A stretch of DNA of 64,000 bases, from assembly GCF_000800015.1 (NCBI RefSeq), contig NZ_JUGR01000001.1, positions 2,790,001 to 2,854,000 on the forward strand. Reading direction: 5' to 3'. Position numbers and translations under genes: made by a program. The stretch is from Terriglobus sp. TAA 43. GTDB taxonomy: Bacteria; Acidobacteriota; Terriglobia; Terriglobales; Acidobacteriaceae. The notes below the pieces were generated by a model, which saw nothing but the letters and a program-made list of their open reading frames with translations, ran no database searches and was not told the origin of the DNA. Shown piece by piece: positions 1 through 64,000 of this stretch (within the stretch, counting starts at the first letter, position 1; every line of letters begins with the position of its first letter).

Positions 1-114
1 CCGCGGCGGGGCATTGTGCTTACAGAGTTTATGGGCGAGGGTATTGCGCCGTGTAGGGCTGCATGTATGCTTATTTTGCTCGTTTAATTAATTCCTTTTC
101 CGGGGTTCCTGCAC
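1..114. other. Leader upstream of the first gene
   Basis: No gene is visible here. The stretch is moderately AT-rich near its right end (a tt-aatt-aatt run around 85-93) and would contain the promoter or leader of the DUF1080 gene if transcription starts inside the window. I cannot assign -10 or -35 boxes with confidence. Confidence 0.4.
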
Positions 115-810
115 ATGGGCCAGGCTTTTGCTTTTCGCTCTTCGTTTGGTCGCACAGCGGTGCGCATTGCGGGTGTAACGGCCCTTCTTCTGTCGACCGG
201 TGTGACCGCGACGACGCAGATGCAGACGGCCGCACCCAAGCCTGTTCGTCCTGGCATGGACTGGATCCAGCTCTTTAATGAGAAGGACCTGACCGGATGG
301 ACGCCGATTGGTGCGGAGAGCTGGACCGTGGAAGGCGATGGCATTCTGCACGGCAAGGGTCTGACGAAGGCCTACGGCTACCTGGAGACGGACAAGGACT
401 ACAAGGACTTTCAGTTGTCGCTGCGCTTCAAGTGCGTGGGCGATGGCAACAGCGGCGTGTTCTTCCACACGAGCTTCGATGGCGTGGATGCCAAGACGGG
501 CATGCAGTTTGAGATTGACTGCACGATGATGCACCACACGGCTGGCGTGTATGCCGAAGATGGCCGTGGCTGGGTGGTCTGGCCGTCGCCTGAGAATGAG
601 GGCGTGGTGCGCAAGGGCGAGTGGAACGACTATCTTGTTGAGGTCATCGGCAATCGTTATCGTTCGCGTTTGAACGGCGTGCCCATGGTGGACTTCACCG
701 ATCCGAAGCCGGGCGCTCCCGATGGAAAGCTTGCGCTGCAGCTTCATGCAGGCGGCGCGGGCAACATGCAGTTTAAGGACATCTGGATTCGCGATCTTTC
801 CAAGCGCTAA
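115..810 (+). CDS. Exported DUF1080 / 3-keto-disaccharide hydrolase family protein
   Basis: The 231-residue protein has a long Sec-type signal (hydrophobic residues about 17-33), then a single jelly-roll domain of the DUF1080 family, now named 3-keto-disaccharide hydrolase. The family pattern is visible: FNEKDLTGW near residue 54, NSGVFFHT near 119, and the closing strand motif MQFKDIWIRDL. Members bind or cleave carbohydrates, and some act on 3-keto-glycosides. The product should be periplasmic. It lies 47 bp before a cytochrome c gene and a PQQ dehydrogenase gene, so the three probably form one operon for exported sugar oxidation and cleavage. The family is clear; the substrate is unknown. 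Confidence 0.85.
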   Translation: MGQAFAFRSSFGRTAVRIAGVTALLLSTGVTATTQMQTAAPKPVRPGMDWIQLFNEKDLTGWTPIGAESWTVEGDGILHGKGLTKAYGYLETDKDYKDFQLSLRFKCVGDGNSGVFFHTSFDGVDAKTGMQFEIDCTMMHHTAGVYAEDGRGWVVWPSPENEGVVRKGEWNDYLVEVIGNRYRSRLNGVPMVDFTDPKPGAPDGKLALQLHAGGAGNMQFKDIWIRDLSKR

Positions 811-857
811 CTCCTCTCGAACGACGCAACACTGTTTCTTTGCCAAGGACTTTCTGA

Positions 858-1709
858 ATGCGGAAATGGAATCTCAACCGAAGTGTTCACCGTCTCTCTG
901 CAGCGGGTGCATTTCTTCTTACGGTTGCAGCGTGCGCGCCTTATGCGGCAGCGCAGCATATCGAAACGTCTACGTTTAACCAGGCACCGAAGCGTCCTGC
1001 GGAAGACCCGAAGGCCGTGGAACACGGCAAGCAGGTCTATGCGCAGAAATGCGCTTCCTGCCACGCGGACGATCTGCGCGGAACGGATACGGGTGTGAAC
1101 ATTCTGCGTTCGCAGCCTGCGCTGACCGATCATGGCAACGATCACCTGACGCCGATCATGCTGGGCCAGTGGACCGGCATGCAGACGCACAAGGTCGACA
1201 TTTCCAATGCCGATGCCCTGGCTGTGGGTGCTTACGTTCGCAGCATGTTGGCGTTGATTGGAAGCCAGGGACGCGCACCGTATGACGCACAGAAGCAGCC
1301 AAACATTGTGGTGGGCGATGCGACTGTGGGTAAGGCCACGTTTGCGAAGACGTGCGGCTCCTGCCACTCTGCGGAGGGCGATCTGAAGGGATTTGCCAAG
1401 AAGGTGGCTTCGCCCAAGCTGTTGCAGGCTGCGTGGCTGCGTGGCACCTACCTGGGCGCGACGCCGGTTGTGGTGACGGCGACCGTCACGGAACCGGGCA
1501 AGGCGGCGGTGAGCGGAACACTGATTCACGTGGATGACTTCCTGGTGACGCTGAAGGTGGAAGACGGCACGCAGCAGACGTTTGAGCGCAATGGCGCGGT
1601 GCCGAAGGTGGTGGTGAAAGATCCGCTGGATGCGCATCGCAGCCTGCTGCCCAAGTACACAGACAAAGACATTCACGACATAACGGCTTACCTGGTGACC
1701 CTGAAGTGA
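858..1709 (+). CDS. Exported dihaem cytochrome c with an inserted domain
   Basis: This 283-residue protein has a signal peptide ending near AAAQ (about residue 33) and two CxxCH haem sites, CASCH at 65-69 and CGSCH at 166-170. The first cytochrome domain looks complete. In the second, the haem site is separated from the C-terminal helix (ending DIHDITAYLVTLK) by about 75 residues rich in Val and Thr that read like a small beta-domain insertion. It is the natural electron acceptor for the quinoprotein encoded immediately downstream, whose ATG overlaps this gene's stop codon. Periplasmic electron transfer is inferred from the family and the coupling. Confidence 0.88.
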   Translation: MRKWNLNRSVHRLSAAGAFLLTVAACAPYAAAQHIETSTFNQAPKRPAEDPKAVEHGKQVYAQKCASCHADDLRGTDTGVNILRSQPALTDHGNDHLTPIMLGQWTGMQTHKVDISNADALAVGAYVRSMLALIGSQGRAPYDAQKQPNIVVGDATVGKATFAKTCGSCHSAEGDLKGFAKKVASPKLLQAAWLRGTYLGATPVVVTATVTEPGKAAVSGTLIHVDDFLVTLKVEDGTQQTFERNGAVPKVVVKDPLDAHRSLLPKYTDKDIHDITAYLVTLK

Positions 1710-3370
1710 TGGCGCGACGACTCCTAACTTTTGCTGCTGCCCTGTTGCTGGCTCCTTTGGCGCCAGCGCAGAACGTGACCAATGCGGATATCGCAAAGCC
1801 TCTGCAGAACGAGTGGCTGACCTACAACGGTGATTACACCGCGCGCCGCTACAGTGCGTTGACGGCTGTGAACCGGCAGACGGTGAAGCACCTGACGCTG
1901 GCGTGGACGTCGAAGATGACGCCGGGTGACGGGCTTGCGCCGCTAACCGGCTATAGCAAGGTTCGTCCTACGCTGATCACTGGTGGCCAAGGCCCCGGCG
2001 GATTGGGTGCTGGCGGTATCAAGGGCACCATCCTGCAGCACGATGGCATCCTTTATGTGACGCAGCCGGACAACACCTATGCCGTGGATGCACGCAGCGG
2101 TGAAGTGCTGTGGCACTACTACTGGAAGACGCGTGGCGGTACGCACATTGGCAATCGCGGCGTTGCTTTATATAAGGACTATCTCTTCTTCGAGACGCCG
2201 GATGACTATCTTGTTTCGCTGGAAGTGAAGACGGGCAAGGAACGCTGGCATAAGAAGCTGGCCGATGTGGAGGGCGGATACTTCGCCACACCCGCGCCGA
2301 TTGTGATCAAGAACCATGTAATTGCAGGCGTGGGTAACGACATTGATGCGCCGAGCTTTTTGAAGTCGTTTGATCCTGAGACTGGTGAGCTGCAGTGGAC
2401 GTGGTACGTGACGCCGCAGAATGCTGGCGATCCCGGTCTTGATTCGTGGAAGAACCTGGATGCTGCTCGCCATGGTGGCGGCGGTACCTGGGTGACGGGT
2501 GCGTATGACCCGGAGACGAACTACTACATCATGAGCACGGGCAATCCCACGCCGAGCTGGACGAACGGCAACCGCGGCGACGGCGACAATCTGTACGCCT
2601 GCTCGCTGGTGGCGCTGGATGTGGATACCGGCAAGCTGAAGTGGTACATGTCCACTTCGCCGCATGACACGCACGATTACGATTCCGCGCAGACGCCGGT
2701 GCTGGTGGACGGTGTGTTCAACGGACGCAAGCGGAAGCTGGCTGTGACGGCTGCTCGTAACGGCTACTTCTTTGTGGTGGATCGTGTGACGGGTGAGCAT
2801 CTGTTGACCACGAAGTATGGCGAGACGACGAACTGGTCGAACAAGCTGACGCCACGTGGTGGACCGTATCCTGATCCGGCTAAGGATGCTTCGATTGGTG
2901 GCAGCCTTATCTCACCGGCTTCGGGCGGTACTGTGAACTGGCAGCCTCCGGCTTATTCGCCGCAGACGGGTCTGCTGTACCAGTATGAGAACAACGGATT
3001 CTCCGAGGCGTTCCTGACTGATCCTGATCCGCGTGGCGCTATGGGATTGGGTGGCAAGGATGAGCTTTCCATCGGTACGTACTCGAACTACATCTCGGGT
3101 ATCGACTACAAGACGGGCAAGGCGCGGTGGCGTCATGCGCTGTATGGACAGGGCACGGGCGGCGGCGGTTTGCTGGCGACGGCTGGTGGTCTGCTGTTCA
3201 GCGGCGACGGTTCGGGCAACCTGGTGGCATTCGATACGGCGAATGGCAATCCGCTGTGGCACGCGCACATTGGCAGCATCACGAATGCTCCGCAGACGTT
3301 TGTTCTGGATGGACATCAGTACGTGATCGCGGCTTCGGGCGATACAGTGTATGCGTTTGAGTTGTTGTAA
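1709..3370 (+). CDS. PQQ-dependent dehydrogenase (single-domain quinoprotein)
   Basis: A 553-residue exported quinoprotein with a short signal peptide (to about residue 21, PLAPAQ) followed by an eight-bladed propeller with repeated tryptophan-docking motifs, for example GEVLWHYYWKTRGG and GKLKWYMSTSPHDTHDYD. It matches the glucose/alcohol dehydrogenase-like PQQ family. There is no fused cytochrome; the separate cytochrome c gene upstream supplies that role. I chose the ATG at 1709, which overlaps the upstream TGA; a GTG directly before it is the alternative. A strong hairpin terminator follows. The electron donor is probably a sugar or sugar alcohol, not determined. Confidence 0.9.
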   Translation: MARRLLTFAAALLLAPLAPAQNVTNADIAKPLQNEWLTYNGDYTARRYSALTAVNRQTVKHLTLAWTSKMTPGDGLAPLTGYSKVRPTLITGGQGPGGLGAGGIKGTILQHDGILYVTQPDNTYAVDARSGEVLWHYYWKTRGGTHIGNRGVALYKDYLFFETPDDYLVSLEVKTGKERWHKKLADVEGGYFATPAPIVIKNHVIAGVGNDIDAPSFLKSFDPETGELQWTWYVTPQNAGDPGLDSWKNLDAARHGGGGTWVTGAYDPETNYYIMSTGNPTPSWTNGNRGDGDNLYACSLVALDVDTGKLKWYMSTSPHDTHDYDSAQTPVLVDGVFNGRKRKLAVTAARNGYFFVVDRVTGEHLLTTKYGETTNWSNKLTPRGGPYPDPAKDASIGGSLISPASGGTVNWQPPAYSPQTGLLYQYENNGFSEAFLTDPDPRGAMGLGGKDELSIGTYSNYISGIDYKTGKARWRHALYGQGTGGGGLLATAGGLLFSGDGSGNLVAFDTANGNPLWHAHIGSITNAPQTFVLDGHQYVIAASGDTVYAFELL

Positions 3371-3386
3371 TCGTCGTAAGGACGTG

Positions 3387-3418
3387 AAGGCGGATGGCGA
3401 TTGCCATCCGCCTTTTTG
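3387..3418 (+). terminator. Rho-independent terminator after the PQQ operon
   Basis: A perfect 12-bp stem (3387-3398 with 3403-3414) and a 4-nt loop are followed by a T-run (TTTTTG). It ends the DUF1080, cytochrome and PQQ operon. Confidence 0.9.
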
Positions 3419-3670
3419 TTTTCTTGATGCGTTGTAGTGGTGTTGAGGAATGCAGGTCCTTCGGCTCCGCTCAGGATGACGACCTTGCGGACGTATGAGC
3501 TTCACTTCGCGAAGCTGGCTTAGGTGTGTGGCTGGAAGGGTTTGAAACTGTCGCTGCGCTAGGATGCGTTGGGATTCTTCGCTGCGCACACGAATGACCG
3601 CCTGAAAGCGCTGCTGATACCGTTAGGTTTCTTACCTAAGCTCAGAAGCAGCATGGAAGACGATAAGTAA
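3419..3670. repeat. Convergent intergenic stretch with a dispersed-repeat-like segment
   Basis: No coding region is visible. Positions 3471-3523 contain TCAGGATGAC, then about 12 bases, then GTATG-GCTTC-TTCGC and CTTAGG. The same order of words recurs at 9454-9492 behind cspA, also between converging genes. This suggests a short interspersed repeat. Near 3610-3652 a GCTGCT/AGCAGC pair encloses TTAGGT/ACCTAA (3623-3639), a possible hairpin serving the minus-strand lipoprotein gene. Confidence 0.45.
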
Positions 3671-4561
3671 CTACGGGAGGTGTTCTACGGAATAGCTCGC
3701 GGGGATCTTGGGAGCTTCGAACTGGTCGTCTTCCAGCGTTTGATTCACGGAGAGTTCCGTGATGGTCATGTTCAGCGTGATCTCGTCCTGAGGCCGACGG
3801 ATGGTGATCTTCGAGGGGAAGGTGGTCTCGCCGAACATTTTGTAGTCGCTGTAGTTGGCGACCGTGACCAGCTGGCCCTTCTCGTCGTAGATGTCTTGCT
3901 GGTAGGGCAGCAGCGTGGAACGGCCAATGTGGATGACGCGCTGCGTCTTCAGTTCCTGGCTGTTCTCTACCGGGCGATAGATACCGAACTCATATTCCGG
4001 CTCGTCCACGATGTATTTCTTTGTGGGGTCGGGCTGGTAGATGCGATCGTCGGAGGTCATGGAGACGAGTTCGCCAGTCTTCGCGCTCTGGATCAGAAGC
4101 GAGTCCGTGAACATGTCAGGCCGCAGGTTTTCCAGCGCGTTCTTCGACGGCGTGGTGACCGTGTTGGAGCCGGTGACAGCGCGGCTCTTGGGCGGGATCA
4201 CGAGTGTGAAGTTCTGGCCGTTGGTGACCATGTCGATCATCCGCGTGTGAATGGCGGGGAGCAGTCCAAGGAAATGGAAGTCGCCGGGCTTGCGGATGAG
4301 GATGTAACCGTTGAACGAGGTGTAGTCGACGACCTTGCCCTGCTTGCCGCCGCCGGTTGAGGCTTGCATCTCAACGGAGGCTTTCAGGGTCTTGATGCTG
4401 TTGTAGCGATCCGTGGTGGACTTAACGACCTGATCGAGCGATGACGAAAGCACCTGGTCCGGATGATGGGTCTTCATGACGGAGCGCGTCGTACGAAGGC
4501 AACCACCCAGCGCTGGTAAGAGCGCCAGGAGCAGCAGTGAGTTCCTTCGAGCGTGCTTCAT
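3671..4561 (-). CDS. Outer-membrane lipoprotein of the LolA/LolB-like fold (DUF4292-like)
   Basis: From the ATG at 4561 the 296-residue product opens with a lysine/arginine n-region, a leucine-rich core and a lipobox (PALGGC) at about residue 20, so it is a lipoprotein. The rest reads as the half-barrel seen in LolA, LolB and DUF4292 proteins: early helices with LDQVVKSTTDRYNSIKTLKASV, then many amphipathic strands and a late phrase KMFGETTFPSKITI. The upstream in-frame extension lacks signal features and is not used. It probably helps carry or insert lipoproteins or other hydrophobic cargo; the cargo is unknown. It has no operon partner. Confidence 0.7.
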   Translation of the reverse strand: MKHARRNSLLLLALLPALGGCLRTTRSVMKTHHPDQVLSSSLDQVVKSTTDRYNSIKTLKASVEMQASTGGGKQGKVVDYTSFNGYILIRKPGDFHFLGLLPAIHTRMIDMVTNGQNFTLVIPPKSRAVTGSNTVTTPSKNALENLRPDMFTDSLLIQSAKTGELVSMTSDDRIYQPDPTKKYIVDEPEYEFGIYRPVENSQELKTQRVIHIGRSTLLPYQQDIYDEKGQLVTVANYSDYKMFGETTFPSKITIRRPQDEITLNMTITELSVNQTLEDDQFEAPKIPASYSVEHLP

Positions 4562-4710
4562 CGTTTCCAAACGTCCAGTGTATTGACTGGCGCAAAATCG
4601 CCACAGCGACGATCTACGCCAGCCACTCGGGGTATCAGGTATTGGATGCAAGTTTGACCTGATCGATGTGACTTTTCTACCGCTGGTACCCGCCCCGTAA
4701 CGTGTTGGGA

Positions 4711-6465
4711 TTAACGGGCATTCGGCAATAGACCAGCCTCAACCAGAGTAGGCGGCTTGCGCAGCCTGGTCACCTGTTCATAGGCATAGGCCCAGCCGAG
4801 GAGGTCGCCGTCGTGCCAGGGGCGTGTGCTGATCTCGAGGCCGAAGGGCAGGCCGCTGTCGTAGAAACCAGCCGGAACCACCACGGCAGGGACGCCGATG
4901 TTGTTGTTCCAGCCGGTGGAGGAGTGCGGGCCGCTGGAAAGTTGGCCGTTCTGGGGCATGGTTTCGTCTGGTGGCGGCATCTGCGCGCTGGGGTAGATCA
5001 CGCCGTCGAGGTGGAGGCGGTCGAGTTCGGAGAGGAACAGGGCGAGCGCCGCTTTGCGCGGGGCGAAGTAGGATTCGTCGGCATTGGGGTCGCCCTTGAG
5101 CAGAACCTGCGGAGTCTGCGGGCGGTTTGGATTCGCGGGTGCTCCCGGCGGACTGATGCCGGTGACGGTTGCCGGGAGGGGTGAGCCGATGGCTTTTTCG
5201 TAGGCGTCGACCGAGCGGTATTCAGCGGGGCCGAACTCGGCCAGCCACTGGTTGGTGCCGTCGCGGCGGTAGGCGCGCGTGTTGACCTTGCGCACGGCTT
5301 GCGCGAAGGTGTCGGGCATGAAGGTGTCGTCGATGATGACTTCCGCGCCGGCTGCGCGGAACTGGTCGATGGCTTTCATCAACATGGCGCGGGTTTCAGG
5401 GCGCATGCCGTTGGTGGGACGGGGTGCGACGGAGACGCCGAAGCCAGTGTTGCCGCTGAGCATGAAGGCGGGGACGGCGAATCGTTTGCCTTTGAGGGCG
5501 TCCTTCTTCAGGTAGGGAAGATAGGGGCCGAGCTGTGCTGTGTCTGCGCCTTCGGTGCGGCCTGTGCCCTCGGTGCGGAAGTCGAGGGGATCGGCGGGGT
5601 GGCCGCTACCGTTCATTGCACCGAGGGCGATGGTGGCGTCGGTCACGTTGCGGGCGATGGGGCCGGTGTTGTCCAGCAGCCAGTCGAGCGGGGCGATGCC
5701 TGCGATGCTGACGAGGCCTCGTGTGGGAAGGACGCCTACGACCGCGCTTGTCCCCGCTGGCATGCGGATGCTGTTGGCGGTGTCGGTTCCGGTGCCCAGC
5801 ATGGCCATGTTGCTGGTGACGGCGGTGACGGTTCCTCCACTGGAGCCGCCGGGAGAGAAGCGTACGTCATACGCGTTGCCGGTACGGCCGAAGGCGGTGG
5901 AGCGGTTGGTGTCGCTGGCGGCGAAGTCCGGCATGTTGGTGATGCCGAGGATGATCGCTCCCGCTGCGCGCAGGCGGGCTACGACGGTTGCATCTTTGGG
6001 CGCGATGAACTCGTGGCCGGGAAGGGCGAAGCCTTGCCAGCCGTCACTGTCGATCAGGCCTTTGACCGCGGTGTTGGCCTTAATGACTACGGGGATGCCC
6101 CATAGCGGCTTCGTTGCGTCGAACTTTGCGGTGTCCTGCGCCTTCGCTGTTGCGAGGGCGTCTTCGGTGTTCACCGTTTGGACTGCGCGGTAGATGCCGT
6201 TGTACTTCGCGATCCGGCCCATGTACCAGCGCGTGACCTGTTCCACCGTGTATTTGCGCTGTCTGTAGAGTTGGTGCAGTTGCTCGATGTCGATCTCGAG
6301 GAGGTCGTGATCCATCTTTGCCTGTTGGGCTGCGGGAAGCACGGGCAGGTTCGCCGGGATTGGAATCGGCGGCGGTGACATGGGTTCCGGTGAGGTGCTT
6401 CGCTGCTGGGCAGCAGCGGTGGAGGCAACAACGGCAACAGCCAGCGCAAGCGGCAGAAGGCGCAT
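4711..6465 (-). CDS. Exported amidase-signature family amidase
   Basis: The 584-residue protein starts at the ATG at 6465, giving a clear signal peptide (hydrophobic to AAAQ at about 20). The longer frame overlaps the next gene and is spurious. The amidase-signature catalytic layout is present: Lys129 in GIPVVIKAN, the cis-Ser region SPGGSSGG at 204-211, and the nucleophile region GTGTDTANSIRMPAG with Ser232. The usual GGS before the nucleophile reads ANS here. It should hydrolyse an amide in the periplasm; peptide amidases are the closest thematic match. Substrate not determined. It stands alone, about 60 bp from the VOC gene. Confidence 0.87.
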   Translation of the reverse strand: MRLLPLALAVAVVASTAAAQQRSTSPEPMSPPPIPIPANLPVLPAAQQAKMDHDLLEIDIEQLHQLYRQRKYTVEQVTRWYMGRIAKYNGIYRAVQTVNTEDALATAKAQDTAKFDATKPLWGIPVVIKANTAVKGLIDSDGWQGFALPGHEFIAPKDATVVARLRAAGAIILGITNMPDFAASDTNRSTAFGRTGNAYDVRFSPGGSSGGTVTAVTSNMAMLGTGTDTANSIRMPAGTSAVVGVLPTRGLVSIAGIAPLDWLLDNTGPIARNVTDATIALGAMNGSGHPADPLDFRTEGTGRTEGADTAQLGPYLPYLKKDALKGKRFAVPAFMLSGNTGFGVSVAPRPTNGMRPETRAMLMKAIDQFRAAGAEVIIDDTFMPDTFAQAVRKVNTRAYRRDGTNQWLAEFGPAEYRSVDAYEKAIGSPLPATVTGISPPGAPANPNRPQTPQVLLKGDPNADESYFAPRKAALALFLSELDRLHLDGVIYPSAQMPPPDETMPQNGQLSSGPHSSTGWNNNIGVPAVVVPAGFYDSGLPFGLEISTRPWHDGDLLGWAYAYEQVTRLRKPPTLVEAGLLPNAR

Positions 6466-6523
6466 CGGTGGGAACCTCGGAAGCAATAGGGATGCTCCGT
6501 TTGTAGCACGGTTCCGTTCGCGT

Positions 6524-6898
6524 TTACGCAGAGATGTGTTGCGACAGGCTGAGTGTGTTGCCGTCCGGGTCTTTGAACCAGGCGACTTTGTCGCCGCCGG
6601 GTGCGGTCCAGATGCCGAGCGCGTCCTGCTCCATGAAGCCGAAGCGGGAGAACTCCACGCCTTTGCTTGTGAGGGATTGCACGTCGTCTTCAATGGAGGT
6701 GGTCTCCCAGCCCAGGATGGTGAACTGGGCTGGTTCCACCTTTGGCATCTTCGCGAGGCGAACCATGTTTGCGCCGCTACGGAAGATGAGGGCGAAGCCG
6801 TCATCTCCCACGAAGGTTAGGCCCAGCACATCGGCGTAGAAAGCTTTTGCGCGATCTGCGTCGGTGATGGGTGCGAAGCCGATCAGCTTTCCATTCAT
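6524..6898 (-). CDS. VOC (glyoxalase/bleomycin-resistance) superfamily protein
   Basis: A 124-residue single-domain VOC protein with two beta-alpha-beta-beta-beta modules. The first begins IGFAPITDADRAKAFYADVLGL and the last ends VAWFKDPDGNTLSLSQH, the standard VOC ending. Members bind a metal and act as glyoxalases, dioxygenases or resistance proteins; the sequence does not decide among these. No signal peptide, so cytosolic. It lies 14 bp downstream of the DUF5076-like gene and may be co-transcribed with it. Confidence 0.85.
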   Translation of the reverse strand: MNGKLIGFAPITDADRAKAFYADVLGLTFVGDDGFALIFRSGANMVRLAKMPKVEPAQFTILGWETTSIEDDVQSLTSKGVEFSRFGFMEQDALGIWTAPGGDKVAWFKDPDGNTLSLSQHISA

Positions 6899-6912
6899 GG
6901 CTGCCTCCGTTG

Positions 6913-7209
6913 TTACTGCACGCTGCCGCTTACGTCGTCCGTGGGGGCGTCGAGTTCTGCTTCAAACCCGGCGCGGATCTGTTCCAGAAAGTCTTCGGCG
7001 TCGACCTGCTCGTCCTGTTGTGCGTGGGCTTCGGCGATGTGGCGGGCGAGGTCCGCCAGCAGCAGGCCCCATGCGGATGGGTCTTCCCACATGCCAAAGG
7101 CAAGCGCTACGTGCTGTTCACCGTTGGCGATCCACACGCGAAGGACCTCCAGCGAACGGGGATCGCGCGATGCGGCGGCGGGAATGGGTAGCGAATCTTT
7201 CTGTGACAT
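6913..7209 (-). CDS. Small DUF5076-like protein
   Basis: A 98-residue soluble protein, started at the ATG at 7209 because AGGAAG lies a proper distance upstream; an in-frame ATG at 7230 lacks that. It resembles DUF5076: LEVLRVWIANGEQHVALAFGMWEDPSAWGLLLADLARHI, then an acidic tail. The name reflects my memory of the family, and no function is known to me. It is the first gene of a probable two-gene unit with the VOC protein, and its leader runs into the DnaA-box-like region upstream of dnaB. Confidence 0.65.
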   Translation of the reverse strand: MSQKDSLPIPAAASRDPRSLEVLRVWIANGEQHVALAFGMWEDPSAWGLLLADLARHIAEAHAQQDEQVDAEDFLEQIRAGFEAELDAPTDDVSGSVQ

Positions 7210-7222
7210 GGTTTCTTCCTCA

Positions 7223-7342
7223 GAATTCACAGTAATCCACAGTTCTTATAGGCAATCCACAGGCTGTTTGTGGATAACGGGTGCAAACGTAACTGCAAAG
7301 GCACCTGAGAGCTTACATGGCTTGCTAACAGACTGTGAATAA
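7223..7342. promoter_or_regulatory. Cluster of DnaA-box-like 9-mers upstream of dnaB
   Basis: Two perfect matches to TTWTNCACA lie on the minus strand: TGTGGATAA at 7269-7277 and TGTGAATAA at 7334-7342. Three near-matches lie on the plus strand: GAATTCACA at 7223-7231, TAATCCACA at 7233-7241 and CAATCCACA at 7253-7261. Five sites in 120 bp within a 319-bp divergent gap suggest DnaA binding, either regulating dnaB or acting as an origin or titration site. No clear AT-rich unwinding element or dnaA gene is present. Confidence 0.55.
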
Positions 7343-7528
7343 TTGAGTCTGGGCAGGGTGAGGCTGCTGCAGATCTTGGGCAAAAGCGGGCTCGTGGCAG
7401 AGGCTGTACTCTGAACTAGGCGAGGCTGCAAGACCTGTTTTACCGAGCCGCCGTCTGCATATTCTGTACAAACGCAATGCTGCACCCGCTCCACGAGCGC
7501 CGGTAGTTAAGCGCAGGAGAACACACCC

Positions 7529-8917
7529 ATGGCAACCTTCCTCCAGATCGTCGAGCGCGACGGGCTTCCCGCATCCGTACACACGGAACGCGTGATTCTT
7601 GGCGCCATGTTGTCTGACCCGGTGGCCGTTGTGGATGCCACGGCGAAGCTGATTGCGGATGACTTTTCGCTGGACTCGCACAAGCGCATTTATGGCTGCA
7701 TGCAGGAACTGTCCGACATGGGCCACGCCATCGACTTTGTGACGGTGGCTGAAGTGCTGATTCGTCGCAAGGAATTGGAAGCCATCGGTGGACGTCCTTA
7801 TCTGATCTCGCTGACGGAAGATTTGCCGCGCCACCTGGCGATTGAAAACTATGTGCAGGTGGTGAAGGACAAGTCGATTCTGCGCAAGCTGATGCAGGTG
7901 TGCGAGATGGGTTTGAATCGCGCCGCGGATCAGAGCGAAGTGTCGCTGGATGTGCTGGGCGATGTGGAGAACCGGCTGATGGAGATCAGCGAAAGCGCCA
8001 TCAAGCGCGGGTTTTCTGACATTGGGCAGATTGTTACGGAGAGCTTTGGTTCCATTGACCAGCTCTACGAACAGGGCCGCGAGATCACCGGGCTGGAGAC
8101 GCATTACACCGAGTTCGATCGCATGACGAGCGGCTTGCAGAAGGCCGATCTGATGATCATTGCGGCGCGTCCTTCGATGGGCAAGACGGCGTGGGCCATC
8201 AACATTGCGCAGAACTGCAGTGTGCGCGACCAGAAGGTGGTGGCTGTTTTCTCGCTGGAAATGTCGAAGGAGTCGTTGCTGCGCCGTATGTTGGCCAGCG
8301 AGGCTCTGGTGAACAGCCGCAAGATTCAGACAGGCTTTTTGCCGCGTGAAGACAAGCAGAAGCTCATCAATGCACTGGATCGACTGATGAGTTCGAAGAT
8401 GTTCATTGACGATACGCCGGGCATTACGCTGACGGAGATGCGTGCGAAGGTGCGTCGTTTGAAGCAGCAGGAGGGTTCGCTGGACCTGATCCTGATCGAC
8501 TATCTGCAGTTGATGACGATTGCGGCGAGTGGACCTGGTGGACGCAAGCCGGAAAACCGTACGCAGGAAGTGTCACAGATTTCGCGTGGTCTGAAGGCGC
8601 TGGCCAAGGAAATGAATGTGCCGGTGATTGCTCTGTCGCAGTTGTCGCGTGGAAGTGAGCAGCGTCAGGGCGATAAGAAGCCGTTGCTTTCGGATCTTCG
8701 TGAGTCTGGTTCGATCGAGCAGGATGCGGACGTGGTGTGCTTCATCCATCGCGAGGAGTATTACGACCGCGAAAACGAGGATGTGAAGGGGCAGGCGGAG
8801 ATCATCATCGCCAAGCAGCGTAACGGTCCTACGGGTTCGGTGAAGATGGCGTATCTGTCGGATTACACGCGTTTTGAGAATCTTGCGCCAAGTGGCGGCG
8901 GTGGCGGGGACTATTAG
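7529..8917 (+). CDS. dnaB: Replicative DNA helicase
   Basis: Full-length 462-residue DnaB. The N-terminal helical domain (about 14-115) carries the LGAMLSDPVAV start motif. The RecA-like domain has Walker A ARPSMGKT at 213-220, the H1a Glu region FSLEMSKE near 241, Walker B LILIDYLQLM near 320-329 and the late RGSEQRQ/LRESGSIEQDAD motifs. No intein interrupts it. It forms the hexameric ring that unwinds DNA at the fork. The start has a good GCAGGAGA ribosome site. A glycine-rich tail (SGGGGGDY) ends the protein. The DnaA-box-like cluster lies about 190 bp upstream. Confidence 0.97.
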   Translation: MATFLQIVERDGLPASVHTERVILGAMLSDPVAVVDATAKLIADDFSLDSHKRIYGCMQELSDMGHAIDFVTVAEVLIRRKELEAIGGRPYLISLTEDLPRHLAIENYVQVVKDKSILRKLMQVCEMGLNRAADQSEVSLDVLGDVENRLMEISESAIKRGFSDIGQIVTESFGSIDQLYEQGREITGLETHYTEFDRMTSGLQKADLMIIAARPSMGKTAWAINIAQNCSVRDQKVVAVFSLEMSKESLLRRMLASEALVNSRKIQTGFLPREDKQKLINALDRLMSSKMFIDDTPGITLTEMRAKVRRLKQQEGSLDLILIDYLQLMTIAASGPGGRKPENRTQEVSQISRGLKALAKEMNVPVIALSQLSRGSEQRQGDKKPLLSDLRESGSIEQDADVVCFIHREEYYDRENEDVKGQAEIIIAKQRNGPTGSVKMAYLSDYTRFENLAPSGGGGGDY

Positions 8918-8924
8918 CAGCCTT

Positions 8925-8940
8925 GCACCGCTATCGGTGC
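8925..8940 (+). terminator. Small hairpin after dnaB
   Basis: GCACCG/CGGTGC forms a 6-bp stem with a CTAT loop directly after the dnaB stop. No real T-run follows, so it is a weak terminator candidate. Confidence 0.35.
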
Positions 8941-9144
8941 ACTTCCGTGGTTTGCGCTGTTTGCTGAGCTTACATTCGTTGTGCGAATCTAATGCACCCA
9001 GCCAACCCGAACGTGCCTTGCTGCTATCCTAATAAGGATCGTACGATTCGATCTGGTCATTTTGCGTGTTTCTGGTTCCACCGTCACCGCATTACCTCCA
9101 CATTGCGTTCGTCGGTACATACAGCTTCACTAAGGAACAGAGAC
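8941..9144. other. Long leader region of the cold-shock gene
   Basis: About 200 bp without a convincing gene; an upstream in-frame ATG exists but the extension is not protein-like. It holds a small ATTCG/CGAAT hairpin near 8974-8988. Cold-shock genes often have long structured leaders that respond to temperature, which would fit, but no known motif is recognisable. The ribosome site AAGGAACAG lies just before the true start. Confidence 0.4.
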
Positions 9145-9348
9145 ATGGAACAGGGAACAGTTAAGTGGTTCAACGATGCAAAGGGTTTTGGATTTATCAG
9201 CCGTGCAAACGGTGGTGGTGATGTATTCGTTCACCACACTGCAGTACAGTCTTCGGGCTTCCGTTCGCTGGCAGAAGGCCAGAACGTGGAATTCGAAGTT
9301 GTAAAGGGACCGAAGGGTCTGCAGGCTGAGAACGTTCGCCCTCTGTAA
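9145..9348 (+). CDS. CspA-family cold-shock protein
   Basis: A 67-residue single cold-shock domain, the usual family length. It shows [12 protein letters not shown] (RNP1) and DVFVHHTAV (RNP2) and ends with the [13 protein letters not shown] strand. Such proteins bind single-stranded RNA or DNA and melt RNA structure. Cytosolic and monocistronic, with a perfect hairpin terminator just downstream. I use the ATG at 9145 because it gives the exact domain boundary and follows AAGGAACAG. Confidence 0.97.
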
Positions 9349-9368
9349 GCGACGGTTTCGTTATGAAA

Positions 9369-9405
9369 GAAGGGGATGGCCTTTGGCCATCCCCTTCTTC
9401 GTTTC
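9369..9405 (+). terminator. Terminator after the cold-shock gene
   Basis: A perfect 13-bp stem (9369-9381 with 9385-9397) and a TTT loop are followed by TTCGTTT. Confidence 0.85.
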
Positions 9406-9453
9406 TGGATTTGTTTGTTGCTGGAATGATGTATTCGAGTGGCTTCTTTTCGG

Positions 9454-9492
9454 TCAGGATGACACCACTTCGTACCGTATGCGCTTCGCTTA
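9454..9492. repeat. Second copy of the TCAGGATGAC-type segment
   Basis: TCAGGATGAC at 9454-9463 is followed at similar spacing by GTATG-GCTTCGC and CTTAGG, as at 3471-3523. The right edge runs into the stop codon of the isomerase gene. Only two copies are in the window. Confidence 0.4.
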
Positions 9493-10332
9493 GGCGACCT
9501 GCTGCTTCCACTGCGCGATGCGCTCGATGGCGAGGCGAATGTCCTTGTCGCGCTGTTCTGCGTTGGGCTCTTCGCGTTCAATGATGAGCGGGCCGGTGAA
9601 GCCGATCTTCTTCAGCAGAGCGATGAATGCGGGGAAGTCTACTTCGCCTTCGCCCAGCGCGACTTCATGGCCGAGTTCGCCCATTGCCTTGGGTGATGTG
9701 CCGTCCTTGCAGTGGACCGAGAGTACATGCTTCTGCAGCAAGTCCAATGCAACGATGGGATCGCCGATGCCGTAGAGGGTGATGTTGGCGGGATCGAAGT
9801 TCACACGCAGGTTTGGCTTCTTCACCTCGGCGAGGAATTGCAGCAGCGTGTAGGCGCTTTCCTGTCCTGTTTCCAGAGTGAAGCTCTGACCGTTGGCGGC
9901 GCATGCATCGCAGAGTTCACGCGCGATGCCAACGAGTTCGGTGAAGATGGGCGATGCGGGTTCGTCGGGGATGAAGCCGATGTGGCATGACAGCGATGTG
10001 ATGCCGAGAGCCGCAGCGAAGTTCGACGCTTCCTTCGTGCGTGCGATGCGTTCCGCAGCGTAGCCCGGTGCGGTGAATCCTACGGTCTCATGCACCTTTG
10101 CGAGGTTGGCGTAGTCTTCTCCACGATAGGCAACGGCAGCGCCAGAGACGATGACGCCTTCACGTGCAATCGCTTCTTTCCACTCGTTGACGGCTGCAGC
10201 GCAATCGAGCGTCGGCGCGATGCCAAGCTGACATACGCGCAGGCCGAAGCTCTTCAAGTGTTGAAGATGCGTGTTGGCATCCTTTTCTGTCCAGAAGATG
10301 AGGCCTGTTTCCAATGGTTCTGCTACTGCCAT
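9490..10332 (-). CDS. Cytosolic TIM-barrel sugar isomerase/epimerase
   Basis: A 280-residue xylose-isomerase-like TIM barrel (AP endonuclease 2 superfamily) without a signal peptide. Metal-site strands are visible: SCHIGFIPDEP, FTLETGQE, VNFDPANITLYG, VHCKDG and LIIEREEP. It shares many motifs with the exported protein at 15381-16373 (HxGFIP, CAANGQxF, GEVDFP), so the two are paralogues in different compartments. It ends the ROK operon. Its ATG lies inside the end of the preceding oxidoreductase gene (10-bp overlap), which suggests translational coupling. The long frame reaching 10719 is an artefact. Confidence 0.88.
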   Translation of the reverse strand: MAVAEPLETGLIFWTEKDANTHLQHLKSFGLRVCQLGIAPTLDCAAAVNEWKEAIAREGVIVSGAAVAYRGEDYANLAKVHETVGFTAPGYAAERIARTKEASNFAAALGITSLSCHIGFIPDEPASPIFTELVGIARELCDACAANGQSFTLETGQESAYTLLQFLAEVKKPNLRVNFDPANITLYGIGDPIVALDLLQKHVLSVHCKDGTSPKAMGELGHEVALGEGEVDFPAFIALLKKIGFTGPLIIEREEPNAEQRDKDIRLAIERIAQWKQQVA

Positions 10333-11291
10333 GAGATTTCCTTTCCGTTGTTGTCGCGTGATTGCATGAGCAGCAGCGCCAGGCGAACAGCCTTTGCAGA
10401 GCTTTCGGGCGTGCAGAGCGTGGGTGCGCTGCCGGTGCGGCAGCATTCGACGAAGTAGGCAATCTCGTCGTAGTAGGCGTCGTGTTCGGGGAGCTTTACT
10501 TCCTGCGATTCGTTGCCGTGGGTTTCCGTCAGTTTGCCTTCCGCAAACGTTAGCGATGCATCGTTTGCGGTGATGGAGAAGGATGCGGCGAAGGGTGTTT
10601 CTGGCGCGAGCCATCCACCTTCGACGATGATTTCTTTGTCTGCGTAACGAAGGCTTGCACGCATGGTATCCACTTCGCCGATGCTGGTGGCGCTTACGGT
10701 GACGGGGTCGCCGAACCATTGCAGCGCTTGATCAAGATCGTGAAGAAGAAGATCAGGGATGGCTCCGCCGCTGACTTTAATGTCGCGCAGCCAGCCGCTC
10801 CAGTGTGGGTAGCCGGTGCTGCGGCGCAGTGTTGCAGTGGTGATGTTGTTTGTTTTCTTTACGAAGTCGAACGCATACGGATATGGCTGCATCCACCGCA
10901 GAACGTGCGCGATCATGAAGGTCTTGCCGCTGGCTTTTGCAAGGGCGACGAGTTCTTCGCAATCCTGATTGCTGAGCGCCATCGGCTTTTCGCAGAGCAC
11001 ATGCTTGCCTTTTGCGAAGGCGCGTTCAATGGCTTCGCGGTGCATGGGCGTGGGGAGGCAGATGTCGACGGCGTCGATGGTGGGATCGTCGATGACTTCC
11101 TGCCAGTCCGGTGTCCAGCGAACGGTGTCAGGCAGTGGCTCGGTTTTCAGATCGAGGTTGCCGCGTGTGGGGCCATCTGCGGATGGCTTGTTATGGGAGG
11201 CGACGGCTGCAAGTGTTGCGCCGGGGATGTGCATGATGGCCGCAGCGTGTGCGCCGCCCATGAAGCCGTATCCGATGAGTCCGATGTTCAT
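10323..11291 (-). CDS. Gfo/Idh/MocA oxidoreductase (cytosolic)
   Basis: A 322-residue oxidoreductase with an N-terminal Rossmann fold (MNIGLIGYGFMGGAHA) and the family signature CEKPMALSNQDCEELV near residue 97. It has no export signal, so NAD(P)-dependent oxidation of a sugar or derivative in the cytosol is expected. I use the ATG at 11291, preceded by GAGAAAG; the extra upstream residues MRNNEKDT add nothing to the fold. It is coupled by overlap to the TIM-barrel gene, and the two probably act in sequence on the same sugar. Confidence 0.88.
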   Translation of the reverse strand: MNIGLIGYGFMGGAHAAAIMHIPGATLAAVASHNKPSADGPTRGNLDLKTEPLPDTVRWTPDWQEVIDDPTIDAVDICLPTPMHREAIERAFAKGKHVLCEKPMALSNQDCEELVALAKASGKTFMIAHVLRWMQPYPYAFDFVKKTNNITTATLRRSTGYPHWSGWLRDIKVSGGAIPDLLLHDLDQALQWFGDPVTVSATSIGEVDTMRASLRYADKEIIVEGGWLAPETPFAASFSITANDASLTFAEGKLTETHGNESQEVKLPEHDAYYDEIAYFVECCRTGSAPTLCTPESSAKAVRLALLLMQSRDNNGKEISWQ

Positions 11292-11311
11292 TGTGTCTTT
11301 CTCGTTATTCC

Positions 11312-11818
11312 TCAAGCGCCGTTGCGTTTGGGCAGCTTCCAGTCTGGACGAATCCAGTGACAGGTGTAGCCGTTGGGGATGCGTTGTAGGTAGTCCTGGT
11401 GTTCCGGCTCGGCTTCCCAGAAGGGGCCAGCGGGTGCGATTTCAGTTACGACTTCGCCGGGCCACAGGCCGCTGGCGTTCACGTCGAGGATGGTGTCTTC
11501 GGCAATCTTTTTCTGTTCCGGCGTGGTGTAGTAAATGGCCGAACGATAGCTGGTGCCGAGGTCGTTGCCCTGACGGTTGAGCGTGCTGGGATCGTGTAGC
11601 TGGAAGAAGAATTCCAGCAGTGTGCGATAGGTGAGCTTTGCTGGATCGAATACGATTTCAACGGCTTCGGCGTGCGTGCCGTGATTGCGATAGGTTGCGT
11701 TGGGCACGTCGCCGCCGCTGTAACCCACGCGTGTGGAGATGACGCCGGGATAGCTGCGCAGAAGTTCCTGCACACCCCAGAAGCATCCGCCTGCCAGAAT
11801 TGCTGTCTCTGTAGCCAT
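11312..11818 (-). CDS. msrA: Peptide methionine sulfoxide reductase A
   Basis: A 168-residue MsrA with the catalytic GGCFWG (Cys12), GYSGG, the [11 protein letters not shown] segment and the C-terminal EHQDYLQR. It reduces methionine-S-sulfoxide. No signal peptide, so cytosolic. Start at 11818 (MATETAI), as in typical MsrA. It sits between a SIS isomerase and a Gfo/Idh gene, 20-57 bp from each, so it appears built into the sugar operon although its chemistry is unrelated. Confidence 0.95.
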
Positions 11819-11875
11819 AAGTAGAAGGTACCCTCTGCACATTTGGATGCACAGAGGGGTGTTTTCGAGGCAGTG

Positions 11876-13006
11876 CTACTCGGCGAGCACTGCCTTGTTG
11901 AGGTTGCGCGGGCTGTCCACGTTGATGCCATTCTGGATAGCCATGCAGTAAGACAGAATCTGCAACGGAATCACTTCGCAGATGGTGAGCATGCCCTCGC
12001 TGGATTCTTCCACGGGAACGAAGAAGTCCGCGAGTTGTTCGACGGCTGTATCGCCCGCGTTGCCGACGGCGAGAATCGTGGAGCCCTGCGTGCGCATGTC
12101 CTGCATAAGCTGCACGACTTTGTCGTAGCGCTCAAGGGATTCGCTGTCGGTGCGATCGACGGTGGCGATCATGACCAGCGGTGTTTCCTTGCTGACGAGT
12201 GCGTTGGGGCCGTGCTTGAGTTCGCCGCTGGGATAGCCTTCGGCGTTGATGTATGCGGATTCCTTCAACTTCAACGCGCCTTCACGTGCGATGGCGTAAT
12301 GAACGCTGCGGCCTACGAAGAGGAATGCTTTCGCGTTTGCAATCTGTGCAGCGATTTCGCGGACGCGGTTCTCCCACAGCGGCAACTGACGACGCACACG
12401 GTCAGAGAGAGTGCTGAGTTCTGCGAGGAGCTTGTCGAGTTCCGGCTTCACCAAAACGCCACGCTCTTCTGCTGCGAGCAGCGAGAGGAGATAGAGGTTC
12501 AGCAGTTGTGCGGTGAAGCTCTTGGTGGCGGGTACGGCGCGTTCGCGGCCTGCGAAGGTGGGCATGGAAACAGATGCTTCACGCGCCATGGATGAGCCGG
12601 GAACGTTGGTGATGGCCAGTGTGTGATGACCGGCGATGTTTGCCTTACGCAGTGCGGCGAGTGTGTCGACCGTTTCGCCGCTCTGCGAGATGACCATGAC
12701 AGCGGCGCTCTTCAATGAGTGTTCCGAGCGGTAGCTGTATTCGCTGGCGTATTCCACGTCAACGTGGATGCCTGCTTTGTCCTCAATGAGCAGCTCTGCA
12801 ACGAGGCCGGCGTGGCGGCTGGAACCGCTGGCGGCGATAACGATGTCGCGCTGTGCTTCACGCAACCATTGGCGAATGGACGAGCAGGTGTCGTCGCGGA
12901 ATCCTTCCGCGGTGGCGTAGGCAGCGAGGGTAGCGGCCAGCGTCTCCGGCTGTTCGTGGATTTCGCGGAGCATCCAGTGGGGGTATGGTGCAGGTGTATC
13001 GCTCAC
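11876..13006 (-). CDS. Double-SIS-domain sugar-phosphate isomerase/deaminase (GlmS-like, no glutaminase domain)
   Basis: This 376-residue protein matches the isomerase half of GlmS: HWMLREIHEQPETL at the start, two SIS domains (ASGSSRHAGL near 59; FVGRSVHYAIAREGALKLKESAY near 230), and the GlmS-type ending DSPRNLNKAVLAE. The N-terminal glutamine amidotransferase domain is absent. Proteins of this layout act as glucosamine-6-phosphate deaminases (NagB-II) or related ketose/aldose isomerases. Under the ROK regulator and near a GlcNAc-kinase-like gene, an amino-sugar role is the best guess. Cytosolic. Confidence 0.85.
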   Translation of the reverse strand: MSDTPAPYPHWMLREIHEQPETLAATLAAYATAEGFRDDTCSSIRQWLREAQRDIVIAASGSSRHAGLVAELLIEDKAGIHVDVEYASEYSYRSEHSLKSAAVMVISQSGETVDTLAALRKANIAGHHTLAITNVPGSSMAREASVSMPTFAGRERAVPATKSFTAQLLNLYLLSLLAAEERGVLVKPELDKLLAELSTLSDRVRRQLPLWENRVREIAAQIANAKAFLFVGRSVHYAIAREGALKLKESAYINAEGYPSGELKHGPNALVSKETPLVMIATVDRTDSESLERYDKVVQLMQDMRTQGSTILAVGNAGDTAVEQLADFFVPVEESSEGMLTICEVIPLQILSYCMAIQNGINVDSPRNLNKAVLAE

Positions 13007-13029
13007 AGTGTTTACCTCTTTAGTTCTTG

Positions 13030-14085
13030 CTATTGCTGTTCATTTGATCCGTGCCGTAGAGGCACGGTGCGCCCTTCACGGGCGGAAAGATAGAAGGCAT
13101 CCAGCACGGTCATGACATTCACTGCGTCTTGCGCGTTGATGGCGGGTGCTGCGCCTGTGCGGATGGCGTCGCGGATGCTTTCGTAATACTTCTGCTGGCA
13201 ACCACGTTGCGGTGTGGCTGGGGTAGTCTCGCCAGTTGCTCCATTGATGATGACACCACCATCGGGGTCAATGCCAAACGCAGGATCGTTGGGCGACATG
13301 CCGGATTGCAGTTGCGGTTCCTGCGGATCTGCGCCGTATTTCATCCATGTGCCTGCAGTGCCATGCAGTGTGGAACGTGGGCCCGTGCCTGCCACTAGCA
13401 AGGATGCGTTCAACACGATGCGCATGTGCGGGTAATGCAGAACGGCGTGGCCCCAGTCGTCTGTTTCGCCGCCGGGGCGCAGTATCCCCAAGGTTCCTTG
13501 AATTGCTTGCGGCATGCCGAAGAGATAGATGGACGCGTCGATCATGTGTGGGCCGAGATCGAACCACAGGCCTGCGCCGGGGCCGGGATCTTCACGCCAA
13601 CGCTGACGCACGTTGGGACGGAAGCGATCCATGTGCAGTTCGTAATGCGTCACCTGGCCGAGAATGCCGGATTGCAAAACTTCGCGTGCGCCTTTGATTT
13701 CGCTCTCCCAACGACGATTGTGAAAGACGCTGAGGATGCGGTTGTGTTCGTTTGCGATCTGCTGCAGATCTTTTGCTTCCTGCAGGTTCAGCGTGAACGG
13801 CTTGTCGACAACAACATGTTTGCCTGCCCGCAACGCTGCTGCTGCGAGCGGGAAATGCGAATCGTTTGGCGTGGCGATAACTACGAGATCAATTTCAGGA
13901 TCGACAACAGCATCCTGCGCGCTGGATACACGCACATTTGGATAGAGTGCGTGCACATCGTCAGGACGGCTGGAGCCGACGAGCGAAAATGCGATGCCCT
14001 CCACGGCCTCAAGCAGAGGCGCGTGGAATGTGCGGCCAGCATAGCCGAAACCGAGGAGGGCAGCGCGAACAGGTTGCATGGTCAT
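13030..14085 (-). CDS. Gfo/Idh/MocA oxidoreductase (cytosolic, YdgJ-like)
   Basis: A 351-residue two-domain oxidoreductase: Rossmann start RAALLGFGYAGRTFHAPLL, the signature KHVVVDKPFTLNLQEAKDL near 90, and DPGPGAGLWFDLGPHMID in the substrate domain. The GYAGRTFHAP and DLGPH features are typical of the YdgJ/YvaA scyllo-inositol/sugar dehydrogenase branch. No signal peptide. The start is ATG 14085; a second ATG two codons later is equally possible. It is 8 bp from the upstream exported homologue and 23 bp before the SIS gene. Confidence 0.9.
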   Translation of the reverse strand: MTMQPVRAALLGFGYAGRTFHAPLLEAVEGIAFSLVGSSRPDDVHALYPNVRVSSAQDAVVDPEIDLVVIATPNDSHFPLAAAALRAGKHVVVDKPFTLNLQEAKDLQQIANEHNRILSVFHNRRWESEIKGAREVLQSGILGQVTHYELHMDRFRPNVRQRWREDPGPGAGLWFDLGPHMIDASIYLFGMPQAIQGTLGILRPGGETDDWGHAVLHYPHMRIVLNASLLVAGTGPRSTLHGTAGTWMKYGADPQEPQLQSGMSPNDPAFGIDPDGGVIINGATGETTPATPQRGCQQKYYESIRDAIRTGAAPAINAQDAVNVMTVLDAFYLSAREGRTVPLRHGSNEQQ

Positions 14086-14093
14086 CGTCAGGC

Positions 14094-15356
14094 TTAGTGG
14101 TACTTCTTGATGTCGAGGCCCAGTTCGTAGGCTTCGTTGTTGGCCATGAGTTCATCCCATGTGGCAACGCGGCCCAGTTCCGCAGACATACGACCCAGCA
14201 TGCAGCTACGTGCGCTTTCCACGCCGGTTGCAATCTGGTTCTGATACTTGTTGCCGGTGATGCTGCCGATGAAGTCCTGATCTTTCATCTTGTCGGCTTC
14301 AGCAAGGTTGTCGTTGAAGGCTCCGTCCGCAGCGAACTTGCTGTCAGTCTTCGCAGGTCCACCACTCCATGTCCATGCCTTCGGTCCAAGGATGCGCAGC
14401 GGTCCCTTGTAGGGTGCTTCTGCAATGCCTTCGCTGCCGAAGATGTGTTCGGCAACATCGAAGAAGCCCTTGAAGTTGAACTGCGTGGAGTTGAAGACGA
14501 ACTGTACGTCGCCGGGGTACGTGAAGATGACTTCGTAGTTGTCGTTGGTGTTGCCGTAGGTGGTGACGACCTTGCGGCTGGCGCGTGCATCGGCCTTGAT
14601 GGGATGCGCGCCCATGATCCAGTTGCATACGTCGATGACGTGGATGTTCTGCTCCAGCAGAATGTCGCCCGAGAGCTTTTTGTCACGCAGCCAGTTGCGC
14701 AGGCGGAACTCTTCCTGCGAGATGTTCGGCACATCGTGGAAGACTGCCGGCGGCGAGTTGTAATAGCCGTTGAGCGATGCGATCTTGCCGATGTCGCCGT
14801 TGTGAATACGGTTGACGATTTCGACGAACGGCGGTGCCTTGCGAATCTGGAAACCAACGGCGACGCTCACTTTGCCATCGATGCGCTTGGCGATGTCGAG
14901 TGCGCGGCGTGTCTGCGGAGTGTCAACGCCTACAGGCTTTTCAACGTAGACGTGCTTGCCGCCCGCGGTGAGGATGTCGAGATGCTCCACGTGGAAGATT
15001 GGCGGCGTGGAGATTTGTACCGCGTCAATGTTGGGGTTGGCGGCCATTGCCTTGTATGCGTCCCATCCGTGGAAGGTCAGCTTTGGGTCAACGGCAGGCT
15101 TGCCCAGTGCAGCGTTCACCTGATCGAAGTGCTGCTTACCCTTGGCAAGCTGATCCGGGAAGATGTCGCCGAGCGCGACGATGCGCGCATCGGTGTTCTT
15201 CGCGAACGATGTCGCCACGGAGGTGCCGCGGTTGCCGCATCCCAACAGGCCGTAACGCACTGCGGAGTTTGCGGCATAACCAAAGGCCGTGGAAGGTTTC
15301 ACGATAAGGAGACCGCAAGCTGCGCCGGTTCCTTTGAGAAATTTTCTGCGATCCAT
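14094..15356 (-). CDS. Tat-exported Gfo/Idh/MocA oxidoreductase
   Basis: A 420-residue protein starting with a twin-arginine signal, MDRRKFLKGTGAACGLL, then a Rossmann fold (RYGLLGCGNRGTSVA near 35) and the family signature KHVYVEKPVGVDTPQTRRAL. The C-terminal domain holds WDELMANNEAYELGLDIKKYH. Family members use NAD(P), so an exported one must carry its cofactor bound, as glucose-fructose oxidoreductase does. Its likely role is 3-position oxidation or another redox step on a periplasmic sugar. Operon gaps are 24 bp upstream and 8 bp downstream. Confidence 0.9.
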   Translation of the reverse strand: MDRRKFLKGTGAACGLLIVKPSTAFGYAANSAVRYGLLGCGNRGTSVATSFAKNTDARIVALGDIFPDQLAKGKQHFDQVNAALGKPAVDPKLTFHGWDAYKAMAANPNIDAVQISTPPIFHVEHLDILTAGGKHVYVEKPVGVDTPQTRRALDIAKRIDGKVSVAVGFQIRKAPPFVEIVNRIHNGDIGKIASLNGYYNSPPAVFHDVPNISQEEFRLRNWLRDKKLSGDILLEQNIHVIDVCNWIMGAHPIKADARASRKVVTTYGNTNDNYEVIFTYPGDVQFVFNSTQFNFKGFFDVAEHIFGSEGIAEAPYKGPLRILGPKAWTWSGGPAKTDSKFAADGAFNDNLAEADKMKDQDFIGSITGNKYQNQIATGVESARSCMLGRMSAELGRVATWDELMANNEAYELGLDIKKYH

Positions 15357-15380
15357 TTTTGTTCTCTCTCCGAATGTCGC

Positions 15381-16373
15381 TTAGGCGTGGCTGAGCTTGT
15401 TGAGGATGTTTTCGAGGTAGATCTTCTCTTCCTTCACATCCTGGACCTGCTGCGGGCCCGATGTTTCACGTTCAATGCTGACAGCGCCGGTGTAGTTAAG
15501 CTGCTTAAGCATCTTCAACACGGTGGGGAAGTCGACTTCGCCTTTGCCGATCTGTACTTCCTGGCCGAGTTTGTCAGGGTCGGTGGGCCACTTGCCATCC
15601 TTCGCGTGCATGGCCTTTACGTGCGGTCCGAGAACCTTCAATGCATCCACCGGATTCGCTTTGCCGTACAGGATGAGGTTTGCCGTATCCAATCCAACGC
15701 CAAGTGCGGGATTGTTCACATCCTTAATCATGCGCAACATAGTGGTGGGTGTTTCCTGGCCCGTCTCCATCAGAAACTGCTGGCCGTTGGCCGCGCAATG
15801 CTCGGTGAGTTCGCGGATGGCCTTTACGGTTCCGTCGTAGAGAGGATCATGCGGATCTTCGGGGATGAAGCCGCAGTGCGTTTGAACGCGTCCCACGCCG
15901 ATGAGCTTTGCGAAATCTGAAGTTTGCTTCAGTGCATCGACACGCGCCGCACGATATGCGGGTGGCACAACGCCGATGGTCGACGGGCCTTCAACAAAGT
16001 TCCACTTCAGCGGCAGTGGCTGCACGACTTCGGCAGTGGTCGGGACGACCTGGTACTTGTCGAAGTATTCGTTGAACTGCTTCGCCAGCGCGGGCGTGAA
16101 CTTGCCGATGTAGTTATCGAGAGAGAGGAAGCAGGTTGTGAAGCCGAGATCGTGCACCAGCTTGATGCGGGCTTCAGCATCTGGGAAAGGCTTGATGAGC
16201 AGGCCCAGGGCCATGGGAGCGTGCGTGCGCTTCATGGCCTGTGCTTCAGCGCGGTTGGGCAGCGCGATCTTACCTGCGACAGTGGCCAGCGCGGCTGCGG
16301 TGGCCGCGTGCTTCAAAAAGCCGCGACGCGTCAGCCCTGCGGATTCTCCTTGCTGTGTGTGCTGCTCCTGCAT
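15381..16373 (-). CDS. Tat-exported TIM-barrel sugar isomerase/epimerase
   Basis: A 330-residue xylose-isomerase-like TIM barrel preceded by a twin-arginine signal (TRRGFLKHAATAAALATVAG, ending near AEAQA at 46). Barrel motifs match the cytosolic paralogue at 9490-10332: THCGFIPEDP, CAANGQQFLMETGQE, LDTANLILYG, MHAKDG and VSIERE. A strong ribosome site (GGAGGGG) precedes the ATG. It sits directly next to the exported Gfo/Idh gene, so the two probably form a periplasmic redox/isomerisation pair. Substrate not determined. Confidence 0.9.
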   Translation of the reverse strand: MQEQHTQQGESAGLTRRGFLKHAATAAALATVAGKIALPNRAEAQAMKRTHAPMALGLLIKPFPDAEARIKLVHDLGFTTCFLSLDNYIGKFTPALAKQFNEYFDKYQVVPTTAEVVQPLPLKWNFVEGPSTIGVVPPAYRAARVDALKQTSDFAKLIGVGRVQTHCGFIPEDPHDPLYDGTVKAIRELTEHCAANGQQFLMETGQETPTTMLRMIKDVNNPALGVGLDTANLILYGKANPVDALKVLGPHVKAMHAKDGKWPTDPDKLGQEVQIGKGEVDFPTVLKMLKQLNYTGAVSIERETSGPQQVQDVKEEKIYLENILNKLSHA

Positions 16374-16402
16374 GTACTTTCCCCTCCGTATGGTTCTGAT
16401 AG

Positions 16403-17545
16403 CTACAGGGCGATCAGATAGTTAAAGGCCGCGATAGAGGCCGCGCTGCGGGGCAGCGAGACCGGTTCACCATCGCCAAAAATGATCTGTGTGGAAGCAA
16501 GGAAACGCGGCAGAATGCCGTTCTCAATGGCCTGTCGGGTGGCGGTTCGGAAGAGGCCATTTTCGAAGCCTTCCAAATCTGTAAACAGCACCGCCGCAGG
16601 ATCGTTCAAATGAACCAGTGTCGCGATGGCGCTGCCAAGAGCTGCACCTGCATCGCGCAACAGCTTGATCGCTTTGGCATTGCCACGCATGGCCAGGTCT
16701 TCCAGATCACGCATGTTTTGAATGGAAAGCCCTGCCTTTTTCGCAGCTTGACGCAACGCGTAACCACCCGCCAGCGTATCCAGACAGCCGTTACGTCCGC
16801 AGCGGCAAGGCGGGCCTTTGGGGTCGACTGTAATGTGACCGATTTCGCCCGCGCTGCCGTCGTGTCCGCGATAGAGCATCCCGTTCATATAATGCGCGGA
16901 ACCAATGGTGCGTCCCAGCATGACGATGGAAAAGTTGTCATACTCGCGGCCGCGACCGAAGATCTTTTCTCCCATAGCGATAGCGTTCGCGTCGTTGTCT
17001 GCCCATGCGGGGAGTTTCAGTGCGGCTGCAATCTTTTCTGCAATGGGAACATCGCGCCAGTCCAGACCGGCGGAGTAGCGGCAGATGCCGGCTTCGGCGT
17101 CTACGATGCCGGCGACGGAGATGCCAACGCCGCGAACGCGGCTGCGTGCCACTCCGGATTTGCGCAGCATCCGCGTGAAGCTGGCCTGGATGGCGGCGGG
17201 AAGACCGTCAAGGTCGTTGTGTTCCGTGACTTCTTCGTGCCCGAGAACTTCGCCTCGCAAATCGGTGATGGCGAGTTGTATCTTCTCTTCGTTCACACTG
17301 ACGCCGACGAAGCAGGAGTGGGAGGCCTGAAGAGACAGCTGGACCGTGGGGCGTCCGCGGCGCTTGCCCGCATTCATGGCAGGCGTTTCCAGCAAGAGTC
17401 CCTGTTGCAGCAGGTGTTGTGTCACTTCCGTGATAGCGGCGGGGCTCACGGCCGCACGATCGCTCAGTTCCAGCCGGGAAAGCTGGTCGTTTTCGAGCAA
17501 TGCGGCAATCACGGCGGTCTTCGCAGACCGGAAAGACACCTTCAT
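16403..17545 (-). CDS. ROK-family transcriptional regulator (NagC/XylR type)
   Basis: A 380-residue ROK repressor. The N-terminal winged helix (about 7-60: AVIAALLENDQLSRLELSD, then PAAITEVTQHLLQQG) is followed by a ROK sugar-binding domain with the zinc motif CRCGRNGCLD at about 270. Such regulators sense sugars or sugar phosphates; NagC senses GlcNAc-6-P. It is first in the minus-strand sugar operon (29 bp before the Tat TIM-barrel gene) and diverges from a TonB receptor gene. A 7-bp inverted repeat lies in the shared gap. Confidence 0.92.
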   Translation of the reverse strand: MKVSFRSAKTAVIAALLENDQLSRLELSDRAAVSPAAITEVTQHLLQQGLLLETPAMNAGKRRGRPTVQLSLQASHSCFVGVSVNEEKIQLAITDLRGEVLGHEEVTEHNDLDGLPAAIQASFTRMLRKSGVARSRVRGVGISVAGIVDAEAGICRYSAGLDWRDVPIAEKIAAALKLPAWADNDANAIAMGEKIFGRGREYDNFSIVMLGRTIGSAHYMNGMLYRGHDGSAGEIGHITVDPKGPPCRCGRNGCLDTLAGGYALRQAAKKAGLSIQNMRDLEDLAMRGNAKAIKLLRDAGAALGSAIATLVHLNDPAAVLFTDLEGFENGLFRTATRQAIENGILPRFLASTQIIFGDGEPVSLPRSAASIAAFNYLIAL

Positions 17546-17633
17546 GAGAAAGCTCTCCGAACCCCGGGATGTGTTGCCGGGGTGTTGCGCCAGGGTGACA
17601 GGGATGTAAATCCTTCTTGACCCTTCACGGGGT

Positions 17634-17650
17634 GGTGGATATGATCCACC
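17634..17650. promoter_or_regulatory. Candidate ROK operator (inverted repeat)
   Basis: GGTGGAT-ATG-ATCCACC is a perfect 7-bp inverted repeat between the ROK gene and the divergent TonB receptor gene, 89 bp from the ROK start. A TTGACC hexamer at 17664-17669 could be a -35 element for the receptor side, but no convincing -10 pairs with it. The site is assigned to the ROK protein by position only. The rest of 17546-17901 shows nothing recognisable. Confidence 0.45.
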
Positions 17651-17901
17651 TACCGAAACATTGTTGACCTGATTACCTTCGCAATACTACATCAGCCGCA
17701 CCGGGATTGACTCCAATTTATTCACTCAGTGAATTTATAGGCGAGCCAACGGGACAGGATGAAGTGCAGCTGGCAGGGAGTACGCGCATTTTTCGCCGGG
17801 GAAGAACTCATTTCCCTTTTGGCACAAGAAGATGCCTGTGCGCACGTGGACGACGACACAGGCCGATACCAGGCGGAACTATACCTCGGGAGACCAGGAC
17901 C

Positions 17902-20900
17902 ATGAAGGACCTTTCAAGAATCTGTACTCAGTCGCGAGGCACTGCGGATGAGCAGCGTTTCGCTATGACCAAAGGCGCGCTACGCGCGATGACGATGGTC
18001 GGCATGTTTGCCGCAGCGGTTTCACCGGCCCTTGCTCAGACCACTACCGCTGACGTTGTCGGCACTGCAACGGACGTATCAGGCGCTGTGGTGCCAAATG
18101 CGACGGTGACGTTGACCGACGTGAACACGCACACAACGCGTACCGTCAAAGCGGGCACCGGTGGCGAATACACATTCACGCTGCTGAACCCTGGAACCTA
18201 TTCGCTGTCGGTTACCGCGTCAGGATTTAAGACTTTCCAGATCACCACGTTCAACCTGTCAGCCGGTGACCGCGCGCGTGAAGATGCTCATCTCGCCGTC
18301 GGTAGCGAAGGCGAAACGGTCAACGTGGAAGCGACCACGCCCGCGCTGCGCACGGACTCCGCCGCCATCATTACAACGGTGACGGAAAAGGCTACGCAGG
18401 AACTGCCGCTGAATGGACGTAACTTCATCAACCTGGTGCAGGTGACGCCGGGCGCTACGGAAGGCCTGAACAACGGTCTGGCCAGCGGCAACCGTCCCGA
18501 TGATCGCCGCCAGACGTCGTCGATTTCGATGAACGGCCAGGCCGACATGATGAACAACCAGACGATTGACGGTATTGACAACAACGAGCGCGTTATCGGT
18601 TCGATCGGTGTTCGTCCGTCGGTGGATTCGATCCAGGAAGTCAGTGTGCAGACGAACGTGTTCACGGCAGAAGTGGGCCGTGCGGCGGGCGCGATTGTGA
18701 ACGTCATCACCAAGTCTGGTAGCAACCAGTTCCACGGCACGGTGTACGAGTTCTTCCGTCATGACAAGCTGAACGCCAATCCGTTCAAGTTCGGCGCGGC
18801 CATTCCGAAGCCGAAGTATCGCCAGAACCAGTTCGGCGGTAGCATCGGCGGACCGATCTTCAAGGACAAGACGTTCTTCTTTGCTGACTACGAGCAGTTG
18901 AACAAGGTCTTCAATCAGAATCCTTCGTCGACGACTGTGCCCACTCTCTTTGAGCGGAACAACCCCGGTAACTTCACGGACAACGTAGGTATCAACACGA
19001 TTGTTCCTGCTGCGAGCTTCGACAAGGTTGCTCTGCAGTACTTCAACCTGTTCCCGTTGCCGAACACCGGTACAGCCGCGACGGTTGCCAATAACTACAC
19101 GGCGGCGCGTCCTGACTCGCAGTTCTCCAAGGTGGGCGATGTCCGTGGCGATCAGCGATTCAGCAATGGTGATCTCTTCTATGTGCGCTACACGTACAAC
19201 CGTGTGGACACGAGCATCGGAAGCCTTTTCCCGGCGGTCAACTCTGCGGCCGGCGTAATCTATCCGGGCGGCAACCTGGGTTCCTATCCTGGCCCTGCGC
19301 TCACGCGTGCTCACCAGGCCCACCTAAACTATGTGCATTCCTTCACGCCGAACCTGCTGATGGAACTCAAGGCGGGCTACACGCTGCTGGATAACGCGCA
19401 GTATCCGCTGAACTTTGGCAAAGCGATCAACACCGCGTTTGGCCAACCCAATATAAATGTGGACGGACGTACGGCTGAACTCTCGGCCGTCAACGTGACG
19501 CTCGGCGGCGCAACCCTGGGCAATCGCCCGCCGATCATCTACCACGAGAACACGTATCAGTATGAAGGCACGGTCACCTACATACGTGGCAAGCAGATCA
19601 TCAAGGTAGGCGCAGGTGTGATCCGCCGTCAGGACTCCACCACACAGACCGATACCGCCAACGGCAACTGGGTCTTCGACAACTTTGCCAAACTGCTTTC
19701 GGGCGACTACGCTACAGCCGCTCGCAACCAGATTTTGTACACGCCACGTAACCGTACCTGGGAACCGCACTTCTTCTTCCAGGACGACGTTCACCTTACG
19801 CCGAACCTGACGGTGAACCTGGGTGCGCGCTACGACTTGTTCACGCCGTATACCGAAACGAATAACATTCTTTCCAACTTCGATATCGTGCAGCAGAAGT
19901 TCCTTATCGCCGGCGTGAATGCGGATTCCCACGGTGGCATCAAGACGGACTACAGCAACTTTGCTCCACGCATTGGTTTTGCCTATACCCCCGCACCCAA
20001 GACCGTCATTCGCGGTGGCTTCGGTCTGACCTTCGCTCCGGAAAACACCACCTCCGGCTCGGCGCTGGTAAACCAGCCCTTCACCGCAACCCTTGGACCC
20101 TACACACAGGTCCAGGCTCCGGGAGGCTTTGGTAAGTTTGCAAACGGCATGCCCACGCCGACTGCGAATCCATACCTTGTTCCTACAGGCAGTGCGACTG
20201 CAGCGCTCGATCCGAATTTCAAGTCCACCTATATTGAACAGTTCAACCTGACCCTGGAACGCGAGTTTGCGGGCTTCGTTGGAACGCTGTCCTATGTGGG
20301 CGAGCTCGGCCGCCGCAACGGTTACTACCTGTCGGACTTCAACACCGTTCCGCTTAACCTGGCGCCGCAGTCGTTCACCGCTGCGACACAGGGCAGCACT
20401 ACCCTCGCTCCGGTGGCGACGGCCGACTATAACTCCCGTCGCCGATTTGCTTCGGGCAACAACACGCAGCTGTTGGGCGTGCCGCTGTACCGCAGCACCG
20501 GTGCCAGCAGCTACCACGGCTTCCAGGCAGTGTTGAAGCGCCGCTTCAGCAAGGGCCTCGATCTGCAGGTCGCTTATACGCAGTCACGTCTGTTGGACAA
20601 CACGGAATCCATCTCCAACAACGGCGGCAACGGCTTCGGTTCCACTGCAGAGTTGCTCAACTCGATTGAGTATGGCAACGGCAACCTGGACATGCGCAGC
20701 CGTATCACTGGAACCTTCAACTACGCGTTGCCATTCGGTCAGAACACGCACGGCTTCGTTGGCGTGCTTGCCAAGGGATGGCAGGCAAACGGCATCGTTG
20801 TATGGGGAACAGGTCTTCCGTTCTCCGTCACGAACAACGTAAACCGTTCCGGTACGCGTCCCACGGCAACCAACAGCGATCGCTCCGCAAGGCTCTCCAG

Positions 20901-21279
20901 CGGTCGCGTCGGCCATCCGACGATCACCAAGTGGTTCGATACGAATGCTTTTGTCTGGCAGCCAAACGGTACCACCAGCCAGCAGCGCCGCAACCAGCTC
21001 TACGGCCCCGGCATCCAGCGTGTGGACCTGTCGTTGTTCAAGAACTTCGATCTGACCGAGCGCTTCAAGCTCGAGCTCCGTACCGAAGCGTTCAACGTCC
21101 TGAACACGGCACAGTTCGTCAATCCGTCTGCCTCGCTCAACCAGGTAGCATGCACCACGGGATGTAACAGCTTCCCGGTTGCCGGCTTCGCGCCAGCGGC
21201 TGGTTACGGTGCAATCACTGCAACGAACTTCTCTTACAACCCGCGTCTGATTCAGTTCGCGGCTCGAGTGAAGTTCTAA
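17902..21279 (+). CDS. TonB-dependent receptor, Oar-like, with carboxypeptidase-regulatory N-domain
   Basis: A 1125-residue outer-membrane receptor. After a signal ending PALAQ comes a carboxypeptidase-regulatory-like beta-sandwich (VVGTATDVSGAVVPNATVTL), then a plug domain (LPLNGRNFINLVQVTPG; QEVSVQTNVFTAEVGRAAGA), then a long barrel ending in aromatic RVKF for insertion by the Bam machinery. It probably imports an oligosaccharide or other large ligand. I use the ATG at 17902, after GGGAGACCAGGACC; ATG 17965 would also leave a good signal peptide. There is no SusD gene. It diverges from the ROK regulator and ends at a strong terminator. Confidence 0.92.
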   Translation: MKDLSRICTQSRGTADEQRFAMTKGALRAMTMVGMFAAAVSPALAQTTTADVVGTATDVSGAVVPNATVTLTDVNTHTTRTVKAGTGGEYTFTLLNPGTYSLSVTASGFKTFQITTFNLSAGDRAREDAHLAVGSEGETVNVEATTPALRTDSAAIITTVTEKATQELPLNGRNFINLVQVTPGATEGLNNGLASGNRPDDRRQTSSISMNGQADMMNNQTIDGIDNNERVIGSIGVRPSVDSIQEVSVQTNVFTAEVGRAAGAIVNVITKSGSNQFHGTVYEFFRHDKLNANPFKFGAAIPKPKYRQNQFGGSIGGPIFKDKTFFFADYEQLNKVFNQNPSSTTVPTLFERNNPGNFTDNVGINTIVPAASFDKVALQYFNLFPLPNTGTAATVANNYTAARPDSQFSKVGDVRGDQRFSNGDLFYVRYTYNRVDTSIGSLFPAVNSAAGVIYPGGNLGSYPGPALTRAHQAHLNYVHSFTPNLLMELKAGYTLLDNAQYPLNFGKAINTAFGQPNINVDGRTAELSAVNVTLGGATLGNRPPIIYHENTYQYEGTVTYIRGKQIIKVGAGVIRRQDSTTQTDTANGNWVFDNFAKLLSGDYATAARNQILYTPRNRTWEPHFFFQDDVHLTPNLTVNLGARYDLFTPYTETNNILSNFDIVQQKFLIAGVNADSHGGIKTDYSNFAPRIGFAYTPAPKTVIRGGFGLTFAPENTTSGSALVNQPFTATLGPYTQVQAPGGFGKFANGMPTPTANPYLVPTGSATAALDPNFKSTYIEQFNLTLEREFAGFVGTLSYVGELGRRNGYYLSDFNTVPLNLAPQSFTAATQGSTTLAPVATADYNSRRRFASGNNTQLLGVPLYRSTGASSYHGFQAVLKRRFSKGLDLQVAYTQSRLLDNTESISNNGGNGFGSTAELLNSIEYGNGNLDMRSRITGTFNYALPFGQNTHGFVGVLAKGWQANGIVVWGTGLPFSVTNNVNRSGTRPTATNSDRSARLSSGRVGHPTITKWFDTNAFVWQPNGTTSQQRRNQLYGPGIQRVDLSLFKNFDLTERFKLELRTEAFNVLNTAQFVNPSASLNQVACTTGCNSFPVAGFAPAAGYGAITATNFSYNPRLIQFAARVKF

Positions 21280-21290
21280 CTAAAACAATG

Positions 21291-21325
21291 TCGGGCGGCT
21301 CACAGTTGAGCCGCCCGATTCTTTT
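21291..21325 (+). terminator. Terminator after the TonB receptor
   Basis: A perfect 12-bp stem (21291-21302 with 21307-21318) and a 4-nt loop are followed by TTCTTTT. It separates the receptor from the next genes or attenuates readthrough into them. Confidence 0.88.
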
Positions 21326-21357
21326 CACTGCTGTACTTTGCTCAGGGGATTGCGTTG

Positions 21358-22896
21358 ATGCAGCGACGTTCGTTTCTGAAGTCCGGTTCCATGGCCGCAT
21401 TGGCCACTGTTGTTGGTTGCAAAACTTCCAAAGCAACGAATTCACCGCGCATTGCGTTTGGCGGTATTGCGATTGAGTGCAGCACGTATGGTCATATCCG
21501 TACGCGCTATGACGAATTCACGATTACACGTGGCGATGCGTTGAATGCGATGCCTCGTTTCGCCGTGTTGAAGCAGCGCTATCCTGACGTTCCTTTCATG
21601 GGCACCATCGTTGCCACTGCCGTTCCTGGCGGGCCTGTTGCGCGCGACGCCTATGACAAGATCAAGGCGGAGTTTCTCGATCGTCTGAAAGCGCTGTTGC
21701 CGCTGGATGGTCTCTATTTACCAATGCATGGTGCGATGACCGTTGATGGCCTGGATGATGCTGAGGCTGACTGGTACGAAGCCGCACGGAATGTGGTCGG
21801 GCCGAAGTGCCTGATGTCAGCGAGCTACGATCTGCACGGCAACATCAGCAAACGCATTATCGACGCGCTGGACATGATGTCTGCGTATCGCACGGCGCCG
21901 CACGTTGATCAGAAGGATGCGATGTTCCGCGCCTGCGACATGCTGGTGAAGTGCATTAAGGAGAACATTCGTCCCACGCTGGAGTGGGCAACGGTTCCTG
22001 TGTTGATGCCGGGTGAGCGCAGTTCCACAAGCTGGCAGCCTGCGAAGCGTTTGTGGGCGCAACTGCCGGAGTTGAATAAGACGCCGGGTGTGATGGATGT
22101 GTCCATGCTGGTGGGTTATGTGTGGGCTGACCAGTCACGTTCTGCTGCATCTGTTGTTGTGACTGGAACCAATCCTGCGAATGAAGAGAAGGTCGCCACG
22201 AATCTTGCGCAGCAATACTGGGATGCGCGCAAGGAGTTCGCGTTTGGTGATCCGGTGTGTCCGCTGGACGAGTGCATCGCGAAGGCGATGAAGTCCGATG
22301 TTCATCCACTGGTGCTCGCTGACTCTGGTGACAATCCGACGGGTGGCGGCAATGGCGATCAAGCCACAGTGCTCGAAGCATTGTTAAAGGCAGGTGCGAA
22401 GGATGTTGTCTTTGGCGGCATTGCTGATAAGCCTGCGACGGACGCTTGTTATGCAGCGGGTGTTGGCAAGACAATTCCACTGTCCATTGGCGCAACGCTT
22501 GATCCGCTTGCAAGCAAGCCGGTGAAGGTGCAGGCCACGGTGAAGGCGCTGTTGCAGAATGTTGATCCTGCAAAGCGCGAAGCTGCGGTGCAGATACAGG
22601 GCATCACGCTGATTGTGAGTGCGTATCGTAGGCCGTATCACCTCATCGAGGACTTTACAAAGCTTGGCATTGATCCGTATGCGGCGAAGATTGTTGTGGT
22701 GAAGTCTGGCTATCTGGAACCGGAGATCAAGCAGATGGCGAAGGCAAACCTGATGGCGCTTACGGATGGCGCGATTAATCAGGACATCGTGCATTTGCCA
22801 AAGAATCAGAATCGTCCGCCGACCTACCCGTTTGTGGATGACCTCACGTACACGCCGAAGGTGTATATTTCGGCGCGCAGCCCCAAACAGGCGTAA
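21358..22896 (+). CDS. Exported M81-family (MlrC-like) metallopeptidase
   Basis: This 512-residue protein resembles MlrC (microcystinase C) family M81. Metal ligands fit: Asp158 and His160 in SYDLHGN and His182 in APHVD, with the D-x-H-x21-H spacing expected of the family, plus Glu40. LPMHGAMT and DNPTGGGNGD are further family motifs. It starts RRSFLKSGSMAALATVVGC: a twin-arginine-like signal with a Cys at 21 that could be lipidated. The likely site is the periplasm. In a sugar locus the natural substrate may be an amide-linked glycan derivative rather than a peptide toxin; this is inference. Confidence 0.85.
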   Translation: MQRRSFLKSGSMAALATVVGCKTSKATNSPRIAFGGIAIECSTYGHIRTRYDEFTITRGDALNAMPRFAVLKQRYPDVPFMGTIVATAVPGGPVARDAYDKIKAEFLDRLKALLPLDGLYLPMHGAMTVDGLDDAEADWYEAARNVVGPKCLMSASYDLHGNISKRIIDALDMMSAYRTAPHVDQKDAMFRACDMLVKCIKENIRPTLEWATVPVLMPGERSSTSWQPAKRLWAQLPELNKTPGVMDVSMLVGYVWADQSRSAASVVVTGTNPANEEKVATNLAQQYWDARKEFAFGDPVCPLDECIAKAMKSDVHPLVLADSGDNPTGGGNGDQATVLEALLKAGAKDVVFGGIADKPATDACYAAGVGKTIPLSIGATLDPLASKPVKVQATVKALLQNVDPAKREAAVQIQGITLIVSAYRRPYHLIEDFTKLGIDPYAAKIVVVKSGYLEPEIKQMAKANLMALTDGAINQDIVHLPKNQNRPPTYPFVDDLTYTPKVYISARSPKQA

Positions 22897-22938
22897 ACAC
22901 TCGTCGAAACGCAGCATGCAGCAGGAGGAGAGAAGGCA

Positions 22939-24087
22939 ATGGAGTCAAGCAAGATGCAACTGGATCGCCGGAATTTTCTGAGGGGCGCGGGTGGCGCAGC
23001 GGCCGCCAGCATATTGGCAGGCGAGGCATTTGCGCAACAGAAGAGCGCAACACCTGAAACCATTGAGAAGGGTAGTGCCTTCCGTCCTTTGACTGAGAGC
23101 GAGAAGCTGGACCGCATTGCAGCGAACAGCTATCCGCTGCGTTGGATCTTTAAGAACCGCAACAATGTGGGTGATAAGGCGACCGTTCAAAAGATGCAGG
23201 CGAAGTACGGCAGCATCACGGCGCTGGAGTATCCCGCGTATGCGAAGAAGCTTTTCCCGGGTGTGACGAAGTTCGATATCTGGTCGAGCCTGTTTGGCGA
23301 CATCACCGATGAGAGCCAGTACGAGCCCATGATGGTCATGGGATACAACGGCAAAGAACGTCAGATTACGGAGTTCAATCCGGGCAGCCCCAACGGCGTG
23401 AAGTGGTTGGAGAAGCTAGCAGCAAAGCAGAAGGAAGAAGGTGTCTTCTGTCATCACATTTCAAACAACGCACCGCGCGATATCTGCGAACTGGATGAAG
23501 CGAAGCGCAAGGCTGGTGTTGCTGTTGCGAAGAAGTGGCTGGATGGTGCTGCGATCATCGGCGCAAAGAGCATGCGTATTAACAGTGGCGGTCCGCGCAT
23601 TGCGCCTTCACCACAGCCGAATGAAACCAGCTATCCGAAGAACCCGGAGCTGGAGAAGTACATGGACCAGTGCATCCAGTCGTTCAAGGAAATGGCAGAG
23701 CACGGTTCGAAGGTGGGCGTGAAGGTAACGTTGGAAAACCACTGGGGTCTGACAGCGAATCCTATTAACATCCGCACCATCATTGAAGAAGTAAACAGCC
23801 GTTGGTGCGAAGCATCGCCGGACTTCGGCAACTGGGAGCACAAGTACCTTGTGTATCACGCACTGAACGATCTTGCTCCTTACGCACACACGACGTGCCA
23901 TGCGAAGCATTGGGATCGTTGGGACAATGCATTTGGTCAGGGCACGCATATTGATGTGCAGCGCAATGTGCGCATCATGATGAACAATGGCTACACCGGC
24001 GTGTTTGCGCTGGAGTATGAGGACGGCCCCTGGGATGGTGTGGAGGGCGCGAAGTATCTGTTTGAGCAAGTGAAGGCAGCGCTGTAA
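22939..24087 (+). CDS. Tat-exported TIM-barrel sugar isomerase/epimerase (second subfamily)
   Basis: A 382-residue TIM barrel with a twin-arginine signal (LDRRNFLRGAGGAAAASILAG). Barrel motifs include SMRINSGGPRIAP, KVTLENHWGLTANP, PDFGNWEH, CHAKHWDRW and FALEYEDGPWDG. These differ from the two ROK-operon paralogues, so it is another branch of the xylose-isomerase-like superfamily. A strong GGAGGAGAG ribosome site precedes the ATG. It follows the M81 gene by 42 bp and precedes CutC by 26 bp. The reaction is unknown. Confidence 0.87.
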   Translation: MESSKMQLDRRNFLRGAGGAAAASILAGEAFAQQKSATPETIEKGSAFRPLTESEKLDRIAANSYPLRWIFKNRNNVGDKATVQKMQAKYGSITALEYPAYAKKLFPGVTKFDIWSSLFGDITDESQYEPMMVMGYNGKERQITEFNPGSPNGVKWLEKLAAKQKEEGVFCHHISNNAPRDICELDEAKRKAGVAVAKKWLDGAAIIGAKSMRINSGGPRIAPSPQPNETSYPKNPELEKYMDQCIQSFKEMAEHGSKVGVKVTLENHWGLTANPINIRTIIEEVNSRWCEASPDFGNWEHKYLVYHALNDLAPYAHTTCHAKHWDRWDNAFGQGTHIDVQRNVRIMMNNGYTGVFALEYEDGPWDGVEGAKYLFEQVKAAL

Positions 24088-24113
24088 CAGGCGCTGGTTT
24101 CGCGGAGGCAGTA

Positions 24114-24827
24114 TTGCAACGAGAACTGGAAATATGTGCGGAGACACTGCAGGCATGTGAAGCAGCAAATGCCGGTGGCGCCGATCGCATTGAACTGTGC
24201 GCCGCCCTCAGTGAGGGCGGCGTTACTGCTGGTGTTGGATTTCTGCGTGAGGCGATTGCAGCTTCAAAGATTCCAGTACATGCATTGGTGCGTCCGCGCA
24301 GTGGCAACTTTGTGTATTCCGCTGCGGAATTTCGTATGGCATGTGCGGATGCGGAGATGGCGTTGTCGCTGGGCGCTGCCGGGATTGTTATTGGCACGTT
24401 GACTACGGATGGTGCTGTCGATGTGGCGCAGACAACGGAGTTGATTCGCATTGCGAATGGGCGTCCGGTTACGTTTCATCGCGCGTTTGATCTTGCTCGT
24501 GATCTGCACAAGTCGTTGCGTGTGGTCATCGATCTTGGGTGCAATCGGGTGCTTACATCCGGTGGTGAGCCGACTGTGATGGAGGGCCTGGAGATGTTGA
24601 TTGAGTTAACCGAGATTGCAGACGGACGGATTCGCATCGCTGCAGGTGGTGGTGTGTCTCTGCAGAACGCTGCGCTGCTGGCGCAGGTTCCCGGGCTTGA
24701 TTTGCATGGATCGTTTCGTCGTAAGCCGAAGACGGAAGATGTTCGGGATGTGTTGTGGCAACAGGGTGAGGCTCGCGTTGAGGCTGAGGATGTTCGCCTG
24801 GTGGCGGAGTTGATGCATCACGCGTGA
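24114..24827 (+). CDS. cutC: CutC family protein (TTG start)
   Basis: A 237-residue TIM-barrel protein of the CutC family: LEICAETLQACEAANAGGADRIELCAALSEGG at the start, then VHALVRPRSGNFVYS, PVTFHRAFDLA, RVLTSGGEPT and IAAGGGVS. CutC was named for copper tolerance, but copper handling is not secured for most homologues. The start is TTG, supported by GGAGG seven bases upstream and by the family N-terminus beginning right there. Cytosolic. Sitting between an exported isomerase and a sulfatase it may have a sugar-related task; that is inference. Confidence 0.88.
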   Translation: MQRELEICAETLQACEAANAGGADRIELCAALSEGGVTAGVGFLREAIAASKIPVHALVRPRSGNFVYSAAEFRMACADAEMALSLGAAGIVIGTLTTDGAVDVAQTTELIRIANGRPVTFHRAFDLARDLHKSLRVVIDLGCNRVLTSGGEPTVMEGLEMLIELTEIADGRIRIAAGGGVSLQNAALLAQVPGLDLHGSFRRKPKTEDVRDVLWQQGEARVEAEDVRLVAELMHHA

Positions 24828-24868
24828 CTTCCATGCGGATGTGTTGAATCCTGTTGCGGGAGACTGAC

Positions 24869-26470
24869 ATGGATCGCCGAACGTTTTTGTCGTTGAGTGG
24901 AGCGACTCTGCTGCACGGGCCGCTTGCGGAAGGTGAAGCGCCGCAGAGCGCTACAACGCTGGCGATCAAGCCGTATCGTCCATCGAGCAAAGTGAACATC
25001 GTCATGCTGATGGCGGACCAGCATCGTTGGGATTGCATGGGTGCGTATGGCAACAAGGCCATTCACACGCCCAACATGGATCGCATTGCACGCGAAGGAG
25101 TGGTATTTGAGAACGCGTATTCATCTACGCCAAGCTGCACGCCCGCACGCAGCGCGTTGATGACGGGCCGCAGTCCGTGGGGACACGGAATGCTTGGCTA
25201 CGGCACCATCGCTACAAATCCGTATCCGACAGAGAAGGCAGCGGCCATGGCGAAGGCGGGGTATTACACCACGTCCGTCGGCAAGAATCACTACTATCCC
25301 ATAACGAATCCGCATGGCTATCACCACCTGGTGAGTGATGAACATTGCAGTTACTGGTTTCACAAAGGCGAAGGAAAACATGCGCAGTCTGCGGAGCCGC
25401 GTTGCGATTATGAGTCGTGGTTCTGGTCGCAGATGCCGGACAAAGACCCGCATGCAACGGGGCTGGGATGGAATGATCGCAGCAGCAAATCGTTTGCCTA
25501 TCCCGAAGAGATGCACGCGACGCATTGGACTGGTGAGACGGCAGTGCGTTTTCTACAACAGTATGAGCGCGACGAGCCGTTCTTTCTGAAGGTGTCGTTC
25601 ATTCGGCCGCATAGTCCGTATGACGCGCCGGAACGATTCTTCCGCATGTATGAGCGTGATCTTCCAAAGGCTGCTGTGGGCGATTGGGCGAAGAAGTATG
25701 AGCCACACGCCAGCGAGCGCGATGATCTGTGGCATGGCAAGTTCAGTGATGCAGAGATTCATAACTCACGGCAGGGATACTACGCCGGTGTGAGTTTTGT
25801 GGATGAGCAGATTGGTCGCATTCTGCGCGTATTGGAGCAGCGCGGCATGTTGGACAACACCATGATTGTGTACTTCAGCGACCATGGCGACATGTTGGGT
25901 GATCACAATATGTGGCGCAAGTCGTATGCGTATGAATCGTCCGCGCACATTCCCATGCTGGTACGGCCTGCGAAGTCACAGCAGTTGCATGTTGCCGGGA
26001 GGCGTATGTCGCAAGTGGTGGAGATTCGCGATCTGCTACCAACATTTCTGGATGCGGCTGGAGCGGCGATCCCTGAAGATGTGGAGGGCAAGAGCCTGCT
26101 TGGATTGCTACGCGGTGAGAACGAGTGGCGCGAGTACCTTGATCTGGAACATGCCATTACGTATGACCCCAGCAACCACTGGACGGCTTTGACCGATGGA
26201 AAATGGAAGTACATCTTCCATTGCTATGACGGCACGGAGCAGTTGTTTCATCTGGCGGAGGATCGCGCCGAGTTACATGATCTGTCTGCGGCGGCTGCAC
26301 ATGCGGAGAGGCTGGCAATGTGGCGTGCGCGCATGGTGAAGCATCTTGAGGTGCGCGGACCGCATTGGGTGGAGGACGGGAAGCCAGCGATTCGTAAAGG
26401 GAATGATCTTTACTCGCCGAACTTCCCGGGTTATTCGAAGGAGATTCCGCTGCTTAGTTGGGTAGGGTAA
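24869..26470 (+). CDS. Exported sulfatase
   Basis: A 533-residue arylsulfatase-superfamily enzyme. MADQHRWDCMGAYG supplies metal ligands near 50, and SCTPARSALMTGR holds the C-x-P-x-R signature (Cys90-Arg94), where Cys would be oxidised to formylglycine. DHGDMLGDH gives further metal ligands. It begins MDRRTFLSLSGATLL, a twin-arginine-type signal, so it acts in the periplasm. An anaerobic or FGE maturase must be encoded elsewhere. It probably desulfates a sugar imported by the nearby receptor. The start is ATG 24869 (five codons after an in-frame TTG). Its last 17 bp overlap the converging PQQ gene. Confidence 0.92.
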   Translation: MDRRTFLSLSGATLLHGPLAEGEAPQSATTLAIKPYRPSSKVNIVMLMADQHRWDCMGAYGNKAIHTPNMDRIAREGVVFENAYSSTPSCTPARSALMTGRSPWGHGMLGYGTIATNPYPTEKAAAMAKAGYYTTSVGKNHYYPITNPHGYHHLVSDEHCSYWFHKGEGKHAQSAEPRCDYESWFWSQMPDKDPHATGLGWNDRSSKSFAYPEEMHATHWTGETAVRFLQQYERDEPFFLKVSFIRPHSPYDAPERFFRMYERDLPKAAVGDWAKKYEPHASERDDLWHGKFSDAEIHNSRQGYYAGVSFVDEQIGRILRVLEQRGMLDNTMIVYFSDHGDMLGDHNMWRKSYAYESSAHIPMLVRPAKSQQLHVAGRRMSQVVEIRDLLPTFLDAAGAAIPEDVEGKSLLGLLRGENEWREYLDLEHAITYDPSNHWTALTDGKWKYIFHCYDGTEQLFHLAEDRAELHDLSAAAAHAERLAMWRARMVKHLEVRGPHWVEDGKPAIRKGNDLYSPNFPGYSKEIPLLSWVG

Positions 26471-28622
26471 ACGCGATGTATACGCCGGGGATCGGGCCCT
26501 GCGCTGCAGGGTGTCCGGGCACCGCGTGCGTGTATGTGGTGGCGCGAGCCGCGGCGCAGAACACTACGTATTCCTTGCCGTTGATCTCGTAGATGGCGGG
26601 CATGCCTTCGAGTGCGGCACCCACTTCGTGTTCCCACAGAACTTTGCCGGTGGACGCATCGAGTGCGCGAATCTTGCGATCGCGTGTGCCGGTGAAGATG
26701 AGTCCGCCCGCTGTGACTACGGGGTTCACCTTCGGAAAGTGTGCGCCAGTGTTGGTGATGCCTTTGGCTGCTAGCTCCGGCACCTCACCCAGTGGAATCT
26801 TCCAACGAACGTTGCCGGTATTGAGGTCGTATGCGGTGAGTGTGGCCCATGGCGGAGCGATCACGGGCAGGCCGCTTTCTGAAAACATGAAGCCGAAGCC
26901 ACTGCGATAGCGCAGCGTAGCCGGATCGCCGGATGCTACAGCGTTTGTGCTTTCAATGATGGGCAGGCCGGGATTCTTCAGGAACTTCATCAGGTCATCG
27001 ACCTGCGCAGTCGGCAGGCTACCGAAGGATGGCATCTGATTCTTGCCGTAGCGCACGGTCTGACGAATCTGATCTTCGGTGAGTCGTTTGTTGATGTCGA
27101 CGAGAGTGGGAATGACGGGAGCTTTGCCTTCACGATTGGTGCCGTGGCACAGGCTGCATGTGTTGGCGTAGACGCCTGCGCCGCGTGCTTCCGGCGTATC
27201 GCCCACTGGCACCGCGGGAGGCAGTTGCAGCTTCAACATAGCAGGCAGGTCTTTGGATACGACGTAAAGATAGCCGTGCGTGGGATCGACGGCTGCGCCA
27301 CCATAGTTCACACCACCGTTATTGCCGGGCATCTCCACTGTGTCCTTGGTCGTGGGCGGTGTGTAGATGCCTTCGTTGCGCGCGGCATCAATCTGCTTCT
27401 TGAGTTGCGCGTGTTCTTCGGGCGAGAGGTATGGGCTCAGATCTTTCGATGTGAATGTCTGGCGGCTGAAGGGCTCAAGCTTGGTGGGCACAGGTTGCGT
27501 GGGCCACACGTGTTCGCCGGGCATGGCGTCCTGCGGTACGGGCTTCTCTTCAATGGGCCATAGCGACTTGCCCGTCACGCGATCGAAGACCCACAGGTAG
27601 CCGGTCTTGCTGGTCTGTGCGACAACGTCCACATCCTTGCCGTTGTGTTTTACGGTGAGCAGCATGGGGGTGTTTGGGTTGTCGTAATCCCAGATGTCGT
27701 GGTGCACCATCTGGAAGTGCCATATGCGTTTGCCGGTGTTTGCGTTGATTGCAATCAGCGAGTCGCCATAAAGGTTTGAGCCGGTGCGATTGGCGCCGTA
27801 GAAGTTGTACTTGGGGCTGGCGGTGGGTACGAACAGGATGCCGCGTTTTACATCGAGCGCCATGCCTCCCCATGCATTTGCTCCGCCTACGGTCTTCCAT
27901 GCATCCTTCGGCCATGTGTCGTAGCCGTATTCGCCGGGATGCGGAATGGTGTGGAAGATCCACGTCATCTTGCCGGTGAGGACGTTGTACGCGCGGATGT
28001 CGCCGGGTGCGGAGTCATATTCTTCGTTGGTGGCTGAGCCGAGAATCACCAGGTCGCCGAAGACTCGGCCAGGATTGTAGGACTGCACCAGCGTCAGTTT
28101 GTTCACGTCGCGGCCCAGGCCTTCACGCAGATCGACGTTGCCTTCTTTGCCGAAGGTGGTGATGGATTTGCCGGTGGCTGCGTTAATTTCGCGCAGTTGA
28201 TTGTCTACTGCAAAGATGAGGCGCTGATCCTTGCCATCGGCGCTCTGCCAGTAAGCGAGGCCGCGCGTGGGAACCAGAGGCGTCTTCGCGTCCAGCGGAT
28301 GCGACCACAGTTGTTTACCAGTGCCTGCGTCCAAAGCCACGATGCTGTTGTTCTGTGCCAGCACATACATCGTTGTGCCGATGATGAGCGGATTGAAAAC
28401 GTAGCCACGGCCATCGCCGGTGGCGACGCGCCATGCTTCCTGTAGATGACTAACGTTGGTTCGGTTGATCTGCTTCAGCGATGAGTATTGCGTGCCGTCT
28501 TCTGAACCGCCGTAAGCGCGCCATGTTGCATGCGCGTCTGTGGATGTTTGTGCGAAGGCTGATGTCGCGATGAGAACACTGGTGAAGGCAAGAGAGCTAA
28601 GCAGGTTGTGCCGTGGTGGCAT
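26454..28622 (-). CDS. PQQ-dependent dehydrogenase with internal cytochrome c domain
   Basis: A 722-residue quinoprotein: signal peptide to about SAFAQ (25), propeller blades, then a single cytochrome c domain inserted before the last blades (CSLCH at 489-493, with the axial Met probably in NQMPSFGS), and final blades ending VYIAFTLPN. The haem can take electrons directly from PQQ. I use the ATG at 28622, preceded by GGAG; ATG 28655 is the alternative. Either start overlaps the 3' end of the kinase gene, which implies coupling. Periplasmic. The substrate is probably a sugar or alcohol. Confidence 0.88.
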   Translation of the reverse strand: MPPRHNLLSSLAFTSVLIATSAFAQTSTDAHATWRAYGGSEDGTQYSSLKQINRTNVSHLQEAWRVATGDGRGYVFNPLIIGTTMYVLAQNNSIVALDAGTGKQLWSHPLDAKTPLVPTRGLAYWQSADGKDQRLIFAVDNQLREINAATGKSITTFGKEGNVDLREGLGRDVNKLTLVQSYNPGRVFGDLVILGSATNEEYDSAPGDIRAYNVLTGKMTWIFHTIPHPGEYGYDTWPKDAWKTVGGANAWGGMALDVKRGILFVPTASPKYNFYGANRTGSNLYGDSLIAINANTGKRIWHFQMVHHDIWDYDNPNTPMLLTVKHNGKDVDVVAQTSKTGYLWVFDRVTGKSLWPIEEKPVPQDAMPGEHVWPTQPVPTKLEPFSRQTFTSKDLSPYLSPEEHAQLKKQIDAARNEGIYTPPTTKDTVEMPGNNGGVNYGGAAVDPTHGYLYVVSKDLPAMLKLQLPPAVPVGDTPEARGAGVYANTCSLCHGTNREGKAPVIPTLVDINKRLTEDQIRQTVRYGKNQMPSFGSLPTAQVDDLMKFLKNPGLPIIESTNAVASGDPATLRYRSGFGFMFSESGLPVIAPPWATLTAYDLNTGNVRWKIPLGEVPELAAKGITNTGAHFPKVNPVVTAGGLIFTGTRDRKIRALDASTGKVLWEHEVGAALEGMPAIYEINGKEYVVFCAAARATTYTHAVPGHPAAQGPIPGVYIAFTLPN

Positions 28623-29586
28623 CGACTGACTCCGTGGTCCGTTGTTCGATTGCATGTGCGCGTGCTTCAAATGCCTGCTGGTCGCGTGCGCGCCACAACG
28701 CTCCCTCAATCGGATCAACCACGCCATCGCGTGTTTGCAGCGATGGGAAGTCTTTGCGCAACGACGCAATCAATGCTTCGCGCACGGGGACCACGCGTTC
28801 CATGATGCTGCCTGCGAAGGCAAGCTGCGGAACGAAGGTGGCGTCGCCCTGCAGCGTTTGTAACTTGCGAATCAGCAGGCGCACCAAGTGGGCGAGTGCT
28901 TCGCCTTCAGCCTTCAATACTTCCTGTGCAACAGGATCGCCGTGCTGCGCCACGCTGTACACAAGCTGCGCGAGTCGAGATACATCCGGTGCAGGTGTGC
29001 GGTTGGCGTATTCAATCAGCAGGTCCAGCGAGGGCAGATTCCAGAAATCGATCACGGCCTGTTGCAACGCCGTAGTGCGGCCCTCGTCGATGGCCATGAA
29101 GACGGAACGGATGGCGCGTAGGCCAATGGCGTGTCCGGAACCCTGATCCGAGAGCACGGGCCCCCATCCACCGGTGTTGGCCATCTTGCCGGAAGGTGTG
29201 CGGCCCGCAACATTGGAGCCCGTTCCTGCCAGTACAAGAATGCCGGGGCCGCCACGGAAGGCAGCGTCGAGCGCGATCTCTACATCGCCCAGAAGCAAGA
29301 GCTGTCCGCTGATACGTTCTGCGATGGTTTCGCGCAGCCAATCGGCCACCATGGGAACGGTTTCGCCTGCGGTTCCTACGCAGGTGCGCAGTACGGATGA
29401 CATGGCAATGCCGCTCTGCGCGGTCAGGCCGCGAAGTCCCTCTTCCAGATTCTGCAGTGCGGTATCCGCATCGGTGCGAAGACGCTTGATGGTGCCGGTG
29501 CGCTGCCTCGCCAGCGTGCGTGTTTCATCGGCCAGTACAAAGTCCGTTTTTGTGCCGCCCGCATCAATCGCCAGAAAATACGCCAT
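28597..29586 (-). CDS. BadF/BadG/BcrA-type ATPase, N-acetylglucosamine-kinase-like
   Basis: A 329-residue actin-fold sugar kinase. The phosphate-1 motif DAGGTKTDFVLAD opens the protein, followed by FRGGPGILVLAGTGSNVAG and GGWGPVLSDQGSGHAIG, matching the GlcNAc kinase (NAGK/MurK-like) branch of the BadF/BadG family. It should phosphorylate an amino sugar in the cytosol. Its 3' end overlaps the PQQ dehydrogenase gene by 26 bp. Together with the SIS isomerase and ROK regulator it supports amino-sugar catabolism, but no GlcNAc-6-P deacetylase is in this window. Confidence 0.87.
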   Translation of the reverse strand: MAYFLAIDAGGTKTDFVLADETRTLARQRTGTIKRLRTDADTALQNLEEGLRGLTAQSGIAMSSVLRTCVGTAGETVPMVADWLRETIAERISGQLLLLGDVEIALDAAFRGGPGILVLAGTGSNVAGRTPSGKMANTGGWGPVLSDQGSGHAIGLRAIRSVFMAIDEGRTTALQQAVIDFWNLPSLDLLIEYANRTPAPDVSRLAQLVYSVAQHGDPVAQEVLKAEGEALAHLVRLLIRKLQTLQGDATFVPQLAFAGSIMERVVPVREALIASLRKDFPSLQTRDGVVDPIEGALWRARDQQAFEARAHAIEQRTTESVDATTAQPA

Positions 29587-29667
29587 AAGGTAACTTTACT
29601 TGGCTGAAGCCGTGAATGGGGCGTATCGCACCCCGAAAGTCCCATGTTATTCCCCCATTTCCAAACA

Positions 29668-29702
29668 AAAAAGGCCGCGACGGAATAATTCTCCGTCGCG
29701 GC
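29668..29702 (-). terminator. Terminator of the second TonB receptor gene
   Basis: An 11-bp stem (29673-29683 with 29692-29702) whose T-run on the minus strand corresponds to the plus-strand A-run just left of it. It lies directly after the receptor's stop codon. Confidence 0.85.
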
Positions 29703-29715
29703 ATTCTTATTGCGT

Positions 29716-32700
29716 TTAGAAGTAGATTTTTGCGGCCAGTTCAATGGAGCGAGCGGCATTGAGTGTTGACGTAATCTGGCCTGCCGAGGCCGAGTCGATA
29801 TTCGTCACGGGCGTGGCAAAGGTAGTGTGGTTGAAGACGTTGAAGAACGATCCGCGGAACTCAAGAGAACGGGTGTCGCCAAAGGGGACTTTCTTCAGCA
29901 CTGAGACGTCGAACTGCACCAGACCGTCGTTGCGCATGGTGTTGGTGCCGCCGTTGCCGTAGGTGTATTGCGCGGGGATGCTGAAGGCATCCGTGCCACC
30001 GGTGGGGCAGGAGGCGTTGTGCGAGTCGTAATACCAGCAGCCGGGCCTGCGTACCATCTGCGGACGTCCGGTGATGTTCGGACGTTGGCCGCCAAGGCCG
30101 GTGTTTGCCTGGTCGTTGCTAATGCTCAGGGTGAAGGGCAGGCCAGACTGCATGGTGCCTACGCCGGAAAGACTCCAGTTACCAATGAGGCCCTGCACCA
30201 CGCCGCTTGCGCCCGAGGCAAACATTTTGCCTTTGCCGAAGGGCAATTCATACAGGCCGCTGGTTACGAAGTTGTGCTTGATGTCGTAGTTGCAGGGGCC
30301 GTAGTAACGGATGTTGCTGCTTTGCTCGCGCGTCTGGCCGTTGAAGGTGCCATCGGTCAGGCAGGCTCCGTAGGTGTAAGAAGCGAGGAAGGTGGCTCCA
30401 TTGAATGCGCGCGCCTCAAACTTGGTTTGCAGTGAGTTGTAGTTGGCGTTGCCAGCGTACTTTGAGAGTCCGATGGTGCCCCACTGTGGGAAGGGACGAC
30501 GCGTTTGGATGGTACCTGCGCCGGGGAACGGATCGTTGATCTGGAAGGGCTGCACGATGTGTTGCGTGCGGTTGCCAACGTACGCCACGTCCAGTGAGAT
30601 TTTGCGGCCAAACTGATGCTGCACGGCCAGGTTGTATTCCTGCGCGTAGGTGTTCTTCACGCGGAGGTCCATGGTGGTGAGGCTGGGTTGCGAGCAGGAG
30701 AGCGCTACATATCCAAATGAGCAGACTGAGTTGCTGGTGTTGGCGGCGACGATGGGCTGACCGGAGTAGAAGTCGCCAAAGGTGAGGTTGGGGACGCGTA
30801 CATTTGCTGAGTTTGGCGTGTTGTTGTTGTTCAGAGTTTGTGATGCGATGAAGGGGACAACGTTCTGCGTGTTGTTGATGGCGTTGTTATCCGGGAAGAG
30901 ATAGAAGATGCCGTAGCCTGCGCGGATAACGGTGTTCTCTTCTGCCTTGTAAGCAAGGCCGATGCGTGGCCCCATATTGACGCGGGCTGCGGGGCGAATG
31001 GATGTGGGCAGGCCAAGGTCGTTGCTGCCTTGAATGCGGTCTGAGAACAGCGAGTAGAGATACGGTGTGCCGGGCTGCGCGTTCATCGAGAAGTCTGACG
31101 GGATGACCAGCTTGCCATTGGCAGGGTTCCAGCCTGAGGTTTGGCCCTTGATGCCGTTGTAGAAGGGGTTGATCTCGTAACGTAAGCCTGCGTTGATGGT
31201 GAGTTTCGAACTCGCCTTGTAATCGTCTTGGACGTACATTGTCTGGAAGTTGACGTAGTTGCCCCACGGCTGGCGGAAGTAGCTGCGCAGCCCGGATGCG
31301 GGATAGCCCAGCAGGAAGTCCGCGAAGTTATCGCCGGAGTAGGAGTTGCTGAAGGTGAACGTACCTACCGAATTTGAGCCGAAGAGATAAGTGTTGGTGT
31401 CGTGGAAGTTTTCGTAGCCGAAGCGGACCTCATGCTTACCGCTGGTGTACGTGGAGCGGATGACGTACTGCCACGAGCGAATCTTGTTCTGCTTGGGATA
31501 GTTGCCGCTTTGGCCCGTGAAACCAGCGTAGTTGGAGATGCTGAGCTGCGGCATGCCCTGATATTGATCGGGCGATAGACCTTCGAGGCCTTTGACGCCG
31601 GCTTGCTGATTGATGTTCTGCCCTTGCAGCGAGCTGGTGAAGAAGAAGACGCTGCGGTAGTACGAGAACTGCGCTTCGGTCAGCCACTTTGGCGAGAATA
31701 TGTGTGTTTCTCGCAGCACCAGATTCTGGCCACGACTGCGAAGGGGAAAACCACCAAGCGCAGGGAATGGATTGGGATCTGTCTCATGGTTATCTGTGAT
31801 GGAATAGCGACCCATCAAGCGGTCCTTGGAGAAGAGCGTCTGATCAACGCGAATGTCGCCCTGGTTCAGTTGCTGCTTCAAACGGTTTGTCAGCACAGCA
31901 TGAGAAACAGTGCCACGAAGCTGGTTTGCATCCGGCATGTATTTCAGGAAGAACTGTGCCTGCGGCACGATGCGGTTTGAGGGGATCGTATTGTTCGCAA
32001 ATGCCAGTCCGGTGAGCGGGTCTTTGAGCGTGATGCCGGTGCCTTGGTAGTTGCCGCCACGCATCGCGGCGCTGGGTACGATGTTGTCGAAATTCTGGCC
32101 CAGCGTATACAGCGTTGATTGCAGATCAAGGAAGAAGAAGGTGTGGTCCTTCACGATCGGTCCGCCAACGGCAATGCCGAACTGATTGCGATGCAATGGC
32201 TGATTGCGACGCGTGGAACCGGCAGGCGGAACATAGAAGTAGTTCTTCGCGTCGAAGGCGTTGTTGCGCAGGAACTCATACGCCGTGCCGTGGTACGCGT
32301 TGGTGCCGCTCTTCAACGTGGCGTTCACAATCGTGGGGCTGTGGCCGTAGTCAGCGGGCATGTTGCTGGATTCCACTTTGAATTCCTGCAACGCGTCCAC
32401 GTTGGGCGAGATGAGCGTGCCGCCAAGCTGCGATTCCGTGATGTTTGATCCATCCAGATACCATCCGGTCCACGACGGCGAGAGGCCGTTCACATTCACG
32501 TTGACCGCACTGGCGCGGATGGATGTGCCGCCGGAAGCGATGTTCTGTCCACCCTGAATGAAGCTGACACCGGGCGTAAGCTGCGTGAGTTGCCAGAAGT
32601 TGCGGCCGTTCAACGGCACGTTCTGCACCGTCTGTGTATCAATGACTTGGCCCACGGCAGACGATGCTTCATTCAGCAGCGGTGTTTGCGTGGCGATCAC

Positions 32701-33066
32701 GTCCACCTTGTCAGAGATCGCGCCCACGTGCAGTACGGGGTTGATGGTGGCTCGCTGAGCCACCTGCAGCTCTGTGTCGGCAATCTGTGCGGAGGTGAAA
32801 CCATCGTGCGCAATGGTGATGGAGTAATGGCCGATTTGTAGATTGGGGACGTTGTATACGCCGCTGCCATCGGAAGTTGCGGTGCGCGTTTCACCTGTGC
32901 CCAGGTTGCGGATGGTTACGGTTGCGCCGGGAATAGCGGCGCCCGTATCGTCCTGCACGGTGCCGAGGATGGTGCCGGTATTGGACTGCGCGTGGGCCAC
33001 GGCGACGCAGGCAAGTGCAAGCGATACAGAGAGGATGGCCTTTCGGGAAAAGTGCAGCGGCGTCAT
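29716..33066 (-). CDS. TonB-dependent receptor, Oar-like (LacI regulon)
   Basis: An 1116-residue outer-membrane receptor: signal peptide to VAHAQ (27), carboxypeptidase-regulatory domain (ILGTVQDDTGAAIPGATVTI), plug (VPLNGRNFWQLTQLTPG; EFKVESSNMPADYGHSPT), and a barrel ending in AAKIYF. It is a homologue, not a copy, of the receptor at 17902. GGAG precedes the ATG. A LacI-type operator lies 88 bp upstream and two more lie in the same divergent gap, so the LacI protein at 39851 probably controls it. Ligand unknown, probably a sugar polymer or glycoside. Confidence 0.92.
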   Translation of the reverse strand: MTPLHFSRKAILSVSLALACVAVAHAQSNTGTILGTVQDDTGAAIPGATVTIRNLGTGETRTATSDGSGVYNVPNLQIGHYSITIAHDGFTSAQIADTELQVAQRATINPVLHVGAISDKVDVIATQTPLLNEASSAVGQVIDTQTVQNVPLNGRNFWQLTQLTPGVSFIQGGQNIASGGTSIRASAVNVNVNGLSPSWTGWYLDGSNITESQLGGTLISPNVDALQEFKVESSNMPADYGHSPTIVNATLKSGTNAYHGTAYEFLRNNAFDAKNYFYVPPAGSTRRNQPLHRNQFGIAVGGPIVKDHTFFFLDLQSTLYTLGQNFDNIVPSAAMRGGNYQGTGITLKDPLTGLAFANNTIPSNRIVPQAQFFLKYMPDANQLRGTVSHAVLTNRLKQQLNQGDIRVDQTLFSKDRLMGRYSITDNHETDPNPFPALGGFPLRSRGQNLVLRETHIFSPKWLTEAQFSYYRSVFFFTSSLQGQNINQQAGVKGLEGLSPDQYQGMPQLSISNYAGFTGQSGNYPKQNKIRSWQYVIRSTYTSGKHEVRFGYENFHDTNTYLFGSNSVGTFTFSNSYSGDNFADFLLGYPASGLRSYFRQPWGNYVNFQTMYVQDDYKASSKLTINAGLRYEINPFYNGIKGQTSGWNPANGKLVIPSDFSMNAQPGTPYLYSLFSDRIQGSNDLGLPTSIRPAARVNMGPRIGLAYKAEENTVIRAGYGIFYLFPDNNAINNTQNVVPFIASQTLNNNNTPNSANVRVPNLTFGDFYSGQPIVAANTSNSVCSFGYVALSCSQPSLTTMDLRVKNTYAQEYNLAVQHQFGRKISLDVAYVGNRTQHIVQPFQINDPFPGAGTIQTRRPFPQWGTIGLSKYAGNANYNSLQTKFEARAFNGATFLASYTYGACLTDGTFNGQTREQSSNIRYYGPCNYDIKHNFVTSGLYELPFGKGKMFASGASGVVQGLIGNWSLSGVGTMQSGLPFTLSISNDQANTGLGGQRPNITGRPQMVRRPGCWYYDSHNASCPTGGTDAFSIPAQYTYGNGGTNTMRNDGLVQFDVSVLKKVPFGDTRSLEFRGSFFNVFNHTTFATPVTNIDSASAGQITSTLNAARSIELAAKIYF

Positions 33067-33153
33067 AGGAGTCTGCTCCGTCGGAGTGTTTTGATTTTGC
33101 CGATTTCCGGAAGCATGTATGGCGACTGCAGAGCGACGCGGGTCTGGCAGAAT

Positions 33154-33305
33154 CGGAAGCGTTTCCGAAAATACGCACCGTCACCCTGTATTGTCAATAA
33201 ACTCGTCACTCCTTGGGCACCTGTGGCACAATTTTGTCGGAAACGCTTCCGCTATGGATTGACAAGGGAATCCTGCAGCGCTGATGCTTGTCGGAAACGC
33301 TTCCA
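33154..33305. promoter_or_regulatory. Three LacI-type operators between the TonB receptor and an SDR gene
   Basis: CGGAAGCGTTTCCG at 33154-33167, CGGAAACGCTTCCG at 33238-33251 and CGGAAACGCTTCCA at 33292-33305. The first is the second read on the other strand. Each has a central CpG and near-palindromic arms, as expected for LacI/GalR proteins. They lie 88 bp from the receptor start and 38 bp from the SDR start. Confidence 0.85.
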
Positions 33306-33342
33306 ATTTCGGCGTCCACGAAAGACTGGTTTTCAGAAAACT

Positions 33343-34110
33343 ATGAGCAGCTTGCAGACAAAACAACTGAATGGAAAAACCGCGTTGGTGACGGGTGCCA
33401 GCAGCGGCATTGGTGCCGCCTCGGCCTTGGCATTGGCCGCTGCCGGAGCGCACGTGCTGATCCACTACAACTCGCAGGCCGATGAGGCGCAGAAGGTGCT
33501 GGATCAGGTCCGCGCTGCCGGAGCAGACGGCGAAATCGTGCAGGCCGACCTGGGCACATGGGACGGCACGCAGGTTCTCTGCCGCTATGCGGAAGACCGG
33601 CAAATCGACATCCTGGTGAACAATGCCGGATCTCTCGTGCAGCGCACGCGTGTGCTGGAGTTCACGCATGAGCTGTGGGAGAAGGTGATGATGCTGAATC
33701 TCACCAGCGCCTTCTTCCTGTCGCAGGCGGTGTTGCGCGGCATGAGCGAACGCAAGAGCGGCGTCATCATCAACATGTCGTCCGTGGCTGCACGCTTTGG
33801 TGGTGGCTTGGGAGCGCTGGCTTACTCGTCCGCGAAGGCTGCAGTTTCGACGATGACGAAAGGGCTGACTAAGGAATTTGCGCCGCAGGGAGTGCGTGTG
33901 AACTGCATTTCGCCCGGCACGGTGGACACGGGCTATCACCGCTCGTTCTCTACGCAGGAAGGTCTGGACGGAGTGCGTGCTGCAACGCCGATTGGAAGGC
34001 TGGGAACGGCGGAGGAGATTGCCGATCTGGTGGTGTTCTTATCCAGCGATCAGGCGACGTTTATCCATGGCCAGGTGATTGAGATCAACGGCGGATTCTT
34101 CATGGCGTAG
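33343..34110 (+). CDS. SDR oxidoreductase (FabG/gluconate-dehydrogenase-like)
   Basis: A 255-residue classical SDR: TGASSGIGAASALA cofactor loop, NNAG, catalytic Ser in INMSSVAARFG, YSSAK, and the C-terminal FIHGQVIEINGG. It is a cytosolic NAD(P)-dependent sugar or keto-acid oxidoreductase; the FabG-like sequence does not fix the substrate. The start is ATG 33343; the upstream frame runs through the operators and is spurious. It diverges from the TonB receptor and sits 38 bp after a LacI operator, so it belongs to the same regulon. Confidence 0.9.
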   Translation: MSSLQTKQLNGKTALVTGASSGIGAASALALAAAGAHVLIHYNSQADEAQKVLDQVRAAGADGEIVQADLGTWDGTQVLCRYAEDRQIDILVNNAGSLVQRTRVLEFTHELWEKVMMLNLTSAFFLSQAVLRGMSERKSGVIINMSSVAARFGGGLGALAYSSAKAAVSTMTKGLTKEFAPQGVRVNCISPGTVDTGYHRSFSTQEGLDGVRAATPIGRLGTAEEIADLVVFLSSDQATFIHGQVIEINGGFFMA

Positions 34111-34129
34111 GTTGGGAATCAGGAAAAAG

Positions 34130-34155
34130 AAGGGCGCCCACAGGGCGCCCTTTTG
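34130..34155. terminator. Bidirectional terminator between SDR and MFS genes
   Basis: A perfect 10-bp GC-rich stem (34130-34139 with 34143-34152) lies between an A-run and a T-run. It serves both converging genes. Confidence 0.88.
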
Positions 34156-34178
34156 CATGAAAGTAATCATTCGGAGTT

Positions 34179-35441
34179 TCAGACGGCGGGAGCGATGTCG
34201 CGTCGGCGTGCCACGCGCGGCAGTGTCCATACCAGCGTTGCTGCGATGATGGGCAGTGTTCCGAAGAGCATGAACACTGGCCGGAACGAGTAATGATCGA
34301 CGAGCCAGCCAGTGCACAGGCTGAAGACCATGCCGCCGAAGCCGGAACCCATGCTGGCAAGTCCCCAGATGGAAGCGACAGCGTTCTTCGGATAAAGATC
34401 ACGCGGAATGGCGAGTACGTTCGCCAGCGCGCCGCTGTAGCCGAAGGTAGCCGTGGAGATCAGAGCGATGCTCAATGCCGCACTGCTGACCATGGCCGCC
34501 GGAAACGCGCAGACCATGCATGCGGAGAAGAACAGAACGCTGATGCGGCGGGCTGTCTGATCGTTGACGCCGCGCTTCATGATCAGCGCGGTCAAGAAGC
34601 CTCCCGCGAGATTGCCGAGGCCCGCGGTCGCAAAGGGAATCCAGCCGATCTTTCCAATCTGCGCCAGCGTGTAGCCGTGGCCCATTTTCAGGTATTGCGG
34701 GAACCAGAAGGTGTAGAAGTACCAGACCGGATCAGCGAAGACCTTGCTCAGAGTGAACTGCCACACAAAGCGGTCCTGAATGAGCGAAAGAACGGAAGGC
34801 GCGGGAACGACCGGTTCTGCAGGATTAACAGGTGGTGTGCGATAGATCAGCAGCCACACGACCATCCAGATGAATCCAAGAACGCCAACGATGGCGAATG
34901 ATGCTTTCCACCCGAAGCTGATGGCACACCACGCGAGCAGCGGTGGCGCGAGCATGGCTCCAATGGCCGCGCCGCTATTGAAGATTCCTGAAGCAAGAGA
35001 GCGCTCACGTGCAGGGAACCATTCGCCAATGACTTTTACGCCTGCGGGATAGTTGCCCGCCTCGCCCATGCCCAGCAGAAAGCGATAGATGCCGAGCGAG
35101 AATGCACCGGTGGTCAAGCTGGTGAGAATCTCTGCGGCAGACCAGAAAGCAATGGTCAATGAATAACCTTTGCGACTGCCGAGACGATCCAACAGCGGTC
35201 CGGAGATGCCGTTCATGATGGTGTACGCCAGCATGAACGCAAAGATGATCTGGCTGTACGTGCCTGCGGAGATGTGGAACTGATCGAGCAGGACCGGCGC
35301 CATGACAGAGAGTGTCTGTCGATCGAGATAGTTGATAACCGTAGCGAAAAACGTCATCGCCAGCATGGCCCAGCGCATGCGGCTGAGCGTGAATGTGGCG
35401 TTTGTTTCCGCAGACGGATTCGTTATAGCTGAGGTGCTCAT
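34179..35441 (-). CDS. MFS transporter, hexuronate (ExuT)-like
   Basis: A 420-residue, about 12-helix major facilitator of the anion:cation symporter type. RWAMLAMTFFATVINYLDRQTLSVMAP, RFLLGMGEAGNYPAGVKVIGEWFPARERS and FNSGAAIGAMLAPPLLAW are typical of hexuronate/glucarate transporters. It probably imports an acidic sugar made in the periplasm. Its start overlaps the end of the exported TIM-barrel gene by 4 bp (ATGA). It is the only inner-membrane sugar transporter in the window and the last gene of the LacI-controlled unit from 38826. Confidence 0.88.
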   Translation of the reverse strand: MSTSAITNPSAETNATFTLSRMRWAMLAMTFFATVINYLDRQTLSVMAPVLLDQFHISAGTYSQIIFAFMLAYTIMNGISGPLLDRLGSRKGYSLTIAFWSAAEILTSLTTGAFSLGIYRFLLGMGEAGNYPAGVKVIGEWFPARERSLASGIFNSGAAIGAMLAPPLLAWCAISFGWKASFAIVGVLGFIWMVVWLLIYRTPPVNPAEPVVPAPSVLSLIQDRFVWQFTLSKVFADPVWYFYTFWFPQYLKMGHGYTLAQIGKIGWIPFATAGLGNLAGGFLTALIMKRGVNDQTARRISVLFFSACMVCAFPAAMVSSAALSIALISTATFGYSGALANVLAIPRDLYPKNAVASIWGLASMGSGFGGMVFSLCTGWLVDHYSFRPVFMLFGTLPIIAATLVWTLPRVARRRDIAPAV

Positions 35442-36481
35442 GCGAGTCCCTGCTTTGCAAGGTGCGTGCGCACGGCTTGCAAATCCTTCTTCATCGTTGC
35501 AAGCACTTGTTCGCGAGGAAGCGTGAGTGTGGTCTTGCCGTTTTCTGCGCCGCCCAGCGGATATTCAAAGTGCAGTTGCAGCGGACCGTTGAAGTTCTGC
35601 GTCTTCACGATGCCGAGGAACTGATCGAAGTGCACCATGCCTTCGTTGATGGGGCACCAGTGCGGTACGAACACGCCGGTAGCGCCGAGACTCTTGTCAT
35701 AAGGATCGGCGTGCGTGTTGCTCTTTTCATTGCGCGCCCACAGGAAGTCCTTCAGCGCGATGCCGCGCATCCAGTCTGCGGAGAGCTTGCTGGTGCAGAT
35801 CCATCCGCCGTAACCGCCTTCCACGGTGGCGTGGCCAATGTCGTAGTTGAAGCCAAACCATTTCGGATCGATTCCGCGGAACATCTCCCATAGGTCCCAG
35901 ATGGTTGCGCCAATGGCTTCCGGGCCGGAGTGTGTGTGATACATCGCAGCAACGCCGTTCTTCTGGCTAAGGTCTGCAAGTGCTCGTACGCCGGGGCGCA
36001 TTGCATCCAGCTGCGCCACGATGGGCTTGTTCGTTTCATACTTCAGGCCGCCCCAGCGATAGTGATGAATACCTTCACCAGCAGCGGCTTCCAGAATCTT
36101 CTTCGCCATCGGCATGGTGGCGGGCGTGATCTCCGTGCTGACCATGGAGACTTCCAATCCGGCTTTGCGTACGGCGGCAACGGCTTTCGGCAGATCAGTG
36201 GTGACGTTCTCCGGTAGCACGTGGCCTTCCGCGCGCACCGTCATGTCGATAGCGTCAAAGCCCATATCCTTGGCGGCAATCGCAGCTTCTCCAATGGGCA
36301 TGAACTGCAGATGCTTGGAGAAGATGGATACCTTCAACGGGCCGGCCGGTGGCGCAGGTGTGATGTTGCGTGTGGATTCCGCACGCATCGTTGTTGATCC
36401 AAAAGCCTGTGCTGCGCCCGCCATGGCCGCGCCCAGCAGAAGCGATCGGCGTGACATTCCCCATTCTGTTTCGTTCTGCAT
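35438..36481 (-). CDS. Tat-exported TIM-barrel sugar isomerase (LacI regulon)
   Basis: A 347-residue xylose-isomerase-like barrel with a twin-arginine signal (MSRRSLLLGAAMAGAAQAFG after eight residues). Metal-site motifs include EVSMVSTEITP, YHTHSGPE, NYDIGHATVEGG and HFEYPLGG. The ATG at 36481 has GAGGTAA in front; ATG 36457 is possible. It lies between the quinoprotein gene (5-bp gap) and the transporter gene (4-bp overlap), so periplasmic oxidation, isomerisation and uptake are encoded in order. Reaction unknown. Confidence 0.87.
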   Translation of the reverse strand: MQNETEWGMSRRSLLLGAAMAGAAQAFGSTTMRAESTRNITPAPPAGPLKVSIFSKHLQFMPIGEAAIAAKDMGFDAIDMTVRAEGHVLPENVTTDLPKAVAAVRKAGLEVSMVSTEITPATMPMAKKILEAAAGEGIHHYRWGGLKYETNKPIVAQLDAMRPGVRALADLSQKNGVAAMYHTHSGPEAIGATIWDLWEMFRGIDPKWFGFNYDIGHATVEGGYGGWICTSKLSADWMRGIALKDFLWARNEKSNTHADPYDKSLGATGVFVPHWCPINEGMVHFDQFLGIVKTQNFNGPLQLHFEYPLGGAENGKTTLTLPREQVLATMKKDLQAVRTHLAKQGLA

Positions 36482-36486
36482 GTGCG

Positions 36487-38826
36487 TTACCTCTTTGCGG
36501 TCGATGTTGTGGTTGAGGGCAGTGCAAAGGTCAGCAGCGTTGACCCTGCCGTGACGGAGACGTATTGCTTGCCGTCAACGGCGTAGGTCATCGGCGGGCC
36601 TTTCATGCCCACGTTGGTGTCGTAATGCCAAAGAATCTTTCCGGTCTTCTCATCGGCGGCACAGAATGCGCCGTTGGGATCGGCGTAGAAGACAAGTCCT
36701 CCTGCGGTAGCGATCACGCCGGACCATGTCTTCAGAACAAGCGCGCCGGGCTGTGCAATCTCCCATTTGGTTTCGGCAGTTTCAATGTCGATCGCGCGTA
36801 CGAAGCGCTGCTGCAACCCCTGTGCTGCAGGCGTGCCGGGCGCAGCCTTGGGATCGCCACAAGCCTCAATCGTCATCATGTAATACCAATGCGTGGTGGG
36901 GCTGAATGCGGTGGATGTCCAGTTGGCGCCGTTGTCCGGGCAATTGCGCTGCTTGGTTGGCATGGTGGAGGGCAGCGACTTGTTGAGGATGGGGCGGCCA
37001 TTCGCGTCGATGCCGGTTGCCCAGTTGATGCGCTTCAGGAATGGCTTCGCTTCCAACAGTTTGCCGTTGGTGCGATCGAAGACGTAGAAGAATCCGTTGC
37101 GATCCGCGTGCAGCAACAGTTTGCGTGGCTGACCCTGGAATGTTGTGTTGACGAGGACGGGTGGTTCCACGGCATCACGATCCGCAAGATCATGAGGCGT
37201 GAACTGGAAGTACCACTTCACTTTGCCGTCGTGCGGATTCATCGCGAGGATGCTGTTGGTGTACAGGTTGTCGCCGGGGCGCGTGCGGTCGTCGGAGTCA
37301 GGCCACGGATTGCCGGTGGGCCAGAACAGCGTGTCGGTTTCGGGATCGTAGGAGCCGTGCAGCCAGGTGGATCCGCCGCCCAGCTTGGGCCACTCCGGTC
37401 CCCATGATTCCAGTCCGGGTTCGCCGGGGCCTGGCAGAGTCCAGTGTCGCCACAGTTTCTTGCCCGTCTCTGCGTCGTAGCAGATGATGAAGCCGCGAAT
37501 GCCCCAGTCACCGCCGGAGACGCCGCCGATGACGGTGTCGTTCAGAATCATGGGCGCTACGGTGGAACCGTACTTCATCTTCTCTTCCGGCATGGTCTGT
37601 TCCCACACAGGCTTGCCGGTGACGCGGTTCAGGGCGATAAGATGCGCGTTGTCTGTGGTGATGTACACCTTGTCGCGGAACACGGCAGCACCGCGATTCG
37701 TGCCCACGGATGCATCGCCCACAAGGCCCGATGTGGGCGGGCGGAACCATGTCCAGATGGTGCGACCCGTTTTTGCATCCAGCGCACTCACGCGGTTTTG
37801 GCCGGAGAAGTACATGATGTCGCCCACGACGATGGGCGTGGCTTCAAGGCCTAGCTGCGGCATGGGTGCAATCCACTTCAGCATGAGCTGGCTGACGTTG
37901 CTGCGATCGATGCTCGTGAGATCGCTGTAGCGATTGGCGTTGAGCTTGCCGTTGTACGAAGGCCATTCGCCCTTGCGCGGATGCAGGATTTCGTTGAACT
38001 CAATGATGCTGGCACCGGGTGTGATGACCGCGTTCTTCTCCGGCATGGGGCCATCCACGCCGGTCAGGCTGCCGAGGTATGCTGTGAGATCGTCCATCTG
38101 CTTTTCGGGCAGTGTGAGCGGCTTCATCGCGGCATGGTCGTCGACAGTTAGTTTTGTTACCTGCGAGAGCGGCAGCAGATGGATCGTGCCGCCATCTTTG
38201 TCCTGCAGATGAATGTCGTAGTTGGTGCGATTGCGCAAATAACCGTGCAGCGTCTTGCCGCCGATAATTGCGGTGGCCAGTTCGTAACCGGGCGTGATGT
38301 GCAAATCCGGCGCGGTGAGCGCAGCGCGGATCGACGGTACGCTCATATGCGATCCAACGTCGGAAAGGTCGGGTCCTGTTGCGGAACCCACACCGCGCAC
38401 CATGTGGCACGTGCTGCACTTGCCGTCGTTCCAGAAAAACTGCTTGCCCGCATCTGCGTTGCCGACGGCGGCGCTTTCCGCTGCGGTTACGTTCAGCGAA
38501 CGGACGTACGCGGCAAGGTCATCAATGTCTGCGGATGGCATGCTGCCGAAAGGAGGCATGCCCTGGGCGGGAAATCCCGCCGCAATGATGCTGTGAATGC
38601 GGGCAATGTCTTTGCCGCGAAGGTCGGGATTGTCGGCCAGCTTTGGCGCGTGCTCTGTTCCGCTGCCGTCTGTCCCATGGCAGCCAACACAGAAATTGTT
38701 GTACTTGGCTTTGCCGGATGTGGCGGAGGGCGTTTGTGCGGGCAGCGCTACGGCCGCGGCGCACAGCAGAACAGCAGCCAGAGTGCGGGTTGCGGAATGG
38801 ACGAAGCTGGTTTGTGTTCGATTCAT
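36487..38826 (-). CDS. PQQ dehydrogenase with two N-terminal cytochrome c domains
   Basis: A 779-residue fusion: signal peptide to about ALPAQ (31), first cytochrome domain with CVGCH at 46-50 (MPPFGSMPS likely holds the axial Met), second with CSTCH at 137-141, then a complete PQQ propeller (WPSYNGKLNANRYSDL onward). It should oxidise a sugar or alcohol in the periplasm and pass electrons through its own haems. A LacI operator lies 91 bp upstream. It heads the unit containing the TIM-barrel and MFS genes. Confidence 0.92.
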   Translation of the reverse strand: MNRTQTSFVHSATRTLAAVLLCAAAVALPAQTPSATSGKAKYNNFCVGCHGTDGSGTEHAPKLADNPDLRGKDIARIHSIIAAGFPAQGMPPFGSMPSADIDDLAAYVRSLNVTAAESAAVGNADAGKQFFWNDGKCSTCHMVRGVGSATGPDLSDVGSHMSVPSIRAALTAPDLHITPGYELATAIIGGKTLHGYLRNRTNYDIHLQDKDGGTIHLLPLSQVTKLTVDDHAAMKPLTLPEKQMDDLTAYLGSLTGVDGPMPEKNAVITPGASIIEFNEILHPRKGEWPSYNGKLNANRYSDLTSIDRSNVSQLMLKWIAPMPQLGLEATPIVVGDIMYFSGQNRVSALDAKTGRTIWTWFRPPTSGLVGDASVGTNRGAAVFRDKVYITTDNAHLIALNRVTGKPVWEQTMPEEKMKYGSTVAPMILNDTVIGGVSGGDWGIRGFIICYDAETGKKLWRHWTLPGPGEPGLESWGPEWPKLGGGSTWLHGSYDPETDTLFWPTGNPWPDSDDRTRPGDNLYTNSILAMNPHDGKVKWYFQFTPHDLADRDAVEPPVLVNTTFQGQPRKLLLHADRNGFFYVFDRTNGKLLEAKPFLKRINWATGIDANGRPILNKSLPSTMPTKQRNCPDNGANWTSTAFSPTTHWYYMMTIEACGDPKAAPGTPAAQGLQQRFVRAIDIETAETKWEIAQPGALVLKTWSGVIATAGGLVFYADPNGAFCAADEKTGKILWHYDTNVGMKGPPMTYAVDGKQYVSVTAGSTLLTFALPSTTTSTAKR

Positions 38827-38916
38827 GTTCTGCGGTCATCCAGCCTCGAACCGCCCCTGAAAGGGCCGGCCCGCGTCCGTATTCTCCTGTAGAGGTTTCG
38901 CGCTGGTTCGTTGCGT

Positions 38917-39035
38917 CGGAAACGCTTCCGAGGAATCTTCAGCCAAGCATCTCGCGGCTGTCAACCTCCGTATTGCGACATCGGATACCCTCGCGCTTCG
39001 CGGCGCAGCGGTGATAGCTTTGTAAGCGCTTCCGA
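38917..39035. promoter_or_regulatory. Two LacI-type operators between the PQQ gene and an SDR gene
   Basis: CGGAAACGCTTCCG at 38917-38930 is identical to the site at 33238. TGTAAGCGCTTCCGA at 39021-39035 is a weaker match with the same centre. They lie 91 bp from the PQQ gene start and about 35 bp from the SDR start, the same geometry as at 33154-33305. Confidence 0.8.
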
Positions 39036-39069
39036 AAATACAGAATGCAGACGGGAATAAGGAGCTGGA

Positions 39070-39798
39070 ATGGCGGAGTCGCTTCAGGGAAAAGTGGTGC
39101 TGGTGGTGGGAGCTTCCAGCGGTATTGGGCGGGCCACCGCGGAACTTGCCGCACGCGAGGGCGCAGTGGTGGTGGCCGTGGCACGGCGTGAAGACAGGCT
39201 GATTGCCATGAAGCAGCAGCTTGCTTCAGATGGGGTCACACTGCACACGCGCAAAGCCGATGTCACGCAGTTGGAAGAGATGCAGGCGATGGTTGAGGAC
39301 GTTGAGAAGACCGTCGGGAGCATTGCGATTGCGGTGTATGCAAGCGGCACCAATACGCCGGAGCGTGCCATGAAAGTGATGCCGCCTGCGGTGTGGAATG
39401 AAGTTTTAGACGTCAACCTGACCGGCGCATTCCACTTGGCGCACGTCGTGCTGCCGGGCATGCGTAACGCGGGTGCTGGCCATATCGTGTTCGTCTCGTC
39501 GACCGCCGGAGCCATTGCCGATCTTTCTGGAGCGGCGTATCAGGCGTCGAAGCGCGGTGTTCTGGGGCTGGCTCATGCTATCCGGCTTGAGGAGCGCATG
39601 AACGGCATTCGCACGTGCTGCATCATGCCGGGGCTGACGAATACAGAGCTGGTGGAGAAGCGGCCAGAAAAGCTGTCTGCGGACACACTGGAAAAAGCAT
39701 TGCAGCCGAGGGATGTGGCGGAGACGATTGTCCACGTGATGAAGACGCCTGCTCATGTCACCATCACGGAATTGTTGATGGTTCCATCGCAGGCGTAG
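39070..39798 (+). CDS. SDR oxidoreductase (LacI regulon)
   Basis: A 242-residue SDR: GASSGIGRATAELA loop, catalytic Ser in VSSTAGAI, YQASK, and RTCCIMPGLTNTELV, a C-terminal layout like the YdfG/3-hydroxy-acid dehydrogenase branch. Cytosolic NAD(P)-dependent oxidoreductase. AGGAG precedes the ATG. It diverges from the PQQ fusion gene with an operator about 35 bp upstream, so LacI control is likely. It is a different subfamily from the SDR at 33343; the two may catalyse successive steps. Confidence 0.89.
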   Translation: MAESLQGKVVLVVGASSGIGRATAELAAREGAVVVAVARREDRLIAMKQQLASDGVTLHTRKADVTQLEEMQAMVEDVEKTVGSIAIAVYASGTNTPERAMKVMPPAVWNEVLDVNLTGAFHLAHVVLPGMRNAGAGHIVFVSSTAGAIADLSGAAYQASKRGVLGLAHAIRLEERMNGIRTCCIMPGLTNTELVEKRPEKLSADTLEKALQPRDVAETIVHVMKTPAHVTITELLMVPSQA

Positions 39799-39818
39799 TC
39801 GATCTGAGTAAGTAGATG

Positions 39819-39845
39819 AAAAGCCCTGGATTATCCGGGGCTTTT
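39819..39845. terminator. Bidirectional terminator between SDR and lacI-family genes
   Basis: A 12-bp stem with one G-T wobble (39819-39830 with 39834-39845) is flanked by an A-run and a T-run. It sits between converging genes. Confidence 0.85.
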
Positions 39846-39850
39846 AGCTT

Positions 39851-40882
39851 TTACTTGGTGAGTTTTGCAACCGATGAACGTTCCACCAGCTCTACATCCA
39901 CTACGCGATGGATGGGGGCCTTCGAGCCACTGCTGAGTAGCTGCTGCACAATCTCAACCGCTGCGCGGCCGACTTCATACTTCGGCTGGCGAACTGTGGT
40001 GAGCGGCGGGAAGGTCATGGCGGACAGCTCCACATCGTCAAAGCCGATGAGTGAGATATCGCGTGGGATACGTACGCCTGCTTCGATCGCGGCACGCATT
40101 ACGCCAAATGCCATGGCATCGTTGCCGGTGGCAATGGCGGTTTCGCCGTTGAGATTGCGGAAGATTTCAATCGCCGCTTCGTAGCCACCCTGCATGGTGT
40201 TGAGGGTGTGGATGGTGTTCACACGCGCGCCACGCTGCGCTTCCATAGCCTTCACAAATGCGGTGGAGCGGCGTGACAGGTTGGCATGTTTCTTAGGGCC
40301 GGTGAGGTTGATTACCTTGCGATGGCCGTTGCGCAGAAGGCATTCTGCAGCTAGTCGTCCGCCCTTGTCGTTATCCGCGTTCACGGTCGAGAACGTGGTG
40401 TCGCGCCCAGGACGATTCAGCAACACAATCGGCACGCCCGCTGCGGCAATCTTCTGCTGATCTTCGCGCGAAAGCGTTGCGACGGAGTTCATGATGATGG
40501 CCTCCGCACGCTTATCCAGCAGCGAGTTCACAGACTTCATCTGGCGCTCTGCGTTCAGGTCGCTGTTGCACAGCATTACATCGCGGCCGGATTCCAGCGC
40601 GGCATCTTCCACACCACGCGCCACTTCCGCGAAGTAGGAATTACGGATATCGCTGACGATGAGGCCCACCATGTCTGACCGACCCGTTACCAGTCCGCGC
40701 GCAAAGCGGTTGGGCTTGTAGTGCAGTTGTTCCGCAATGCGCTGCACGCGCGCCTTGGTTTCCGGGTGCACGCCGTAGGCATCGTTCAGGGAGCGCGATG
40801 CGGTTGCAATGGTGACGCCTGCGGCCTCTGCCACCGCCTGCAGTGTCACGCCGCCTGTTCCCGGATTTCCGTTCTTCACCAT
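39851..40882 (-). CDS. LacI-family transcriptional repressor
   Basis: A 343-residue regulator. The helix-turn-helix VTLQAVAEAAGVTIATASRSLN (about 12-33) and hinge YKPNRFARGL are followed by a periplasmic-binding-like sensor domain (GLIVSDIRNSYFAEVARGVED; GFDDVELSAMTFPPLTTVRQP). LacI hinge helices favour a central CpG, as found in the six local sites. I use ATG 40882. Its own upstream region holds a long perfect palindrome (40996-41023), implying autoregulation. The effector is probably the sugar used by the surrounding genes. Confidence 0.93.
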   Translation of the reverse strand: MVKNGNPGTGGVTLQAVAEAAGVTIATASRSLNDAYGVHPETKARVQRIAEQLHYKPNRFARGLVTGRSDMVGLIVSDIRNSYFAEVARGVEDAALESGRDVMLCNSDLNAERQMKSVNSLLDKRAEAIIMNSVATLSREDQQKIAAAGVPIVLLNRPGRDTTFSTVNADNDKGGRLAAECLLRNGHRKVINLTGPKKHANLSRRSTAFVKAMEAQRGARVNTIHTLNTMQGGYEAAIEIFRNLNGETAIATGNDAMAFGVMRAAIEAGVRIPRDISLIGFDDVELSAMTFPPLTTVRQPKYEVGRAAVEIVQQLLSSGSKAPIHRVVDVELVERSSVAKLTK

Positions 40883-40995
40883 CAATCACGTGTGCCGGAT
40901 GAAATTACCTTCGCAAACCGGCGGCTTCCTGTCTTTAGTTTTTGAGTCGGCGCAAATTTTCCGTAGGCGCCACGGACAAACAATACCCGAAGAAC

Positions 40996-41023
40996 GCTTT
41001 TTCGGAAAGGTTTCCGAAAAAGC
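40996..41023. promoter_or_regulatory. Operator palindrome upstream of the lacI-family gene
   Basis: A perfect inverted repeat of 13 bp arms around a GG centre. Its core CGGAAAGGTTTCCG (41003-41016) matches the regulon motif except at the centre (GG instead of CG). It lies 114 bp upstream of the regulator's ATG. Confidence 0.75.
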
Positions 41024-41082
41024 ATAACTTAAGAATGTGTCCACTTTGTAACTTTGTCAGACGGGGAAATCGCCGCTGCGTT

Positions 41083-42216
41083 CTACCTGGCAATCCGTTC
41101 CCCGCGAAGTTTTCTCATCGTGTCTAAATAAAACGACAGGTTGTGCACGGAGCCCAGCGTTGCAGCCAACGGTTCGCCCGTGTGGAACAGGTGGCGGAGA
41201 TAGGCTCGCGAATAACGACGGCAAACCGGGCAATGGCACTCAGGGTCTGCGGGGCCGTGATCTTCACTGAATTTCTTCCCACGAATGTTCAAGCGCCCTT
41301 CGCTTGTGAACAGCAGGGCATGGCGCGCGGCGCGTGTGGGCAGCACGCAATCCATCTGGTCCACGCCCATCTGAGCGTATTCCACAATCTCGTCGGGATA
41401 GCCCACGCCCATCACATAACGCGGCTTGTCCTTGGGTAGCAGTTCCAGCGTATGAGCAATGATCTCGCGGGTGATTTCACGCGGTTCGCCTACAGCAAGA
41501 CCGCCAATAGCGTAGCCATCGAAACCTTCGCCGTTGGGCGCGCGCATCTCCAGCAGGCGATTCGCGCTTTCCGTGCGCAGGTCTTTGTACATGCCACCCT
41601 GCACAATTCCGTAGAGGTTTTGCCGCTGGCCCAGTTCGTTGAACCATGGAACGTTCTGGCAATGCGAATGAAAGTGATCCAGCGAGCGTTGCGCCCATGC
41701 ATGCGTTAGCGCCATGCTGTCGCGGGTGCGTTCGTATGTGGCGGGGTGTTCTGTGCACTCATCGAAGGCCATGATGATGTCCGCGCCCAGCGCAATCTGC
41801 ACATCAATGGAGTGTTCCGGTGAGAAGAAATGTTTGGAACCATCCAGGTGCGAGCGGAACTCCACACCTTCGGAGGTGATCTTGCGTAACGCGGCGAGCG
41901 AAAAGACCTGGAATCCGCCGCTGTCTGTCAGCATGGGGCGATTCCAGCTCATGAACTTGTGCACACCGCCCGCGTTGCGAATCAGCTCGTGGCCTGGGCG
42001 CAGATACAGGTGATAGGTGTTTGCCAGAATGATTTCGGCACCGCGGCCATCGTCGCCCAGGGTTTCCAGAGTGTCCTGTGGCACTGCTTTTACTGACGCT
42101 GCTGTGCCCACAGGCATGAAGACAGGGGTTTCCACGCTGCCGTGGGGAAGGTGCAGCGTGGCGCGGCGCATGGAGTTTTCCGTGCGATGGATTTCAAAAC
42201 GAAGAGACATCTGCAT
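41083..42216 (-). CDS. tgt: tRNA-guanine transglycosylase
   Basis: A 377-residue bacterial Tgt, which exchanges guanine 34 for preQ1 in tRNAs with GUN anticodons. The catalytic region TDSGGFQVFSL and GGSVG-type equivalent GGLAVGEP are present, as is the zinc site CHCPVCRRYSRAYLRHLFH near the C-terminus. The start is ATG 42216 (MQMSLRFEIHR); an ATG two codons later is possible, and the longer frame runs through a terminator hairpin. Cytosolic housekeeping gene. Confidence 0.96.
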   Translation of the reverse strand: MQMSLRFEIHRTENSMRRATLHLPHGSVETPVFMPVGTAASVKAVPQDTLETLGDDGRGAEIILANTYHLYLRPGHELIRNAGGVHKFMSWNRPMLTDSGGFQVFSLAALRKITSEGVEFRSHLDGSKHFFSPEHSIDVQIALGADIIMAFDECTEHPATYERTRDSMALTHAWAQRSLDHFHSHCQNVPWFNELGQRQNLYGIVQGGMYKDLRTESANRLLEMRAPNGEGFDGYAIGGLAVGEPREITREIIAHTLELLPKDKPRYVMGVGYPDEIVEYAQMGVDQMDCVLPTRAARHALLFTSEGRLNIRGKKFSEDHGPADPECHCPVCRRYSRAYLRHLFHTGEPLAATLGSVHNLSFYLDTMRKLRGERIAR

Positions 42217-42224
42217 TTGATTGT

Positions 42225-42265
42225 AAAAAACGATGGGCGGCACCGCGCAGATAGCAGTGCCGCCC
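42225..42265 (-). terminator. Terminator of the minus-strand SDR gene
   Basis: GTGCCGCCC (42257-42265) pairs with GGGCGGCAC (42235-42243). On the minus strand a T-run follows, read from the A-run near 42225. It lies between the SDR gene and tgt. Confidence 0.65.
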
Positions 42266-42318
42266 ACCTCAATCTCTGCGTTAGCTCGGAGGGTTAAGCG
42301 CAGAGAAACCTGTTGTTT

Positions 42319-43068
42319 TTAGCGTGCGCCGCCGGAGACCTTAACGATCTGGCCGGTTACCCAGCGTGCATCGTCTGTGGCGAAGAAGGTGGTGGCTGAG
42401 GCGATATCATTCGGCTGGCCCACACGGCCAAGCGGCGTCTCTTCCACTGCCTTGGCTTCAAACGGGCTGCCGATGAAGCCCTTGCTGACGGCGCCTTCGG
42501 TCACGACCATACCCGGGCTGACGCTGTTCACGCGGATATTCTTCGGTCCCAGTTCCTTCGAGAGCGACAGCGTGATGGTGTCTACTGCGCCCTTGGTTGC
42601 GCTGTAGACAGACAGCGCGGCAGGTGCCAGCGTGGCCACAACCGAGCTGATGTTGACGATCGATCCGCCTTCGGCCGGAAAGTGCGGCACGGCGGCCTGC
42701 GTGGTGAGCAGAAGGCCGAGCACGTTCAGATCAAAATGGCTGCGATAGTGTTCTACGGTGATGGCTTCCAGGGGAGCGGGATCAAAGATACCGGCGTTGT
42801 TCACCAGCACATCGATCTTGCCGTACGCCTTTACCGTTTCATCGATCAGCTTGCCGATCTCTTCCGGCTTGGCAACGTTCGCACCTACTGCGATTGCCTT
42901 GCCGCCAGCCTTGGTGATGCGTTCCACCACGGCGTCCGCGCCAGCCTTCGACGAAGCGTAGTTCACGACGACCGAGGCACCATTTGCTGCCAAATCTTCT
43001 GCGATAGCCGCGCCAATTCCCTTGGATGCGCCGGTTACCAATGCAACTTTTCCGCTGAGCTTACCCAT
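42319..43068 (-). CDS. SDR oxidoreductase (FabG-like) paired with an ArsR regulator
   Basis: A 249-residue classical SDR: TGASKGIGAAIAEDLA, NNAGIFDP, catalytic Ser in INISSVVA, YSATK, and the ending VTGQIVKVSGGAR. Cytosolic NAD(P)-dependent; substrate unknown. The start is ATG 43068 after AAGGATC. An ArsR-type regulator gene lies just upstream on the same strand, and a 6-bp inverted repeat sits 35 bp from this start, so regulation by that protein is likely. Confidence 0.9.
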   Translation of the reverse strand: MGKLSGKVALVTGASKGIGAAIAEDLAANGASVVVNYASSKAGADAVVERITKAGGKAIAVGANVAKPEEIGKLIDETVKAYGKIDVLVNNAGIFDPAPLEAITVEHYRSHFDLNVLGLLLTTQAAVPHFPAEGGSIVNISSVVATLAPAALSVYSATKGAVDTITLSLSKELGPKNIRVNSVSPGMVVTEGAVSKGFIGSPFEAKAVEETPLGRVGQPNDIASATTFFATDDARWVTGQIVKVSGGAR

Positions 43069-43102
43069 GATCCTTAGATCCTCCCGAAGCGTCTCGCTTC
43101 GA

Positions 43103-43124
43103 CATTTCAATGACTATCGAAATG
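43103..43124. promoter_or_regulatory. Candidate ArsR-family operator
   Basis: CATTTC-N10-GAAATG is a perfect 6-bp inverted repeat between the ArsR-type gene and the SDR gene. Its length and spacing fit a winged-helix dimer site. Assigned by position only. Confidence 0.5.
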
Positions 43125-43197
43125 ATTGCGCTGGACAGGGAAAGGATTCAGGAAACATTTTGATGCCTGTGAAAATGTAATAAACAGGCGTTCCAGA

Positions 43198-43512
43198 TCA
43201 GGCGAGTTCTTTCAGATAGGAAAGGTAGTTTTTCCAGACCTTGCGCCGCACTTCTGCGCGGACGAACTTGCCATCGCGATGTGTCTCAATCAACCCAGCG
43301 GATTCCAGTTGGCGCATGTGATGCGATAGCGTTGCCGGATTCATCTCCAGGCATCCGCGCAGATCCATGCAAGTGGAATTTTCCTTGTTTGCAATGCGGC
43401 GAAAGACGGAGAGACGTGTGGGGTCAGCAAGCGCGCGCGTAATGGCGATCATGCTGCGTTCTTCGGTGTTGTGCTGTGTTTCTTCCCGTTCTGTCTTGTC
43501 TTTCTTTGCCAT
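43198..43512 (-). CDS. ArsR-type winged-helix regulator
   Basis: A 104-residue single-domain regulator: ALADPTRLSVFRRIA, then the recognition region LEMNPATLSHHMRQLESAGLIETHRDGKFVRAEV. No cysteine pair of metal-sensing ArsR proteins is evident (lone CMDLRGC cysteines flank helix 3), so a non-metal signal is possible. A charged tail precedes the domain. It lies 18 bp after folK on the same strand and directly before the SDR gene it may control. Confidence 0.9.
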   Translation of the reverse strand: MAKKDKTEREETQHNTEERSMIAITRALADPTRLSVFRRIANKENSTCMDLRGCLEMNPATLSHHMRQLESAGLIETHRDGKFVRAEVRRKVWKNYLSYLKELA

Positions 43513-43530
43513 GGGGGAACCGCCTGCAAT

Positions 43531-44007
43531 TCACGCAGTATACGCGGGCGTGTCCAGTTCCTGCAGAAGCTGACCGACTGTGCGGTGCAGCACGGGGTGC
43601 CTCATTTCCGGCGCAATCGCCGCAAGTGGTTCCAGCACAAAGCGTCGGCGATGCATCTCTGGGTGAGGCAGTGTCAGCTCTGGCGTCTCCATAACGGTGT
43701 CGGCATACAGCAGTAAATCCAGGTCCAGTGTGCGTGGGCCTTTTTCGATGCCATGTGAGCGGTCGCGGCCATGTTCGCGTTCGATTTGTAGCAGCTTTTG
43801 CAGCACGAGCTCAGGTGGCAGTTCTGTTTCGATGAGTGTTGCGCCGTTCACGAACTCGGGCTGATCGGTGTATCCCGCAGGTTCTGTCTCAATCCACGGC
43901 GAGACAGCGATTACGCGGCCAACAGAGGCCAGCGAATGAACGGCGTCCGCGAGAGTGGCCTTGCGGTCACCCAGGTTCGATCCCAATGCGATGGCGGCGA
44001 GAGGCAC
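43531..44007 (-). CDS. folK: HPPK, folate biosynthesis pyrophosphokinase (GTG start)
   Basis: A 158-residue 6-hydroxymethyl-7,8-dihydropterin pyrophosphokinase. GSNLGDR at the N-terminus and the signature region RDRSHGIEKGPRTLDLDLLLY are diagnostic. It transfers pyrophosphate from ATP to the pterin in folate synthesis. It starts with GTG directly at the family's first strand. It follows lpxC by 6 bp and precedes the ArsR-type gene by 18 bp, forming a probable unit. Cytosolic. Confidence 0.95.
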   Translation of the reverse strand: MPLAAIALGSNLGDRKATLADAVHSLASVGRVIAVSPWIETEPAGYTDQPEFVNGATLIETELPPELVLQKLLQIEREHGRDRSHGIEKGPRTLDLDLLLYADTVMETPELTLPHPEMHRRRFVLEPLAAIAPEMRHPVLHRTVGQLLQELDTPAYTA

Positions 44008-44013
44008 GGCGAA

Positions 44014-44946
44014 TCAGGCGTGGACCGGCGTGGCGAACGCGGCGTTCAGGGACGATTCCATGGCGGGCTCTTCGTCAAATTCCGGAGCCAGCTCCCATGC
44101 AGAGCGATCTTTCAGTAGCTTGCTGACCAGCGCAGTGTGCATGGCATGGCCTGCGCGCTCAGCCACCACACGACCCTGAATGCGTCGTCCTGCAAGGGCA
44201 AGATCGCCAATCAGATCCAGTACTTTGTGGCGAACAAACTCGTCGGGGAAACGCAGGGGGCCGTTTTGCACTTTTTTATCGCCAATGATGATGGCACAGG
44301 TGTCGTCCGCGCCGCGGATCAGGCCCATGTTGCGCAACATGGGTTCGTCCTCGCGGAAGCCGAAGGTGCGGGCGGGTGCGATCAGGTCTGCGTAGGCGCC
44401 GGTTTGCAGATCGCCGAGAAAACGCGATGAGCCGATGGGTGCAGGGAAGTCGATGGAGTAATCGATCTGGTAGCCCTTGCCGGGATACACGCCGATGAAC
44501 TTCAGGCCATCCTGGCTCTTTTCAGTGACTTCGACCGGCTTCAGGATGCGGAGATATTCACGGCGGCGGCGCTGCTGTTGGATGCCCACACGCTCGAACG
44601 CCTCGACATAGGGCAGGGATGAGCCATCCAGGATAGGTACTTCCAGGTTGTCGATTTCCACGATGACGTTATCAACACCGCAGCCGATAAAAGCGCTCAG
44701 CAGATGCTCGGTGGTCGAGATCAGGACGCCTTGCCGCATCAGCGATGTTGCGTAGGACACCTTGGCCACATTGCGGCCGTTGGCGGGAATTTCAAAGTTG
44801 TCGAGATCGGTGCGGCGGAAGACGATGCCGGAACCAGGGGCGGCGGGTACAAGTCGCATGGTGACGGGTGCGCCAGAATGCAAACCTACGCCGCTGAAGC
44901 TGACTGGCTCCTGCAACGTGCATTCCCTGTGTGGCGATTGACCCAA
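44014..44946 (-). CDS. lpxC: UDP-3-O-acyl-N-acetylglucosamine deacetylase
   Basis: LpxC, the committed lipid A step. SFSGVGLHSG opens the protein; zinc ligands are in TTEHLLSAF, HKVLDLIGDLAL and the acidic partner Asp there, and GHAMHTAL holds the late His. I favour the TTG at 44946 (310 residues): it follows AGGAG at proper spacing and puts about nine residues before TLQEPVSF, as in E. coli. An in-frame GTG at 45021 is the alternative. Cytosolic. Confidence 0.93.
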   Translation of the reverse strand: MGQSPHRECTLQEPVSFSGVGLHSGAPVTMRLVPAAPGSGIVFRRTDLDNFEIPANGRNVAKVSYATSLMRQGVLISTTEHLLSAFIGCGVDNVIVEIDNLEVPILDGSSLPYVEAFERVGIQQQRRRREYLRILKPVEVTEKSQDGLKFIGVYPGKGYQIDYSIDFPAPIGSSRFLGDLQTGAYADLIAPARTFGFREDEPMLRNMGLIRGADDTCAIIIGDKKVQNGPLRFPDEFVRHKVLDLIGDLALAGRRIQGRVVAERAGHAMHTALVSKLLKDRSAWELAPEFDEEPAMESSLNAAFATPVHA

Positions 44947-45098
44947 ATCCAACGCTCCTGATCCAACTTGGAGAATGCAGCGTGGGGCGCGCTGCAAAAC
45001 CCGGCGAAGGACAGCGTACACCTATTTGGGAAAACGCAAGTGTGTCTGATTGGACACAGTTTTCGATTACATGCCAGGACCAGACGTAGAATCGGGCC

Positions 45099-46277
45099 AT
45101 GTCTTCCGATCCGCACCTGCAAAGCGTCCTGACTGAAACCAGCGACCGATGGCTTGCCCGTTTGCGCGAGCTGGTCGAGTGCGAGTCGCCCACGGAAGAC
45201 GCAGCGGCGGTGAACCGCGCGATGGATATGGCGATTGCCTGGGCGGAGGAGCTTGGCGGGCGTGTGGTGCGCCATCCGCAGACCGGCTATGGAGATGTCG
45301 TTGAGCTTTGGTTTGGGGAGCATGCCGCTGGCTGTAAGCCATTGATGTTATTGGGGCATCTGGACACAGTCTGGCCGAGGGTAACGCTTGCGGGCATGCC
45401 GTGGCGTCAGGAAGCCGACGCGCAGGGACGGATGCGACTGTGGGGACCGGGCGTTCTGGATATGAAGGCCGGAGTCATTATGGCGCTGGCTGCGATGGAG
45501 GCGGTCCAGCAAAACGGAGGCCTTTCGCGACCTGTTGTGCTGCTGCTGAACCCGGATGAGGAGACCGGATCAGAGGTTTCGCGGCCTCATACGGAGCGGA
45601 TTGCGCATGATTGTGAGGCGGTTTTCGTGCTGGAACCGGCGCAGGGATTGCCGGGTACCGCGGACGATGCCGCCTACAAAACGGCGCGAAAGGGCGTCGG
45701 GCAATATCGGCTGGATGTGACCGGCTTGGCCTCGCATTCCGGGGTGGATTTCACGCGCGGACGTTCGGCGGTGCTGGAGCTGGCCCGCCTGCTGTTGAAG
45801 GTGGAGCAGTTCACGGACCTGGAGACGGGGCTGACAGTGAATCCTGGCGTGATTGGCGGCGGAACGCGGTCAAACGTGATTGCCGCGCATGCCTGGGCTG
45901 AGGTGGATGTTCGCATTGCGCGGGCAGCGGATGCGGAACGTGTTGATCGGTTTTTTCACGGGCTTACCGTCGATGATCCTGCCTGCTCGTTGCAGGTGAG
46001 TGGAGGCATCAATCGTCCGCCGATGGAGCGTGGCGAGGGAACGGTGCGTTTGTTCGAGCAGGCTCGTTCGCTGGCCGCGTCATTGGGTATGGAGTTGAAG
46101 GAAGCAGCCACAGGCGGTGGATCGGACGGCAATTTCACAGCGGGCATTGGCGTGCCAACGCTGGATGGAATGGGGGCCGTGGGAGAAGGCGCACATGCGG
46201 CGCATGAGTCCCTGTTGCTGGATCATTTGCTGCCGCGCACGGTGTTGTTGGCGGCCATGATCGCTTCCAGTGAATAG
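45099..46277 (+). CDS. M20-family metallopeptidase (carboxypeptidase G2-like)
   Basis: A 392-residue dizinc hydrolase. Ligands fit the family: His87 and Asp89 in LLGHLDTVWP, Asp121 in LDMKAG, the catalytic Glu154 and ligand Glu155 in NPDEETGS, Glu179 in LEPAQG, and a late His in GEGAHAAHES. The lid domain interrupts the catalytic domain as usual (about 190-300). The closest theme is glutamate carboxypeptidase. No signal peptide is evident, so cytosolic. It stands alone in a divergent gap with lpxC. Confidence 0.92.
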   Translation: MSSDPHLQSVLTETSDRWLARLRELVECESPTEDAAAVNRAMDMAIAWAEELGGRVVRHPQTGYGDVVELWFGEHAAGCKPLMLLGHLDTVWPRVTLAGMPWRQEADAQGRMRLWGPGVLDMKAGVIMALAAMEAVQQNGGLSRPVVLLLNPDEETGSEVSRPHTERIAHDCEAVFVLEPAQGLPGTADDAAYKTARKGVGQYRLDVTGLASHSGVDFTRGRSAVLELARLLLKVEQFTDLETGLTVNPGVIGGGTRSNVIAAHAWAEVDVRIARAADAERVDRFFHGLTVDDPACSLQVSGGINRPPMERGEGTVRLFEQARSLAASLGMELKEAATGGGSDGNFTAGIGVPTLDGMGAVGEGAHAAHESLLLDHLLPRTVLLAAMIASSE

Positions 46278-46410
46278 GTAGCCCCGGTGCCGCTAGGTGC
46301 CCGGCCTTCAGACCCAATGGCTTGCCGGGATACAATGAACGACGGGACTTTGAAAGCCTTCCGCACGCATATTCCCAACAGTTCAAGGTAAGACATTAGG
46401 AGTTTTCACC

Positions 46411-46971
46411 ATGGCGATTCCTGCCACCCAGATGCGCCCCGGCATGGTCATCAAGCACAACGAGAAGCTGCACTCGGTTTTCTCGGTTGAGCACCGCACC
46501 CCCGGCAACCTCCGCGCCTTCATCCAGGCAAAGCTGCGCAACCTGGAATCCGGCGCCATGTTTGAGCACCGCTTCCGCTCTGGCGACGCGATTGATCGCG
46601 TCATTGTCGACGATGTTGCGATGGAGTTTCTCTATCAGGACGGCGAAGAGTACGTCTTCATGAACATGGCGGACTTCGAACAGACCTCGCTGGGCCGCGA
46701 CATCCTGGGCGATGCCGTGGACTACATGCTGCCGAACATTAAGGTGGACATCAGCTTCATCGACGGCAAGCCGGTGGGTGTGGAACTGCCCAACGTGGTT
46801 GAGATGACCGTTGTGGAGACGGAGCCGGGCATTAAGTCCGCAACTGCTTCGTCCGTGACCAAGCCTGCCAAGACGGAGACTGGCCTGATTGTTCAGGTGC
46901 CGCCGTTCATCAACGAAGGCGAGAAGATCCGCATCGATACGGCTGAAGGCGCATACATGAGCCGCGCGTAA
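46411..46971 (+). CDS. efp: Translation elongation factor P
   Basis: A 186-residue EF-P with the KOW-like N-domain and two OB-fold domains, including YVFMNMADFEQTSL and the C-terminal signature region TGLIVQVPPFINEGEKIRIDT. It rescues ribosomes stalled on polyproline. The tip loop reads RTPGNLRAF: the residue aligned with the modified Lys34 of E. coli (or Arg32 in rhamnosylated forms) is Asn33. That would exclude the known lysine and arginine modifications at this position. Monocistronic; a terminator follows. Confidence 0.95.
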   Translation: MAIPATQMRPGMVIKHNEKLHSVFSVEHRTPGNLRAFIQAKLRNLESGAMFEHRFRSGDAIDRVIVDDVAMEFLYQDGEEYVFMNMADFEQTSLGRDILGDAVDYMLPNIKVDISFIDGKPVGVELPNVVEMTVVETEPGIKSATASSVTKPAKTETGLIVQVPPFINEGEKIRIDTAEGAYMSRA

Positions 46972-46996
46972 GCACGGCAGAAGAGAGATACGAGAG

Positions 46997-47021
46997 GGCT
47001 GCGCACATCGCGCAGCCTTTT
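46997..47021 (+). terminator. Terminator after efp
   Basis: GGCTGCG (46997-47003) pairs with CGCAGCC (47011-47017) and is followed by TTTT. Confidence 0.8.
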
Positions 47022-47043
47022 CGCTTTCTGGAGGTCAGTTCCT

Positions 47044-47880
47044 GTGTGGTCATTGTCTCGTGTGTCTTCACTTGCAGCCTGTTTTCTTGTCGCAACGTCA
47101 GGCATTGCCCAGCAGCAGACACCTCCCGGCGGCAATCCTCTTCCCTGGGCCGCTGTTTCGATCCACCCGGCTGATCCTTCGGTTACGAACATCCATTGGG
47201 GTGATCAGCCGAACGGTATCTCCTTCCAAGGCGTCGGTCTGAAGATGCTTATCTCGCAGGCTTATAACTTCAACGTGGCTACATTTCGTGACGACGAAAT
47301 TGAAGGCTTGCCTGCATGGGCAACCTCAACTCGTTACGATGTTCTTGCGCGAGTGGATCCAGACGATCAAAAGGCGTTCCAAAAGCTCTCAAATCTGTCG
47401 ATACAGGAAGTTGTTGCCGCCTATGCTGCTCGTCAAACGACTGGCGAGATGTTGATGGAGCAAGCTTTGCTGGCAGACCGGTTCCATCTTAAGGCGCATT
47501 GGGAGCAGCGAGAACGAAGCGTGTATGTGCTGACAGTCGCGAAGAGTGGCGTACGGATGTCGCCTGCGGCGGATCCAAAACATGGCAGCGTGAGTTTTGA
47601 CCCCGGAAAGCTCGCAGCCGAAGGAATCCCTGTGTCATTCATCGCAAGTGTGCTTGCTTCCCATGTGCAGCGAACCGTGATCGACAAGACCGGCTTGAAA
47701 GGCCAGTATGACTTCGATCTACACTTCGCCTCAGAGAGTATGACTGCCGCAAGCAGCACAAGCGGTGAGCCTGACTTCTTCACCGCAGTGCAGGAGCAGC
47801 TTGGCCTGAAATTGCAGAGCAGTAAAGCGCAGGTTCCGGTATTGGTAATTGACCATGTCGAGCCACCCACACCAAACTGA
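47044..47880 (+). CDS. TIGR03435 family exported protein, copy 1 (GTG start)
   Basis: A 278-residue exported protein of the Acidobacteria-enriched TIGR03435 family. The signal ends near GIAQQ (24). Motifs shared with the next gene include LISQAYNFNVATFRDDEIEGLPAWA, LMEQALLADRFHLKAHW and VIDKTGLKGQYDFDLHF. The GTG start is supported by GGAGG upstream. No function is established. It lies 23 bp before its paralogue, so the pair is probably one operon. Confidence 0.85.
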   Translation: MWSLSRVSSLAACFLVATSGIAQQQTPPGGNPLPWAAVSIHPADPSVTNIHWGDQPNGISFQGVGLKMLISQAYNFNVATFRDDEIEGLPAWATSTRYDVLARVDPDDQKAFQKLSNLSIQEVVAAYAARQTTGEMLMEQALLADRFHLKAHWEQRERSVYVLTVAKSGVRMSPAADPKHGSVSFDPGKLAAEGIPVSFIASVLASHVQRTVIDKTGLKGQYDFDLHFASESMTAASSTSGEPDFFTAVQEQLGLKLQSSKAQVPVLVIDHVEPPTPN

Positions 47881-47903
47881 GCAGTGTTCAGGAGTGCTTG
47901 AGC

Positions 47904-48776
47904 ATGATGATTCCCCCTCTGTATCGAATAGTTGGTAATGCTGTGTTCACTACGATGACACTTGGTTGCATCAGCATCACGCTGGCTGCCCAAACGCAAC
48001 AGACGTCGCCGCCGGGTGGCGCACCCTTGCAGTGGATGGCCGTGTCCATTCACCAGATGGACCCGGCGCATGAGAACAATGCTTCGGCAAGCGATCAGGC
48101 GAACGGCCTCTCGGAGAAGGGCGCGCCGTTGGCGTCGTTGATTTCGCAGGCCTATAACTTCGGCATCATGCCCATGCGTGACGATGAGGTGGAAGGTCTG
48201 CCAGGTTGGGCCAAGTCCGCGCGATATGACGTTGAGGCGCGCGTTGCTCCTGAGGACGTGCCTGCATACAAGAAGCTTTCTGACCTGTCGACGGCAGATA
48301 CGATCACTGCATTCAAGACGCGCACCTACACCGGACAGATGCTGATGGAGCAGCAACTGCTCATCGAACGCTTCCACTTGAAGATGCATTGGACCACTGG
48401 CGAACGCAACGTGTACATGCTGACCGAAGCCAAGGGCGGCGCAAAGGTGAAGACGACCGAGTCTGATCCGAATCATGGGACGCTCTCATTCTCCTCGGGC
48501 AAGATCAATGGCAAGGCGGTACCGATTGTGTTCTTCGCGTCCATTTTGGAGATGCCGGCAGACAGAAAGATCGTGGACAAGACAGGACTGACTGGCTCGT
48601 ATGACATGGACCTGCACTTCTCATCGTCCAATCTTGGAGCGACCAGCAACACGGACAGCAACGATCCAGACCTCTTCACGGCGCTGCAGGAGCAGCTTGG
48701 GTTGAAGCTGCAGCCCGCGAAGATGACAATCCCGATCCTCGTCGTCGATCACATCGACCCGCCTTCAGACAACTAG
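47904..48776 (+). CDS. TIGR03435 family exported protein, copy 2
   Basis: A 290-residue paralogue of the preceding gene with the same signal-peptide and motif order: LISQAYNFGIMPMRDDEVEGLPGWAKSARYDV, MLMEQQLLIERFHLKMHW and IVDKTGLTGSYDMDLHF. I use ATG 47904 because AGGAG lies nine bases upstream; an in-frame TTG at 47898 is weaker. Tandem duplication followed by moderate divergence is the simplest history. Function unknown. Confidence 0.85.
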   Translation: MMIPPLYRIVGNAVFTTMTLGCISITLAAQTQQTSPPGGAPLQWMAVSIHQMDPAHENNASASDQANGLSEKGAPLASLISQAYNFGIMPMRDDEVEGLPGWAKSARYDVEARVAPEDVPAYKKLSDLSTADTITAFKTRTYTGQMLMEQQLLIERFHLKMHWTTGERNVYMLTEAKGGAKVKTTESDPNHGTLSFSSGKINGKAVPIVFFASILEMPADRKIVDKTGLTGSYDMDLHFSSSNLGATSNTDSNDPDLFTALQEQLGLKLQPAKMTIPILVVDHIDPPSDN

Positions 48777-48787
48777 CGACAAAGAAA

Positions 48788-48821
48788 CGGAAAGGGCACG
48801 GAAGCGTCCGTGCCCTTTCCG
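48788..48821. terminator. Bidirectional terminator between TIGR03435 and hisS
   Basis: A perfect 15-bp stem (48788-48802 with 48807-48821) and a 4-nt loop lie between converging genes. Confidence 0.88.
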
Positions 48822-48838
48822 TTCGCTGCTTGTTGCTC

Positions 48839-50182
48839 TTACTTCTTCAATGCGGTAACAAGATCGGCGAAGGCTACCTTGTTTTGTTCGCCGCCAGCAA
48901 AGTGCTTCACGGTTGCGGTCTTTGCGGCTACTTCGTCTTCACCCAGGATGATGATGGTGCGGGCAATGCGGTCTGCATTCTCGAAGCTCTTCTTCAGACG
49001 GAAGTTGCCGTCGCCCACTTCCGCTTCCAATCCGGCAGCGCGTAGCGAACGTGCCAGTGCCAGTGCGGCAGGATTCTGCGCAGTGGAGAGAGGTGCAATG
49101 TACGCGTCGATCTTTGCTGCTGCTGGTTCGCCTTCAGCCACTGCACGCGACTCTTCCAGTGCCTGCAGCGTCAGGATCAAGCGGTCTTCACCAATCGCAA
49201 AGCCGATGCCGGGAGCCTTGGGGCCGCCAAGCATTTCGCTCAGGCCGTCATAACGACCTCCGCCCAGCAGCGCGTTCTGCGTGCCGAGACCCAGATCGAC
49301 GGTGAACTCAAACGTGGTGCGCGTGTAGTAATCCAGTCCGCGCACGAGGCGTGGATTGACCTCATAGGGAACGCCGCAGGCATCCAACGCAGCCTTTACC
49401 TGTACAAAGTGTTCCGTGGAAGCTTCGTCGAGGTAGTCGGCAATCTTCGGCAGCGCGTTGATGATCTCCTGGTCGGCCTCGTCCTTGCTGTCCAGCACGC
49501 GCAACGGATTCGTCTCCGCGCGGCGTTGATTGTCCGGGCACATCTTGTCCTTCACCGGAGCCAGAGCTTCACGCAGCGCTGCGATGTAGCGCGGACGATC
49601 TGTCGCAGAGCCGACGGAGTTCAGGTGCAACTTCCATCCCTTGTATTCATTCGCTGCCGAGGCGCGCGGAATGCCGAGTTCATCCAGCAGCGTGGCCAGC
49701 ATCTCCAGCACTTCCGCATCGCGCAACGCAGATTCGCTGCCAGACGTTGCGGGGCCAATGACTTCGGCACCGATCTGAAAGAACTGACGATAGCGTCCCT
49801 TTTGCGGACGCTCGCGACGGAACATGGGGCCAATGTAATAAAGCTTTTGCAGCTGACCGGTGTCGCCGAGCTTGTGTTCAATGTAGGCGCGGACCACGCC
49901 TGCGGTGTTTTCCGGGCGTAGCGTTAACGACTGCGCCTTCTCGCTGGCAGCACGTGCGCGGTCTTCCCACGTGTACATCTCTTTGCTGACGATGTCGGTT
50001 TCTTCACCCACGCCGCGTGCAAACAGTTCCGTTGCTTCCAATACGGGCGTGCGTATTTCACCAAAGTTGTAGCGGGCAAAGACGGCGCGAACGGTGCTTT
50101 CCACGCGGTTCCACAATGCAGTTTCAGGGGGAAGCAGATCGCGTGTGCCGCGGATTGCTTTCACGATAGAAGCCATAGTCAT
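48839..50182 (-). CDS. hisS: Histidyl-tRNA synthetase
   Basis: A 447-residue class II synthetase. AIRGTRDLLPPETALW begins the catalytic core; MFRRERPQKGRYRQFFQIGAEVIG is motif 2; GLDYYTRTTFEF is the histidine-A region; GGGRYDGL and GFAIGEDRLIL follow. A typical HisS anticodon-binding domain ends the protein. The start is ATG 50182, with an ATG two codons later as alternative. Cytosolic; no linked gene. Confidence 0.96.
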   Translation of the reverse strand: MTMASIVKAIRGTRDLLPPETALWNRVESTVRAVFARYNFGEIRTPVLEATELFARGVGEETDIVSKEMYTWEDRARAASEKAQSLTLRPENTAGVVRAYIEHKLGDTGQLQKLYYIGPMFRRERPQKGRYRQFFQIGAEVIGPATSGSESALRDAEVLEMLATLLDELGIPRASAANEYKGWKLHLNSVGSATDRPRYIAALREALAPVKDKMCPDNQRRAETNPLRVLDSKDEADQEIINALPKIADYLDEASTEHFVQVKAALDACGVPYEVNPRLVRGLDYYTRTTFEFTVDLGLGTQNALLGGGRYDGLSEMLGGPKAPGIGFAIGEDRLILTLQALEESRAVAEGEPAAAKIDAYIAPLSTAQNPAALALARSLRAAGLEAEVGDGNFRLKKSFENADRIARTIIILGEDEVAAKTATVKHFAGGEQNKVAFADLVTALKK

Positions 50183-50455
50183 TAGTTTATCGGAGCTTAC
50201 ACTGCGCGATTTTTGCAGCCGACATGAACTGTTTTCTTAAGCTGTGCGTGTGTTTGTGTCGATGAAGAAGACAGAGAGAAGAAACTAGCAGTATCAAAAT
50301 CTGCTCATGCCTGAAAACTTCCTCTTGCTATTGCACTAAACACGGTGCACCATATTGCTGTGTTCGCATCCGATGTGTTTTCATTGGCCACCTGCAACAC
50401 GCGCAAAGAAGATGTTGCATCCTACCCATCATCGGTAGCGGAGGTTTTGTAGACC
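50183..50455. other. Divergent gap between hisS and the histone-like gene
   Basis: About 270 bp, relatively AT-rich for this genome, with no tRNA or small ORF that I can support. GGAGG at 50440-50444 is the ribosome site of the plus-strand gene. No promoter hexamers stand out. Confidence 0.4.
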
Positions 50456-51469
50456 ATGATGTCTGATGAAGATCTGAAGTATTACGCAGCGGCGCACGAC
50501 GACTATGAGCCAGAGCTCGACGACGAAGACGAAGAAGACGACGAAGACTTCGACGACGACGAAGACGAAGAAGACGAAGTGACCACCACCTCGGACGATG
50601 ACGACCGCACGTTGGACGATGAGGAAGATGACATCGACGATGAGCCAGATACCGACGATGACACCGACAGCGAAGGCGCAGACCGTCTGCTTCACAGCGA
50701 GCATCACGCGGAACAGGCCACGCTGAAGGCATCACCTTCGTCGCAGGCCGATCCTTACACACCCGCAGACAGCGAATCGGTAGAGCCGGAAGAGAGCGCA
50801 GCCGAAGTTTCGGTTGGAGTAGCGCTGACCTCCGCAGCGGCTGCCGTGAAGAAGGCTCCTGCAAAGAAAGCTGTTGCGAAAAAGGCTCCGGCCAAGAAGG
50901 CAGTCGCGAAGAAAGCCGCAGCACCTGCAGCGAAGAAGGCTGCTAAGAAAGCAGCGACGAAGACCGTAGCCAAGAAGGCCGCAAAGAAATCTCCCCCACC
51001 CGCAGCAAAGAAAGCAGCCAAGAAGGTAGCAAAGAAGGCCGCGAAGAAAGCAGCGAAAAAGGTGGCGGTGAAAAAGTCAGCACCCGCAAAGAAGACCACG
51101 GCAAAGAAAGCCACCGCGAAAAAGGCGGCAGCGAAGAAAACCGTGGCCAAGAAAGTAGCGGGAGCTAAGAAGTCTGCCACGAAATCGTCTGTGACGAAGC
51201 GTGGCGGCAACGTCGCCATTAAGAAGGCGGCGAAATCCAACCAGCGAGGAAAATCCTTGGCAACCAAGAAGGCACCTGCAAAGAAGGCCGCGGCAAAGAA
51301 GACTGCCGTGAAGAAGGCTCCGGCGAAGAAGGCCGCAGCGAAGAAGACTGTTGCGAAGAAGGCTCCGGCAAAGAAGGCAGCAGCGAAGAAGACTGTTGCA
51401 AAGAAGGCCGTTAAGAAGGCTGTTAAGAAGGCCGCCAAGAAGACCGCAACCAAGAAGGCCGCTAAGTAG
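50456..51469 (+). CDS. Histone H1-like protein with an acidic N-domain and Ala/Lys-rich tail
   Basis: A 337-residue protein of extreme composition. Residues about 14-75 are mostly Asp and Glu; from about 120 to the end it consists of short AAKK, PAKKA and TVAKKA units as in H1-like bacterial proteins. The basic tail probably binds DNA nonspecifically; the acidic part may mask or modulate it. Codon repetition makes an Ala/Phe-rich open frame on the other strand, which is not a gene. GGAGG precedes the start. A terminator follows. Tail length is likely variable between strains. Confidence 0.85.
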   Translation: MMSDEDLKYYAAAHDDYEPELDDEDEEDDEDFDDDEDEEDEVTTTSDDDDRTLDDEEDDIDDEPDTDDDTDSEGADRLLHSEHHAEQATLKASPSSQADPYTPADSESVEPEESAAEVSVGVALTSAAAAVKKAPAKKAVAKKAPAKKAVAKKAAAPAAKKAAKKAATKTVAKKAAKKSPPPAAKKAAKKVAKKAAKKAAKKVAVKKSAPAKKTTAKKATAKKAAAKKTVAKKVAGAKKSATKSSVTKRGGNVAIKKAAKSNQRGKSLATKKAPAKKAAAKKTAVKKAPAKKAAAKKTVAKKAPAKKAAAKKTVAKKAVKKAVKKAAKKTATKKAAK

Positions 51470-51525
51470 TTCGGCCCTTCTCCTAACCGCAGACGGGTAA
51501 CCGGCTGCACGTAGTTAAGGCAAGC

Positions 51526-51566
51526 AAAAAGGCCCGGCTCCTCTTCGTGAGGCTCCGGGCCTTTTT
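51526..51566 (+). terminator. Terminator after the histone-like gene
   Basis: GGCCCGG (51531-51537) pairs with CCGGGCC (51555-51561), with an inner CCTC/GAGG hairpin, and is flanked by A5 and T5 runs. It also suits the converging GNAT gene. Confidence 0.88.
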
Positions 51567-51628
51567 GCGTCTGCAGATAAGTCCGGCGGACTGCTTGTTC
51601 CTGATCGGAAAGATTTTTGGCTACGGTG

Positions 51629-52102
51629 TCAGTCTGTTTGTACTGATGGCGGTGGAACCATCCGTCGTGCATCGGCCCATATCATCCAGTGATCGTTCAT
51701 CGGCTCGGCCCCGCATCGGCCGTAGACACGCCGCGCTGCGACATTATCCACGGCGGCGTTCACACAGACGCGACCGGCGCCCTGCTGAACAAACCACGCA
51801 CCCATACGAGCAATCAGTTGGTCGGCAATTCCCAGGCCTCGTTTCTGAGCTGCAACGTTGAGCCATTCCAGTTCGCCTTGGCAGGCATGCCTTGTCGTTT
51901 TGTTTCCTGCGACGAAGCCCACAATGCTCTCATCTTCGATAGCGACGAAGAGCGCGCGTTCCGGCAAACCATATTGTGGCGAGACCTTCCCGTCCCTGTA
52001 CGCGGTGATTCTGTTCAGCCAATAGGCCTCGTCCCCCCATTCGACGGCACGGATTTTGACCATCGCGGGGATATCGTCGTCCTCGACAGGTCGAATGACC
52101 AT
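51629..52102 (-). CDS. GNAT-family N-acetyltransferase
   Basis: A 157-residue acetyltransferase: VIRPVEDDDIPAMVKIR at the N-terminus, ESIVGFVAGNK on strand 4, and the acetyl-CoA loop region QKRGLGIADQLIARM. C-terminal VNAAVDNVAARRVYGRCGAEP is typical. The acceptor is unknown. The start is ATG 52102 after GGAGAGAAGGG; the longer frame crosses a terminator hairpin. Cytosolic. Confidence 0.9.
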   Translation of the reverse strand: MVIRPVEDDDIPAMVKIRAVEWGDEAYWLNRITAYRDGKVSPQYGLPERALFVAIEDESIVGFVAGNKTTRHACQGELEWLNVAAQKRGLGIADQLIARMGAWFVQQGAGRVCVNAAVDNVAARRVYGRCGAEPMNDHWMIWADARRMVPPPSVQTD

Positions 52103-52163
52103 GGGCCCTTCTCTCCAGGGAAATAGTGGGATTGCAGAACCGATGCGACTCGTAAGAAACGAA

Positions 52164-52187
52164 GAGCGGGCCGATGAAGGCCCGCTC
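52164..52187 (-). terminator. Terminator hairpin after the peroxiredoxin gene
   Basis: A perfect 9-bp stem (52164-52172 with 52179-52187) lies between the peroxiredoxin stop and the GNAT start, in the orientation of both minus-strand genes. There is no strong T-run. Confidence 0.6.
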
Positions 52188-52212
52188 ATACCGTGTGTTG
52201 CTTAAAGAGTGA

Positions 52213-52773
52213 TTACATCTTTGCGGTCTTCGCTTCGGTGATGGCGGCCAGAACCTCTTCGCTGTGATTCTGCACCTTCACGTCGGGCCATACCTTTACG
52301 ATCTTGCCCTTGGGCGAGATGAGGAAGGTGACGCGCTTGGCGAAGTGGTTGGGGCCAGCAGCCACGACGGGCACGCCGTACTCATCCACAACCTTGTGTT
52401 CGGGGTCAGCCAGCAGCTTGAAGGTCAGGTTCTCCTTGGTGCAGAACGCCTTGTGGCTGTCGGCGGTGTCCAGGCTCACGCCCAGAACTGCGGCGTTGGC
52501 CTTGTCATACATGGCCTGATCGCGCTGAAAGTTGTGCGCTTCAATGGTGCAGCCCTGCGTCTGATCCTTCGGATAGAAGTACAGAACCACCCACTTGCCC
52601 TTGTACTGCGACAGGCTTACCTGTTTGTCTTCCTGCGAGGGAAGAGTGAAGTTCGGGGCAGCCGTGCCCGTTTCCAACAGACCAGCGGCGGCTGCGGCCA
52701 TCGCCATACGCGCCGTTCCTACCACCGCCAACGCGGCTACCAACACCATGGACCACAATCCTGCACGCTGCAT
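52213..52773 (-). CDS. Exported peroxiredoxin (Bcp/AhpC-TSA type)
   Basis: A 186-residue peroxiredoxin with a signal or N-terminal anchor (about 1-28), then APNFTLPSQED, VVLYFYPKD and the peroxidatic Cys75 in QGCTIEAHNF. The Bcp resolving cysteine five residues later is His80 here, so it may be a 1-Cys enzyme or use the Cys in AFCTKEN. The ATG at 52773 sits six bases after GGGAG; an ATG six bases upstream lies on top of that site. It should remove peroxides outside the cytosol. It lies 109 bp downstream of lpxI. Confidence 0.85.
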   Translation of the reverse strand: MQRAGLWSMVLVAALAVVGTARMAMAAAAAGLLETGTAAPNFTLPSQEDKQVSLSQYKGKWVVLYFYPKDQTQGCTIEAHNFQRDQAMYDKANAAVLGVSLDTADSHKAFCTKENLTFKLLADPEHKVVDEYGVPVVAAGPNHFAKRVTFLISPKGKIVKVWPDVKVQNHSEEVLAAITEAKTAKM

Positions 52774-52882
52774 AAACATCTCCCTTGGGAATCTTCCGGT
52801 GACAGTATGACTCACGCGCATGGCGGCGGGTAATGGCGAATTTGTAATTTTTTCATCGAGGGCCACGCCATTCTGACGCGAC

Positions 52883-53740
52883 TCAGGCATTGCGCTGCTC
52901 TCCAACTACAGCGATGCCTGCCGCATTCGCCTCGCGGAGCATGTTCTCTTCGTCGAAGAGGAGAGTTCGGCCTGCTTCGATTGCCAGGCATGTGGCTCCT
53001 GCAGCCTGCATGGCGCGGATGGTGGGAACGCCCACCACAGGGACGTCAAAACGAAGATCCTGCTTGGGTTTGGCAACCTTCACCACGGTCAGTGAACGTG
53101 CCAGCGTGGATGCGTTATCGTCCAGTGAACCCATCAGCGCACCGGCGCGGGCAATGCAGGCATCTGTACCTTCCATCGCTTCCACCGCGACGCACGCACC
53201 TGCGGCGATGACGACCGTCTGCCCAAGATCGAACCCCGCGATACCGCGCGCCACGGTGAGACCGTAGGCAATGTCGTTGTGTTCGACTTCGTTTGGCGCG
53301 CGCTGTGTCAGCACACCCTGCTTGGCCAGCATGGGTTCCAGGTAAGCGGTGGAGCTGATCAGTTCAATACCTTCATCGCTCAGCACTTTGGCTACTGCGC
53401 CCAGCAGCATGTCAGTGTTGCGTGTGCTCAGACTCATCAGCAGTTTGGCCAGCCGCCAATCCGGACGGATGGCAGAGAAGATCTGCTTGTGGCGCACCTG
53501 CCCGGCCATCACGGCGTTGTGTACGCCGGCCTTCTGGAAGGTGTCGATCAGTTTCGATAGTTCGCCCAGGCTCATCCAGTGGACTTCCATGCCGCTGTCG
53601 TTTGTGGCGCGCGTGTCCATCTCCGGATCGGTTTCTTCCTTAATGGCCGCGACCACCACATGCAGCCCGCGTGCCCTTGCGGCCTCAAGCAGAAGAAAAG
53701 GGAAGCGTCCGTTACCAGCGATTAATCCAAGCCTGTCCAT
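52883..53740 (-). CDS. lpxI: UDP-2,3-diacylglucosamine pyrophosphatase, LpxI type
   Basis: A 285-residue LpxI (DUF1009). MDRLGLIAGNGRFPFLLLEAARARG and the later GAGACVAVEAMEGTDACIARAG and DVPVVGVPTIRAMQ motifs are characteristic. It makes lipid X in lipid A synthesis in place of LpxH. Cytosolic or membrane-peripheral. The start is ATG 53740; an in-frame TTG precedes it. It diverges from a secreted unknown protein gene. lpxD and lpxB are not in the window. Confidence 0.92.
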   Translation of the reverse strand: MDRLGLIAGNGRFPFLLLEAARARGLHVVVAAIKEETDPEMDTRATNDSGMEVHWMSLGELSKLIDTFQKAGVHNAVMAGQVRHKQIFSAIRPDWRLAKLLMSLSTRNTDMLLGAVAKVLSDEGIELISSTAYLEPMLAKQGVLTQRAPNEVEHNDIAYGLTVARGIAGFDLGQTVVIAAGACVAVEAMEGTDACIARAGALMGSLDDNASTLARSLTVVKVAKPKQDLRFDVPVVGVPTIRAMQAAGATCLAIEAGRTLLFDEENMLREANAAGIAVVGEQRNA

Positions 53741-53820
53741 CAAGCGTCATCGTCACACGTTGGCGGGGATTCGTCCAATGGCGCAATGCCTTCGAAGCGT
53801 TCGCGTTACCCTTAAACGTG

Positions 53821-54450
53821 ATGCGAAGCCTGTTTGCCGCCCTTGCCGTTTTGTCCCTCTCCGTACCCGCTGTCGCGCAGGATGCTGCTGTGCACACCGT
53901 GGAAATCTCCGCGGGTTTTCGCGAAGCTGTACTGAAGAACTTTCAGGGATATGAATCGCGCCTCAGCACGCATTGCCCCACGGTCACGCCCGACTGGAAC
54001 GCCGCATCGCACAAACTTTATGGCAAGCCGGTCACGGGTGATGACGGCAACCTGAGCAATGCAACGTGGGTGGAGAGCGTTCCGGGCACTGCATGCGGCG
54101 AACACCGGCGCTATCGCGTGCTGGTAACCATTCGCGGTGGACACGCTGCAGTTGCGCCGCTGCTGCCGGGGGAGAGCATCGCCACGCCGCAGTTGGAATC
54201 CGATGCGCAGATGCCGCTGATCAAAGCAACGGCGGAGTTCGTTCCCAAAGGCCAGACCTGCCCGGTGGATGTGCTGGATACAAAACTCGACGGCCCTGTC
54301 CCCGCCGTTGCGCGCGCGGCATGGAACGAGATCTGGACCGTGCGCACCTGCAATCGCACCCTGAACGTGCCAATTCGGTTTGTGCCGGACATGGTGGGCG
54401 AGGGAACGAGTATTCGGATTGAATCAAAGTCTGTGACCGTGGCGCAGTAG
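53821..54450 (+). CDS. Secreted protein of unknown function
   Basis: I do not recognise this 209-residue protein. It has a clean signal peptide (MRSLFAALAVLSLSVPAVAQ) and a mature part with four cysteines (HCPTV, GTACGE, QTCPVD, RTCNRT) that could form disulfides. The mature N-terminus is helix-like; the C-terminal half is rich in strands (LNVPIRFVPDMV). The start is ATG 53821. It lies in the gap between lpxI and the YCF48-like gene, converging on the latter. Confidence 0.7.
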   Translation: MRSLFAALAVLSLSVPAVAQDAAVHTVEISAGFREAVLKNFQGYESRLSTHCPTVTPDWNAASHKLYGKPVTGDDGNLSNATWVESVPGTACGEHRRYRVLVTIRGGHAAVAPLLPGESIATPQLESDAQMPLIKATAEFVPKGQTCPVDVLDTKLDGPVPAVARAAWNEIWTVRTCNRTLNVPIRFVPDMVGEGTSIRIESKSVTVAQ

Positions 54451-54454
54451 TCGC

Positions 54455-55537
54455 CTAAGAGGTCGACAACGGCGAAGGAAAACTAAATCGTTCCTTCTTT
54501 TTCTCGCCAGTCGGAATGTCGAACGTGGGAACACGTGGAGCTGGCAACCCCATCTTGTCCGTCGGCGCTATCTTATGCATTGGAGCGCATAGCAACTTCC
54601 GTGAGACGGAACAGATAACGGCACCGTTCTGATCGTGAAGCGCGGCAAAATTCACGGTCAGCGTTTGATCGCCCGACGGAAACTGATAAACCGATCCATC
54701 TCCAAAGTTGTCGATTAGTTGATCCATGGCGAGAAGGCAGCCGGACAAATTGCAGGTTGTGCATACGTGCCAATGGCAGATCGAGATGTCTTTCTCGGTG
54801 CGCTTCCATGCTGCGCCGTCTTTGGATGAAGCCATGAGGGGGACGCTATGCCCTCCACCCGGCTGATCTTTGCCAACCACTTCCATGCCAATCAACCATA
54901 AGAGGCCGTCCTTAGCCATGAAAGTGCCGATGCCGGTGGACGGACGGTCGTAGAAGACCCAACTCTTGCCTCCATCCGAAGAGGTCAGAAATCCGCCGTC
55001 TGAGTAAGCTCCCTCGCGAATGACTAACCCCAGGTGCATGGCATCGGAGGCTACAAGATTCTGTCCAAAGGGATAGGACTTTACCAGTGGCAGATATGGC
55101 CTTTGGATTACATCCTGATACGACATCCCGCCGTCTTGTGTAATGACGAGGCGATCGGCGAAGCGAACGATCCCATGCTTTGCATCTCCAAAAGCCGCCT
55201 CAAGGATTGTGTCTTTGCCAACAGATTTCTGATACCACGTGGCTCCGCCGTCTTCAGTCAAAAACACCGTGCCGCCGTCACCATACGCGTAGCCAAATTT
55301 CTCATCGCGAAAGTTGATACCGCGTAGAGTTGGCCCGCCCGACTGCGAATACCGAAGGTTCCAAAGTTGGCCATCCTGAGTTGTGGCAATGCTGCCATTC
55401 GTACCGCACACCCAGATGTATCCGTTGCTGCTGGCCACAGCGGTCGGAGTGAAGTGAAGGTCAGCGGGTACCCAGCGTTGCGCCGGGCACAGAACCGCAC
55501 AGAGAAGTAATACAAGAGACAGGGAGAACGCGCGCAC
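54455..55537 (-). CDS. Exported YCF48-like / BNR-repeat propeller protein
   Basis: A 360-residue exported protein (signal to about CPAQ, 19). It has repeated sialidase-like Asp-box motifs: ATTQDGQLWNLRYSQSG, LTEDGGATWYQKSVG, ITQDGGMSYQDV and SSDGGKSWVFYD. YCF48-like propellers help assemble membrane protein complexes in some bacteria, but this one has no such context. The GTG start gives the signal peptide directly. It lies 48 bp after lpxA on the same strand, so it may be the last gene of that unit. Confidence 0.8.
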   Translation of the reverse strand: MRAFSLSLVLLLCAVLCPAQRWVPADLHFTPTAVASSNGYIWVCGTNGSIATTQDGQLWNLRYSQSGGPTLRGINFRDEKFGYAYGDGGTVFLTEDGGATWYQKSVGKDTILEAAFGDAKHGIVRFADRLVITQDGGMSYQDVIQRPYLPLVKSYPFGQNLVASDAMHLGLVIREGAYSDGGFLTSSDGGKSWVFYDRPSTGIGTFMAKDGLLWLIGMEVVGKDQPGGGHSVPLMASSKDGAAWKRTEKDISICHWHVCTTCNLSGCLLAMDQLIDNFGDGSVYQFPSGDQTLTVNFAALHDQNGAVICSVSRKLLCAPMHKIAPTDKMGLPAPRVPTFDIPTGEKKKERFSFPSPLSTS

Positions 55538-55585
55538 GCCGCCACTATAGCCGACGACGGCTGCCGGAGTGAAGCAGTCAGCTGC

Positions 55586-56371
55586 TTACTTGATGACGCC
55601 GCGTTCGCTCTTGGCGATGAACTCTGCAAGGTACGCGACGCGTTCGCCGAACTCGCCGCTGGCTATCTTTTCGCGGATCGCTTCGAGTGCCTGCGTGGTG
55701 TTCAGCCCGCTTGCCTGCAGCAGTCGATAAGCCTGGCGAAGCTGCTTGATTTCTTCGGCGGTAAAGCCGCGGCGCTCCAAACCAACCTTGTTGATGCCGA
55801 AGGCCTTGTTTTCGCGGCGCACGCTGGTCAGGCTGTAGGGCAACACATCCTGCGTGATGGTGGTGCCGCCGCCGATGTATGCATAGGCGCCGATGGTGCA
55901 GAACTGATGCACGGGCGCGTTGGCGCTGAGGACAGCGTAGTCCTCGACCGTGACGTGTCCGGCGAGCGTGGAGCCGTTGGGAAGGATGCAGCAGTTGCCG
56001 ATCTTCGAGTCGTGGCCAATGTGGACGTAAGCCATGATCAGGCAGCCATCGCCGATCATTGTTTCGCCGCCACCGCCAACGGTACCGCGGCTAATGGTCA
56101 CGCACTCGCGAATGGTGTTGCCGTTGCCGATGGTCAGCTTCGTCGGCTCGTTCTTGTACTTCAGGTCCTGCGGGCTGCAGCCGACCGATGAGAACGGGAA
56201 GACACGGTTGTCGTCGCCCATAGTCAGGTGGCCGTCCAGCACAACGTGGCTGATCAGTTCGCAGCGTTCGCCCAGCACAACGTTGGGGCCGACGGTGCAG
56301 AAGGGACCCACGGTGCAGCTTTCGGGAATGACTGCACCCGGCGCAACGAAGCTGGTGGGATGAATTGCCAT
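55586..56371 (-). CDS. lpxA: Acyl-ACP-UDP-N-acetylglucosamine O-acyltransferase
   Basis: A 261-residue LpxA, the first step of lipid A synthesis. Left-handed beta-helix hexapeptide repeats fill the first 180 residues (IHPTSFVAPGAVIPESCTVG onward), with the catalytic His in MAYVHIGHDSKIG and the signature GCSPQDLKYKNEPT. The C-terminal helices are normal. The start is ATG 56371; the longer frame reads into fabZ. It follows fabZ by 4 bp, the classic gene order. Cytosolic trimer. Confidence 0.96.
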   Translation of the reverse strand: MAIHPTSFVAPGAVIPESCTVGPFCTVGPNVVLGERCELISHVVLDGHLTMGDDNRVFPFSSVGCSPQDLKYKNEPTKLTIGNGNTIRECVTISRGTVGGGGETMIGDGCLIMAYVHIGHDSKIGNCCILPNGSTLAGHVTVEDYAVLSANAPVHQFCTIGAYAYIGGGTTITQDVLPYSLTSVRRENKAFGINKVGLERRGFTAEEIKQLRQAYRLLQASGLNTTQALEAIREKIASGEFGERVAYLAEFIAKSERGVIK

Positions 56372-56375
56372 GGAA

Positions 56376-56912
56376 CTAGACTGCAGCCTCAGGAAGTGTC
56401 GGGCCGTCCTGCTGCGGGTTTGATTCGCCAGCAGTCTTTGCCGGGGCAGCAGTTTGTGACGGACGCGGCACAAGCTGGCACGTCACCGTGGCTTCGCAGG
56501 CCACCTTGCCGTCAACCGTTGCTACGCCCTGCATCTTCACGGCGCGCGAACGCCAGTTCAGCACGGTGACCTCAATCTTCAACTGATCGCCGGGAACGAC
56601 GGGCTTGCGGAACTTCGCGCCGTCAATGCCGGTGAAGACCATCAGCTTGTTCTCGCGGTCGGGGATTTCGTTCAGCAGCAACGCGCCGCCTGCCTGCGCG
56701 ATGGCCTCAATGATGAGCACGCCCGGCATCAGCGGATAATCCGGGAAGTGGCCGGTGAACTGCGGTTCGTTGACCGAGATGTTCTTCAGGCACAGAATGC
56801 GCTGCTTCGGCTCGACCTCAAGGACGCGGTCGATCAGCAAGAACGGATAGCGGTGCGGCAGCAGCTTCATAATCTGCTGCACATCCATGACGGGGGTAAC
56901 GATCTCACTCAT
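56376..56912 (-). CDS. fabZ: 3-hydroxyacyl-ACP dehydratase FabZ
   Basis: A 178-residue hot-dog-fold dehydratase. IMKLLPHRYPFLLIDRVLE, then HFPDYPLMPGVLIIEAIAQAGG carry the catalytic His and Glu. It dehydrates 3-hydroxyacyl-ACPs, competing with LpxA for the same acyl chain. An extra C-terminal tail of about 30 residues rich in Ala, Pro and Thr exceeds the usual length (about 150). It lies directly upstream of lpxA, and 85 bp separate it from the methyltransferase gene. Confidence 0.95.
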   Translation of the reverse strand: MSEIVTPVMDVQQIMKLLPHRYPFLLIDRVLEVEPKQRILCLKNISVNEPQFTGHFPDYPLMPGVLIIEAIAQAGGALLLNEIPDRENKLMVFTGIDGAKFRKPVVPGDQLKIEVTVLNWRSRAVKMQGVATVDGKVACEATVTCQLVPRPSQTAAPAKTAGESNPQQDGPTLPEAAV

Positions 56913-56997
56913 GACAGTTTTGAGTATAGTTCGCTCATCTATCTCATGGCTTCGTTACGTCGCGGTGAACGGGCTTCCATGAGAAGGCCCGCCCATA

Positions 56998-57783
56998 TCA
57001 AGTCGATTCGACGGTCGAGTGATCTTTGTGTGCGAGCACGATCGGCTGATAGAACGTTGTTGTTTCTGGCATCAGCCATTCGATTTCGGCGAAGCCGGTT
57101 GATTCAAGAGCCTGGGTGAGTTCGGCGCGCGTTAAGGCGCGATATCGAGACGCATAATGTTTGCTTGCCCAGAGTGAGGCCGATTTCCAGGTCAGGTATA
57201 GATGAACTTCGTATTCGTTACCGTCCCAGTCCCACACCTGATGAACAATGCGACGCGTCTCATTTTCTGAATAAAAAGTGGGCCCTTGAAAGGATGGACG
57301 GGTGGCTAGCAGGCTGTCGTAGTCGCGAATCGTGGCGAGCAGGGCACCTCCGGGCTTTAATCGAGCGGAAATATTCTCCAGCGCCTGGCTCAAATCCTGA
57401 TCGGACAACAGGTGAGGCAGAGAGTTATCCCCGACCAGTACCGCGTCAAAGTCTGACGTGGGCAGAGCGGAAAGATTTCGCATGTCGGCCACATGGAATG
57501 TGATCTCCAGGCCCAATTTGCGCGCTTCACTGGCGGCTCGCCTCACTGCTGCCTTGCTTAGATCCGTGGCAATAACCGAATGACCGCGTTGGGCCATCCC
57601 GAGCGCTTGTGTTCCGATCCCACAGGCACAGTCGAGTATCTTGAGAGGGCCTCCAGCCAGCTTGTTTTCGAGCAACGGCCCCAGCGTAGCTGCCTGTCGT
57701 TGAATCGAGCGGCCCCAATCCTCAAAGATCAGATGATAGTGTTCTGCCAAATCATCGTAGAATCCCGCGGTGTCCGTGCTCAT
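56998..57783 (-). CDS. Class I SAM-dependent methyltransferase
   Basis: A 261-residue methyltransferase with motif I ILDCACGIGTQALGMAQRGHSVIATD and the later motif FDAVLVGDNSLPHLL. The N-terminal FYDDLAEHYHLIF is common to UbiE-like small-molecule enzymes. The acceptor is unknown. The start is ATG 57783 with GGAGG upstream; the longer frame is an overlap artefact. It sits 22 bp after a lipoprotein gene in the outer-membrane cluster. Cytosolic. Confidence 0.87.
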   Translation of the reverse strand: MSTDTAGFYDDLAEHYHLIFEDWGRSIQRQAATLGPLLENKLAGGPLKILDCACGIGTQALGMAQRGHSVIATDLSKAAVRRAASEARKLGLEITFHVADMRNLSALPTSDFDAVLVGDNSLPHLLSDQDLSQALENISARLKPGGALLATIRDYDSLLATRPSFQGPTFYSENETRRIVHQVWDWDGNEYEVHLYLTWKSASLWASKHYASRYRALTRAELTQALESTGFAEIEWLMPETTTFYQPIVLAHKDHSTVEST

Positions 57784-57805
57784 GGTCCTCCTCAACAGTG
57801 GGGCA

Positions 57806-58393
57806 CTACTTGGCGTTGCCCGATCCGGCAGGTGCTGCTGTCTGTCCCTGCGGCTGCAGCAATTGCTGCTCGAAGCGCGGACCAACGGTAGCGTCGCCGC
57901 ATATCCTTGCCTGCAGCGGAGCTGTGACCTCGCCTTGGTCGAGTTTCGCGGTGCCTTTTGCCACATTCACGCAGGTGTTGTGGTCATAGACTTCGCCGGA
58001 GACCCAACGCAGTGCCGAGCGCGCGGACTTGCCCGGAGCAAGCACTACAGGCGTCAGTACCGGGCCGGGGTGCATCCCCTTTGGCGTGTCGGCCTGGGCG
58101 TTGAGGGGCGCGTTGGTGATGTCCAACCAGGTGATCTGCGGACGGCGCGGCACTGTGCAGGTTCGTAGCCCTATGTTGGTCAAAACGAGATAGGCGCCCG
58201 AGTGGGACATGCCGTTGAATTCGCCGTCGGCGGAGTCAAAGCTCAGAGCGATGTCGAGCGCCGTGCAGGCGGACGGCTTCGAGTCTTGTTGCGGCTGCGC
58301 GGGAGTGACCAGCCCCCTGCCGCGATATGGCGACGAACAGCCACACGACAGAAGCAGGAAGGCGGCGATCCCGAGACTTGATGCTTTCTTCAT
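57806..58393 (-). CDS. Putative lipoprotein, DUF4232-like
   Basis: A 195-residue protein starting MKKASSLGIAAFLLLSCGC, a lipoprotein-type signal whose Cys19 is preceded by SCG. The mature part resembles DUF4232: SACTALDIALSF, YLVLTNIGLRTCTVPRRPQI, and a distal LAPGKSARSALRWVS. Such domains are beta-sandwiches of unknown function. The longer frame overlaps the preceding gene and is not used. It lies between a LolA-like gene and the methyltransferase gene with gaps of about 20 bp. Confidence 0.72.
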   Translation of the reverse strand: MKKASSLGIAAFLLLSCGCSSPYRGRGLVTPAQPQQDSKPSACTALDIALSFDSADGEFNGMSHSGAYLVLTNIGLRTCTVPRRPQITWLDITNAPLNAQADTPKGMHPGPVLTPVVLAPGKSARSALRWVSGEVYDHNTCVNVAKGTAKLDQGEVTAPLQARICGDATVGPRFEQQLLQPQGQTAAPAGSGNAK

Positions 58394-58412
58394 CTGCGGT
58401 TGGATGCGCCCG

Positions 58413-59282
58413 TTAGTCCTTGTGCTTGCCAATAGGCGCGTTGGGCGCGAAGAGTGCCGGATCGACCGGTTTGTAGTGAATCTCTTCCACGAAGCGCTGC
58501 GCCACCATGTCGCCGTTGAAGTAGCGGGTGGTGACGTACGGTGTGGGAATGCCATCGACGTCGTGCCAGTCGCTGTACTCTTCCACGTCTTCGTCGAAGT
58601 CCTGATATTTTTCGTTGCGGAACTGGAATCTACGGCGCAAGGGGTAGTGATTGCTTAGCTCGATATCGACCGTGACGGAGTCATTGTCTTTGTCGATCAG
58701 CGTGACTTCTTCCACTTCGCGGCGCGCGACGACCTTGTGGCCGCCGTAGATGAGCAGCGTCTTCGGATCGGTGAGCCATGTGTTCGCAATGGAATCGATG
58801 GAGTAATGGATGCGCCGGAAGTACGCTTGCTGATCCTCTTTGGGAAGCGATTTGCGACCGCGATAGGTCACTTCCACGCCTTCGGTGGTGGTCCATATCT
58901 GCACGACATCGCGCTTCTTCGTCAGTTCAATGCGGTCTTCCCATTGATTTTTGGGCAGCACATGGTGGAACTGCATGTATTCGCCTACGCCGGTGGGCTC
59001 ATTTTTATAGAACGACGAAGTGCGGCCGCGCAGAATATAGTCGCCGCGATTCAGCCACTTCTGTCCGCCCAGTGCTGTGTACATGGTGTTTAGCGCCGCG
59101 CGTGCCTTGGCCTGATCAATCTCTTCGCCGGGCTTGGGCTGCGTGACAATGATCTGTTCTTCGCGCTTGTTCTCTTGCTGGGGAGGGAGCGTCAGCACCC
59201 GTTCCTGCGTATGAGCAACGAACGGCATCAGAAAGCAGCACGCAGCGATTGTTGTGATTCCGTTGCGAACGCGCTTTTTCAT
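58413..59282 (-). CDS. Exported LolA-like protein
   Basis: A 289-residue exported protein. The signal ends near HTQERV. The mature part has an early helix segment with ARAALNTMYTALGGQKWL, then many alternating strands (GEYMQFHHVLPKNQWEDRIELTKKRDVVQIWTT, ending with DGIPTPYVTTRYFNGDMV), like the half-barrel of outer-membrane lipoprotein-sorting proteins. I use ATG 59282 (GGAGAG upstream); ATG 59294 lies four codons earlier. In a unit with lptD it probably serves the envelope. Cargo unknown. Confidence 0.72.
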   Translation of the reverse strand: MKKRVRNGITTIAACCFLMPFVAHTQERVLTLPPQQENKREEQIIVTQPKPGEEIDQAKARAALNTMYTALGGQKWLNRGDYILRGRTSSFYKNEPTGVGEYMQFHHVLPKNQWEDRIELTKKRDVVQIWTTTEGVEVTYRGRKSLPKEDQQAYFRRIHYSIDSIANTWLTDPKTLLIYGGHKVVARREVEEVTLIDKDNDSVTVDIELSNHYPLRRRFQFRNEKYQDFDEDVEEYSDWHDVDGIPTPYVTTRYFNGDMVAQRFVEEIHYKPVDPALFAPNAPIGKHKD

Positions 59283-59300
59283 CAATCTCTCCATAGCCTC

Positions 59301-60095
59301 TTATCCAACCAGCACGGCCCCGCCGTTCACGTTGAAGATCTCACCGGCCACAAATCCTGCAAGCGGTGTGCACAGGAACAGGATGGGGCCTGCGATCTCT
59401 TCGGGCGTGGCTACGCGGCCCAGCGGAATGGCGCTGAACACCTTCTTAGACGCGATTGGATCGGTGAGAGTACTTTCGGTCATCTCGGTATGCACCCACC
59501 CCGGCGCGACACAGTTTACGCGGATACTTTGTGGCGCTAGTTCTGTTGACAGTCCCTTGGTCATGCTGATGAGCGCGCCCTTGGTGGCGGCGTAGTCAGC
59601 ATGGAAGGCCTCGCCGCGCTGTCCGGCGGTGGAACTGACAAGGATGACATGGCCGCGAACGTTGTCGATGGGCTGCTGAGATTGCATCTGGGCCACCGAT
59701 GCGCGAATGAGACCGAAAACGCTGTCCAGATTGACGCCGATGGTGCCACTCCACTGCGCATTGGACATGCTGCCGATGGGTGCATCGTGTGGCGGCCAGA
59801 TGCCGTGATTGGCGACAAGAATGTTCAATGAGCCGAAGTGCTGCACGGCGGCCTTTACGAGAGCGTCGCCATCCGCAGCGGTGGCAAGTTCCTGACGAAT
59901 GGCGAGGCACCATTCCGGTCCACCACACTCTTCCTGCAGAGCCAGAGCCTGCGCTTCTGCCGCGCGATAGGAAAACGCAACCATTGCGCCTGCCTTGCGA
60001 AACAGGCGGACAGCAGCCGCGCCAATACCGCGTGAGCCGCCGGTGATGAGAGCGACGCGACCTTCCAGAGAGAGTGAGACACCTGCATGTTGCAT
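59301..60095 (-). CDS. SDR oxidoreductase (FabG-like)
   Basis: A 264-residue classical SDR: TGGSRGIGAAAVRLF, NHGIWPPH (His in place of the usual Ala of NNAG), catalytic Ser in VSSTAGQRG, YAATK, and the ending FVAGEIFNVNGG. Cytosolic, NAD(P)-dependent. Between lptD and a LolA-like gene (gaps of 21 and 18 bp) it may serve lipid or sugar metabolism for the envelope. The substrate is not shown by sequence. Confidence 0.88.
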   Translation of the reverse strand: MQHAGVSLSLEGRVALITGGSRGIGAAAVRLFRKAGAMVAFSYRAAEAQALALQEECGGPEWCLAIRQELATAADGDALVKAAVQHFGSLNILVANHGIWPPHDAPIGSMSNAQWSGTIGVNLDSVFGLIRASVAQMQSQQPIDNVRGHVILVSSTAGQRGEAFHADYAATKGALISMTKGLSTELAPQSIRVNCVAPGWVHTEMTESTLTDPIASKKVFSAIPLGRVATPEEIAGPILFLCTPLAGFVAGEIFNVNGGAVLVG

Positions 60096-60116
60096 GTGTT
60101 CACGCTACACGATGCG

Positions 60117-62795
60117 TTAGAACAGCCGCTCTGCCCGGCGCAGATTGCCTGCGGTGCCTATGTTGGCCAATGTGAAGTTGAAGCGATAGGCATTTTCGTT
60201 ACGAATGCTGCCCAGTTCGTATTTGCGGTATTCGCCAGAGATGCCGCAGCAATTCCAGTTGTAGGAAACCTGTGATGCCGCGTACTGTACCTGCGACAGC
60301 TTCAGATCGATACCGGCATTGGCGGCAATGCTAAGGCCGGGCTTTGCAGGAGTTCCGTAGCCCAGCAGAACACGGAGCTGGCTGAAGTCGCTGATCAGGG
60401 ACGTAGCGGTGCTGCCGCCGCCGGTGTCGGTGGTGAAGCGTCCCGGAGCGTAGAGGCGAGCGTGGCTTAGTCCGCCAAAGAAGTTGCCCTGATGAAAGTC
60501 CAGGAACACGTTGCTCTGACGCATGCGTCCCGCGTGCAGGTCATAGGCCATGTCCCATTCCACGTCGATGTGGTCCGTGGCGCTGAGCTTCATCTCGCTC
60601 ACGAGGGGCGAGGCGCTGCGAAAGTCTGTGAGGAACGCGATGCCGCTTAGATCCAGCGTGCTGTCCAGAACATTTCGGCGATTCAATACCACCACGCCAT
60701 CGGGGTTCGTCGGTGTGAGGAGTCCGCCGAACGTGTCGTCGAAGTAGTGGCGCTGCACCAGCTTCCAGCGAATGGTTTCGCGTGTGCCGCCACAGGACGA
60801 GTTCGTTTCTGCGGGGTCTTCGTTCGCACCGCAGGCGCGTTCCTTGGTGGGGCGTAGGAACAGGCGTTGCGTGAATCCGTACTCCAACTCGTTGCGGTTT
60901 GCGACAACGTCTGTGTCGTCGAAGCGTAGTGTGCGAGCAAAGTCTGTAACGCCGCTTGCGTAGCGGTAGTTCATTTCAGGTTCGATGGTGTGCCGCGCTT
61001 CACGTCCTAGCAGCTTGCGGAAGGCGCCCGTATCGAAGGTGCGTTCCAGCACGGGGAAACGCATCTCCATGCCCGCTTCCGTCACAAAGCGATTCAGGCC
61101 GGGCGTGCGTTCCGTGGGAACTGGACCGGGCAGCGCTGTCGCGGAGCGCGAGTGTGAGTAATAGGTATCGTGCAGACCGACTGAGGGGCGGAAACGGAAC
61201 CCCGCGAAACCAAAGGGCATGGCAAGCTGCGGATGAACGTCGTAACGACTCACCAGGTCTGATGCGAAGCCTGTCTGCGCTGAGGGGGTGCCCTGGGTGC
61301 GCTTCAGCCCTGCATACTGCATGGTGGAGCTCCACAGGAAGGGCGTGGTGCCAATGCGACGTTCCAGCGAATCCAGATCGAACACAGGTGCGTGAAAGAT
61401 ACGGATCTGCTCGCCCGTGCTGACAATCTTGAGACCCTGATAACGATCTGTTTCGAAGGCGGCCACATAGCCGTTGCGGGCGGTCGTGCCATACAGATAC
61501 GACTTGATGTCGGACGACACAGCCTGATTGAAGTTGTCAGTGAAGGCTTCGCGATAGATGTAGCTGCTCAGGTATTCGGCATCGGCGGCGACGCGTGTAT
61601 GCAGCCTGAAGTCCTTGCGACCAGAGAACGCCACATCTTCACCACCCTGATTCACATAGGTGTTCGTCGTGGTCGTCTTGCCATTGGTCGTGGTGGTGGT
61701 TGCCTGATAAAAACCGCGATCCAGCAGGCCGGAGTAACGCGCGCGCAGGAAATCGTTATTGCGACCCTGCATACGGAAGTTGGCGGCCTGTTCCCATCCG
61801 CGACGTGAGAAGTATTCCGCACCCACCGTCAGGTCGGCCGAGCGGCCTAGCGTCATGTAGAACTGTTCGCCGATCACGATGCCCTTGGTGCTCGAGTTGC
61901 CGAAGATGGGAATCATGAAGCCGCTCTGGCGTTCTTCGCTATCGGTGGGGTGCGTGGCGTACGGCAGGAAAAACACCGGGATGTTGTACAGCCGGAAGAG
62001 GGTGTTCTTCGCGCGGGCTTTTCCATCGCGTATCAGGAAGTGTCCGGCGGCAAGCTGCCAGTCCGGACGTGGCAACTGGCAGCTTGTCACCGTACCGTCG
62101 ATGATCTCCATCTGCTGCGGCCCGGTACGGATGACTTCACGGCCGGTGAACAGGAAAGGATTATCTGTGGTGTAGGTAGTGCTGCGGATTGTCTGCACTA
62201 CGCCGCCAGTCTGCAATACACCGGTCGCCGGCTTCACGCTGGTCGTCAGTTTTACGCCAATGGAGCCGGACACGTTGTACATGCGACCGTTTTCCGTATG
62301 GATGTTCAGCAGCGCGCGGCTGGCCTGCATGCTTTCACGGCCACTGTCCGCCGTGATGTGCACGTGGCCTTCAGCTTCCGCGTCACCGGTGGTCTGGTCA
62401 TAACGGATGTGGTCAGCTTCCAGTCGATAGTCGCCGTAGGTGACCACCACGTTGCCATCCAGCAGCAGCATGTTGCCATTTCGGCTCTGGCGGTCGCTAT
62501 CGATGGTGATCTTTTTTGCTGAAGGCTCCGGCACAGGGACGGCTGTGGGAAACCGTTCCGTGCCCGGATCCTGCGGCAGATCGCGCGATTGCGGCGTTGC
62601 GGCAGAGGATGTATCCGCAGGGGGTTCCTTGGCAGTTACCTGCTGTGCCGTCGCAGACACTCCAAACGCTGCTGCCAAAGTGATACACCAGCAAATACAG
62701 GCTTCGCGCACGGATGCGAAGCCAGGCGGCAACACCCCGGAGCGCGTGCTGGATGTCTGCGTTACGTTCTTCCGGAAAATGGCGTTGCTGCTCAC
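60117..62795 (-). CDS. lptD: LPS-assembly outer-membrane protein LptD (GTG start)
   Basis: An 892-residue protein: signal segment (about 28-52), a periplasmic OstA/LptA-like jellyroll (KKITIDSDRQ; NMLLLDGNVVVTYGDYRLEAD), then the barrel domain with GYVAAFETDRYQG, HTIEPEMNYRYASGV and a terminal strand. It inserts LPS into the outer leaflet with LptE. I favour GTG 62795; upstream codons read as the promoter region of the divergent gene. It heads the minus-strand outer-membrane unit down to lpxA. Cysteines near CQLPRPDW and in EERACGANED may form disulfides. Confidence 0.9.
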   Translation of the reverse strand: MSSNAIFRKNVTQTSSTRSGVLPPGFASVREACICWCITLAAAFGVSATAQQVTAKEPPADTSSAATPQSRDLPQDPGTERFPTAVPVPEPSAKKITIDSDRQSRNGNMLLLDGNVVVTYGDYRLEADHIRYDQTTGDAEAEGHVHITADSGRESMQASRALLNIHTENGRMYNVSGSIGVKLTTSVKPATGVLQTGGVVQTIRSTTYTTDNPFLFTGREVIRTGPQQMEIIDGTVTSCQLPRPDWQLAAGHFLIRDGKARAKNTLFRLYNIPVFFLPYATHPTDSEERQSGFMIPIFGNSSTKGIVIGEQFYMTLGRSADLTVGAEYFSRRGWEQAANFRMQGRNNDFLRARYSGLLDRGFYQATTTTTNGKTTTTNTYVNQGGEDVAFSGRKDFRLHTRVAADAEYLSSYIYREAFTDNFNQAVSSDIKSYLYGTTARNGYVAAFETDRYQGLKIVSTGEQIRIFHAPVFDLDSLERRIGTTPFLWSSTMQYAGLKRTQGTPSAQTGFASDLVSRYDVHPQLAMPFGFAGFRFRPSVGLHDTYYSHSRSATALPGPVPTERTPGLNRFVTEAGMEMRFPVLERTFDTGAFRKLLGREARHTIEPEMNYRYASGVTDFARTLRFDDTDVVANRNELEYGFTQRLFLRPTKERACGANEDPAETNSSCGGTRETIRWKLVQRHYFDDTFGGLLTPTNPDGVVVLNRRNVLDSTLDLSGIAFLTDFRSASPLVSEMKLSATDHIDVEWDMAYDLHAGRMRQSNVFLDFHQGNFFGGLSHARLYAPGRFTTDTGGGSTATSLISDFSQLRVLLGYGTPAKPGLSIAANAGIDLKLSQVQYAASQVSYNWNCCGISGEYRKYELGSIRNENAYRFNFTLANIGTAGNLRRAERLF

Positions 62796-62826
62796 TGAAG
62801 TTTCTATTCTACGAAAGTGAGACGCC

Positions 62827-64000
62827 TTGAGCACCGCGAGCCCTCTCCCCCTGCAGCCGCTACCCGCTGGCACCGTTTCTGAAGAGGAAGCACGCGCCCT
62901 CAAGCGTGAGATTGCCAACCGCCTGGCCGAGCACCGCCAGCGCCGCGGACGTCCCTCGGAGATGCAGACCTCGCTGCCGATTGAGGTCCCCGCACCACGT
63001 CATCGCGTTGCGGACTCTGTGGCCGCCCGTTACGCCCGATCCGTTTCCTATAGTGACTTTCTAAAGCAGGAAGCAGAGGCCGCCATCCGGCAGGCCGAGG
63101 CAGCCGCCGAGGTGGCTCGCCGCAATGCTGAGGCCATTGCCGCCGCGCAGCAGCAGCTTCTGGAAGAGATTGAGCAGTGGAACGAACCGGTAGCGCCCCA
63201 GCCGGAAGCGCATGGCCCTGCCGAGGTCATCACCTTTGCTGCGCCGGTGGAGACGGAATCGCCGCTGGGAGTTTCTGAAGCTGTTACGGAATCCCGGATT
63301 GTGGCGGTCGACGAGCCCGTGAGCGTTCCGGCACCGCAGATCGCAGAACCTGCTGCAGCGCCCGTTGTGGCGCAGTCTGTGGTTGCAGCGCCTCCTGCTC
63401 GTCCGGATTTTGCGCAGGTGTTCACCGCTGCGGTCAATGAGATTCAGGAACGACCAGCAACCCTGGCTGAGCGCCTGGGGCTGGCTACCGGACCGTTGGA
63501 TTCTGCTGTAGCCCTGCCGACGAACCTGATTGAATTTCCTCGCCAGCTTGTGGCCGCACGCAAGGCTCGTCCGCGTCTGGCGGAAGGTCCTCTGCGTGAA
63601 GAAGCAGATGCCGCGCCAGAGCGTGCGCAGCTTCGCATCTTTGAGGTGGAAGCCAGTGCCGTCTCAACGGAGCCTGTGATCGAAAGTATTCTGCCGGAGT
63701 GGCACACCATCCGTCTGGATGTGGATGCGTCGGTGCGCATGGCAGAGTCGCCCGATGCACAGATCTCATTCGCTATGCCGCTTTATGTGGCACCGGGCAG
63801 CCAGCGCATGATGGCGTTCCTGGTGGATGCCTGCTGCGTTGTCACTGGATTCCTGATGGCGGTAACGGTGGCGGCTTACGCTTCGCCGGTTCTGCCCACG
63901 GGACTGTCTGCGGTGTTGGCTTCGGTGGTCACATTGTTTGCCTTTGCCATTGGCTACCAGGCACTGTTCTTCTCACTGAGCGGCACCACGCCGGGTATGC
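62827..64000 (+). CDS. RDD-family membrane protein, partial (TTG start)
   Basis: Runs off the window. After an in-frame stop at 62818 the frame is open to the end, starting most plausibly at TTG 62827; an ATG at 62962 is the alternative. About 315 residues are charged or Ala-, Glu- and Pro-rich, with a likely coiled-coil (KQEAEAAIRQAEAAAEVA near 79-96). From residue 317 (MPLYVAPGSQRMMAFLVDACCV) the sequence becomes hydrophobic and matches an RDD domain. The first helices are visible; the second half is missing. Function unknown. It diverges from lptD. Confidence 0.75.
   Translation, partial: MSTASPLPLQPLPAGTVSEEEARALKREIANRLAEHRQRRGRPSEMQTSLPIEVPAPRHRVADSVAARYARSVSYSDFLKQEAEAAIRQAEAAAEVARRNAEAIAAAQQQLLEEIEQWNEPVAPQPEAHGPAEVITFAAPVETESPLGVSEAVTESRIVAVDEPVSVPAPQIAEPAAAPVVAQSVVAAPPARPDFAQVFTAAVNEIQERPATLAERLGLATGPLDSAVALPTNLIEFPRQLVAARKARPRLAEGPLREEADAAPERAQLRIFEVEASAVSTEPVIESILPEWHTIRLDVDASVRMAESPDAQISFAMPLYVAPGSQRMMAFLVDACCVVTGFLMAVTVAAYASPVLPTGLSAVLASVVTLFAFAIGYQALFFSLSGTTPGM

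Follow-up and report, generated by a model that had tools for sequence, protein, structure and literature searches.

LacI-family regulators have been compared across seven phyla in the RegPrecise collection (Ravcheev et al. 2014, PMC4052901). As given in the excerpted text of that study, local regulators of this family typically recognize an even palindrome with a central CG and control a small set of linked operons from sites located mostly 30-140 bp before the starts, with autoregulation in 72% of the LacI-TFs. Carbohydrate pathways are served by 176 of the 182 groups with an assigned pathway; the name Acidobacteria has no occurrence in the same excerpted text. On the metabolic side, two systems were described in which glycosides are processed by oxidation, elimination, hydration and reduction, namely lgdA-B1-B2-C for levoglucosan (PMC7676230) and GlycDH-AtOGE-AtHYD in A. 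tumefaciens (PMC10628242). In the excerpted accounts of both, a dehydrogenase and a reductase accompany sugar-isomerase-like TIM barrels, and this grouping is shared by the locus described here.

The window analyzed, meaning the whole stretch of 64,000 nucleotides, contains a compact cluster of seven genes from a Terriglobus-group soil bacterium, coding for an outer-membrane receptor, two short-chain dehydrogenases/reductases (SDR1 and SDR2), a haem/quinoprotein (PQQ2), a TIM-barrel protein, an MFS transporter and a LacI-type regulator (Table 1). The genes form five transcription units, one of them that of the single LacI gene, with six operators in all. There is good support for reading the six operators and this LacI gene as a local LacI regulon, and it is rather likely that the regulon serves to take up one sugar or glycoside and to oxidize it in the periplasm. 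The seven genes probably function in the uptake and oxidation of a sugar, the substrate class being assigned from family resemblance alone.

Table 1. Features of the cluster, numbered from the first letter of the window; L156 is an Edaphobacter MAG.
Feature	Position	Strand	Family evidence or placement	Conservation
Terminator-like stem after receptor gene	29674..29702	-	12 pairs, 9 GC, T-run; plus strand also listed	
Outer-membrane beta-barrel receptor (TBDT by analogy), acidobacterial carboxypeptidase-regulatory-domain type	29716..33066	-	OMP_b-brl_4 1.3e-220, CarboxypepD_reg	78% identical in L156
Operator s1	33154..33167	-	directly after receptor promoter -10	14/14 conserved; counterpart L156:13335
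Operator s2	33238..33251		just 5' of SDR1 -35 TTGACA (by eye)	13/14 conserved
Operator s3	33292..33305		just 3' of SDR1 -10-like TGATGC (by eye)	13/14 conserved; counterpart L156:13197
SDR1, short-chain dehydrogenase/reductase	33343..34110	+	adh_short_C2 5.1e-55	83% in L156
Terminator-like stem between convergent SDR1/MFS	34130..34152	-	MFS side; 10 pairs, 8 GC	
MFS transporter	34179..35441	-	MFS_1 1.2e-59	85% in L156
Xylose-isomerase-like TIM barrel	35438..36481	-	AP_endonuc_2 2.7e-22; Tat-like signal SRRSLLLGA	
PQQ2, fusion of cytochrome c-type domain, second haem-binding domain and quinoprotein beta-propeller	36487..38826	-	Cytochrom_C, PQQ	
Operator s4	38917..38930		PQQ2-TIM-MFS promoter, after TTGACA-N17-TGAAGA (by eye)	14/14 conserved; same layout L156:6722
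Operator s5	39021..39034		before SDR2, centred 42.5 bp 5' of start	14/14 conserved
SDR2, short-chain dehydrogenase/reductase	39070..39798	+	adh_short 6.8e-48	73% in L156
Terminator-like stem between convergent SDR2/lacI	39819..39845	+	SDR2 side; 12 pairs, 6 GC	
LacI-family repressor	39851..40885	-	LacI HTH 1.1e-14, Peripla_BP_3 2.4e-32	
Operator s6	41003..41016		upstream of lacI; centre GG/CC	14/14 conserved

The original prediction had placed a 14-bp motif at six positions, in front of exactly five units made up of the gene families listed above. Every coordinate was correct and the families were confirmed by Pfam and NCBIfam. The sequence CGGAAACGCTTCCG is present exactly at s1, s2 and s4, with one mismatch at s3, two at s6 (CGGAAAGGTTTCCG) and three at s5 (TGTAAGCGCTTCCG); all six sites are located upstream of the five units, and for each unit the centre of a site is 42.5-124.5 bp ahead of the start. 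When up to three mismatches were allowed on both strands, CGGAAACGCTTCCG gave 23 matches in the window compared to 9.05 expected, a number reached in none of 100 shuffles. The palindrome core GGAARNNYTTCC was identified five times in the window compared to 0.13 expected, and all five copies are within the cluster. With a weight matrix the six operators occupied ranks 1-6 in the window with scores of 23.0-17.3. Because these operators were themselves among the 11 sites used for the matrix, together with three from L156, the scores are partly circular; in a random control, scores of at least 15 occurred at 2.5 per Mb. The seventh place scored 11.7, and this clear gap upholds the statement that the window holds no other clear copy. 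The even palindrome, the CG centre of s1-s5, the linked operons and the site spacing agree with the local regulons in the excerpted RegPrecise text (PMC4052901), and autoregulation through s6, if it takes place, would fit them as well. In contrast to that set, a haem-quinoprotein is among the targets, as is a Tat-type TIM barrel, and the centre of the lacI site is not CG.

Both LacI domains pass their cut-offs (PF00356, 54.4 bits against 27; PF13377, 112.8 bits against 26.5), and an ATG 3 or a GTG 6 bases further in is also possible as the start codon of lacI. The receptor promoter preceding s1 (TTGACA, 18 nt, TATTTT at 33197-33168, minus strand) is the only sigma-70-like site listed inside the cluster by a promoter scan, the total of which (2 sites compared to 6.4 expected in shuffles) is not evidence by number; the same holds for the terminator scan with 21 stems compared to 18.6. 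Strong terminator-like stems close the receptor, MFS and SDR2 units. The stem at the end of the receptor gene separates it from a NagK-like/PQQ1 pair (26454-29586), which was rejected as part of the regulon, being preceded by this stem and by none of the six top sites. In the proposed switch, a LacI dimer would occupy CGGAARCGYTTCCG-like palindromes at or around the core promoters of five units, namely the receptor, SDR1, the quinoprotein-TIM barrel-MFS operon, SDR2 and lacI itself, and would exclude RNA polymerase until it is released by a sugar-derived inducer.

In three close Terriglobus-group genomes, 82 of the 84 operator bases are kept compared to 459 of 630 bases elsewhere in these intergenic regions (P = 1.4e-9 with columns taken as independent, the three close genomes not being independent of each other). 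All seven genes were also identified in L156, in the same order and with 65-85% identity, and its LacI ortholog is 78% identical with the VTIATASRSLND stretch unchanged. Three operators are present there. In front of the quinoprotein operon and of the receptor gene, the operator again follows immediately on the same -35/-10-like pair, and the s1-s3 distance of 138 bp is identical. Counterparts of s2, s5 and s6 were not found in L156, and no site was found in front of its lacI; when matches to the consensus were simply counted, five places reached at least 12/14, consisting of the three promoter sites and two others. Site and regulator are conserved together in the three Terriglobus-group genomes and in this one Edaphobacter MAG. 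More distant LacI homologs (49 and 53%, in G041 and G059) have neither the cluster nor the motif alongside. In L155 the MFS, PQQ2 and TIM-barrel genes are present without LacI or a good site, and TIM-barrel and PQQ2-like genes were found together in L155, L156, L168 and L180. A first scan of genome contigs for relatives gave 25 pattern matches and no relatives, and a scan of viral contigs gave no matches.

In the genome-wide scan proposed with the original prediction, CGGAARCGYTTCCG was identified at five places, three of them in the window, compared to one for a reversed-pattern control; the wider CGGAARNNYTTCCG was present at ten places, four in the window, compared to eight in the control, and with two mismatches allowed the motif was not enriched genome-wide. 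Four other members of the genus (G004, G006, G009, G015) contain one CGGAARCGYTTCCG copy each, inside a longest-frame ORF. Among 13 places examined outside the window, 10 were flagged inside a longest-frame ORF and three lie outside ORFs (L036, L041, L045). Conservation in relatives was checked for two of the off-window copies. The exact copy at C1:2582459 was rejected as a regulon member: it is located some 20 codons into a cytochrome c gene belonging to another cytochrome/quinoprotein operon, and it is shared with the close G003 and changed in G008. The site at C1:892585 is conserved in three genomes, being identical in G003 and with one edge change in G008. It was flagged inside a longest-frame ORF; because a later ATG is, as judged by eye, very likely the true start of the encoded GntR protein, the site was taken as intergenic. 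This LacI-type site precedes a GntR-kdgK-eda operon and a receptor gene, so that the operon, which represents the lower Entner-Doudoroff branch, may be co-controlled. The genome contains seven LacI genes, and the site might be bound by any of their products. A further target could be the gene that directly follows L041:4678 (CGCAAGCGTTTCCG), a site with a score of 19.1; judged by eye, this gene is esterase-like. With these two sites, the claim of a self-contained regulon has become doubtful.

Other parts of the original prediction have to be narrowed as well. The receptor was named a TonB receptor, of which the outer-membrane receptor stands, whereas its Pfam hits include no Plug domain and TonB-dependence is suggested by analogy. 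The pathway was called complete; neither a kinase nor an aldolase is among the seven genes, and the search for cofactor synthesis described below also speaks against completeness. Import of an acid was proposed for the MFS, for which the D-galactonate transporter subfamily TIGR00893 is the best model, with 237 bits, below the cut-off of 395. This assignment is one ground for the strongest alternative, the route as the original prediction had it, which we regard as possible though doubtful: the quinoprotein would oxidize an aldose at C1 to the aldonate, the DgoT-like MFS would import the acid, and 2-keto-3-deoxy-acids would be passed on to kdgK-eda. Besides the MFS model, the conserved site before GntR-kdgK-eda is consistent with it, as are an enolase-superfamily gene and two alpha-L-fucosidases in the neighbourhood of the related cluster in L155. 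However, neither a lactonase nor a sugar-acid dehydratase was found among the seven genes, the MFS misses the cut-off, the exported TIM barrel would have no clear role, and a different LacI protein out of the seven may be the one that uses the site before kdgK-eda.

PQQ2 is probably exported. Its haem domain TIGR02603 scores 72.3 bits, above the cut-off of 68.15, and the protein stays below the curated TIGR03075 with 434.5 bits compared to 480.05. The best solved relatives are the type II quinohaemoprotein alcohol dehydrogenases 1KV9 and 1KB0 and the PedH-type quinoprotein ethanol dehydrogenase 6ZCW (E 1.5e-82 to 1.6e-80), with the latter of which PQQ2 shares Asp-x-Asp. In contrast to these enzymes, PQQ2 has two haem domains, both N-terminal, it contains no vicinal Cys pair, and its genome has no match for PqqC and none over cut-off for PqqB or PqqE. 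The protein keeps Glu, Arg, Trp, Asn, Asp-x-Asp and Arg, with Asp in place of the metal-ligand Glu; we take these residues to be ligands of PQQ and Ca/Ln. The best NCBIfam model is TIGR04528, acido-empty-quinoprotein group A, of which the genome contains 22 matches at E <=0.001, nine of those listed being over the cut-off. With 454 bits, under the cut-off of 650, PQQ2 was not accepted as a plain member, and its subgroup has a Glu that is missing from all nine group A sequences above the cut-off that were compared, with Asp in one of them. Arg, Trp, Asn, the Asp-x-Asp pair and Arg-Asn-Gly are likewise retained in the subgroup.

The search for PQQ synthesis covered PqqB, PqqC and PqqE. In the regulon-bearing genomes G000, G003 and G008 it gave no match for PqqC and none over the cut-off for PqqB and PqqE; PQQ2 would need PQQ scavenged from outside. 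Acidobacterial PqqU is reported only in Vicinamibacteria in the excerpted text of PMC12124388, and the cofactor supply thus counts against the preferred reading. The result for PqqB, PqqC and PqqE, the best model TIGR04528 and the absent vicinal cysteines would fit a PQQ2 without redox activity ('empty') that binds sugar or serves as a scaffold, in a system composed of uptake and a cytosolic SDR pathway. We consider this unlikely, since the group A cut-off is not reached, the Glu and the other residues are retained in the subgroup, the fused haem domains make sense for electron transfer, and the genome of the Edaphobacter ortholog has PqqC. Periplasmic oxidation is a proposal for a protein that retains most of the presumed PQQ and metal ligands and lacks the vicinal cysteines; in it, PQQ2 would oxidize the substrate and transfer the electrons to its own cytochrome domains.

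For the TIM barrel, R11 and R12 of the Tat-like N-terminus are invariant in alignment A2, which leaves out L069 (the wrong-frame row of A1). An AF2 model with a pLDDT of 86.2 matched many sugar-isomerase folds in Foldseek, and the 50 matches listed, at 11-16% identity, indicated no specific function; phmmer against the PDB gave no match at E 0.01. AtHYD is among the structural matches and gave a weak profile match (8ro4, E 0.0014). Like enzymes of the AtHYD type, the protein has HxH at strand 5, Asp at strand 6 and Glu at strand 8, with Ala in place of the His ligand at strand 7 in the family studied here; HxH is also present in the IolE-type structure 3cny and is thus not diagnostic. The fold fits an eliminase or hydratase, but is general to the superfamily. 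Of 30 related loci, 15 have a Gfo/Idh or quinoprotein gene in the neighbourhood of the TIM barrel and the other 15 have neither, in a count that took in stop-to-stop frames of 150 aa or longer up to 7 kb away, with several of the loci cut by contig ends; in 10 of the 30 a Gfo/Idh-type gene is present (family named from one representative). Some of the relatives adjoin Gfo/Idh, ThuA and alpha-L-fucosidase genes. These neighbours hint at keto-sugar chemistry.

Compared to the lgdA-B1-B2-C and GlycDH-AtOGE-AtHYD systems, as far as described in the excerpted accounts (PMC7676230, PMC10628242), one TIM barrel is present instead of two and a quinoprotein instead of a flavo- or NAD enzyme, SDRs replace the Gfo/Idh reductase, which was not found among the seven genes, and the enzyme is probably exported. 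A LacI-switched 3-keto-glycoside pathway, in which a haem-quinoprotein with PQQ scavenged from soil would replace the NAD- or flavin-dependent C3 oxidase and the Tat-exported TIM barrel would cleave the keto-glycoside in the periplasm, is a quite unlikely version of the scheme. In this version, the pairing of the TIM barrel with either a Gfo/Idh-type or a quinoprotein gene in the related loci would look like an exchange of the oxidase module. A non-sugar substrate, such as a plant aromatic alcohol or polyol, would be consistent with the alcohol dehydrogenases as nearest solved relatives of PQQ2 and with the unspecific SDR and MFS families; it appears very unlikely in view of the predominance of carbohydrate pathways among LacI groups (PMC4052901, as excerpted) and of the sugar-related genes beside some TIM-barrel relatives. 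Finally, seven LacI genes and similar palindromes outside the window, for example in L035 and L041, would allow binding by a paralog or a non-regulatory repeated element, which is highly improbable with sites linked to this lacI in two genera, one of them upstream of lacI, conserved at the base level and similar in promoter position.

For the preferred reading, a LacI-controlled uptake and periplasmic oxidation of a sugar or glycoside, the receptor would carry the substrate across the outer membrane, and after oxidation by PQQ2 the TIM barrel would rearrange or cleave the oxidized sugar. The MFS would import the product of this step, and the two SDRs, predicted to be cytosolic, would complete the conversion. 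A defined acidobacterial LacI regulon is useful, as the excerpted comparative study (PMC4052901) does not name Acidobacteria, and the locus supplies testable genes, operators and promoters for a group with poorly known gene function. It also sharpens the question of the source of PQQ in quinoprotein-rich genomes in which PqqB, PqqC and PqqE are not detected: with one such quinoprotein gene linked to a defined switch, the matter could be assayed directly by induction.

All six operator sites that the original prediction had placed in the seven-gene cluster (29716-41023, encoding a receptor, SDR1, an MFS protein, a TIM barrel, the quinoprotein PQQ2, SDR2 and LacI) were identified at the predicted positions by motif search of the window. 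By weight matrix, these sites (s1-s6) hold ranks 1-6 with scores from 23.0 to 17.3, followed by 11.7 at rank seven; in a random control, a score of at least 15 arises 2.5 times per Mb. The palindrome core GGAARNNYTTCC is present in five copies in the window versus 0.13 expected, all five within the cluster. As far as the sequence goes, this is a real regulon with good conservation. In kind, it is an ordinary local LacI regulon whose contents are unusual, and searches of the open-access literature turned up no cluster or regulon described in these terms.

In the alignment of the window's own genome (G000) with G003 and G008, two close genomes of the same genus, 82 of the 84 bases of s1-s6 are invariant, compared to 459 of the 630 remaining bases in the three intergenic regions that contain them (P = 1.4e-9, with columns taken as independent). 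The weak site s5 is backed by conservation of 14/14 bases in the three genomes. Since these genomes are closely related, with DNA identities of 90% and 86-87% over the cluster, the Edaphobacter MAG locus L156 provides the stronger test. Here, all seven genes were identified in the same order and orientation, with identities of 78% for LacI, 73% for SDR2, 71% for the quinoprotein, 65% for the TIM barrel, 85% for MFS, 83% for SDR1 and 78% for the receptor. The three best-scoring places in L156, which are themselves included in the matrix, are located after TTGACA...TGAAGAT before the quinoprotein operon, after TTGACA...TAATTT before the receptor, and before SDR1; the next place scores 9.9. The distance between the receptor and SDR1 sites is 138 bp in both L156 and the window, yet just 149 of 322 columns of the receptor-SDR1 intergenic DNA align. 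No counterparts of s2, s5 and s6 were found in L156. The LacI stretch VTIATASRSLND, which we read as the putative recognition helix, is identical between the two.

The TIM barrel is present in G003 (98% identity) and G008 (93%), with any match in 10 of the 61 genomes searched, its own included. LacI was identified at E 1e-60 or better in 5/120 genomes, namely the three above and two distant ones (49 and 53%), which have neither cluster nor motif beside LacI. The acidobacterial MAG locus L155 contains MFS, quinoprotein and TIM barrel genes without LacI, and no site there scores above 14.5.

Operator sites and terminator-like stems of the cluster
Feature	Position in window	Placement	Reading
s1	33154	3' of TTGACA-N18-TATTTT, receptor promoter	
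s2	33238	with s3, either side of TTGACA/TGATGC pair, SDR1	by eye
s3	33292	with s2, either side of TTGACA/TGATGC pair, SDR1	by eye
s4	38917	3' of TTGACA-N17-TGAAGA, quinoprotein-TIM-MFS operon	by eye
s5	39021	centre 42.5 bp upstream of SDR2 start	
s6	41003	centre 124.5 bp upstream of lacI start	
Strong terminator-like stem	29674-29702	after receptor	
Strong terminator-like stem	34130-34152	after MFS	
Strong terminator-like stem	39819-39845	after SDR2	

A consensus promoter scan found two promoters overall, fewer than in shuffles (6.4), with the receptor promoter as the sole one listed within the cluster; the remaining cluster promoters were read by eye, helped by the match to L156. The terminator scan was at chance overall (21 versus 18.6). 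The TIM-barrel gene shares a 4-base overlap with the MFS gene and is separated from the quinoprotein gene by 5 bases. The location of the sites at the presumed transcription start, taken together with LacI-family practice, would suggest repression through blocking of the polymerase. The spacings of 84 bp (s1-s2), 54 bp (s2-s3) and 104 bp (s4-s5) are near whole helix turns at 10.5 bp and would suit several dimers on one helix face.

The quinoprotein consists of two haem-type domains followed by a beta-propeller, and it falls below the cut-offs of TIGR04528 and TIGR03075. Its residues were compared to a set including 1KV9, 6ZCW, 18 relatives and PQQ1, a further quinoprotein of the window. The subgroup formed by the window, L155, L156, L168 and L180 retains the Glu, Asn-Arg-Gly, Trp and Asn, as well as the Asp-x-Asp pair and Arg-Asn-Gly, and lacks the Cys-Cys pair, which among the other rows compared is present in L107 alone. 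The roles of these residues are presumed from the quinoprotein literature. PQQ1 itself lies outside the regulon (26454-29586), where it follows a NagK-like kinase gene and has an internal cytochrome domain.

None of G000, G003 and G008 gave a PqqC match (PqqC is present in 3/21 genomes), and neither PqqE (11/61 genomes) nor PqqB was found over cut-off in these three. In three other members of the genus, G002, G007 and G009, PqqB, PqqC and PqqE are all over cut-off. The genome of L156 has PqqC; those of L155, L168 and L180, whose completeness is not given, have no PqqC match. Within Acidobacteria, PMC12124388 reports PqqU for Vicinamibacteria only and suggests own synthesis or diffusion for the others. 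Given this report and the Pqq search results, the quinoprotein of the window strain would most likely work only with PQQ from outside, or without PQQ altogether. TIGR04528 (acido-empty-quinoprotein) has 22, 22 and 16 matches at E 0.001 or better in G000, G003 and G008, the G000 count being from 20 of 34 candidates scored, with 9 over cut-off among the matches listed; it also matches under cut-off in 8/14 control genomes. One member over cut-off (724 bits) lies near the window's left end at 1802-3364 (G000:C1:2791802-2793364).

The TIM barrel belongs to the AP_endonuc_2 family. The pair R11-R12, invariant in the family alignment and located inside SRRSLLLGA, suggests, as read from the sequence, that the protein is probably Tat-exported. 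The structure model is good (pLDDT 86.2), and the best 50 Foldseek matches, at 11-16% identity, include SCO6571, Art22, UlaE, tagatose-type epimerases, AtHYD (2-hydroxy-3-keto-glucal hydratase) and YcjR (3-keto-glucoside 4-epimerase), so that the fold is right and no function is singled out. In the family, D214 is present in 30/30 rows, and H182-x-H184, E306 and Ala 242 in 90% or more. The solved relatives 3tva, 3cny and 3p6l have a His before Lys-Asp where the family has Ala 242. For AtOGE, PMC10628242 names His132, Asp163, His189 and Glu233 together with the catalytic His134, so that the strand-7 ligand is not common to the family. HxH is also present in 3cny and thus proves little.

Among 30 related loci, a Gfo/Idh-type gene lies within 7 kb of the TIM barrel in 10 and a quinoprotein gene in 7; both are near in 2 and neither in 15. 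The name Gfo/Idh rests on one representative, with an RR-type N-terminus. L155 contains two alpha-L-fucosidases and an enolase-superfamily gene, and in L156 a ThuA gene heads the quinoprotein operon. This ThuA-domain frame, between operator and quinoprotein gene, was taken as L156:6682-7587 and in that extent includes the operator at 6722; the true start is probably later. The neighbours would point to the chemistry of keto-sugars or glycosides, and they do not single out a substrate. The proposed oxidative sugar pathway is plausible, but not complete as it had been read. A separate cluster at 13030-26470, its genes named by eye in the list of ORFs, contains a ROK-like regulator, a receptor, two Gfo/Idh-like genes, two Tat-type TIM barrels, and one MlrC-like, one CutC-like and one sulfatase-like gene.

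Throughout the host genome (4.95 Mb, completeness 99.88%), CGGAARCGYTTCCG occurs in 5 places, 3 of them in the cluster, versus 1 for the reversed control. The looser pattern CGGAARNNYTTCCG gave 10 places versus 8 for its control, and no excess was seen when two mismatches were allowed (56 forward and 40 reverse versus 89 and 73), so that beyond the cluster near-exact sites alone merit attention. CGGAARCGYTTCCG was found in 17/61 relatives; in the same genus, apart from G000, G003 and G008, four genomes have a single copy, each within a longest-frame ORF. The copy at C1:2582459, intragenic and altered in G008, is probably due to chance. Three LacI-like palindromes in 18-bp steps lie in a receptor-gene leader at L035:6257-6306, and some 160 bp beyond them there is a fourth at L035:6454 (all within G000:C1:998256-998466; scores 15.6-18.7). 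A candidate site, L041:4678 (score 19.1), is located upstream of an esterase-like gene.

The other candidate outside the window, CGGAAGCGCTTCCG at C1:892585 (L034:4586), is kept in G003 and, with one edge change, in G008. It is flanked by a GntR-kdgK-eda operon on one side and a further receptor gene on the other, and lies beside the invariant palindrome ACCTATTGTATAGGT, which could be a GntR site. By the longest-frame rule it falls within an extended GntR ORF; contrary to this rule, we take a later ATG as the GntR start. The genome has seven LacI genes, and the site could therefore serve another LacI. If the LacI of the cluster binds here, the lower Entner-Doudoroff branch would join the regulon.
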